Below are positions 1-37,002 of a stretch of 37,002 nt of DNA, in pieces; position 1 is the first letter of the stretch, and every line of letters starts with the position of its first letter. The position numbers and the translations under genes were made by a program. This DNA is from a virus, in IMG/VR virus record IMGVR_UViG_3300010293_000017, positions 1 to 37,002 of that record. One strand, written 5' to 3'. The notes beneath the pieces were generated by a model, which made no database searches, was not told where the DNA came from, and saw nothing but the letters and a program-made list of their open reading frames with translations.

Positions 1-186
1 GTAGATATGAGTTTTTGGTATATGAAAAGCAATAAAGAAAAGATATTAAATGTACTGATTAACATTGCTCATGCAATAATCTTTATGTTTCCAGTTATAG
101 CAATTAGCAGTTTAAGATTTTTGTATACGATAGCTTTCTGTATAGCAGTTATCATTATTATTTTTGAATCATTCTCAGTAAAATAG
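1..186 (+). CDS. Membrane protein, 5' end cut by window edge
   Basis: The reading frame is open from base 1 to a TAG at 184-186 (61 codons visible). The visible part has two hydrophobic stretches, about residues 16-36 and 40-57, and a basic segment before the first, so it is probably a small two-helix membrane protein. An ATG at base 7 could be the start, but the upstream ribosome binding site would lie outside the window, so the true start is unknown. The stop codon overlaps the Shine-Dalgarno of the next gene, which places it in the same early operon. I do not recognise the family. Confidence 0.6.
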   Translation, partial: VDMSFWYMKSNKEKILNVLINIAHAIIFMFPVIAISSLRFLYTIAFCIAVIIIIFESFSVK

Positions 187-194
187 GAGACAAA

Positions 195-938
195 ATGAGA
201 TTCTTAACGGAACGTACAATACTGTCAATGATTGGCAGTATATCAACTAAAAATCAGTACATAGAAACTCTTGAGAAAGTTCTAAAGCTTAATCAAGATA
301 AAACAGTGTATAGTTATATTGATGTCATAAACATAGTTGAAGATTATGGTATTGGTTGCAAGGGATCATGTAGAACATGTATCTGTTCAAACTTTGTTTG
401 TGATTTATGTGTTCATTTACTATTCAATACATGTTCACTGAGTTATCCATGCATAGAAAACAAAACATACGATGCAGTTTTTGATTCAAGACTTGTAAAA
501 TCTGCATGCGAAGATACAATACGTGCAATATACAACAGAATATGCTATCTTGATAATTTACATAAAACATTCTTAGAGCATTGCTTGAATAATTATGGTG
601 AGTTTAGACCAATAATCATTATTAATAATTCGATATATCAGATAGTTGACTCTACCCATGTAATAAATCTTGGATATCTGAAGATATCTGGGAGACATCA
701 TGCAATGCATATTAGAGAGTTTAGTGATGCAGATTATGTTGAGTTGTTGCCATTTATGTCAGATCATAAAAACTATGTAAGATCTGTAGTTGTTGATGAC
801 AATATACTTAATGTGTATAATGGAAAAGATGTTGTGAAGACAGTTAGATTGTGCAATATGGAGTATGTAAACAATCTTTATCAAGATATATTAAAATCAA
901 TGCAATATGAAACACTACTGGAGGCAAAAAATGATTGA
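195..938 (+). CDS. Cys-rich early protein of unknown function
   Basis: This 247-residue protein starts at an ATG preceded by taggagacaaa. Residues 55-86 hold eight cysteines (55, 59, 62, 64, 69, 72, 80, 86), enough for two zinc sites or an iron-sulfur cluster; the rest is mixed alpha/beta without a motif I recognise. It overlaps the next gene by 8 bp. I infer a metal-stabilised domain from the cysteine spacing; the role is unknown. Confidence 0.75.
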   Translation: MRFLTERTILSMIGSISTKNQYIETLEKVLKLNQDKTVYSYIDVINIVEDYGIGCKGSCRTCICSNFVCDLCVHLLFNTCSLSYPCIENKTYDAVFDSRLVKSACEDTIRAIYNRICYLDNLHKTFLEHCLNNYGEFRPIIIINNSIYQIVDSTHVINLGYLKISGRHHAMHIREFSDADYVELLPFMSDHKNYVRSVVVDDNILNVYNGKDVVKTVRLCNMEYVNNLYQDILKSMQYETLLEAKND

Positions 939-1563
939 TGTGTTAACTATTGATAAAAGAGATATTGATAAAGCAGAATCAATAATGAGTGAACTGAAAA
1001 AAGAGTTTACTGTTGATTTTGATTTTGTTCATACATCTATTGATGATAAAATGATTGTTTTTGGTATGAGTAATTCATCTGAGATAGATTACTATTCTTG
1101 GGTTCTCCATAGGGGATTGTTTCATTCATCTTCAAACATGAGAATATTGGTAGACAGTTTTGATGGAGCTCAGAAATTCAAATCTGCACACGATAAGTGT
1201 ATAAATAAGTATGGATACATTCTTGCAGATCCAGAACTATCAAAACATATAACAAATGATATAAAAATTGATGAAACAAAATTTCAGTTGCCACAGTATG
1301 TTGTTGATAAAAGTAAATATGGCATGACTAAACTGTTAGCAAATTTTTACAATAAAGAATATGTTATAGGATATACTGTTTCTCACTGGCATGTATCAAG
1401 ATTAAAGAATGGATCATATCTTAATACAGAGTTTTTTTTCCATCCTGTTGATATTAAGAATGGTGACATTCATTGTGTTAATAAATGTACATCATTCATA
1501 TCTGTAATGACTTATGTTGATAACCTAAAAAATAGTATTGAGAAAAACAACAAGGAGAAATAA
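931..1563 (+). CDS. Hypothetical early protein
   Basis: I place the start at the ATG at 931, because GGAGG at 920-924 sits six bases before it; a longer frame from 907 has no such signal. The 210-residue product is soluble, mixed charge, with no transmembrane segment or recognised motif. It ends at 1563, sharing one base with the next ATG (TAATG), so the two genes are translationally coupled. Confidence 0.75.
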   Translation: MIDVLTIDKRDIDKAESIMSELKKEFTVDFDFVHTSIDDKMIVFGMSNSSEIDYYSWVLHRGLFHSSSNMRILVDSFDGAQKFKSAHDKCINKYGYILADPELSKHITNDIKIDETKFQLPQYVVDKSKYGMTKLLANFYNKEYVIGYTVSHWHVSRLKNGSYLNTEFFFHPVDIKNGDIHCVNKCTSFISVMTYVDNLKNSIEKNNKEK

Positions 1564-1883
1564 TGGAAAAGATTACAGCGTATTACTGCAAACATTGCAA
1601 AAAACTATTCCGTAGAAACAAACATTTCTGTTTCAAAGATGTTGCAAATAAGGCGTGTGCAACTTGTGATCACTATAATGGAACAGATACAATAGATGTA
1701 TCTAATGGTTTGTTTAGTGTGAAAAATACTGTTAGTTTGTGTAATTACAATTATGAAGATCATATTATAGCTGAACATAATTATTCTGGAAAGTTCAATG
1801 TTCCGTTTAAGAAAATAAATGGCTTCAGAGGTTATATGTGTGATTGGTGGAAAAAGAGAAAGGATATTAAAGATGAGAAATAA
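1563..1883 (+). CDS. Probable zinc-ribbon protein
   Basis: This 106-residue protein has an N-terminal CKHC pair (residues 9-12) followed by further Cys and His residues and a CATCDHY segment near residue 32, a spacing that fits a zinc ribbon. The C-terminus is basic (WWKKRKD). A good ribosome binding site (aaggagaaat) precedes the ATG, which overlaps the previous stop by one base. It is one of several small metal-binding proteins in this operon; nucleic-acid binding is plausible but not shown. Confidence 0.7.
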   Translation: MEKITAYYCKHCKKLFRRNKHFCFKDVANKACATCDHYNGTDTIDVSNGLFSVKNTVSLCNYNYEDHIIAEHNYSGKFNVPFKKINGFRGYMCDWWKKRKDIKDEK

Positions 1884-2061
1884 GAGATGTCTATTCTACA
1901 GAGTTGTTTGGAGAAACGGATCAGTTGCATACTATGACAACAATAGATTTAAATCCATAAAGAAATGCACAATTCTAAATAAAAGCATATCTTGTTATTC
2001 AAAACATGTTTTAGCTTATACATTGTACAATGATGTAAAAATACCAGTGAGGCAAAAATGA
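1873..2061 (+). CDS. Small hypothetical protein (62 aa)
   Basis: The ATG at 1873 has an AAAGG-type ribosome binding site about nine bases upstream and overlaps the preceding gene by 11 bp. A longer in-frame start at 1819 lies deep in the preceding gene and has no ribosome binding site. The product is basic and aromatic-rich. It ends in the ATGA junction with the next gene. No family is recognised. Confidence 0.55.
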   Translation: MRNKRCLFYRVVWRNGSVAYYDNNRFKSIKKCTILNKSISCYSKHVLAYTLYNDVKIPVRQK

Positions 2062-2753
2062 AAAAAGAACCAAAAATGCAATTTAGCTGTGCAGATCTTG
2101 TAAAGCAATCTGCAACTCAAATACTGTATAATCATGAAAATGATGTACAAAAGAAAATAACCGATGGTATTTCTTTTGGAGAAAGTTATCAGAAAAAAAT
2201 ATCATCAATGATTCCTGATACATATTCTGAAATGGTAGGAGTTTACGTAAAAGATATGTTTGAAAAAAAACTATCTATGTTCTTTGCAAATGACATAGTT
2301 GGAAACGGATTTATTTTAGAAGTTAAATCTACAATGCCAGATATTCAAATTCCAGAATGGTATTTTCATCAATCAATACTACAATCTGCATTGTATCACG
2401 CACTAATTAAAACAAACATTAAAGATCTTGGAATATGTCCATTAGTTAGTGCATCATATACAAATGAAAATAATTCAGTTATGCTTAAAGAATCTCCACT
2501 TTATTTTCTGTTGTTTAACAAAGAGATCTATAGTATATTTTTTACAAACGAACATGTGATTGCAGAGTTTGTAAAGTTTTACAGAACTAAAGCATTGTAT
2601 GTATCTGAAGGATGGGAATCTGCTAAACATTGGAACATTAACTACAATAGAAAAGAATGGGAAATTTTCAAAGATTATATTGTTGTTGATAAAGTTCCAG
2701 ACGATCAGTATTCAATTTTTGGAACTACAAAAAGGGATCTATTTTGTGAATAA
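2058..2753 (+). CDS. Putative PD-(D/E)XK-type nuclease
   Basis: This 231-residue protein has the arrangement of a RecB-like nuclease core: an Asp in NDIVGNG (D79), then ILEVKST giving E88-x-K90, then a helix with Q109-SAL-Y113 matching the QxxxY signature that follows the catalytic site in RecB/Cas4-like enzymes. The PD pair itself is weak, so the call rests on E-x-K plus the Q...Y helix. A GAGG ribosome binding site precedes the ATG. The operon has a second, clearer member of this superfamily at 3848-4783. A catalytically weak or specialised nuclease is possible. Confidence 0.5.
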   Translation: MKKEPKMQFSCADLVKQSATQILYNHENDVQKKITDGISFGESYQKKISSMIPDTYSEMVGVYVKDMFEKKLSMFFANDIVGNGFILEVKSTMPDIQIPEWYFHQSILQSALYHALIKTNIKDLGICPLVSASYTNENNSVMLKESPLYFLLFNKEIYSIFFTNEHVIAEFVKFYRTKALYVSEGWESAKHWNINYNRKEWEIFKDYIVVDKVPDDQYSIFGTTKRDLFCE

Positions 2754-2979
2754 TGTAAGAATGTTGCGTGTTAAACAATATAGATGCAATACATGTGGAT
2801 CAATACTGGAACATATTTTTAGAAATCACAAATCTATGTTTAGACACAAATCAGGTCAAAAATGTCAATACTCTGACTGTATATTGTTTTACATAAACTT
2901 TAGAAGGAATCGTGCAATATCTGGAGTTTTTCCAGTATTTTACAAAAGAAAACTTCAAAGAAGGAGAACCAATGGATAA
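2746..2979 (+). CDS. Small zinc-finger-like protein, probable GTG start
   Basis: I choose the GTG at 2746 because AAGGGA lies eight bases upstream; the ATG at 2761 has no ribosome binding site. The 77-residue product contains CNTC, then two His residues in an HKSMFRHK stretch, then CQYSDC, a Cys/His pattern that suits one or two zinc sites. It is strongly basic at the C-terminus (RKLQRRRTNG), consistent with nucleic-acid binding. It overlaps both neighbours by 8 bp. Confidence 0.55.
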   Translation: MNNVRMLRVKQYRCNTCGSILEHIFRNHKSMFRHKSGQKCQYSDCILFYINFRRNRAISGVFPVFYKRKLQRRRTNG

Positions 2980-3232
2980 TAACAATGAAAAAAGAAAACT
3001 GAAACAATGTCCATTCTGTGGAGTTACAAATAATGGTCAGAATATGATTGTGGAGATATATGATGAAGAGTTGTATAAATACACATATTGCTTTAACTGT
3101 AAATCATCATCATATAACTGGAATGTCAGACATATCGAAACACTGCTTAATGCAGAGATTGAACAACTCAAAAAGGATAATCAATTATTGGTAAAACAAA
3201 TTAACAAAATTAAAAAAGGAGATTTATTATGA
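2972..3232 (+). CDS. Lar-like zinc ribbon with C-terminal coiled coil
   Basis: The ATG at 2972 follows aaggagaacca. The 86-residue product begins with KQCPFCG, and a second pair CFNC appears about 35 residues later, the layout of Lar-type phage zinc ribbons. Unlike typical Lar proteins, it ends in a heptad-rich segment (EIEQLKKDNQLLVKQINKI) that should form a coiled coil, suggesting dimerisation. Lar proteins relieve type I restriction in lambdoid systems; that function is not established for this broad zinc-ribbon family. Confidence 0.6.
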   Translation: MDNNNEKRKLKQCPFCGVTNNGQNMIVEIYDEELYKYTYCFNCKSSSYNWNVRHIETLLNAEIEQLKKDNQLLVKQINKIKKGDLL

Positions 3233-3609
3233 AAATAGGCAAAAGTGTTAAAAACTTGATTTTAGTTACACTAATGTCATGTCTTTTACTATCATCTGCT
3301 ATTGGATATAATTTGTTTGCAATTATTATGTTCTACATGTTGTATGCCTATCATATTTGTACATATACAGAGATAAAATCTGTTGCATGGAAAAGCATAG
3401 ACGTAATGAAAGAAGATACATTTTATATGATTAGGTACAGAAAAACATCTAAATGTAGATATACATATCGTATTGGACATCTGAGTACGCATTACTCTAA
3501 TATGATTTGTATTTTAGAAGACTCTCTTGAAACATCATATAACATAAGAATAGATCTGTTTGAAATACAAGTATGCAGATTGCATGATCTTTCTTACATT
3601 ATCTCATAA
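3229..3609 (+). CDS. Small membrane protein, unknown
   Basis: The ATG overlaps the previous TGA (ATGA) and follows aaaggagatttatt. Residues about 9-46 are hydrophobic and can form two membrane helices; the remaining 80 residues are soluble, basic and aromatic. No motif is recognised. Its place between zinc-ribbon genes does not indicate a role. Confidence 0.65.
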   Translation: MKIGKSVKNLILVTLMSCLLLSSAIGYNLFAIIMFYMLYAYHICTYTEIKSVAWKSIDVMKEDTFYMIRYRKTSKCRYTYRIGHLSTHYSNMICILEDSLETSYNIRIDLFEIQVCRLHDLSYIIS

Positions 3610-3653
3610 CAATATAAAGAAATTATTACAAATATGGAGAGAGGAGTAAAACA

Positions 3654-3851
3654 ATGAAAAGTCAAGACAAATGTCCAATCTGTGGCGAGGTAATTACTGC
3701 TGAGGTTGAAGATTCTGGTTTTGAAAGATATGATATGGATCAACTACATGAGGCTATATGTTATGCAGTAGGCTATCATATAATTACTACACACATAGAC
3801 AAAAACGACAATATCTGTATGGATATAATAAAAGAAAAGGAGATGACATGA
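3654..3851 (+). CDS. Small zinc finger, paralogue of the gene at 36126-36356
   Basis: This 65-residue protein starts with KCPICGEV and ends its conserved part with AVGYHIITTH, so two Cys and two His can bind one zinc ion. The same layout (CPYC ... ALGYHILNNH) occurs in the small gene next to the terminase at 36126-36356, and the last 17 residues of the shared block have eight identities. gagaggagtaaaaca precedes the ATG, and the TGA overlaps the next ATG by four bases. Confidence 0.7.
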   Translation: MKSQDKCPICGEVITAEVEDSGFERYDMDQLHEAICYAVGYHIITTHIDKNDNICMDIIKEKEMT

Positions 3852-4783
3852 AAATCATCAACTCAAGCAACATTCCAGAGCCTGTTTTCAGAGCTTTGTG
3901 TGCAAACTGGTACAGTGGAGAAAAAGAGGAAAGAGATTTCAGTATAACTGAGATACTTAATCCAACAAGGCTTAACATCTTGAAAAAGAGATACTACGAT
4001 CAGATTGAAGTTGATGCAATGTCTAGATTTTGGGCTATGCTCGGATCTAGTATGCACAACATTCTTGAAGTCGGTATCAAAAAGTATGAAGATTTTATGA
4101 GATCAGAAGGTAAATTCGAGAAAGATCTTGGATTAAAGTTTGTTGCAGAGAAAAGATTTGCAAGCATATTCAATAATGATATTCTTGTATCTGGAGGATG
4201 TGATATCTATGATCCAAACACTCAAACTATCTATGATTACAAGTATCAAACAGTATTCAATTGGGTAAACATATCTGATAAAATTGAAGATCTGACATTT
4301 CAGTTAAATGGATACAGAATCCTTTTCCAGAGAAACGGATATAGGGTAAAAAATATGTCTGTTATATTCATTTTCAGAGACTTCAGACCATACGAAATAA
4401 ACAGATACAAGGACTATCCAACTGAAAAGATCAAAGAATTAAGTATCAGAGATATGCCAGATGAAGAGTTCTTTGAAATACTTGAGAAAAAGTATCATGA
4501 GAAAATCATGTACGAATCTTTACCAGATAGTGAATTGCCATTATGTACAAAGAAAGAAATGTGGCAAGGAGATGATCAGTACAAGGTTTATTCTTCATCT
4601 GGAAAATGTGTAAAAATATATGACAATCTTGATGATGCAAATAATCATGCAGATAAGGATGGATATTATGTAAAGAAATTTATTCAAGAACCTAAGAGAT
4701 GTGGTCAATACTGTGATGCATCATCAGTTTGTGATCAATGGAAAAAAATAAAGGAAGAACTTGATGAGCAAGATCGGATATGA
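3848..4783 (+). CDS. Cas4/RecB-like PD-(D/E)XK nuclease with C-terminal Cys cluster
   Basis: The ATG at 3848 follows AAGGAG and gives a 311-residue protein. GSSMH (H70) matches the His of motif I, SGGCDIYD supplies the acidic residue (D119), TIYDYKYQT the D130-x-K132 pair, and FQLNGY (Q152, Y156) the QxxxY helix. C233 and the C-terminal C285, C289 and C295 resemble the four cysteines that hold an iron-sulfur cluster in Cas4/AddB-type nucleases. It is probably a recombination or DNA-processing exonuclease acting with the helicase and resolvase downstream. There are no cas genes, so it is not part of a CRISPR system here. Confidence 0.8.
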   Translation: MKIINSSNIPEPVFRALCANWYSGEKEERDFSITEILNPTRLNILKKRYYDQIEVDAMSRFWAMLGSSMHNILEVGIKKYEDFMRSEGKFEKDLGLKFVAEKRFASIFNNDILVSGGCDIYDPNTQTIYDYKYQTVFNWVNISDKIEDLTFQLNGYRILFQRNGYRVKNMSVIFIFRDFRPYEINRYKDYPTEKIKELSIRDMPDEEFFEILEKKYHEKIMYESLPDSELPLCTKKEMWQGDDQYKVYSSSGKCVKIYDNLDDANNHADKDGYYVKKFIQEPKRCGQYCDASSVCDQWKKIKEELDEQDRI

Positions 4784-5123
4784 CTATATCAAGATATCGA
4801 AAGTGCTATCATCTAGAAATTATGATGGAGAGTGGGACTTTATGTTCCATTCTCCAAACAGTATGATTAACGCATATTTCGCATCAAGCAAAGAAATATC
4901 CAAAAGAGAAGCTTGTGAAATAGTTATCAAACACATGAAAATAACTGTCGCAATTATGATATATCTAAAAGAAAATACATACGCTAAAGCAATAGACATA
5001 TCAGAGCTAGAAAGATTATCGGATAAAATTCAAAATACTATGTTTGAATATGCAGTATCTTTAGTTATGCAACATATAACAATAAATGAAAAAGGAATAG
5101 TGTCACATGAAAACAACTGTTAG
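4764..5123 (+). CDS. Hypothetical early protein
   Basis: The ATG at 4764 lies eight bases after AAGGA and overlaps the nuclease gene by 20 bp; a TTG one codon upstream is a less likely start. The 119-residue product is mostly helical, with no recognised motif, and ends with a 17-bp overlap into the next gene. Its tight coupling to the nuclease suggests a shared expression level only. Confidence 0.6.
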   Translation: MSKIGYDYIKISKVLSSRNYDGEWDFMFHSPNSMINAYFASSKEISKREACEIVIKHMKITVAIMIYLKENTYAKAIDISELERLSDKIQNTMFEYAVSLVMQHITINEKGIVSHENNC

Positions 5124-5415
5124 AATACAACACACAAACTATGTTAAAGTTCCATTGATTAGTCTTGGAACTATATTAAGTATAAACATGGAATCACAAG
5201 ATCAATGCGGTACAATCACAATAAAGAAGTTTACTGGTGAGATAATTGGAATAAAGACAATTCAGCCAGATAATAACATTATTTATGTAATATCTATTGG
5301 TTCAAGCAGATCAAGGCTTAACACAATTTCGATAAACGAAGATGGTCTTATCATTGAATCTGATGAAACCGATGAACAACAAACAGAAAACGAAAATGAA
5401 TTAGGTACATTTTAG
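5107..5415 (+). CDS. Hypothetical beta-rich protein with acidic tail
   Basis: Of 102 residues, the first 80 or so alternate hydrophobic and polar residues like a small beta barrel (VKVPLISLGTILSI, TITIKKFTGEIIGI), and the last 20 are acidic (DETDEQQTENENE). Such an acidic tail recalls single-strand-DNA-binding or partner-recruiting proteins, but no OB-fold signature is secure. The ribosome binding site AGGA is ten bases upstream. Confidence 0.6.
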   Translation: MKTTVRIQHTNYVKVPLISLGTILSINMESQDQCGTITIKKFTGEIIGIKTIQPDNNIIYVISIGSSRSRLNTISINEDGLIIESDETDEQQTENENELGTF

Positions 5416-5424
5416 GGAGACACC

Positions 5425-5763
5425 ATGAAAAAAGATAAAATATCACTAGACACATTGAAAAAATTTCCAGCAGAAATAGTTGGATCATTTGGAACAGTAG
5501 CAATAATTGAAAAAGGTCAAGCTGTATCGAAACAGATCTTTATTCAAAGTCAAGAAAGAGCGTTTTACATTGAAACATACACCAGGTCTCGTTTTTTCAG
5601 AGGAACTGTAGTAGATGTAAGAAGGGTATATGTTAAACCATCTCATGTTTTCAAAGAATCTTTTGATCAATTAACTATGGAAAAATTCAGAAATAGAAAA
5701 ACATCATCTGATAAATTGTTCATTGCATTAAATGTAAGAAGGAAAATTAGAAGTGGAAAATGA
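5425..5763 (+). CDS. Hypothetical basic protein
   Basis: This 112-residue, strongly basic protein follows a clear tagggagacacc ribosome binding site. It shows a beta-rich N-terminal half and a basic C-terminus (NVRRKIRSGK) that could contact nucleic acid. It overlaps the helicase-loader candidate by 11 bp, so it belongs to the replication cluster by position; the function is not recognised. Confidence 0.6.
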   Translation: MKKDKISLDTLKKFPAEIVGSFGTVAIIEKGQAVSKQIFIQSQERAFYIETYTRSRFFRGTVVDVRRVYVKPSHVFKESFDQLTMEKFRNRKTSSDKLFIALNVRRKIRSGK

Positions 5764-6307
5764 TTCTTGCGTAATAGTAAACGATGGTCAGTGTGTAAGA
5801 ATAAATGATGTTGTTCTAAGGATAGTATCAATAAATACAAATCCAAAGAATGGATATGTGGTTATTCTTGCTAAACCAGAAAATAAGAAGTACAGTTCTG
5901 AAGTATTAAGAGATGTAATCACTGAAACAAGATACGATAGCATAAAAAATCAAGTTTTCACTGATAAAATCGAAAAAGCCATACTAAGCTTTATTGACAC
6001 AAGAAAAAAACAATTTCCAAACTTTACAGTTGTCAAGAATGCAAAAGTAGAAGATGGCATTACACAAATCAGTAAGTTATTGAAAAAGGGATTTGATGAA
6101 GATGTGATAATTGCATGTATCAGAATTGCAGAAGATCATGATTTCTGGAAAAGAAATCTCATGACGTTATCACAGCTAAACAAAAAGTGTAAAGATGATT
6201 TAACAAAGTTTGAACATCTTCTTATGATATATGAAGATGAAAAACCAAATTCAAATACTGGTAAGAGACGAAATAACAATCCTGGATTTCAGTACGAGGA
6301 CTTATGA
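5753..6307 (+). CDS. Putative replication initiator / helicase loader, GTG start
   Basis: I choose GTG at 5753 because AGAAGGA lies nine bases upstream and no in-frame ATG is nearby. The 184-residue protein has a beta-rich N-terminal part and a helical C-terminal part (about 108-160) with the pattern EDHDFWKRNLMTLSQL...KFEHLL, like the C-terminal domain of phage replisome organisers of the DnaD/O type. Its stop overlaps the ATG of the DnaB helicase. The role, loading DnaB at the phage origin, is inferred from that pattern and the gene order. Confidence 0.6.
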   Translation: MENDSCVIVNDGQCVRINDVVLRIVSINTNPKNGYVVILAKPENKKYSSEVLRDVITETRYDSIKNQVFTDKIEKAILSFIDTRKKQFPNFTVVKNAKVEDGITQISKLLKKGFDEDVIIACIRIAEDHDFWKRNLMTLSQLNKKCKDDLTKFEHLLMIYEDEKPNSNTGKRRNNNPGFQYEDL

Positions 6308-7611
6308 AACATAACAGGACTTCGGAAGAGAAGATACTGTCAATAATGATAAATAACTCAGATAAAGCATCTGCAGGAATAGCAATACTGAATCAAAAAT
6401 GTTTTACAACAATAGACAACAGAAATATATTTTCTGCCATATACAAAGTTGAAAACAATAATGATCAGGTAGATGTGATAAGTGTTGTTCATGCATTAAA
6501 ATCTATGTCTTTGTATGACAATCACATAAAAGCAAAAATTGAAAACTTGTCTGACTTAGACATAAACGCATCATTATTCTCATCGCTTGCAAAAGAAATC
6601 ATTGACGTTTGGAAAGTAAACGAAACAACAAAGATGATAGACAAAATAAATGATGCTATTCAGGGTGAAACATCTTATGCAAACATAAGATCTATAATGA
6701 ATCAGTATTCGCATCTTGATATGACTTCATCTGAAGATATGCCTGAAAACATACTGTCTATTATTGAGAAAAGTATCAAGCAACATGAAGATATTATCAG
6801 TGGAAAGTTAGATAATGTTGAAGGTTTAAAGTTTGGATTTAAGAAACTGGACAGTGTAATATCTCTTAGACCTGGCAATACATATTGTATAGCTGCAAGA
6901 CCAGCAATGGGCAAAACAAGTTTTGCATTAAACATAATTGATAACCTGATAAAAAAGGGATTAAGGATTTATTTCATATCAACTGAAATGCAAAAAGAAG
7001 AGATAATGGAGAAATTCATTACTATGAAACAAGGAATAAGTAATGAAGATTTCAGAAAGTTATCACCTGAAAGAAAGCTGGCAAGATATAAAGAGATTTA
7101 TGCATACATAGCGTCTCACAAATCTGAGCTTATTATTGATTGCAGTGTATATCAACTTCATGATTCTGTTTACAGAGCAAGATCATTACACAAAGAAAAA
7201 GAGCTTGGTATAATGGTTGTTGACTACATACAACAGATGGAAATTGAAAACAACACTAACAGAGTTCAAGTTGTATCTGAAATATCAAGAAAGTATAAAC
7301 AGCTTTCAATGGAGCTAAAAATACCTTCTATATTTCTATCACAATTAAGTAGAAAATGTGAAGATAGATCTAACAAAAGACCAATTCTTTCTGACCTTAG
7401 AGAGAGTGGTGCATTGGAACAAGATGCATCAGCAGTTATCTTTTTGTATAGACCTGCTTACTATGGGGAAACAGAAGATCAAAATGGAAACGATATCTCT
7501 GATTTAACAGAGATTATTATAGCAAAAAACAGATATGGCAATATTGGAATAATTAAAGCCAAATTTGACACTGAAACAACTACTTTTAGCGAGGTAAGAA
7601 AAAATGGATAA
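6304..7611 (+). CDS. dnaB: Replicative DNA helicase, DnaB family
   Basis: The 435-residue protein has the full DnaB layout: an N-terminal helical domain (EEKILSIMI... to about residue 100), a linker, then a RecA-like ATPase with Walker A ARPAMGKTS (about 198-206), Walker B IMVVDYIQQM, the sensor SQLSR, and the DLRESGALEQDASAVIFLYR segment typical of DnaB. It should form a hexamer that unwinds the replication fork 5' to 3'. It is slightly shorter than bacterial DnaB (about 450-470), as expected for phage versions. It sits immediately after the loader candidate. Confidence 0.95.
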   Translation: MKHNRTSEEKILSIMINNSDKASAGIAILNQKCFTTIDNRNIFSAIYKVENNNDQVDVISVVHALKSMSLYDNHIKAKIENLSDLDINASLFSSLAKEIIDVWKVNETTKMIDKINDAIQGETSYANIRSIMNQYSHLDMTSSEDMPENILSIIEKSIKQHEDIISGKLDNVEGLKFGFKKLDSVISLRPGNTYCIAARPAMGKTSFALNIIDNLIKKGLRIYFISTEMQKEEIMEKFITMKQGISNEDFRKLSPERKLARYKEIYAYIASHKSELIIDCSVYQLHDSVYRARSLHKEKELGIMVVDYIQQMEIENNTNRVQVVSEISRKYKQLSMELKIPSIFLSQLSRKCEDRSNKRPILSDLRESGALEQDASAVIFLYRPAYYGETEDQNGNDISDLTEIIIAKNRYGNIGIIKAKFDTETTTFSEVRKNG

Positions 7612-7912
7612 TAGTATATACTATCTCCCATACAGTAATAACATAGAGAAGCACAATGCAGTCGATAAACTAACAGAAATGTCAACACAAATTGTTGAAA
7701 AATGTGAAAGTTTTGTCGAAACAGTTGTAATTAACGATAAACATTATCTTGGTAAATCAAGAATACTTCTTATTGTATTCAAAGAAAGATATGGATATGC
7801 TGATTACATGAAAAAGAATCCAGAAGATAGGGCAAGAGTTTTGCATCATGGATATAAGCTGATAAACAATACTGGAGAAAAATCAAATGGTAATCGGCGT
7901 AGATCCAGGTAG
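7604..7912 (+). CDS. Hypothetical early protein between helicase and resolvase
   Basis: This 102-residue protein overlaps dnaB by 8 bp and the resolvase by 26 bp. gaggtaagaaaaa precedes the ATG. It is mixed alpha/beta, with a basic C-terminus (GNRRRSR) that is encoded in the overlap. No family is recognised. Confidence 0.6.
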   Translation: MDNSIYYLPYSNNIEKHNAVDKLTEMSTQIVEKCESFVETVVINDKHYLGKSRILLIVFKERYGYADYMKKNPEDRARVLHHGYKLINNTGEKSNGNRRRSR

Positions 7913-8405
7913 TTATGGCGGTATTTGTGTAATAGACGATAATAACAAGATTGTCTATGCAAACAAACTGAGTAATGATCATGACGATATTATTGAAAAA
8001 ATAAAAGTTGTATCTAGTATGTCAAAAACACTTTTCCTTGAATCTCCAATAAGTGTAAACACAAATAAAACAATATGCAATAAATTGTTTTTTCTGAATG
8101 GTTTTATTACTGGAGTGTCGGTAAGTTTTGGAATAGATGTAACTCATTGTCATCCATCTCATTGGAAAAAATACATGAAATTATCGGCAAACAAAGATCT
8201 TAGTATTAAAAAAGCCATAGAAATTTTTGGTAATTTCAAAGAGATGGCATATTCAATTGGATCAACAAAAGATGGTATTGCTGAAGCTGCGTTAATAGCT
8301 TATTATGGTAAAAACATAAACACTTTTTATCCAGATTCAAATAAGCTAATAAAACCAAAAAAACAAGGCAAAGCAAGGAACTATCAAACAACTATACAAT
8401 TTTGA
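7887..8405 (+). CDS. ruvC: RuvC-like Holliday junction resolvase
   Basis: The 172-residue protein opens with IGVDPGSYGG (D6), the first beta strand of the RNase H-like fold, and continues with LFLESP (E52) and KDGIAEAALIA (D129, E133), giving the acidic residues expected of phage RuvC enzymes. The HPSHWKK stretch before the last motif is also typical. It should cut four-way junctions during recombination-dependent replication or before packaging. The ATG at 7887 follows tggagaaaaatcaa. Confidence 0.85.
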   Translation: MVIGVDPGSYGGICVIDDNNKIVYANKLSNDHDDIIEKIKVVSSMSKTLFLESPISVNTNKTICNKLFFLNGFITGVSVSFGIDVTHCHPSHWKKYMKLSANKDLSIKKAIEIFGNFKEMAYSIGSTKDGIAEAALIAYYGKNINTFYPDSNKLIKPKKQGKARNYQTTIQF

Positions 8406-8415
8406 GGTTAATAAT

Positions 8416-8889
8416 ATGGTATTGTACACTTGTAGCCTACAATCAACTCAACTGTTTAATGATATCTATGCATTCGTTGATAAAATCATTAAACCAAATG
8501 GTATAAGATTTATACTAGATATGAGAATAAACTCTGAAAAACACATTGATTTCAGAACTGGATCATCAAGCGAGATATTAAAAAATAATAACTGCAAATA
8601 TCTATATTTTGGAAACAATCCAGTCAAATACAATGAAAAGATGCAGGTCATTAAAGGTGGAAAGGTTATAGAGACAATGGAAGAACACGAAATACTTGAA
8701 AACAATGATTGCGTATCTGCTGTTAAATCTATAGCAATATCGTGTAAGAAATTCGATAAGTGTTTATTACTTGGTAGTAAGCCAAATAAGTTTAAAGATA
8801 ATAGATCTTTGGTAGCATATTTGGCAAAAGACTTTGTAAAAAAAGAGTATGGAGAAACACTTTATATTATGCATATAGGTGAAAGGTAA
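8416..8889 (+). CDS. DUF488-like protein (tentative)
   Basis: The 157-residue protein shows the three landmarks of DUF488 in order: a strand ending in FILDMR where the family has lvDVR, a central ILKNNNCKYLYFG block where it has L...gI.Y..LG, and KCLLLGSKPNKFKDNRSLV near the C-terminus where it has LLC.E..P..CHR, followed by a MHIG end. The Cys and the CH of the usual CHR box are missing, so chemistry relying on them would be lost. GAGG lies eight bases before the ATG. The biochemical role of DUF488 is poorly known. Confidence 0.45.
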   Translation: MVLYTCSLQSTQLFNDIYAFVDKIIKPNGIRFILDMRINSEKHIDFRTGSSSEILKNNNCKYLYFGNNPVKYNEKMQVIKGGKVIETMEEHEILENNDCVSAVKSIAISCKKFDKCLLLGSKPNKFKDNRSLVAYLAKDFVKKEYGETLYIMHIGER

Positions 8890-9395
8890 TGAAAAAGAAA
8901 ACATTGAGATGTTGTCATTGTAATAAGTTTATTACAGATGAATCTAAACATGTGTATGAGTTTAATACATTTAGCAACATATCTGTCAAAACATTTATTC
9001 ATAAAAGATGTTGGGATGATCTATCACCTAATATGCAGATTGAAATGATATCTGGAATGGCTAACAGGGGAAACATTCCAATTGATCCATTGTACTTTAG
9101 TGTACTGGATATGTATAGAAAGGAATCAAGAATCACAAGAGACCTAAAAATCAAACTTGAAGATCTTGAATTAGAATTACATAACTATCAAAAACTAACT
9201 GGATGGAATAAGTATCCAAAAATACTACCTCCAGAATGTGATTTATATTGGGTGACTCTTGAGAACAGAGATGTTGTAAAATGTGAATATACAGAAAATG
9301 GATTCGCATCTAACACTAAAGTATTGGCATGGTGCTACATTTTGATACCATCATATTACAATGATCTTTGTTATGAAAAACTAAAATTGTTATAG
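8889..9395 (+). CDS. Zinc-finger plus DUF551-like domain protein
   Basis: The first 45 residues carry CCHC (8-11) and an H38-x2-C41 pair, a treble-clef-like zinc site. The last 60 residues (GWNKYPKILPPECDLYWVTL, then a V..AW.Y end) match the W...P....YWVT...Y...V..W layout of DUF551, a small beta domain common in phage proteins. A helical, charged linker joins them. This combination is unusual, and the function is unknown. The ATG shares one base with the previous TAA. Confidence 0.6.
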   Translation: MKKKTLRCCHCNKFITDESKHVYEFNTFSNISVKTFIHKRCWDDLSPNMQIEMISGMANRGNIPIDPLYFSVLDMYRKESRITRDLKIKLEDLELELHNYQKLTGWNKYPKILPPECDLYWVTLENRDVVKCEYTENGFASNTKVLAWCYILIPSYYNDLCYEKLKLL

Positions 9396-9403
9396 GAGAA
9401 ACA

Positions 9404-9709
9404 ATGGAAATAAAAGGATTGCTTACCATTGCATCAAAAAACGCAACAGAAAAAGGATTTCATAATTACAATATCGACTATGAAATGCTTGACAAGATAA
9501 AATGTCTATTATTGATACATTCAGAAATATCTGAAGCAGTTGAAGCACTTAGAGAAGGAAATCAAGAGATGTTTTATGAAGAGCTTGCAGATGTATTCAT
9601 AAGACTTGCAGATCTTTGTGGCACATACAATATTGATATAGAGTATGAGATCAAAAGAAAAATGGAAATCAATAAAAATAGACCACATCTTCACAACAAG
9701 AGGTTTTAG
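9404..9709 (+). CDS. MazG-like nucleotide pyrophosphohydrolase
   Basis: The 101-residue protein is all helical, with HSEISEAVEALREG (E41, E44) followed by YEELADVFIRLADL (E60, D63): the ExxE...ExxD metal-binding motif of all-alpha NTP pyrophosphohydrolases. The C-terminal KMEINKNRP is typical of small phage MazG proteins. It may hydrolyse NTPs or dNTPs, or alter host alarmone signalling, as proposed for other phage MazG proteins. taggagaaaca precedes the ATG. Confidence 0.85.
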   Translation: MEIKGLLTIASKNATEKGFHNYNIDYEMLDKIKCLLLIHSEISEAVEALREGNQEMFYEELADVFIRLADLCGTYNIDIEYEIKRKMEINKNRPHLHNKRF

Positions 9710-9710
9710 C

Positions 9711-10094
9711 ATGGAATCATTAAAAAACAACAACATATCGGTATCATCTAAGTTTAGAGACTATGGAGACATATCTATAGTATCTGGATCAATATCAAGA
9801 TCAATCAAATGCGAAGATTCAGAAATGTTAGAAAAGATGATTGATAAGTGTCTATCGTATGACGATCTTCTTTTGTTAAGAACAATGGTTTATACGTTTG
9901 GAAGTTCGGAAAACATAGTGTACATGAATAAAAAAATAGCAAACCATGACAGATGTTCTCATTGTGGACACAAATTGAATGTTGAGTTCTTAAATGTGTA
10001 TGAAACATTTAATGAAAAGGTTGTAGATATTTTAAACATAATAAATGAGGTAATGGATGCAAACTATAAACTCGAATGTCCAACATATCTCTAG
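9711..10094 (+). CDS. Zinc-ribbon-like hypothetical protein
   Basis: The ATG at 9711 has AGAGG seven bases upstream; an upstream in-frame ATG at 9645 lies inside the MazG gene and has no such signal. The 127-residue product is helical, with RCSHCGHKLN at residues 81-90; the second metal pair is not obvious. Its 3' end overlaps the methyltransferase start by 38 bp. No family is recognised. Confidence 0.6.
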   Translation: MESLKNNNISVSSKFRDYGDISIVSGSISRSIKCEDSEMLEKMIDKCLSYDDLLLLRTMVYTFGSSENIVYMNKKIANHDRCSHCGHKLNVEFLNVYETFNEKVVDILNIINEVMDANYKLECPTYL

Positions 10095-11022
10095 TAGCAA
10101 TATGATAAATAAATTACATCATGGAGATGCGTTGCAAATACTCAAGACATTTCCAGATGAATCAATAGATTGTTGCGTAACATCACCTCCATACTGGAAT
10201 CTAAGAGACTATGAATCTGATGGTCAACTCGGACTTGAAGGAACATTTACAGAATATGTCAACAAGCTATGTGATATCTTCGATGAGGTTAAAAGAGTTC
10301 TCAAAAAAACTGGAACTATTTGGGTAAACATTGGAGATACATATTATGGAAGTACTAAAGTAAAAACCGATAAATCAACTGCTGTTGACGAAAAAGGAAA
10401 CAAACTTGTTCTAAGCAAAAAGTCATTGTGTCTTGTTCCAGACAGATTCGCAATAGAAATGTTAAACAGGGGATGGATTCTCAGAAACAGAATAATTTGG
10501 TACAAACCAGCAATTCTTCCAAGAGCACTTACAGACAGATTCCAAATTGATTTTGAAGATGTTTTCTTTTTCACAAAAGAAGATAATTATCTGTTTGAGC
10601 AACAATATGAGAAATTTCTAACTTATACGGTTGATCCAAATGCAACTACAGATGGAACAAAGTATTCTGAAGAAACAATAACTGTAAGCAGTAAGTCAAT
10701 GTCAAAGTTTGCAGAAAAAAGAGCAAATGGAGAAGTTGAAGGGAGAATAAAAAGATGTGTATGGAAAATAAACACATCTAATAGTAAATCGTATCACGTA
10801 GCACCATATCCAGAAGATTTAATTATACCAATGGTAAAAGCTGGATGTCCAGAAAATGGAGTTGTGTTAGATATATTTATGGGTACTGGAACTACTGCAG
10901 TTGTTGCATTAAAGCAAGGAAAAAACTTTGTTGGAATTGATATTGATAATCGAGCAATATCTGAAGCACAAAAGAGAATAGATGCGTTTTTAGATCAAAG
11001 AACTATATTTGATCTAATATAA
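10057..11022 (+). CDS. Site-specific DNA methyltransferase, beta class (N4-C or N6-A)
   Basis: The 321-residue protein begins with HHGDALQIL and the catalytic motif TSPPYW (42-47), and has the SAM-binding FMGTG (274-278) plus GIDIDN near its C-terminus; motif IV before motif I defines the beta group. SPPY is the form seen in N4-cytosine enzymes, but adenine cannot be excluded. The WYKPAILPRALTDRF segment is typical of phage members. GAGG lies six bases before the ATG. No restriction endonuclease is adjacent, so it is an orphan methylase that probably protects phage DNA. It closes the early operon. Confidence 0.85.
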   Translation: MQTINSNVQHISSSNMINKLHHGDALQILKTFPDESIDCCVTSPPYWNLRDYESDGQLGLEGTFTEYVNKLCDIFDEVKRVLKKTGTIWVNIGDTYYGSTKVKTDKSTAVDEKGNKLVLSKKSLCLVPDRFAIEMLNRGWILRNRIIWYKPAILPRALTDRFQIDFEDVFFFTKEDNYLFEQQYEKFLTYTVDPNATTDGTKYSEETITVSSKSMSKFAEKRANGEVEGRIKRCVWKINTSNSKSYHVAPYPEDLIIPMVKAGCPENGVVLDIFMGTGTTAVVALKQGKNFVGIDIDNRAISEAQKRIDAFLDQRTIFDLI

Positions 11023-11052
11023 AAAATTAAATAAAATATACAAAGAAAAAAC

Positions 11053-11081
11053 TTGACAGATTTTTGGACTTGTATTTTATT
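11053..11081 (+). promoter_or_regulatory. Sigma70-like promoter for the lysis-type genes
   Basis: TTGACA at 11053-11058 matches the -35 consensus exactly. TTTATT at 11076-11081 (17-bp spacer) or the overlapping TATTTTAT stretch can serve as -10. Transcription would start near 11088, about 26 bases before the ATG at 11114. The 91-bp gap between 11022 and 11114 is the largest in this half of the window. A second TTGACA at 11080-11085 has no convincing -10. Confidence 0.55.
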
Positions 11082-11113
11082 GACACATAACACTTTACGT
11101 TAATGGAGATATT

Positions 11114-11767
11114 ATGGTTAATGAAATTATGAGTTCAGAATCTGTCATTGTTGGATCGTTTGCGTCTATAACTGCAATTATTAATTTAGCTATTGCATAT
11201 ATCGTAAACCATAAACCAAATAAGAAGATTAAAAACCTAGATGAAACACTAAGAAGCTATATTGTTAGTAATGATAGTGATCACAAAAAGATCATGGATA
11301 ATCTAACATCTCACTCAAACACAATATCAAAATATCTAGATGATAGAAATATAAGACATAAGATATCAAAGGTATATTCTAATGCAATAGAAATAGTAGA
11401 CGATTATGATATTGCTTTTTGTATATCTAGGTTTTGTGATATTATGTCCGATTTTTCTGAGTGCATGTTGTTAACTGGCATAAACAATGTAAAGCAAGAC
11501 TTTTTACACTCAAGATCAAAAATATTGAAAAATGCTATATGTAAAGAAATATCTCAATATACAAAAGATTATAGTTATGACAATAAACAATTGTTAATAT
11601 CATTGTTTGATAAATACATAGGATCTATACTGGAAATAATTACAGATGACATGAACTCAAAAACAGATAGATTTTTTGTTAAAACAGAAGATTTTGTACA
11701 AACAATAGTTAAAGATGGTATTAAAATATACATAAAGGAGAAAACAAATGAAAACAAAAATAAATAA
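11114..11767 (+). CDS. Membrane-anchored protein of unknown function, lysis region
   Basis: The 217-residue protein has one N-terminal membrane helix (about residues 10-31) followed by a long helical, charged domain. tggagatatt precedes the ATG. It is the first gene after a separate promoter and is followed by a holin candidate and a spanin-like protein, so a lysis or envelope role is possible from position alone. It does not match a holin class I can name. Confidence 0.65.
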   Translation: MVNEIMSSESVIVGSFASITAIINLAIAYIVNHKPNKKIKNLDETLRSYIVSNDSDHKKIMDNLTSHSNTISKYLDDRNIRHKISKVYSNAIEIVDDYDIAFCISRFCDIMSDFSECMLLTGINNVKQDFLHSRSKILKNAICKEISQYTKDYSYDNKQLLISLFDKYIGSILEIITDDMNSKTDRFFVKTEDFVQTIVKDGIKIYIKEKTNENKNK

Positions 11768-12029
11768 AGAATCATTTGTAAGTAGAAAGTTTATCATGAT
11801 GATAGTTATATTTATTGTGTCATGCATATTTCTATGGTTTGAAAAAATTGGAGAAAAAAGTGCAATAATTGTTTGGCTTACAACTGGTTTTTCTTATGGA
11901 ATGTGGAACATATTAGAAAAACTAATATCAAACATATCTATAAGAAATATATTGTCATTAGATAATACCTCAAACGTAGATGCAATCAAATATGTTATTA
12001 ACAAGGTAACTGACGATGAATATAAATAA
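11748..12029 (+). CDS. Putative holin (two membrane helices)
   Basis: This 93-residue protein has a basic N-terminus, two hydrophobic helices (about 14-32 and 37-56) and a polar C-terminal tail. That is the size and layout of class II holins, which oligomerise in the inner membrane and release the endolysin. aaaggagaaaacaa precedes the ATG. It lies next to a spanin-like gene and about 600 bp from the convergent amidase gene. The assignment rests on topology and neighbours. Confidence 0.5.
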   Translation: MKTKINKESFVSRKFIMMIVIFIVSCIFLWFEKIGEKSAIIVWLTTGFSYGMWNILEKLISNISIRNILSLDNTSNVDAIKYVINKVTDDEYK

Positions 12030-12609
12030 AATACTTCTAGTTATATCCCTTATTGCAGTATTTTTTTCTGGTTTTTTTGTAAGGTCTTTTTTTTATAGAA
12101 ATAAAGACTCAGTTAATAAAGTCGAAATTGCCGATTCAGTTCATATAAGCATCCCAAAGATTATGGCAGAAATTCAGAGCAAAAAAATTGACATTCAGAA
12201 ATTCAAAATTGATTTTCCAAGTTCCGATAGCTCGTCAATTTTTTTCCCACCATTTGTTGATGGGTCAGCTACGTACGAAATCGCAATAGCTGATACCGTA
12301 TTCGCTTTTCTGGATGGAAATCGACATCATATACGTATTGAGTATGATGAGCTTTACAACACGTTCAAAATTGATTCCATATACCACGTAAAAACGAGCG
12401 TTTTTTTTGAGCCAATACCAGATGCCAAGAAAAAATCAAAATTGAAAATTGAGCCATATTTGGGGCTTTATATGGCATTTGGAGAAAATGATAATGTGAA
12501 AAGCACTGATATAGGAGCTTTTATCGGTATAAAGGTTAAATCTTTTGGAATTGGATTTATAGCTACAAATAACAATACAGTTGGCGGTATTGTTTCAGTT
12601 TATTTCTAG
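12016..12609 (+). CDS. Spanin-like or outer-envelope protein
   Basis: The 197-residue protein has an N-terminal membrane helix or uncleaved signal (6-26), an extended beta-rich region containing DSV and DTV repeats, and a C-terminal part with alternating aromatic/glycine strands (EPYLGLYMAFG... ending GGIVSVYF). A terminal Phe strand resembles outer-membrane barrel ends. The layout resembles single-protein spanin candidates of Gram-negative phages, but a lipobox is absent. Composition differs from its neighbours: CpG is several times more frequent, Arg codons CGA and CGT appear, and there are five T7-T8 runs. This may be an acquired gene. Confidence 0.45.
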   Translation: MNINKILLVISLIAVFFSGFFVRSFFYRNKDSVNKVEIADSVHISIPKIMAEIQSKKIDIQKFKIDFPSSDSSSIFFPPFVDGSATYEIAIADTVFAFLDGNRHHIRIEYDELYNTFKIDSIYHVKTSVFFEPIPDAKKKSKLKIEPYLGLYMAFGENDNVKSTDIGAFIGIKVKSFGIGFIATNNNTVGGIVSVYF

Positions 12610-12641
12610 GGAGTATCAATACCACCAAACTGTATTTTGTT
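12571..12641. repeat. Long imperfect inverted repeat at the convergent junction
   Basis: The left arm (12571-12592) and right arm (12617-12641) are reverse complements apart from one substitution and three inserted bases; core blocks are ATACAGTT and GGTATTG on the left and CAATACC and AACTGTAT on the right. The 24-base loop contains the TAG of the spanin-like gene. The left arm is coding, so the stem would form at the 3' end of that mRNA and in antisense transcripts from the late operon. Confidence 0.75.
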
Positions 12642-12642
12642 A

Positions 12643-12669
12643 GTGAGTACGCTATTCTCACATTTTTTT
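12643..12669 (+). terminator. Intrinsic terminator of the rightward transcripts
   Basis: GTGAG (12643-12647) and CTCAC (12657-12661) form a five-base-pair stem with a nine-base loop, followed by ATTTTTTT. It lies just after the last + strand gene and directly abuts the amidase stop codon on the other strand. The short stem suggests modest efficiency unless the upstream inverted repeat helps. Confidence 0.55.
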
Positions 12670-13138
12670 ATTTTATTCTATCTCTCACAAAGTTTTTAAC
12701 ATTAAAGTTTGGACATGTTTTACCTTTCTGTACATCACAATGACCAAGAATATTCTCTCTTTTTATGTTAAAGGTTTTCATTAAATTTTTTAATACATTT
12801 TCAAGAGAGTTAATCTGTTTTAACGTAAATCTTGTTTTTCCTATTAAGCATATAGATATTGAATTTCCATTATATCCAACTGCATGAGCACCTATTTCAT
12901 TTCCAACTAGGTACCCATCACCATCAAAATCTCTACCATACTCAATAGATCCATCCATAGATTCTATGTATAGTTTCTTTTGTACATTTTTGATATCTGG
13001 CTTAAGCAATCCATTTAATATAACCAATTGATAACCAATATCTCTCCATCCGTTTGCAAGATGCCACTTTCTTATTTCAGATGCAGTTCCCCAATCCGAA
13101 TCAGAACAATGTACGATTATGTATTCAATTTTAGGCAT
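12668..13138 (-). CDS. N-acetylmuramoyl-L-alanine amidase (endolysin)
   Basis: The start is the ATG at 13138: GGAG lies six bases upstream and is itself part of an earlier in-frame ATG at 13150. The 156-residue protein has the amidase_2 / T7-lysozyme layout: IIVHCS (H10), a W...GYQ segment, GAHAVGYN (H85), GHCDV (H133) and K140-x-C142 in GKTCPNF. H10, H133 and C142 are the expected zinc ligands. It cleaves the glycan-peptide bond of peptidoglycan. There is no signal peptide or cell-wall-binding domain, so release through a holin is expected. It is the last gene of the late operon. Confidence 0.9.
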   Translation of the reverse strand: MPKIEYIIVHCSDSDWGTASEIRKWHLANGWRDIGYQLVILNGLLKPDIKNVQKKLYIESMDGSIEYGRDFDGDGYLVGNEIGAHAVGYNGNSISICLIGKTRFTLKQINSLENVLKNLMKTFNIKRENILGHCDVQKGKTCPNFNVKNFVRDRIK

Positions 13139-13745
13139 TTTGTTCTCCATAAATAATGTTGTTAAACTTTAATTCTCCGTTAATATCTTCGATGATTGTA
13201 TAATCAAACAATCTTCTATCGTTATGAAAAACGCTATTTTTAGCATAATTTACTATCTCCATGATTGCATATTCTGTTTTCAGATATTGACATATTGCAT
13301 CAGATACAGACTTTGCAACTGTCCTATATTTTAAATGCATTAGGTTTACTCCATAACTTGTTTTGCAATCAACTGTTTCATACGATCCTTTTCCTTTTTT
13401 CATTATTCCAATTAGAATCGGATATGATTGAGATAAATACGTATCCATTCCACTTGATAGCTTAAGATAGTTTTTATATCTACCTGGCAACATTATTGTT
13501 TTGTATTTGGATGTATCGTCTATCAATAAGCCATCATCTGTAGCTTTTGTAGTTCCAATGTATTCACGATAAACATTTATGTCTCCTATCTTCATTATTA
13601 TGCAGAAAATATCGTTGTGTACACCTTTTCTTTTACACTCCCTTCTTATTCCAATTATGTTTGGATAGTAGTCAGTGCTATTTAATTCAACACCAGATTT
13701 TTCTATCTGATATTTACTATAAATGTTTCTTATCATCTTTGACAT
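13131..13745 (-). CDS. Possible peptidoglycan-related protein (L,D-transpeptidase-like, tentative)
   Basis: The 204-residue protein has an order of motifs reminiscent of a phage protein family found beside amidases: a YREYIGTTKATDDG block, MLPGRYKNYLKL, then GVNLMH followed by SVSDAICQYL. The His and the later Ser/Cys recall the H...S.GC signature of YkuD-type L,D-transpeptidases, but the Gly is missing and spacing is short. It overlaps the amidase gene by 8 bp, which supports a cell-wall role. The alternative is an unknown tail-associated protein. Confidence 0.35.
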   Translation of the reverse strand: MSKMIRNIYSKYQIEKSGVELNSTDYYPNIIGIRRECKRKGVHNDIFCIIMKIGDINVYREYIGTTKATDDGLLIDDTSKYKTIMLPGRYKNYLKLSSGMDTYLSQSYPILIGIMKKGKGSYETVDCKTSYGVNLMHLKYRTVAKSVSDAICQYLKTEYAIMEIVNYAKNSVFHNDRRLFDYTIIEDINGELKFNNIIYGEQNA

Positions 13746-14470
13746 TACTTATCATCCTTCGGAAGATCTTTACCGAGAACAGGTCTCTGATTCTTGACAA
13801 AAAATTCTTCAACATCTTTTGACATAAATACATCATATATTTTATCGCCTGTATTTGTTATGGAATTTCTTATTGCTTTTCTAAATAAGCATACACTATT
13901 ACATAATCCACAAAGTACACAATTATGACATATTATCGGACACCTAGGATAGTCAACAGATTTTCCGTTACTAATTGAAAGTATGTTTGAGAAATCGCTA
14001 TTTTCCTGTTTACATAATCCAAAACTACTTGCCATAAATTGACATGGATATTCTTTGTTCATAATTATTGAATAACTTGGCATAACATCTGTTTCAAATG
14101 AAAAATTACATGCATTTGATTCTACAATAAGTAATCCAACATCTGACAGCTCCGATTCACCGTATGTTATGTTTTTAACATGGCTTACTCCAATTAAATG
14201 AGAAAAGTTTTTATCATAAATATATTCAAACATTTCTTTCATTCCTGCAACATACTCTGCTCCACTTACAAATGGAACTGAGTTTGTTTGCATTACATAC
14301 GTTATTTCAGTTTTTTTCTCATATATTTCAAAAGACCTATTGTCGTCAGAAAACTTACTTGGATCTACAATTAAAAGTATATCTAAAAGACACCTTTCTC
14401 TCTTACACAATCTTTCATCTACATATAAATATGCATTATCTTTAGGTCTGTATTGCTTTGATCCACCCAT
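13745..14470 (-). CDS. Tail-region protein with ferredoxin-type Cys cluster
   Basis: The 241-residue protein carries six cysteines at 177, 181, 184, 187, 190 and 194. C184-x2-C187-x2-C190-x3-C194 is the classic [4Fe-4S] ferredoxin spacing (CVLCGLCNSVC). Five more cysteines (22, 27, 121, 143, 153) are scattered upstream. The rest is mixed alpha/beta without a recognised fold. It lies between the fibre gene and the lysis genes. Lambda gpL shows that a phage tail tip can hold an Fe-S cluster, but no sequence similarity to gpL is claimed. GGAG precedes the ATG. Confidence 0.6.
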   Translation of the reverse strand: MGGSKQYRPKDNAYLYVDERLCKRERCLLDILLIVDPSKFSDDNRSFEIYEKKTEITYVMQTNSVPFVSGAEYVAGMKEMFEYIYDKNFSHLIGVSHVKNITYGESELSDVGLLIVESNACNFSFETDVMPSYSIIMNKEYPCQFMASSFGLCKQENSDFSNILSISNGKSVDYPRCPIICHNCVLCGLCNSVCLFRKAIRNSITNTGDKIYDVFMSKDVEEFFVKNQRPVLGKDLPKDDK

Positions 14471-14487
14471 CTTATCTCCAGATATAT

Positions 14488-15702
14488 TTATTTTCTAAGT
14501 ATCATTCCACTATTTGTATCAGAATAGAACATCTCAGATATGTAACTAGCTACTGCATCCATTTCATTTTGACTTAACAATCCAGATTGCTTTGACAAAA
14601 GTTTTGTTTCAATTCTTTTATCTGATTTTGCCCACCATCCAGATACTGTAAATGGGTTAATAAATCTATAACTACATGCAATTACGTAATCACCAGCTGG
14701 CAATACTGGCTTGTTTATTATTAACGATCTTGTAGATGATCTTTGAATTACTGGACTTGGCAAATCACTTAAAACGCCATTGTCTATAGTTGGAACTGCA
14801 AATCCATTAGGTATAAAACCATACAAGAACTCAAAATCTCCAGTTATGCTTGCACTCTCACTAGGTATTATTGTTAATGTAACTGTACCACCATTATCTG
14901 TAATAATTGGCACAGAGCTGTTTGATGGATTGATGTTTGCAAGGTTTGGATATATTGTATCTATACTATTTTGACCACTTGCTATTTGTGCAACAGTTCC
15001 AATCTTAACAGATGATATACCTGCACTATTCATAAGGAAATATCCAAAATGAATATACTTACCAGCTGCGTATTTATCACTAACTTTTGGCAACATTATG
15101 AATGGACTCTTTGAAATTCCTTGAACTACGTAATTGTCGGTTATTTCACTTACGGAAACAACTCCTCTAGAGCTACACGTAACTGTAGATGCACCAGATG
15201 TATCTTTAAGATAGTAATAGAATATGTATGATGCATCTAATGGGATTGTATTTGGTGATGCTATTGAAAGTTTGACAAACAAGTTTAATGATACAGATAG
15301 CGATATATCTGGCATTGTACTTGGAAATCCAGACGTTGAAATCAGATTTGATACTTGTTGAAATGCAACTGCATCTCCAGATTGAGTTCCGCCACCTAAA
15401 TTTACAATCTTTCTTGCATTCATGTCAAGATTAAGATTATTTGTGATCTTTGGATTACCAGATGAATCAGTAAAAAACATTTGACCATTTGATATAAACA
15501 TTCTATTAGCTGTGTTCGACATTGTTCCATCTACAGATAACGAAAAATATCTAGACTGGGTAACTACAAATTGCCAAACAGATGTTTCAGGTACATTAGT
15601 TCCAGTTATTTCAACTCCACCAGAAACCAAGTTTCCATTGCTGTCAACTTCTTTCAATACTGCATTTGATGCACTTTGAATTGTGATATAAATCTTATTC
15701 AT
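14488..15702 (-). CDS. Tail fibre / receptor-binding protein candidate
   Basis: The 404-residue protein contains LNLDMNARKIVNLGGGTQSGDAVAF (about 91-115; shown here only as its LDMNARKIVNLGG core), the L.M...KI.NL......DAV motif seen in many tail fibres just before the receptor-binding part. The sequence is Ser/Thr/Gly-rich and beta-like, with little charge. It follows the tail hub genes, the usual place for a fibre. cataaaggagaacaa precedes the ATG. Receptor specificity cannot be read from the sequence. Confidence 0.7.
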   Translation of the reverse strand: MNKIYITIQSASNAVLKEVDSNGNLVSGGVEITGTNVPETSVWQFVVTQSRYFSLSVDGTMSNTANRMFISNGQMFFTDSSGNPKITNNLNLDMNARKIVNLGGGTQSGDAVAFQQVSNLISTSGFPSTMPDISLSVSLNLFVKLSIASPNTIPLDASYIFYYYLKDTSGASTVTCSSRGVVSVSEITDNYVVQGISKSPFIMLPKVSDKYAAGKYIHFGYFLMNSAGISSVKIGTVAQIASGQNSIDTIYPNLANINPSNSSVPIITDNGGTVTLTIIPSESASITGDFEFLYGFIPNGFAVPTIDNGVLSDLPSPVIQRSSTRSLIINKPVLPAGDYVIACSYRFINPFTVSGWWAKSDKRIETKLLSKQSGLLSQNEMDAVASYISEMFYSDTNSGMILRK

Positions 15703-15712
15703 TTGTTCTCCT

Positions 15713-16228
15713 TTATGTTATATGCTGTACTATTTCTGCAATTGTTAGATTGTTTTGATTGTTGCTAAACAATCTTGGGATATACAATACATCAGATCCC
15801 TTAAAGTTAATTTGAAGCTTTTGACCAGCATTAAGAAATGCTTTAAAGTATTCTGGTAAAATTTCTCCATCAACTAAACACCTAAAAGAAAACTGTATAT
15901 CATTACTTGAATAGTATGGAAACAATCTTAATATAAGTGTTCTTGGGTTTTGTTTTACATAGTTTATCATACTTATTAGACTATCATATTTCACATAATC
16001 ATCGCTAAATATGTTTATGAACTCTATTGATGTATTGAACTTAAAGCCTCCACCAGTATCAACAGATTCATTGTTCCAGTTGTCGAAAATTTCTCCAACT
16101 GGAACGATTTTAATAACTGGACAAGTATTAGTATGAATAACTAATGGCATAACAACATTACCAGTTGATATACTTTCAACTTGAATAGCACTGTTGCCTT
16201 GATTTCCAAATAGTTGCTTAAATGGCAT
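15713..16228 (-). CDS. Tail accessory protein, unknown
   Basis: The 171-residue protein lies between the hub candidate and the fibre, overlapping the former by 11 bp, which makes a tail-tip role likely. It is beta-rich in its first half and ends with a helical segment. I do not recognise a domain. caggagtaagcggat precedes the ATG. Confidence 0.6.
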   Translation of the reverse strand: MPFKQLFGNQGNSAIQVESISTGNVVMPLVIHTNTCPVIKIVPVGEIFDNWNNESVDTGGGFKFNTSIEFINIFSDDYVKYDSLISMINYVKQNPRTLILRLFPYYSSNDIQFSFRCLVDGEILPEYFKAFLNAGQKLQINFKGSDVLYIPRLFSNNQNNLTIAEIVQHIT

Positions 16229-18050
16229 ATCCGCTTACTCCTGTTTCTAAATCTTCATTGCTTACACTTACTATGATAATATCAATATTATCTGGAAATT
16301 CCATATATCCATTTGACGATATTGAGTTCATGTTAGTAAACCTAATTATATCACCAACAGATATCTTTTCATTTAATACATTTGATATTGATATATCATA
16401 TTTATTATTTATACCTTCTGGAACTATATCTATCATAGATAGTATTGATTTTTTAATTCCAGATTGTTTCCAATTAACAACATCCTCTATTGATTTCATG
16501 TCTGGTTTTTCATAATATTCTTTAGTGCTTTTGATAGACGTAATATATCTTCCATTTATACTTTTTGAAATACCATTTTGAATTATCAATCTTCTCCATA
16601 TCAGTAAACTTCCATCAGAATATATCGTACTAACATGAGACAATAAAAGTATTTTTATTGCATCTGTCGTTGTCACATCTGAGACAAATCCCATGTTTGC
16701 AATGTTGACTATGTTTAATATGTTTTGTGGCAAAGTGTCTCCATTAACGTAATTAAATATAGCTGACAGTGTTGTGGTTCTTTGATATATGTGATTATGC
16801 GGCAGATTGTGTCCCCACTCATCTTCATACAATATACAATTATGACTATCGTATGAATTAAACAATGCATTAAGTTCACTAGATGGCATTTCATACTCTG
16901 TTCTTAATGTTTGCCAATATACCAATCCAACTCCACCAACCTCCAACATAAACTCAGTTTTGATAACATAGTAATCCCAATGTAAATACAATTCAAGAAA
17001 CGTTAATATTATGCTATTACCAATAATCTTTCTATACCAGTATCTTTGATCTTCAAAGTAGGGTATCATGCTGTTTCCAGCTGGTCTGAATATGTAGATA
17101 CCATCTCTTGGTTCATCAATAAACTGAATAGCTGGATAACCATTCCCATTGTTTATCACTACAGAATAAACAGTAGGAAGTGACTCTATAGAATGATCTC
17201 CTTGAGGATAGTAAACACCTCTTTCATGTTTTAACTGTATAGATAGATCAACATCTTCAAACACAAGCATTGGTATATAAAAATATGAAGATATTTGTGG
17301 ATACATATTACTTATTAGTAAGTGTGGAATATCATAAATGTCTTTCAACATCAAACCACTATTGGCAACTTCTTGAAAATAAGATTGATGATCTCCAATC
17401 TTGTTCATGCATGATATAAGTATTCCAGTTATGTCTATAAACGATAAACTTATGTCTTTTGTTTTTCCATCAAAGGAAAATGAAGATATCTCTAAAACTC
17501 CAGTAAATATAAGCAAATTGTTATTGTAAATGTTTGCAATTGCATTATAGAGAAATGGCTGTTCTATCACATATTCATTCTCAACTGCAACATAAGGTTC
17601 TTCATACCAGTACCTAGCTGGAATAAAAACGTGTTTCATTTCAACATTATCTGGATTATATTTACATGGAAATATGTATTTTCCTTGATGATACATACTG
17701 TGAGTATTTACTGTTCTTTGAACAAATGGATTTATGAATTTTATCCATCTATTTATTTGATTTCCATTATGATCCATATCATATTCTGTTTGACCAAGAG
17801 AGTTTACATCAATAAGATCTGTCATCTCATTTAATTGAACAAGATTGTTATCAAATAAACCGATACAATGATTCAATGTAACTGAACACTTTCTTTCGTT
17901 TATCATAAGATTATCTCTGTCTATCATCTGAGATGGATCTATTGATATGTTTTTTACATAACTAGTTACGTCAGCCACAAACAAACTGTCGATAGATCCA
18001 CTTGTATTGTCTGGATTGACAAACGTTATTATCATTCTATTTTTATTCAT
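16218..18050 (-). CDS. Tail hub / tail-associated protein candidate
   Basis: The 610-residue protein is directly downstream of the tape measure, the position of the distal tail or tail-associated hub in siphoviruses. Its start (FVNPDNTSGSID...VTSYV) and the NIYNNNLLIFTGVLEISSF segment, where a hub strand pairs with a second domain, fit baseplate-hub proteins that begin with a definition of plane or offset. No peptidase motif is visible. It starts at 18050, one base into the tape-measure stop region. The function is inferred from gene order. Confidence 0.55.
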   Translation of the reverse strand: MNKNRMIITFVNPDNTSGSIDSLFVADVTSYVKNISIDPSQMIDRDNLMINERKCSVTLNHCIGLFDNNLVQLNEMTDLIDVNSLGQTEYDMDHNGNQINRWIKFINPFVQRTVNTHSMYHQGKYIFPCKYNPDNVEMKHVFIPARYWYEEPYVAVENEYVIEQPFLYNAIANIYNNNLLIFTGVLEISSFSFDGKTKDISLSFIDITGILISCMNKIGDHQSYFQEVANSGLMLKDIYDIPHLLISNMYPQISSYFYIPMLVFEDVDLSIQLKHERGVYYPQGDHSIESLPTVYSVVINNGNGYPAIQFIDEPRDGIYIFRPAGNSMIPYFEDQRYWYRKIIGNSIILTFLELYLHWDYYVIKTEFMLEVGGVGLVYWQTLRTEYEMPSSELNALFNSYDSHNCILYEDEWGHNLPHNHIYQRTTTLSAIFNYVNGDTLPQNILNIVNIANMGFVSDVTTTDAIKILLLSHVSTIYSDGSLLIWRRLIIQNGISKSINGRYITSIKSTKEYYEKPDMKSIEDVVNWKQSGIKKSILSMIDIVPEGINNKYDISISNVLNEKISVGDIIRFTNMNSISSNGYMEFPDNIDIIIVSVSNEDLETGVSGYAI

Positions 18051-21000
18051 TAGAAACCTCTCATCATCCTTTGACCTCTAACTGTTTTTTTGAATAGTTT
18101 TACATCAGACAAAACTTCTCCAGTAAACGTAGCTTGAATGTCAATATCTCCAACTTTTTTTATCAGTGCGTCAAGTTTTTTAGGCAGAATATCATTATGT
18201 GGATTAAAGCTTTGTTTTGTTTCAAGCATTCTTTGTACAGTATAAAGTATTGCTTCATTACCAGCAACTGCTTTTTTACTAAACATAAACTCTCCACCTT
18301 CTGCTTCTATGTTTACACCTTTATTATGATGAGATGCACCATATATTTTTCCACCTTTTCCAAACTTTTGTTTAGATGCAAGAGCTATCTGACCAGCTCC
18401 CATACCACCAATAAAAGCAGCTGGAATTAAACCTAATGGAAAACCAAAATCTTTCATTGCCCTCATAATGGCAGAACCTGTATTGAAAATAATTTCAGCA
18501 ATAGACATTGATCGTTTTGCTTCAGTTAACGCTCTTTCTTTTCTAATTCTTCTTTTATCAAGTTTTTCTTTTTCCTTTTCTAACCAAAGAGATGATCTGT
18601 ACTCATATTTTGCCCTATTGTCAACTCTTTTTACTTGGTTATCATACCACTCTTTTATCTTATCCATTTGCCAAGAATAGAACATAGTCCACATTTCTTT
18701 CATTGCATCAATTGATGTTTTTAGTGTTTTCTTTCTATCTTCCATGATTTCATTTTCGAGATTTATTATTTCTTGTTCGTTGGCATGCAAATCTTCATCA
18801 CTCATATACCCATAGTTAGCTTTGTTTGCATACGCATCATCAAGTTTCTGTTGCTTAACATTTTTTTCATACTGCTCTCTATTTATATCAATAAATAATG
18901 CATCAACTATTCCGCTAAATGACACATTGCCACTAAAAAGATCTCTATAAGATGATTCATTATTATGTAGAATATCTTGCATTTCAAACAATCTTCTTTC
19001 GTTTTCTTTTTTAATTGCAGACATTTTTTCGTCAAATTTCTTGATATAATCATCAGCTAAAGATTTTGCATCACTTGGTAAAAATGGAGTTAATAAGAAT
19101 TTATCTATAACAGACCTACTTGCTTTACCTAAAACAAGACTATATCCAGTTTCATAATTCATAAAATTTTCAAAAATCCACTGTTCGACAATGTTTTTCT
19201 TGCCTGTTTTGTTTCCTTCATGTTCTTTTATCATCTTTTCTAATGTTGTTATTACGTTTCCTTTAGATGATAATATACTTTCAAAATCAGCAAGAAATTT
19301 TCCAGATCCAAGTGATTGTAGTTTATATTTTTTACTACCAGATTGATAAACAATATCGTTCCCATCTATAAACAGTTTTGTTCTTTCTACCCACCTAAAT
19401 TCATTAGCATTGAATTTATCTATATCGAATGCCATGTATTGAGACATGTTAAGAAGTATCTCATTCATAACAACATCCATTTCTTTTTTAATAGAATCTT
19501 CTTCATAAGATGCTTCTGCAGATTCCATTTGCTTGTTCAACACTGTCATTATTCTTGACAATCTTTCTTTTTTGTTATTGTATATCCAGTTAACAAAATC
19601 GATAACAGCTCTGTCCCTTTCATCTTTATCAGTAATTTTTTTTAATACATCTATTCCTTTTTGAAAAAGCTCTTTTTCCTTTTGTCTTTCGCCATTAACA
19701 ATATTTGAAAAATCTTCTACATTTACACTTTCAAATCTTCTTTCATATTCATCTGTAATTACTTTAAGTAGATTTTTATATTCGTATTGACCACCACCAT
19801 CATCATCACCACCAGATCTGTTAACAATTCGTCTGCTTAAATCTTCTTTATTAAGATTAGATACAACTAAAGATGCTTTATCTATTTCTTCATCTAGTGC
19901 TGATATAATGTTACTTAATTCATGTATTTTTTTTATGTTATTGATAACGCTTTTTGGTATTTTTACTGCACTATGAACAAAAACAGTAGGTCCCTGGGGA
20001 TCAAGTATAGCACCATATTTCTCTTTAATTTTTTCTACTATACTACCTTGTGCAGCACCAACTGACATTTCATTTTTATCATCACTCATCCATGTTTTTA
20101 TCACATCGTCAAGTGCATTGTTAATGTCTTTAATAATATTATCTTTATCTTTTTTTGATAAATTGTCTGTAAAGCCACTTCTTGAAAGTAACTTACCTTT
20201 TATTACATCGCCTACCTTCTTTTTTATCTTATCTACATCATCTGTTATGTTTGTGCGTAATTCCAATATCTCTGTTTCAGTTTCTGAAGATTTTGAAATC
20301 ATTGCATTTATCTTTCCAACTATTTTAGCAATCTTTAGATTATTGTTTAATGCAATAGTTGTATTATTTATTGCATTTTTTACTCCATCCCAAGATGTTG
20401 CAATATTATCAAGAGACATTTGTTCTATTTTAAGCTCTGAGAAATATTTTGGATACTCTTTTTGTAGCTCTCCAAGATTTCTTTTCACATCTTTTAATAT
20501 CGCTACTTTTCTTGCCTCTGATGTTGTTGATTCGTCAAGTACTTTTTTGTTTTGAATAAGAGATTTTATTCTTATTTCATACATCTTCATGACTTTTTTA
20601 TCTTCTTCCAAATAACTTATAGTGGTTATCTCTATGTCTTTCATTACTTGATCTAAGCTTTCGATAGATTTTTTTGCCGCAGTTGCTTTTTCCACAAAAT
20701 CCCAAATAACGGCACTAAGAAGAGACAATGCGATACCAACAATTGGAAAAGAAAGTGCAGCTATCTTTCTTGTAGCTGTCATCTGTATGTTCAATAGTGC
20801 AGCTGCAGCTGCAGTAGCATTTAATGATTTTTTCATTGCATTTAATGCTATTGTGAATAAACCAATAGCTCCAGCTGTAACTATTACTTTTGATCCAAGA
20901 CCACTAAACACTGTAATGATTCCGTTTAGTAATCCTTGTAGTTTTATTATGATAGGTATAAATCCTTCTGACATTTTCAATGTGTTTACAACAAGTTCTT

Positions 21001-24000
21001 GTTTAAGTTTTTTTAACTTAAACTCTGCACCTTCCATTATCTCGTTCAGTGCCTCTTGTGTTGATCCATATGAGTTAGTTATCTGATTGTGAAACGATAA
21101 AAACTTTGATGTATCGTTTATACCAGTTGCAAGAGCCTTAAATGCCCTAACGTTTCCAGATATAGCCATAATCTGTCTTTCATTTGCATTTTCAAGTTTT
21201 TTCAATAGACCATACAAACCTTCTGCTTTTATTGCTGATGAATCCATTGATATTCCAAGTTCTTTTGCTATTTGTCTAGTTTCTTTAGTTCCACCTCTTG
21301 CAAAGTTTGTCATAAGTCTGTTCAATGCAGTCATTGCTTGATCTGTTTTGATTCCCTGATTTGTCATTATTGCAAGAGATGTAGATATATCTTCAAGAGA
21401 TACACCAAGCAAAGCTCCTGTACTTGCAACATTACCAAAACCCTTTCCAAGATCTTGTATTGTCGTTCTCCCATATTTGACTAACTGGAAAAACATATCA
21501 GATGCCCTAGATATGTTATCTACAGATAATCCATAGGCATTCACAACTGATATTAGGAGATCTGTAGCATCTGCTTGTGATGATAGACCAGCAGTTGCCA
21601 TTTTTGTAGATTCTTCCAATGTTCTTTGACCAGAACTACCAGTAATTTGTGCAGATTGTATTGCATACATTGCCTTACCTAAATCATCTAGTGTTTGACC
21701 GTATGTCGCAGATAAATTAAGAATGGTATTTTTAATATTATCAACTGATGCTTTTTCAAACTCATTCATAATTGATTTTAATCTTGCCAGTTCATTGTTA
21801 AGTTTTACTGCCTCATTATAGCCACTCTGTAGTTCAGATTTTATCTTATTTACAGTTCCATACGAAAACATTGCAGTAAGAACAAATGTTATTCTGGATG
21901 CAAGCTTTTCTAGAGATACATATTCTTTTATTACTTCAAGTACACCTTTTTTGTGTGATTGTTTTGATTGAATTAAGACATTAGCTCTTGCAATATGCTC
22001 TTGAGTAATATGTTTTTCTTTTTCAAGTTCAAATGTACTTATATCAAGAGAGTCTAGTTTAAGTTTATACTCTTCATATTCAAGCCTGTACTGTTCTCTT
22101 TCCTTGTCGTTTATTGCATGATTTATTTTATACTCATGCTCTTTCATTGCTGTTCTTTTCTGATCATACAGCAATCTATCTTTTCCCATAGCAAACAGAT
22201 TTGCTTCAATTTCCTCTTCAATCTTTGACTGTCTTACCATGAGTTCTTTTTTTGCAATCAATATCTGAGTAAGGTTTACCTTCATTCCTTCTGATACAAG
22301 AACTTGTTGATCTATTGTTGCCATAGCCAACTTTATTTTCTCTTCTCTTTCTATGCCAGAAAGTCTTGCTTGGGCTATTTTTTCCTCTTCGGATATTGAT
22401 TCTTTTTCTTTTTTCTTTGCCTCTGAGACAACTTTTGATGATACTTTTTTTTCTGTATTAACTGCCTCCTTGTTTTGCAACTTCATCTCAGATCTATACT
22501 CTTTTGTCAATGCAATAATTTTTTCTAGATCTGCAATCTCTTGGGACATTGCTTTAATTCTTTCTAAATGATGAGCATCATCTTTATCTATTCCGCTTAC
22601 TTGTTTAACATCAAGAGATCTGTCTGCTTTTAATTTTTTTATTTTCTCTTGATATTGTTTTAACATAATAGATATAAGTTCATCACTTTTCCCAGAGTAC
22701 GTTGATGCGACATCTTCCATTGATATACTACTAGTTGCACTTTTTGCAGAATGTAATGCCCTGTTTTTTGCTCTCCTTTGTGCAGATGTTATTTTCTTTG
22801 GAATTTCTGCAAATTCAAGCATTGCTTTTCCCATTTCTTCCATTTCTGCATCTGTTAAAAATATCTTTTCTCTCGATGAGAACTTTTTCGATATTTTTCT
22901 CAGGTTTTCAAGTGTATTGATAATAGCATCTGTTTCGTTTGTTTGAAATGTAAAACCTTCTAATTTTCTAATGTACTTATCTATAGTTTGATCATTAAAG
23001 TTTGCAGGAACATCATAAATCTTTTTTCCTTCCCGCATTGCATTAAACTCACTTTCTGAAACTATATTGTACTTTCTGTTCAACAGTTCTCTATATCTTA
23101 ATATGTCTTGTTGTTTTGCTACGCCTTCAGTAGTAAAGTTTATTAACTCTTCTTGATTCATTTTGTACGGTTTATTTCTCGTATAGAAATCAATAAGGTC
23201 TTTTTCTCTCTCTTTCAAAACATCTGCAACTTGTTTAGCTGATGCTTTATTGTTAATAAACAGTATATCCTTGAACACTTTTGCAAGATCGTCTGAATCA
23301 GCTAACACATCTGCTCTTACTCTTGCAGATTGAACATTTTTCATTGCTCCCTGAGCTGCCCTGTTATCACGATCCTCTTTTGCAAGTAATGCTTTTGCTT
23401 CTCTCATCTGAGTAAGTGTTTTCTTTATACTGTCTCTCTCTGTAATCAAAAATGCCAATTCTTGTTCATTTTTATTTAACTCTGTTTTTGACCTTTCAGA
23501 ACCACTAGCTCCAGTAGCTACCTTTTCCAATACCTTAATTTTTTCTAATAGTTCATGTATTCTTTTACCAATCTTTATCTCTTCATCTTTATATGTCATT
23601 ATCACTTTGTCTCTTACTTGTGGAGACATAGTTTTAAAAACAGTTCCTATCGCATCACCAACTCTACCAGACATTCCTTGAAAGTTTTTTATGTTTCTAC
23701 TTAATGCAGATCTCATTCTATCATTAAATGAACTGAATACTTCAACATATTCTCTTGTCAATTCATCTATATGAAGTCCTTTGATATTTCCCTCAGATCT
23801 AAGTTTACGAATATGCTCTCTTGCTCTTTTGATTGTGAGATAAATGTCTCTTACTTCACTCTCAATAATAACATCATCAGTATTTTTCATCTCTCTATAT
23901 GCGATTCCTTGCATTTTCTTGAGATTTTTGTCTGTCATTGTTTTTGGAATACTAATAGATGTCTGACTTACAGTGTTAAAGTAATCATATGGAGAACTGT

Positions 24001-24274
24001 TTTTTGACATTGCTTTTCTAAGTTCTTCATATTTATTCATTTCAAAAAGAAGATTTCTGATATATTCTATTGATTTTTGTATTCCAGATCCAGTGCTTAC
24101 GTCAAATACAACTTTATTATTCTTTAGATTGCTCAATATAGTTGATACGCCAGCAATTTCTGATAATTTATTAAAATCAAGAGATGATATAGCTGATGCA
24201 ACTCCCTTAATAGATCTTGCAAGTTCTCCAGATCCTTGAGTTTCCCAGACAATCTTTAATTTATTTTCAGCCAT
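18050..24274 (-). CDS. Tail tape-measure protein
   Basis: The 2074-residue protein is the longest gene. Residues up to about 800 are coiled-coil rich (charged heptads). The conserved tape-measure domain spans about 840-1060, with GFGNVASTGALLGVSLEDIS and ALNRLMTNFARGG-type segments. Hydrophobic helices follow at about 1105-1195. Near the end, GGKIYGASHHNKGVNIEAEG and GGEFMFSKKA match the GG...G..H..GGV.IEAEGGE motif of this family. It sets tail length; by the usual 0.15 nm per residue this suggests a tail near 300 nm. taggagcacta precedes the ATG. Confidence 0.95.
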   Translation of the reverse strand: MAENKLKIVWETQGSGELARSIKGVASAISSLDFNKLSEIAGVSTILSNLKNNKVVFDVSTGSGIQKSIEYIRNLLFEMNKYEELRKAMSKNSSPYDYFNTVSQTSISIPKTMTDKNLKKMQGIAYREMKNTDDVIIESEVRDIYLTIKRAREHIRKLRSEGNIKGLHIDELTREYVEVFSSFNDRMRSALSRNIKNFQGMSGRVGDAIGTVFKTMSPQVRDKVIMTYKDEEIKIGKRIHELLEKIKVLEKVATGASGSERSKTELNKNEQELAFLITERDSIKKTLTQMREAKALLAKEDRDNRAAQGAMKNVQSARVRADVLADSDDLAKVFKDILFINNKASAKQVADVLKEREKDLIDFYTRNKPYKMNQEELINFTTEGVAKQQDILRYRELLNRKYNIVSESEFNAMREGKKIYDVPANFNDQTIDKYIRKLEGFTFQTNETDAIINTLENLRKISKKFSSREKIFLTDAEMEEMGKAMLEFAEIPKKITSAQRRAKNRALHSAKSATSSISMEDVASTYSGKSDELISIMLKQYQEKIKKLKADRSLDVKQVSGIDKDDAHHLERIKAMSQEIADLEKIIALTKEYRSEMKLQNKEAVNTEKKVSSKVVSEAKKKEKESISEEEKIAQARLSGIEREEKIKLAMATIDQQVLVSEGMKVNLTQILIAKKELMVRQSKIEEEIEANLFAMGKDRLLYDQKRTAMKEHEYKINHAINDKEREQYRLEYEEYKLKLDSLDISTFELEKEKHITQEHIARANVLIQSKQSHKKGVLEVIKEYVSLEKLASRITFVLTAMFSYGTVNKIKSELQSGYNEAVKLNNELARLKSIMNEFEKASVDNIKNTILNLSATYGQTLDDLGKAMYAIQSAQITGSSGQRTLEESTKMATAGLSSQADATDLLISVVNAYGLSVDNISRASDMFFQLVKYGRTTIQDLGKGFGNVASTGALLGVSLEDISTSLAIMTNQGIKTDQAMTALNRLMTNFARGGTKETRQIAKELGISMDSSAIKAEGLYGLLKKLENANERQIMAISGNVRAFKALATGINDTSKFLSFHNQITNSYGSTQEALNEIMEGAEFKLKKLKQELVVNTLKMSEGFIPIIIKLQGLLNGIITVFSGLGSKVIVTAGAIGLFTIALNAMKKSLNATAAAAALLNIQMTATRKIAALSFPIVGIALSLLSAVIWDFVEKATAAKKSIESLDQVMKDIEITTISYLEEDKKVMKMYEIRIKSLIQNKKVLDESTTSEARKVAILKDVKRNLGELQKEYPKYFSELKIEQMSLDNIATSWDGVKNAINNTTIALNNNLKIAKIVGKINAMISKSSETETEILELRTNITDDVDKIKKKVGDVIKGKLLSRSGFTDNLSKKDKDNIIKDINNALDDVIKTWMSDDKNEMSVGAAQGSIVEKIKEKYGAILDPQGPTVFVHSAVKIPKSVINNIKKIHELSNIISALDEEIDKASLVVSNLNKEDLSRRIVNRSGGDDDGGGQYEYKNLLKVITDEYERRFESVNVEDFSNIVNGERQKEKELFQKGIDVLKKITDKDERDRAVIDFVNWIYNNKKERLSRIMTVLNKQMESAEASYEEDSIKKEMDVVMNEILLNMSQYMAFDIDKFNANEFRWVERTKLFIDGNDIVYQSGSKKYKLQSLGSGKFLADFESILSSKGNVITTLEKMIKEHEGNKTGKKNIVEQWIFENFMNYETGYSLVLGKASRSVIDKFLLTPFLPSDAKSLADDYIKKFDEKMSAIKKENERRLFEMQDILHNNESSYRDLFSGNVSFSGIVDALFIDINREQYEKNVKQQKLDDAYANKANYGYMSDEDLHANEQEIINLENEIMEDRKKTLKTSIDAMKEMWTMFYSWQMDKIKEWYDNQVKRVDNRAKYEYRSSLWLEKEKEKLDKRRIRKERALTEAKRSMSIAEIIFNTGSAIMRAMKDFGFPLGLIPAAFIGGMGAGQIALASKQKFGKGGKIYGASHHNKGVNIEAEGGEFMFSKKAVAGNEAILYTVQRMLETKQSFNPHNDILPKKLDALIKKVGDIDIQATFTGEVLSDVKLFKKTVRGQRMMRGF

Positions 24275-24282
24275 TAGTGCTC

Positions 24283-25551
24283 CTATTTTTCTATTTTTAG
24301 TTTTAGTTTTTTAGCAAGAGATACTATATCCTTAATTTTATCAGAACTATAGTTTCCGCTTATTTGGACACTGTCAAGAACTCTTAAATCATATCTTTTA
24401 ACAAGATTATTTAATGAGTTGACAAAACCTTCAAGGTTCACATGTTTATGTTTATATGCATATAAAATATTCGATATTCTATGTTCAATTTCTCCCTTCA
24501 TCCATGTTTGTGCATCTTTAGCTTGCATATTAGCTGTTCTAATTACTGCAAAAACATGTCTATTAAATATCTCAGTAAATATAGTTGTTTTGTATATTGT
24601 ATTTCTTTTACTGTATTTGGCAAAACTACCAAATGGTTGCAGTCTACCGTTTTTTTTAAATCTTCTCAACATTCTAATATAAATCAAAAATGCAGCTTGA
24701 AATGGTTTCATCAACACATCTTTTTCAGGCTTATTAACAAGACTTCCTGTTCTTGAGTTTCTGTTTTTCCATCCAACAGCCACTAATGGTCTATACAATC
24801 CAACTTCATCTCTTCTTTTTAACCATCCATAAATAGATCCAAGAGTTGGCAAGTCAGATTTAACATTTATTCCCCTGCTTTCTGCTTTTTCTCCAACATG
24901 AACACCATAATCCATAGCTCTGTTATAGTATCCAGCTTCCCTAACAGAACTATATGGAGATCTCATACTAAAAAACATAGTTACTGGATAACGTTTTCTT
25001 ATATGTATCATTGATATACGTAATCTTTCAATTGTCTTACCAGTAATATATTTTTCTCTTTCTTTGTAAACATCAGTTGCTATTTTAGCGAGAGCAGCAG
25101 AGTTTCTCCTGACTACATACCTGTAGACATAGTATTCTCTTTCAACACTATATGCAATTGCATTTACTATTTGAGGAGCAAAAATTCTTTTAAGAAGTGT
25201 ATTTACCCTACTGTCTTTTCTAACTTTTGTTTGAGCATATTTGAGTGCACTAAAAACATCCATTGCATTATACAATGCTCCCCTGATTATTAAATCTGTT
25301 TCGGAAGAGCTATCACCTGGAAAGTTTTTACTCCTAAATGCATCATGATAATGAGATGGATTAAGCCAGTCAAATCCATCAGTACTATATCTCTGAAGTT
25401 CTTGTCCTGACTTATCCAAATCATCAATTTGATTTAATAGATTATACAGAGTCTGTTTGCCTATTCTACTAGTTACAAACCTAGTTTTATTGCCAATTTC
25501 ATTGCTAACTAGTTTTGTCGCTTTCCTTATTATGCTCATTCTCAATGACAT
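24283..25551 (-). CDS. Tail-morphogenesis region protein, unknown
   Basis: The 422-residue, strongly basic protein sits between the chaperone frameshift pair and the tape measure, where most phages have nothing. It is helical, with no recognised domain; its C-terminal end is lysine-rich (SLAKKLKLKIEK). GAGG precedes the ATG, and its 5' end overlaps the chaperone extension by 47 bp. It may be a tail-tube or tape-measure accessory factor, or a late insertion; its content gives no preference. Confidence 0.6.
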   Translation of the reverse strand: MSLRMSIIRKATKLVSNEIGNKTRFVTSRIGKQTLYNLLNQIDDLDKSGQELQRYSTDGFDWLNPSHYHDAFRSKNFPGDSSSETDLIIRGALYNAMDVFSALKYAQTKVRKDSRVNTLLKRIFAPQIVNAIAYSVEREYYVYRYVVRRNSAALAKIATDVYKEREKYITGKTIERLRISMIHIRKRYPVTMFFSMRSPYSSVREAGYYNRAMDYGVHVGEKAESRGINVKSDLPTLGSIYGWLKRRDEVGLYRPLVAVGWKNRNSRTGSLVNKPEKDVLMKPFQAAFLIYIRMLRRFKKNGRLQPFGSFAKYSKRNTIYKTTIFTEIFNRHVFAVIRTANMQAKDAQTWMKGEIEHRISNILYAYKHKHVNLEGFVNSLNNLVKRYDLRVLDSVQISGNYSSDKIKDIVSLAKKLKLKIEK

Positions 25552-25798
25552 CTGACACCTCTATTAAAAGTTCATTCAATACTGTAGATCTATCTATATT
25601 TGTAGCTAATGCACAATAGATTTCTCTTTTTTCCTTATCTTTGACGAAACTTGCATTCTTGTATATCGAAGATCTTAAATCGGAACATATTATATCTTCA
25701 GACATAATAAGTGCATCACCATAGTCTGTTTTACTTATATCAATTCCGTTTTTTGATAAAAGTACTATTGTTTCTCTTACTAAATCTTCATCTGTTCT
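25505..25798 (-). CDS. Tail assembly chaperone extension, read by -1 frameshift
   Basis: This frame is open from about 25970 to its stop at 25505, and lies in the -1 frame relative to the chaperone gene above it. It has no ribosome binding site: the first ATG (25705) is preceded by ggtgatgcacttatt, and no start with SD occurs between 25705 and the chaperone stop. Read from a slip near 25800 it adds 97 residues, making a fusion of about 220 residues. This is the lambda G/GT arrangement, where a minor fusion recruits the tape measure. Its C-terminus is polar and acidic. Confidence 0.6.
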   Translation of the reverse strand, partial: RTDEDLVRETIVLLSKNGIDISKTDYGDALIMSEDIICSDLRSSIYKNASFVKDKEKREIYCALATNIDRSTVLNELLIEVSDVIENEHNKESDKTS

Positions 25799-26166
25799 TT
25801 TTCTTGGACTTCCGCAATCTGTTCTTGATCTTCCATTCCCTGTTGCATCATCTGTAAAACCGCATCTTTTAGCGTTTCGTTCACGATCTTCAATTGATGA
25901 ATTAAAATCTTTATTACATTTGGAGACTCGATAAAAAAATCTTTCAATATGTCTACCGCCTCTCTCAAGTTTTCAGACCAGTCTTTTCCTTCATCAGCTA
26001 ATGTAGATATAAGTTCGTTAAACGCAGATGGATCTTCAGATAATCCAACTATGAAAACGGATGCTATTGAATCATAATCTGTTTCATCAATATCTGGAAT
26101 TGATAGCATGTCAAATGTTTTGATGGCTTTCTTAATTGCTAATACTTTGTAAAGTGTGACTTTCAT
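25780..26166 (-). CDS. Tail assembly chaperone (short form, lambda gpG-like by position)
   Basis: The 128-residue protein is acidic and helical, with a coiled-coil-like C-terminus (MEDQEQIAEVQEKEQMKI). It lies between tail-terminator genes and the tape measure, and its 3' part overlaps an open -1 frame, as in gpG of siphoviruses. It should chaperone the tape measure while the tube assembles. agggagtaaaa precedes the ATG. Sequence similarity to gpG is not obvious; the call rests on position, size and the frame arrangement. Confidence 0.65.
   Translation of the reverse strand: MKVTLYKVLAIKKAIKTFDMLSIPDIDETDYDSIASVFIVGLSEDPSAFNELISTLADEGKDWSENLREAVDILKDFFIESPNVIKILIHQLKIVNETLKDAVLQMMQQGMEDQEQIAEVQEKEQMKI
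25797..25803 (-). other. Candidate slippery site
   Basis: In the chaperone frame the codons are GAA AAA GAA. The lysine codon AAA (25800-25798) can slip back one base and still pair as AAA, then reads AGA ACA GAT in the extension frame. It is not a full X-XXY-YYZ heptamer, since the following GAA pairs poorly after the shift. The upstream CAG GGA ATG (G-GGA-A) is a weaker alternative. Confidence 0.35.
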
Positions 26167-26192
26167 TTTTACTCCCTTTTTTTGTTATATTA

Positions 26193-26218
26193 AATCAAGG
26201 ATAGCGTTTTCCTTGATT
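26193..26218. promoter_or_regulatory. Stem-loop between tail-terminator and chaperone genes
   Basis: AATCAAGGA and TCCTTGATT form a perfect nine-base-pair stem with an eight-base loop. In the late transcript it lies just after the 26222 gene and 27 bases upstream of the chaperone start at 26166. No U-tract follows on either strand, so a weak terminator, RNA-processing site or translation control are all possible. Confidence 0.6.
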
Positions 26219-26221
26219 ATT

Positions 26222-26596
26222 TTATGCGTTAACTAGAACAGTGGCAGTTGATGCCTTAACTGATCCAAATATTGTATCCGAATACATAATTTTATTCTCA
26301 ACAACTGTTAATCCAATGATTCTAAGTATTGTATGAATTGCACGTGCAGATATATCTCTTGCCCTGTTTATTCCGATTGACTTTATTGACGTTATTGCAG
26401 TTATTGCAATAATTTCTGAATCACAATAACTAGATCCATCTGCAAGTTTTTTTAATACTGATGAATCAATGTCAACAATAACTAATGGAAACGTATCTGA
26501 TTCTGATATGTTATCAAGCATTGAATATCGTATAGCATATCCTGCACTTATTGCTTTATCTGCTATGCTTGTTTGCAAATTGATTATGTTAATCAT
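26222..26596 (-). CDS. Tail-terminator-like protein, paralogue of the next gene
   Basis: The 124-residue protein shares with its upstream neighbour (26589-26975) an N-terminal helix, an ESDTFPLVIVDID segment (QSDIFPFIVVDI there) and the order of strands and helices after it, ending with a VENKIMYSDTIFGS-like block. The family resembles small tail-completion or neck proteins. tgatagaggttcaaa precedes the ATG. The tail-terminator role is inferred from size, fold pattern and position before the chaperones. Confidence 0.5.
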   Translation of the reverse strand: MINIINLQTSIADKAISAGYAIRYSMLDNISESDTFPLVIVDIDSSVLKKLADGSSYCDSEIIAITAITSIKSIGINRARDISARAIHTILRIIGLTVVENKIMYSDTIFGSVKASTATVLVNA

Positions 26597-26975
26597 TTTG
26601 AACCTCTATCAAACATCCAGATCCACATACCTTTATTCCATTAAGTATTGTTTCAACATACTGTACTTTATCGTCTACAACATTAAGGCGTAGTAACGAT
26701 ACAATGTTATTTAACGTATCAACTGTAGACATTCTTGTTTCAGTTAATTTAGGCAAATCTAACAATCTGTCAAATACAGACAATGAAAGTATATGAGATT
26801 GTATATTGAAAGACGCATTAGACAAATCTAATATATTTGACTGAACTATATCAACAACAATAAATGGAAATATATCAGATTGATATATTGGTTCTGTCAT
26901 ATTCGATCTAACGTTTGTATATCCTAATGATTCAACGCAATCAATAACGTACAACTGTTTATCTATAATAGTCAT
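26589..26975 (-). CDS. Tail-terminator-like protein, paralogue of the gene at 26222
   Basis: The 128-residue product is similar over its length to the downstream gene: both start with a helix, then SDxFPxxVVDI, then a VFDRL- or ITSIK-type helix pair, then VxDKVQY. The two overlap by 8 bp in a different frame, so they are separate genes rather than one broken gene. The ribosome binding site is weak, which suggests coupling to the gene before. One copy may act at the head-tail interface and the other at the tail end. Confidence 0.5.
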   Translation of the reverse strand: MTIIDKQLYVIDCVESLGYTNVRSNMTEPIYQSDIFPFIVVDIVQSNILDLSNASFNIQSHILSLSVFDRLLDLPKLTETRMSTVDTLNNIVSLLRLNVVDDKVQYVETILNGIKVCGSGCLIEVQND

Positions 26976-26978
26976 TTG

Positions 26979-27473
26979 TTATACCGTAGCAAATCCAATT
27001 GTTCCTACAGATGTTATATCTCCAGACGAATCTCCATCAGTATAAATGCTTGCAAGTCTGATAGCTTCATTTAGATACACTTCTGAGTATTCAGATATTT
27101 TTTTAATGTCAATTGGCTTTATTGATCCTTCTCCCCATTGCTCTGCTTGTGTCATAAATGTATCAACATCTACTTTTTTAAGAGCAATAGACAGATAGAA
27201 CAATATACAATATGATTCTGCAAGTTCCATGTCTTTAAGCATTTTTTCATCATTAGATCCAGATTCCCATTTCCAATCTTCATCTTCTATCTCTGAATAC
27301 ACAACTGGATCATTTTGTAAAAGATAATACTTATGAAACATAACATTGCCAACAATTGACATCATCTTTCTTGCTGAAAGATTCATAACGTCTGGGTTTA
27401 TTTTCAATATTGCTTCATCAGTTAAGCTACTGATATTTTTTACGTTTTCAACAACTCTTTCTCTGTGTGTCAT
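26979..27473 (-). CDS. Head-tail adaptor-like protein
   Basis: The 164-residue protein is acidic and almost entirely helical, with a long DWKWESGSNDEKMLKDMELA segment. It lies between the paralogous 250-residue pair and the tail-terminator-like genes, the place of connector/adaptor proteins (gp6-like). The ATG overlaps the previous stop (TAATG), so translation is probably coupled. The assignment is positional. Confidence 0.45.
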   Translation of the reverse strand: MTHRERVVENVKNISSLTDEAILKINPDVMNLSARKMMSIVGNVMFHKYYLLQNDPVVYSEIEDEDWKWESGSNDEKMLKDMELAESYCILFYLSIALKKVDVDTFMTQAEQWGEGSIKPIDIKKISEYSEVYLNEAIRLASIYTDGDSSGDITSVGTIGFATV

Positions 27474-28225
27474 TATGCACCACTACAAACAATAGTCATA
27501 GAATCTTCATTAACTGGAAACTCCCTAGATATTGTAAATGTATTCTTGTTAGAGTTATTTGATTGTATCTCTTTTGATACCTTTACGTTATTATCAACTT
27601 TTACAACATATACTATATTTAATGATGGATCATCATTGAATGATGTGACAAGTATTTGTTTCACTCCATCAAGATTAAATGATTTTCCGTTATACTCAAA
27701 CAGTTTGTATCCATTAATAATCTCAAACGATGGAACATTAATTTCTAATGTTTTTGATGCTATATGATTTGATGAATATATCAATTTTATATCTTCGCCA
27801 GGTGATTCTTTAATGAATAAATCATCGTAAGAATATATTACTGGAAATATGTTTTTAAGATAGTGATCTCCATCTGTTATTAGTATTTCACCAGGTTGTA
27901 GTGTCTCAGATATCATATCGTTTTGAATGTTTATTGAACCTGTGCCACTATTAAAAATAGAAATACATCCATCATATGCCGAACCATCAAAATCTTCTAT
28001 ATCAATATTTGCTGGATTTGTTAGTTTAATAACATACAAACCAACATCATTTCTATACATAAGCGTATTTCCATCTGTTTCAATAAGAAGTGTTTGTTCA
28101 TGTATGTTTTTTGCGATATTTTTCATTACTTCATATAAATTAATATTGCTATATGATTCAAATACTTCAGATGAAAAGAATGCCATTATTTTATTTTTTG
28201 CTAAAACACTAGTTTGAGTAAACAT
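27473..28225 (-). CDS. Head/neck-region protein, paralogue of the next gene
   Basis: This 250-residue protein shares landmarks in the same order with the gene at 28241-28999 (252 residues): an IxxxFGx/SGTGSINI block in the middle, FIKESPGEDI versus SIKESFGDEI, and a C-terminal SKEIQSNN versus SKEVVANN followed by a similar strand pattern. Both are beta-rich in the middle. gcaatggaggcttaa precedes the ATG. No family is recognised; decoration or neck roles fit the position. Confidence 0.6.
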   Translation of the reverse strand: MFTQTSVLAKNKIMAFFSSEVFESYSNINLYEVMKNIAKNIHEQTLLIETDGNTLMYRNDVGLYVIKLTNPANIDIEDFDGSAYDGCISIFNSGTGSINIQNDMISETLQPGEILITDGDHYLKNIFPVIYSYDDLFIKESPGEDIKLIYSSNHIASKTLEINVPSFEIINGYKLFEYNGKSFNLDGVKQILVTSFNDDPSLNIVYVVKVDNNVKVSKEIQSNNSNKNTFTISREFPVNEDSMTIVCSGA

Positions 28226-28240
28226 TTAAGCCTCCATTGC

Positions 28241-28999
28241 TTAAAGAATTTGTAGGAAATCTTCCGTTAATTCACAATTTTTAGATATAACATATCTTGT
28301 CATAGACTGATTATTTGCAACAACTTCTTTTGATTTTTTTACATTATTCAAGTCTAATATCCGATATATTGACGACATGCGTTCCAATGATTCTGGTATC
28401 TCAACAATGTAAAGATTATGCGATGGAAATATTCCCATTAAAATCATTATATCTTGACATTCAGCAGCCTCATGAAGTCCATATAAATCAAAACTTACTT
28501 CAACAACTTTCTCTCTAACAACTTTTTTCAACATTGATGTTGTTATCTCGTCTCCAAAAGATTCTTTTATAGATAGTTCACCAACATATCCAAAAGAGTT
28601 TATATTATCTTTGTATATTACATTTCCACTGTTATCAATACATATAAGATATGGAATCATCGTGTCAATAGATACAACATTAACACCATTCTTTTTAACC
28701 ATGACAGCTCCAAACGATTCATTAAAAACATAAAAAGCTCTATTTATACATGTAGTTACATCTATGTTCACTCCTGTTGATGCACCTTTTATCCAATATA
28801 CGTATGGAGTAATAGTGTTATTAGTTAGTGTATATGTACCACTAGTAACGATATTTAGAATATCCTCTGGACTCTTTTGCGATAACAAAAAAGACGACAA
28901 ACACAATAACTCTTTTTCGCTTTCTGTCAATTCTGTTAAACTACCACTTGCATATGCCATATGTCTTGCTTTGTATAATTTAGTAGTTGCATTAAACAT
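28241..28999 (-). CDS. Head/neck-region protein, paralogue of the gene at 27473
   Basis: The 252-residue protein starts with a helical N-terminus, then a beta-rich middle (VNIDVTT...FNESFGAVMV), SIKESFGDEI at about residue 145, and SKEVVANNQS near the C-terminus, all matching the downstream paralogue. aaaggagaatgataat precedes the ATG. It is the first gene after the strong terminator at 29028-29063, so expression relies on read-through or an unseen promoter. The function is unknown. Confidence 0.6.
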   Translation of the reverse strand: MFNATTKLYKARHMAYASGSLTELTESEKELLCLSSFLLSQKSPEDILNIVTSGTYTLTNNTITPYVYWIKGASTGVNIDVTTCINRAFYVFNESFGAVMVKKNGVNVVSIDTMIPYLICIDNSGNVIYKDNINSFGYVGELSIKESFGDEITTSMLKKVVREKVVEVSFDLYGLHEAAECQDIMILMGIFPSHNLYIVEIPESLERMSSIYRILDLNNVKKSKEVVANNQSMTRYVISKNCELTEDFLQIL

Positions 29000-29027
29000 A
29001 TTATCATTCTCCTTTATGTTTATTGTA

Positions 29028-29063
29028 AAAAATAAAAAAATAGAAGGGAGGGTTTAACCTCCC
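29028..29063 (-). terminator. Strong intrinsic terminator inside the late operon
   Basis: On the late strand GGGAGG and CCTCCC form a stem with a short TTAAAC loop, immediately followed by TTCTATTTTTTTATTTTTT. It lies six bases after the stop of the 155-residue structural gene. This would raise the level of head and tube proteins relative to the genes further along. Confidence 0.85.
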
Positions 29064-29069
29064 ATTAAA

Positions 29070-29537
29070 TTAGTTATTATTTGCCTGATTGAATGTGATA
29101 GCTGCACCAGGAGCAGACTCAATCTTTGCAGTAATGTTGACCTTATTCATTTGGTTTGCTTGAATTTCAAGAGATGGGAAAATATAAACACCAGACATCT
29201 TTACGTTCTCTGTAGCTGCTGGAGTTGAACCAGCTGGAAGAAACATCAAATTGCATGGCAAATTGATAATCGCTTTTAGATCATTGTAGTTTGTTGCAAA
29301 CTGTGCAGGAGTTGATGGATTACCGATAATAGATATCGCAACTTCTCCGTTTTCTGATATTTGTGCCTCAATACCAGTTGCAAGTTTTTGAGAATCGCCT
29401 GGAGATGTTTTCATGCTTGCATCTGCATCTAGCTGACCAAGCTTAACTCCCCAGGGACCTGCAAACGCTCCAGTTGCACAATAAAGATACACATCCCAGA
29501 ATTTTTTTGATAATACGGTAGTAGCTGTAAATGCCAT
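29070..29537 (-). CDS. Probable major tail tube or abundant structural protein
   Basis: The 155-residue protein is Ala/Asn-rich, beta-like and slightly richer in GC than its neighbours, all signs of high expression. It starts MAFTATTVLS and ends with an EIQANQMNKVNITAKIES strand pair, similar in style to tail-tube subunits. It follows the capsid cluster and precedes a strong terminator. aaaggatggtctaaa precedes the ATG. A small head-decoration protein is the main alternative. Confidence 0.5.
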   Translation of the reverse strand: MAFTATTVLSKKFWDVYLYCATGAFAGPWGVKLGQLDADASMKTSPGDSQKLATGIEAQISENGEVAISIIGNPSTPAQFATNYNDLKAIINLPCNLMFLPAGSTPAATENVKMSGVYIFPSLEIQANQMNKVNITAKIESAPGAAITFNQANNN

Positions 29538-29538
29538 T

Positions 29539-29808
29539 TTAGACCATCCTTTTTGCTATATTATGTTTTTCAAGTGTTAATGCTAAACTTTCGTCAACTT
29601 CGACAATATCTCCAATCTCAACAATAAAGTTGTTTGGTCTTAACCATCTTTTGACGCATTTCATAAAAACAACTTCAGACAAATCTGTAATAACAGGATT
29701 TTCTGAGTTTTCATCTTCTTGATTCGTTGATGAAGGTGCGGAAACACCTTCATCAACAAGATCATTTTCATCGTTTTGAATTTCTTGATCTACTACGTTT
29801 TCAATCAT
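29539..29808 (-). CDS. Small acidic head-cluster protein
   Basis: The first 45 of 89 residues are acidic and probably disordered (ENVVDQEIQNDENDLVDEG); the rest is a compact beta domain (FMKCVKRWLRPNNFIVEIGD), like small proteins coded after capsid genes in many phages. The ribosome binding site is poor: a GGGG lies about 14 bases before the ATG, and it may be coupled to the capsid gene that ends 8 bp upstream. The function is not known. Confidence 0.55.
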   Translation of the reverse strand: MIENVVDQEIQNDENDLVDEGVSAPSSTNQEDENSENPVITDLSEVVFMKCVKRWLRPNNFIVEIGDIVEVDESLALTLEKHNIAKRMV

Positions 29809-29816
29809 GTTATTTC

Positions 29817-31760
29817 TTATGCCCCAACGGTTAATGTCATTTTAGTTGACGGAGAGCATACGCCATTGAAGAATGCTACTACATAGTATGTTCCGTTTGC
29901 CAAACTAGAAAGATTAACGTTCTCTGCTCTTGTTTCAAGCACTGCAAGTCCATAGGAATCAAGGTTTGCTGATGTAGTAGAATAATATATCTCTGAACCA
30001 GGAGTATCACAGAAGATATATGAACTTGGATTAGCTGCCTTGCTGATCGCAACTGCACTTGCACTTGATCCAATACGAGTTCCAATAATTTCTTTGCTTG
30101 TGGATATGATCAGATCTTCACATTGGAATGTGCATCCAGTGCCCTGAGCAATTGCAAACTTACCTGGATTTCTGATTCCAAAGTTTTGGTACATGTGGTA
30201 TGTATATTTGTATCCCTCACCACCTGTTTCCAATCTTTCTTCATACTTTCGTACAAAAGAGAAGATGTCTTGAGTTGCAATACGAAACTCTTGAGTTGCA
30301 GGTCCAAAAACTATAACACCACCATTGTTCATTGATTTTGCAAACGGTACTATAACTATTGGGAATCCACGATATTCAAGATTGGTAACTCCACCAACGA
30401 TTCTGTTCTCTCTTGTTTCAGTTGCCATAGGGATGATCTTTCCATCTACGGTAATATGAATTGGAGTTCTTAATGCTTGTGCATAAAGCGATGCATCTGT
30501 TCTGCTCATTTGAAATTCGTACATTCCATCATCGACAGAATAATCTTCATTTGACTTGTCAATAAGAATATCCATAATGTTTTGCATATCGAAGTATTCA
30601 AACTTGTTTATGGCTCTGTCAAGAAGAATGTTGTCAACTATAAATCCATTGTTTGCAGATACTTGTGCACATGTGATACGAACTCTTACACCCTTCATAC
30701 TCATAGAATTGAATGAAACAGATACCTTTTTTGCATTTGTGGTAAGAGCTAATGCATTTGAAGATGCGACTACGTTCCCAGCTAAATCAAGAACAATAAC
30801 AGTTCCAGTTCCAGTTCCACCTGTCATTTTCAAATCTGCAGAAAGAACATATTTAACGTTCTCAATTAACTCAATAACGTTATTGTATGTGCAATTTCCA
30901 CCTGTCCATGAAGTTCCAGTCCAGTTCAAAACACCACCTGACACAGCTAATGATCCTGCAGATGCAGTGTACAACGCAGCTGTATCAGATCCAAAAATAT
31001 CACTAAACGGAGTAATGAAACGAATCAATGGGGCATTTACTTTAACTGGAGTTACGAGTTTTCCGTATTTACCAACAAAACGACTTATTCCAGATGGCAA
31101 TGTTTTGATACCTTTTGATTCTGCAATTTGCAAAGAAAAGGATTTTGCAAGACGATAGAAATCACCACCAGAGAAGTCATTGTTAGTTCCGTTTACGGCA
31201 AGTCTTGTCAAATCGTTTGAGATCTCCCTGCTAAAGAACATTTCAAGACGTTGTTCAAAATCTGGATCATAAAGATACTGTCTAATAACTTCAATTGGAA
31301 GATCGATCTGTCTTTCAACATGTGGAACATAGATCTCATTACCAAAGATAACGGCATGATTAGCTCTCTTTGCTTTTACAATATCATTTGCTTGTGGATC
31401 ACTTGCAATACGTTGAGTATCGACAAGTTGTTCTGGAATACCTGTCCACATGTCAATTGGAACGATATTTGTGTTATGAGAAATCTTTGGTATTCTTTCC
31501 AAGAACCATGATGTATCGTTAATTAGATATACCTGCTCTCTAGCTGGCAATCCTTGAAAATGTCTGGCTCTTGTAAAATCTGCAAAACCATAATTGGTAT
31601 CGGTTTCAGCTTTGAAAACAGTTCCATCCATAGATGCTACATCATAACCAGCATTATGAAGCATAGCTGCAGCTAATGGATTTACATAGCTTTTCGAGAC
31701 AGGTTCTGTGCTTTTTGGAAGAGCATCATTAAGAGCTTTGATAATTTCGGCAATAGTCAT
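29817..31760 (-). CDS. Major capsid protein with two extra domains
   Basis: The 647-residue protein has the capsid region up to about residue 245 and from about 386 to 545 (TGIPEQLVDTQRI and a VPFAKSMNNGGVIVFG segment of the HK97-like fold). Residues about 258-385 form an inserted Gly/Ser/Thr-rich beta domain with a jelly-roll, carbohydrate-binding style. Residues about 560-647 (YIFCDTPGSEIYYSTT ... TMTLTVGA-type end) look like an Ig-like or chitobiase-C-terminal-like domain. gtaggaggaata precedes the ATG. It lies after the protease in the normal head order. Head-fibre or decoration functions for the extra domains are inferred. Confidence 0.8.
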   Translation of the reverse strand: MTIAEIIKALNDALPKSTEPVSKSYVNPLAAAMLHNAGYDVASMDGTVFKAETDTNYGFADFTRARHFQGLPAREQVYLINDTSWFLERIPKISHNTNIVPIDMWTGIPEQLVDTQRIASDPQANDIVKAKRANHAVIFGNEIYVPHVERQIDLPIEVIRQYLYDPDFEQRLEMFFSREISNDLTRLAVNGTNNDFSGGDFYRLAKSFSLQIAESKGIKTLPSGISRFVGKYGKLVTPVKVNAPLIRFITPFSDIFGSDTAALYTASAGSLAVSGGVLNWTGTSWTGGNCTYNNVIELIENVKYVLSADLKMTGGTGTGTVIVLDLAGNVVASSNALALTTNAKKVSVSFNSMSMKGVRVRITCAQVSANNGFIVDNILLDRAINKFEYFDMQNIMDILIDKSNEDYSVDDGMYEFQMSRTDASLYAQALRTPIHITVDGKIIPMATETRENRIVGGVTNLEYRGFPIVIVPFAKSMNNGGVIVFGPATQEFRIATQDIFSFVRKYEERLETGGEGYKYTYHMYQNFGIRNPGKFAIAQGTGCTFQCEDLIISTSKEIIGTRIGSSASAVAISKAANPSSYIFCDTPGSEIYYSTTSANLDSYGLAVLETRAENVNLSSLANGTYYVVAFFNGVCSPSTKMTLTVGA

Positions 31761-31771
31761 TATTCCTCCTA

Positions 31772-32104
31772 CTATACCATTCTTGATTTTTTAGTTACGT
31801 TGTCTGTTTTTTCATCTTCTGATCCATTGTTTCTCTCACCATGAGCTTTAACAACAGCATCAACAACTTCTTGAAGTTTCTTTGAGATTGTTTCGTCGAT
31901 CTTTCCCATAGACTTTGATACATGTTTTTCAATCATGCTTTCAATTGATTCAAGAGTGACCAAATCAGCTGATTTCTTAATACCATCAACAAGATTTTTA
32001 ATCAATACAATGTCTGCATTTTCGTTTACAGACTTTGCAATCAATTCAATCTTTTCTTTGATTACCGCAATCTCACCATTCAAGGCTTTTACGAGTTCAT
32101 CCAT
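31772..32104 (-). CDS. Nested scaffold protein (internal start)
   Basis: Met187 of the protease gene is preceded by GGAGG (32114-32110) and a five-base spacer, better than most genuine starts here. The resulting 110-residue protein is the coiled-coil part alone. This is the lambda C/Nu3 arrangement, where scaffold is made from an internal start in the protease gene at higher molar amounts. The frame is the same as the parent gene, so no extra stop is needed. Confidence 0.6.
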   Translation of the reverse strand: MDELVKALNGEIAVIKEKIELIAKSVNENADIVLIKNLVDGIKKSADLVTLESIESMIEKHVSKSMGKIDETISKKLQEVVDAVVKAHGERNNGSEDEKTDNVTKKSRMV

Positions 32105-32662
32105 GTTTTCCTCCACTGGATTTAGTAATGTTTTTATTGTATTGTATATTGTTTCTATTGCGTCATTAAATGACTTTTCTCTTTCGACTTTTGCAGTTCC
32201 ATACAAAGAATATCCAGTAATTTTTCCTTTCTTTATGTTTTCCCATACATCATCTGATGGAATACTTGCAATAATCCATGTTCCCTTCTTGATCTTTTCT
32301 CCATTTATCTCAAAGTCAACAGGTGCCACATAACTTTCTGCTATCTCACCAGCACCATCTTTCATATTATGATTAACATCCATATTCCTGTATTTAATCA
32401 TAAAATCATCAGCTGCCTTTTCGATTGTTTCTGCATCAGCCCAATCTCCATGTGCATCTACAATGTCAGGAGCATATACTATTCCATAAACCTTTTTCTT
32501 GTCTCCATCTTTTGAACAGAGCAATCTAACGTCTATTGAAAAGTCTGGTTCTCCAACATCTTCTTGCTTCATAAGATAAAATGTTCTCATGTTAGCAGCT
32601 GAATCAACATATGAAACTTTAGTTACTTGGAGATCTCTCAATCTTCTTTTTTTTCTTGCCAT
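31772..32662 (-). CDS. Prohead protease (XkdF/U35-like) fused to scaffold
   Basis: Residues 55-160 match the XkdF-like serine-protease family: GIVYAPDIVDAHGDWADAET (H71), VNHNM (H98), GEIAESYVAP, IKKGTWIIASIP and ITGYSLYG (S152), giving a His-Ser-His type set. Residues 190-275 are coiled coil and act as scaffold. It lies between portal and capsid, the usual spot. ggagataggagagtttaaca precedes the ATG. A second in-frame start inside it (32104) should give a separate scaffold; that product is listed on its own. Confidence 0.85.
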   Translation of the reverse strand: MARKKRRLRDLQVTKVSYVDSAANMRTFYLMKQEDVGEPDFSIDVRLLCSKDGDKKKVYGIVYAPDIVDAHGDWADAETIEKAADDFMIKYRNMDVNHNMKDGAGEIAESYVAPVDFEINGEKIKKGTWIIASIPSDDVWENIKKGKITGYSLYGTAKVEREKSFNDAIETIYNTIKTLLNPVEENMDELVKALNGEIAVIKEKIELIAKSVNENADIVLIKNLVDGIKKSADLVTLESIESMIEKHVSKSMGKIDETISKKLQEVVDAVVKAHGERNNGSEDEKTDNVTKKSRMV

Positions 32663-32664
32663 TG

Positions 32665-34044
32665 TTAAACTCTCCTATCTCCATCAATTGAATCTGGATC
32701 TTGATGTAAATTAACACCATCTACTCTACCCTCAGATTTGGAATCCTGTTTGCCACCATTATGTAGCGATCCTTTTGGATTTTCTGGCATTCCATATTCT
32801 TCTCTTAACTCAGTTGCAGTTTTTACTGGTTTTCCATCTGCATCGACTATAGTTGAGAGAATCTTATTCACAACTGCTTCATCTTTCTTGTTAGTTGTAT
32901 CGACAACATTTAATTTAATCTTTGCACTAGTGTTAAACACTTCAGACAATAATATAGACAAGAACATCTCTATCTTATTCTGTTTAGGAGCTATAGATCT
33001 TTCTATAAAATCTCTTAAACTTCCTATTGTTTCACTTCCACTAGATAGACCTGATCCTGCAGTTATTCCAAGAAGTTTTGGCGGTATCTGATGAACAGTT
33101 GCTATCTCATCTCTGTTATTCTTATAGTGTTCAAGGAAACTAACATCAATTCTAGATGAAACATCGCCAAAATCTATCTTAGAATCTGAATCATTTACTG
33201 TTATTATCAACAGTTTATTTGCATTTTCAACACCTTTATGATTATCTCTCATGTGTTTTTGTAGTTGTTTTCTTGTTTCATCAGTAATACTACCTCCAGT
33301 AATTGCAAGGTATTTGTTTGGAGTTGCATTATTAGAAAAGAACGATATTCCAAATTGCTTAATATATGAGTTTTCCATCATATGTTCTAATGCAGAAAAG
33401 TATGACGGATAACCATAATAGTATGATTTTATGTTATAGTTTTTGAATCCAGCAATGTATCTAACACCATTTTCAAGACTACCTCCAAAATATGGTTCAT
33501 ACTCTATGACAGATCCATCTTGATAAAGACAACAGTACTTTATTACTCTTCCATTTTTATCTATCTTAACATAAACATTCTTTGATGGTATATGGAAGAT
33601 GCTTACAGAACCAGCTATGCTGACTATCTCAACATATGCCTCATCAAAAACATAGTAGTCATACACAAACGCATCAACTATCTCTTGAAAGCTATTAAAT
33701 GCGTTATAGTTTGGTCTATCTATTAACGCCTTTACCCTTTTATTACCAAAAACACTTTGTATTCCCTTTTGAGATGTAGCTATTGATTTAATGTCAAGAC
33801 AAGCTTTATGAGTAGAGTTTGATCTTTCAACAACTTCATGAAACATCTTCTTTATTGGAGGAACTAAACACCCATAGTTTTTGATACTATTTATTGCTTC
33901 TGGAGGCATAAAACCACTAACACTTGATATAGATCTTTTCTCTATATCAAAAATGGCAAAACCAAAATCGCTTGATTGATTTTTGATAACAACACTAGAA
34001 TCGACAGACACAATAGCGTCATTATCCTTTCTCTTAGTTCCCAT
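32665..34044 (-). CDS. Portal protein
   Basis: The 459-residue protein shows the P2/PBSX-type portal layout: GFMPPEAINSIKNYGCLVPP near residue 40, DIKSIATSQKG, a middle domain with the PSYFSALEHMMENSYIKQFG helix, and VHQIPPKLLGITAGSGLSSG followed by a long helix (SIAPKQNKIEMFLSILL). It forms the dodecameric ring at the packaging vertex. It overlaps the TerL stop by one base and is followed by the protease, as expected. gtgaggtaatata precedes the ATG. Confidence 0.9.
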   Translation of the reverse strand: MGTKRKDNDAIVSVDSSVVIKNQSSDFGFAIFDIEKRSISSVSGFMPPEAINSIKNYGCLVPPIKKMFHEVVERSNSTHKACLDIKSIATSQKGIQSVFGNKRVKALIDRPNYNAFNSFQEIVDAFVYDYYVFDEAYVEIVSIAGSVSIFHIPSKNVYVKIDKNGRVIKYCCLYQDGSVIEYEPYFGGSLENGVRYIAGFKNYNIKSYYYGYPSYFSALEHMMENSYIKQFGISFFSNNATPNKYLAITGGSITDETRKQLQKHMRDNHKGVENANKLLIITVNDSDSKIDFGDVSSRIDVSFLEHYKNNRDEIATVHQIPPKLLGITAGSGLSSGSETIGSLRDFIERSIAPKQNKIEMFLSILLSEVFNTSAKIKLNVVDTTNKKDEAVVNKILSTIVDADGKPVKTATELREEYGMPENPKGSLHNGGKQDSKSEGRVDGVNLHQDPDSIDGDRRV

Positions 34045-35540
34045 TATATTACCTCACATTCAACTATTCCATTTCCTTTAAACGTAGAAGCTATACCAGC
34101 TAGTACATCTGGAGCATCATCTGACGCATTTTTACCATTTGACAGGTATTTTGTCAAGAACTTTATGAAGAGTGCATAGTAAAAGTTGTGGAATTTTTTC
34201 GACAAAAAGATCATAGATGCTTTGATTGTTCCAGAGTTATACTTTATCCTCATTTCCTTGTTCTTTGTTTGTTTTTTTGTCACTATTTGTACAACTCTTT
34301 TGATTTCACATGAAAGACTATTTATCACATCTATTTTTGGTTGAATACTTTTCCTTAACTCTACTGCTATTATCCTTCCATCCTTATTTGATTCACAAAT
34401 ATATGTATCTGGGAGATACATTAGTATCTGATTTTCAAGCAATGGCTTATACTTTTCATACGAATCTTGTGTAAAAACAACATCAATAATGTATCCAAAA
34501 CCATCTTTGAATCCACAAATTACAGAACAAGTATAGTTGCTTCCTTCATCTGCAGGATCAAGATAACCAATAATGTAATCATAATGTTTTGGAAACATCT
34601 CCCTATCCATAAACATCAAATCTTCTTTAGGAAATAACTGTCCAAACTTCTCTATTACATTACATTGATACATTGTTTCCCATATAAATGTTTGATTATT
34701 TCTTGCAAACTCATCTCTTATTTCCAATAATCTTTCTGTTGGTGCTATTGCTTCACATATACTAACATCGTTTTCATCTAATGCTGGGAATGATATGAAA
34801 TGCCAACTACCACCTTCATCAACGGTACCTTCAGAATCAATAACCCTATTGATTAAATCAGATCCACTCCACATAGTAGATATTATTATATCTGGACATG
34901 TTTCCTTTGTTATTGGATTAGTTTCCTTTCTTGTTTTGTGTGTAGATCCATACCAATCCCATATCTTTTCTGTAGCTAATGGAGATAACGCCTCTTCTAT
35001 ATTCTTTATTGGATCATCAACTATGGCAGCTAAACTTGCACCATATCCAGTTGCAGTTCCACCAGTTCCAAATCCAAAATATGCAAACTGTTTACTTGTA
35101 TTTAATGCCCATACATCTAACGATTTCTTTGATTTAGATAGCCTAACTCCATTAAAAACCCGTCTAAACAAATCTGTATTGATCATTGATCTTACATCGT
35201 ATGAAAACTTATTTGCAAGAGTCTCTCCGTATGCATTTCTCATTATACATTCATTACTATATTTACCAAGTCCCCATGCACACAATGCAGATATTGTATA
35301 GCTTTTACCAAATCTTGGAGGTACCGATATAGCAAGTTTCTTAATCTTCTTTTCAAATGCAAGTTGACCAAGATTAGCTATCTGTTTTAATATAAACTTA
35401 TCCTCAATAAAGAATTCTCTATCGTGTTTTTTACAGTATTCCCATGCATTTGATTGTAGCGACGATAGGTCTTCTCTTTCTTTTATTTCCCTATCCAGTA
35501 TAGCTTTATTTATATCTTCAAGTGTAGCAGAGCTATTCAT
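34044..35540 (-). CDS. terL: Terminase large subunit
   Basis: The 498-residue protein has the ATPase with Walker A SVPPRFGKSYT (about 72-82) and Walker B AAIVDDPIK (about 171-179), and a nuclease domain beginning YIIGYLDPADEG (first acidic residue) and ending with a DVLAGI segment. The arrangement fits TerL that cuts and translocates DNA through the portal. It overlaps TerS by 8 bp and precedes portal. tatggagatatag precedes the ATG. Confidence 0.92.
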   Translation of the reverse strand: MNSSATLEDINKAILDREIKEREDLSSLQSNAWEYCKKHDREFFIEDKFILKQIANLGQLAFEKKIKKLAISVPPRFGKSYTISALCAWGLGKYSNECIMRNAYGETLANKFSYDVRSMINTDLFRRVFNGVRLSKSKKSLDVWALNTSKQFAYFGFGTGGTATGYGASLAAIVDDPIKNIEEALSPLATEKIWDWYGSTHKTRKETNPITKETCPDIIISTMWSGSDLINRVIDSEGTVDEGGSWHFISFPALDENDVSICEAIAPTERLLEIRDEFARNNQTFIWETMYQCNVIEKFGQLFPKEDLMFMDREMFPKHYDYIIGYLDPADEGSNYTCSVICGFKDGFGYIIDVVFTQDSYEKYKPLLENQILMYLPDTYICESNKDGRIIAVELRKSIQPKIDVINSLSCEIKRVVQIVTKKQTKNKEMRIKYNSGTIKASMIFLSKKFHNFYYALFIKFLTKYLSNGKNASDDAPDVLAGIASTFKGNGIVECEVI

Positions 35541-36129
35541 CTATATCTCCATAATTAATGTCTTTATTGACAACATCATCGCTTATTTCAGTAAATGATT
35601 TATCTTCAATTAACATATCGTCTTTACCGTCTATTATCTCATAATCACCTTCAATTATTCTGTTTCTCATTGCAATAAGTTCTGCTGTTGAGTATTCAGA
35701 CAATGGCTTATCAAGTTTCACCTTATGTTCATGTCTTGAATCAGCTTCTCCAGACAAGAACTCACCTAATCTACACAAAAGATTAAGGTCTCTTACGGAT
35801 ATGTAAAATGTATCATCTTCAAACTTCTTTAATAGTCTTTCAGATCCCTTTTCAAAAAGACTATTTATCTTTTCAAGCTTTTTATTTCTTTCTCTACGTA
35901 TTTTTGCAATAGCAGATCTTTCTGTTTTGTCAATTTCTTTTGACCAATAGTCTGATCTTTTTGCATGCCAATTTTCACGAATCATAATATCATGAATTGT
36001 AGATTTTGGTATTCCATATGTATTCTCAAGATCTCTTACAGATGGCTCTATCCTTGCAGTAATAAATGACACTCTTGCTTCAGATATAGTGTATACATCT
36101 ATATTGTTTATTTCAATTACATCACTCAT
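35533..36129 (-). CDS. terS: Terminase small subunit
   Basis: The 198-residue protein has an N-terminal helix-turn-helix (VRDLENTYGIPKSTIHDIMI, about 31-50, followed by ENWHAKRSDYW) that binds DNA, a charged coiled-coil middle (RERNKKLEKINSLFEKGSER) for ring formation, and an acidic C-terminus for contact with TerL. Size and place directly upstream of TerL match TerS. taaggggcttaac precedes the ATG. Confidence 0.85.
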   Translation of the reverse strand: MSDVIEINNIDVYTISEARVSFITARIEPSVRDLENTYGIPKSTIHDIMIRENWHAKRSDYWSKEIDKTERSAIAKIRRERNKKLEKINSLFEKGSERLLKKFEDDTFYISVRDLNLLCRLGEFLSGEADSRHEHKVKLDKPLSEYSTAELIAMRNRIIEGDYEIIDGKDDMLIEDKSFTEISDDVVNKDINYGDIDE

Positions 36130-36356
36130 GTTAAGCCCCTTATGTTGTCATTTGAAGATACCGAAGTAAAACTAATATACTCTTTCTTTATTTCTTGATG
36201 ATTGTTTAGTATGTGATAACCAAGTGCTTTCCATAGTGCCTCAGTTGGTTCTTTTTCATTGTGACATTTATATGCTACTATTCTTTGAATCTTTATAGTG
36301 TTATTGCAATATGGGCAAACTGCAGACAATACATATTTTACTCTTTTATCATTCAT
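36126..36356 (-). CDS. Small zinc finger at the head of the late operon
   Basis: The 76-residue protein has CPYCNNT near residue 14 and ALGYHILNNH about 35 residues later, a two-Cys two-His zinc site. The same layout occurs in the early gene at 3654-3851 (AVGYHIITTH). Its stop overlaps the TerS start by four bases (ATGA). Nucleic-acid binding or a regulatory role for late expression is possible; no family is recognised. Confidence 0.65.
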   Translation of the reverse strand: MNDKRVKYVLSAVCPYCNNTIKIQRIVAYKCHNEKEPTEALWKALGYHILNNHQEIKKEYISFTSVSSNDNIRGLT

Positions 36357-36853
36357 CTTAATCCATCCATCCTTTCATCACTTTTCTTCTTTACATGATC
36401 AAATATGAACTCATCGCTTATCACCAAATCGCCTCCAAATTGAGACAGTATAGAGAAAAACTTTGATACTTCATTAACATTTACAGAGTTATGAGATGCA
36501 TAACATGGGTTTATTACAAAATAACTTTTATCATTTGATCCTGTTATTATCATTAGTATATTCATACTCATAGCATCTATTGTAAACTTTCTATATGTAG
36601 GGTATGATATGTCATTCAAATACATTCTCAATGATTCTTTTGATGATATTGGAACAAGATTTGATCCATTCTTTACACAAACCATATTTGTTTTAGGGTG
36701 CAGGTTTTTGCACATTAACAAAAAATACTTATTCATCACTGTACTGTCAAATGGATTAGGTATAAATACCGAAATATAGTTCGGAATTGTACCTATTACT
36801 CTTTCTGCAATACTGGTATAGCTGTATCTATATGGCATTCCTTTCTTTGGCAT
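36353..36853 (-). CDS. RepL-like winged-helix protein (tentative)
   Basis: I place the start at 36853 (GGAGG eight bases upstream); an earlier ATG at 36868 includes that ribosome binding site. The 166-residue protein has a segment (ISSKESLRMYLNDISYPTYR) that reads like the winged helix of RepL/RepA-type phage regulators, followed by a wing and KSYFVINPCYAS, like the yxiNPy... end of that group. The first gene of the late operon is a suitable place for a transcription factor. It may instead be a replication initiator. Confidence 0.4.
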   Translation of the reverse strand: MPKKGMPYRYSYTSIAERVIGTIPNYISVFIPNPFDSTVMNKYFLLMCKNLHPKTNMVCVKNGSNLVPISSKESLRMYLNDISYPTYRKFTIDAMSMNILMIITGSNDKSYFVINPCYASHNSVNVNEVSKFFSILSQFGGDLVISDEFIFDHVKKKSDERMDGLR

Positions 36854-36883
36854 ATTTAATACCTCCATGTACTAAATAATCCA

Positions 36884-36911
36884 AAAATAATTTTTGCCCA
36901 TTTTTTGTCAA
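36884..36911 (-). promoter_or_regulatory. Sigma70-like promoter of the late operon
   Basis: On the late strand TTGACA (36911-36906) and TATTTT (36889-36884) have a 16-bp spacer. Transcription would start near 36877, about 24 bases before the ATG at 36853. It is the only convincing promoter I see for the whole 24-kb late transcript. Confidence 0.55.
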
Positions 36912-36927
36912 GAAGTTTTTTCATTTT

Positions 36928-36984
36928 TTGCAATAGAATAAAGAACGTGTATAAAGAGAGATAAAATAGACGTGTATACTCTTT
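36928..36984 (+). promoter_or_regulatory. Possible divergent promoter with operator-like repeats
   Basis: TTGCAA (36928-36933) and TATAAA (36950-36955) with a 16-bp spacer may form a promoter facing away from the late operon. ACGTGTATA occurs twice (36945-36953 and 36970-36978, 25 bp apart), the first copy overlapping the TATAAA. AAAGAG (36953-36958) and CTCTTT (36979-36984) form an inverted pair around the second copy. Such a layout suits a regulator that switches between two promoters. The rest of 36870-37002 has no gene. Confidence 0.4.
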
Positions 36985-37002
36985 GATGAATCCATATTAC
37001 AA

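Follow-up and report, generated by a model that had tools for sequence, protein, structure and literature searches.

The late gene at 13745-14470 encodes a protein in which six cysteines lie close together, four of them spaced as in ferredoxins. This raises the question of whether the cluster holds iron and sulphur, zinc or no metal, and whether the protein is part of the phage tail, as an earlier note on this DNA supposed. The window is the whole stretch analysed, a virus record of 37,002 bases (IMGVR_UViG_3300010293_000017, positions 1-37,002). The best explanation, to which we give a probability of about 0.5, is that the gene encodes an orphan protein of the late operon with a C-terminal Cys cluster that most likely binds one [4Fe-4S] cluster.

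The gene, its operon and its phage

The late genes and signals used in the argument are as follows.

34044-35540, minus strand: terminase, late gene
32665-34044, minus strand: portal, late gene
31772-32662, minus strand: protease, late gene
18050-24274, minus strand: tape measure of 2074 aa, late gene
14488-15702, minus strand: fibre-like protein of 404 aa, the upstream neighbour (phrog_4242 tail fiber, E 2.4e-4, over a short stretch only, 88-119)
14476-14479, minus strand: Shine-Dalgarno GGAG of gene 13745-14470, just upstream of its ATG
13745-14470, minus strand: orphan late gene (241 aa, 27.5 kDa, pI 5.35, 11 Cys)
13743-13747, minus strand: TAATG overlap, joining the stop of gene 13745-14470 to the start of the next gene
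13131-13745, minus strand: downstream neighbour of 204 aa, with no match in any library searched
12668-13150, minus strand: N-acetylmuramoyl-L-alanine amidase (endolysin; Amidase_2 E 7.6e-15, phrog_822 E 1.2e-33)

The open reading frame is a genuine gene. The ribosome site GGAG, the TAATG overlap and a codon score of 0.24, which is that of other phage genes (the five other frames score from -0.14 to -0.86), together identify it as a real, translationally coupled member of the late operon. The minus-strand late order is terminase, portal, protease, tape measure, a 610-aa protein, a 171-aa protein, the fibre-like protein, 13745-14470, the 204-aa protein and the amidase, which makes this the fourth gene after the tape measure, past the fibre gene. 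Its position between fibre and lysis genes, as described in the earlier note, therefore stands, with the fibre-like gene at 14488-15702 on one side and the amidase at 12668-13150 on the other. The 610-aa and 171-aa proteins between the tape measure and the fibre-like gene have no significant match. The tape measure contains no Cys and occupies 17% of the 37-kb genome, and a 647-aa protein at 29817-31760 on the minus strand sits in the slot expected for the major capsid protein, after the protease, with no match in Pfam or PHROGs.

No relative of the 241-aa protein is found in Pfam, PHROGs, NCBIfam, PADLOC or the PDB sequences, and tblastn searches of phage and plasmid collections return no homologue. 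The same is true of 89 phage records, mostly relatives by terminase, and of 786 bacterial genomes, comprising 395 from the phylum to which a Bacteroidaceae MAG belongs and 391 from the class that includes a Clostridia MAG. Two genome matches with E values slightly under 0.001 were discarded: one is antisense to a xylanase-like gene, and the other runs through two stop codons and does not cover the Cys cluster. Viral and genome contigs scanned for sequence patterns, a method that detects close relatives only, so that distant ones may exist, also give no homologue. No credible gene of the viral or genome contig collections has all six Cys in exactly this arrangement with CP and CG, all matches of the Cys-motif scan being low-complexity or out-of-frame, and the six clustered Cys have no counterpart in phages with related terminases.

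The collections used contain no close relative of the phage. For the terminase, identity reaches no more than 37-39% with sequences in IMG/VR and 36% with a human gut phage contig, and the tail proteins searched have no homologues except for a conserved stretch of the tape measure. Since the window encodes a peptidoglycan amidase, the phage probably infects a bacterium, despite a DNA methyltransferase (10057-11022, plus strand) whose best match in the phage collection, at 45%, is to Methanobacterium virus Drs3. Shine-Dalgarno-like sites are present at most genes throughout the window, and the nearest terminases, in our reading, resemble those of Bacteroidota phages.

The cysteine cluster

Two overlapping features within the gene concern the cluster.

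13889-13942, minus strand: six-Cys cluster C177-C194, 18 residues, with spacing x3,x2,x2,x2,x3
13889-13921, minus strand: ferredoxin-type half motif CVLCGLCNSVC (C184-C194), which agrees with the ferredoxin 4Fe-4S signature except at the last position (L195)

The eleven Cys of the 241-aa protein are at positions 22, 27, 121, 143, 153, 177, 181, 184, 187, 190 and 194, and the cluster reads C177-P-I-I-C181-H-N-C184-V-L-C187-G-L-C190-N-S-V-C194. The translation of 13745-14470 thus contains both things that the earlier note had reported, the array C184-x2-C187-x2-C190-x3-C194 and two further Cys ahead of it, C177 and C181. The motif is not a product of chance. In shuffles of the protein that keep its composition, CX2CX2CX3C appears in 121 of 200,000, and 495 of 200,000 place six Cys in a stretch of 19 residues. 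CX2CX2CX3C is absent from all other ORFs of the window. In a set of 2544 unique ORFs (at least 100 aa) taken from retrieved phage loci, it occurs in only two, both of them Cys-repeat proteins in loci brought in by the motif scan itself.

Iron-sulphur, zinc or no metal

The ferredoxin 4Fe-4S signature has Pro, Glu or Gly after the final Cys, and CVLCGLCNSVC fits it at all positions but this one, where Leu follows C194. A [4Fe-4S] cluster, as proposed in the earlier note, is plausible, given the spacing, the behaviour of control genes and a weak profile match; the final residue departs from the signature and the scores lie below cut-offs. Of ten scanned bacterial genes with CX2CX2CX3C, nine carry Fer4 domains, a rate that describes cellular genes chosen partly for CxxCG from long ORFs and may not suit a phage orphan. 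In a Clostridia genome the motif is found 67 times, against four in the reversed control. The whole 241-aa protein has no Fer4 match and every family match is under curated cut-offs, including a weak one to NCBIfam FwdF (E 0.0011, far below its cut-off). A 64-residue fragment matches Fer4_8 (PF13183) at E 0.0056 and 17.6 bits, below the 27-bit gathering cut-off, and nine Cys-preserving shuffles of this fragment give no Fe-S family match at E up to 1; with nine shuffles only, the signal is suggestive, not strong. The protein resembles Fer4 in CxxCGxCxxxC, in hydrophobic residues at the usual places and in this profile match, but differs from it in Leu after C194, in having one motif, in its score and in the extra C177 and C181 upstream, and no homology between the two is shown. 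AlphaFold models predicted without relatives have pLDDT 33 for the whole protein and 37 for residues 135-241 and are unusable.

The main rival to [4Fe-4S] is zinc: the six Cys could form a structural zinc thiolate site of one or two ions in an ordinary zinc-binding accessory protein of the phage, a reading that we consider possible and, on balance, doubtful. The symmetric spacing could hold a two-zinc cluster, the tenth control gene of the same spacing is a CxxCxxCC protein with a putative zinc- or iron-chelating domain, and the phage has other Cys-pair proteins that resemble zinc ribbons (1563-1883, with CxxC at 9 and 32, and 195-938, with 12 Cys). The 241-aa protein shares dense CxxC spacing with the CxxCxxCC family (Pfam PF03692) but gives no match to its profile, and zinc-finger families match neither the protein nor the fragment. 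Three Cys at i, i+3 and i+6 are a poor fit to a single mononuclear zinc site. The earlier note had raised a zinc knuckle, but the spacing CX2CX4HX4C is absent, none of the three CxxC pairs being followed by a His at the position needed, and among the control genes CxxCGxCxxxC is typical of Fe-S proteins. That the Cys bind no metal, being free or disulphide-bonded, and that the likeness to ferredoxins is accidental, would suit an AT-rich orphan phage gene in which a second motif is absent and family matches are all sub-threshold. This is improbable, however, as the motif is rare in shuffles even at such a Cys content and the Fer4_8 match exceeds those of the Cys-preserving shuffles. A radical SAM site was considered for CPIICHNC and rejected: such sites open a barrel domain and show a CX3CX2C motif whose third Cys is preceded by an aromatic residue. 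The spacing of CPIICHNC agrees, but its third Cys comes after Asn, only 57 residues remain beyond it and there is no profile match.

If the cluster is of the [4Fe-4S] type, then the protein may be described in two parts, an N-terminal part of about 170 residues of unassigned fold and the C-terminal Cys cluster. The type of the cluster and its ligands are inferred: C184, C187 and C190 (CxxCGxC) would supply three, with C194 or an earlier Cys, for example C177, as the fourth. This last ligand is uncertain here because ferredoxin motifs of the CxxCGxCxxxC kind commonly share ligands between two clusters. Many control proteins have two motifs, whereas the 241-aa protein has neither a second Cys motif nor a Cys-Pro past C194; its sole Cys-Pro is C177-P178, upstream of the motif, and C143 and C153 could serve as a distal ligand. 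The cluster might hold the fold in place or serve as a site sensitive to redox state or oxygen. If iron and sulphur are indeed bound, the phage would have a late protein whose ferredoxin-like site differs from that of lambda gpL, and one that offers a test case for why phages place oxygen-sensitive cofactors in late proteins, something that even for lambda has no explanation; if the metal is zinc, the gene is an ordinary orphan.

Location of the protein and other Cys-bearing proteins of the phage

The role and location of the protein are guesses. It could be made in the cell alongside the fibre and the endolysin, for example as an accessory to assembly or lysis. The earlier note had called it a tail-region protein; that it is a tail protein is not supported, as nothing connects it with the virion, and the structural genes differ from it in Cys content. 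At 4.6%, the content is nearly six times the 0.82% of the other late genes (binomial P = 7e-6), and 11 Cys in 241 residues give a binomial P of 0.03 at the early-gene rate of 2.34%. This make-up, nearer to that of early, intracellular proteins than to that of structural ones, argues mildly against a tail role. The argument is weakened by the terminase and the amidase, which are not virion proteins and have about 2% Cys, and by the helicase, which has only 0.9%.

A location in the virion has precedents in lambda gpL and the RcGTA hub, which bear Fe-S clusters at the tail tip. A tail-tip protein with an Fe-S cluster that stabilises the tip, similar to gpL in its working but unrelated to it, would agree with a gene whose immediate predecessor in the tail section of the late operon codes for a fibre-like protein, and with a Cys cluster in the C-terminal part, as in gpL and the RcGTA hub. 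We hold this to be a minority reading, and an unlikely one. In lambda the gpL gene lies between the tape measure, which it follows closely, and the hub gene, whereas 13745-14470 comes after the fibre gene, four genes past the tape measure. The gpL cluster is formed by Cys173, Cys182, Cys205 and Cys212, a spacing of 8, 22 and 6 (PMC10721106), compared to 3, 2, 2, 2 and 3 in the 241-aa protein. The gpL-spaced pattern of four Cys is absent from the 241-aa protein, and no gpL-family profile matches it in Pfam, PHROGs or NCBIfam. The protein is not a gpL, and in this the earlier note, which had found sequence and gene position to differ, was right on Cys spacing, profile and position alike. The RcGTA hub likewise has a four-Cys cluster (PMC7296036), a feature missing from some siphophage hubs (PMC13243795), and even in lambda the function of the Fe-S cluster remains uncharacterised (PMC10721106). 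A redox- or iron-dependent step in adsorption, as the earlier note envisaged, has no support. In its fullest form, by which a ferredoxin-type [4Fe-4S] was acquired independently by a tail-tip protein other than gpL and the phage adsorbs or ejects its genome depending on the state of the cluster (oxygen, iron, redox), the proposal is very improbable indeed.

Other proteins of the phage also have grouped Cys. The first early gene (195-938, plus strand) encodes 247 aa, 12 of which are Cys, and eight of these fall in residues 55-86 (CKGSCRTCICSNFVCDLC...); it shares CX3CX2C with the 241-aa protein, the two have no sequence similarity on testing, and the search for relatives of 195-938 found none. 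The 106-aa early protein at 1563-1883 (plus strand) has CxxC pairs at 9-12 and 32-35 and the look of a zinc ribbon, with no family match. The phage exonuclease at 3758-4783 (plus strand; phrog_2139, E 9e-47) has four C-terminal Cys, C263 and C315-x3-C319-x5-C325, an arrangement that recalls Fe-S nucleases of the Cas4/AddB kind, so the phage may have a second Fe-S protein.
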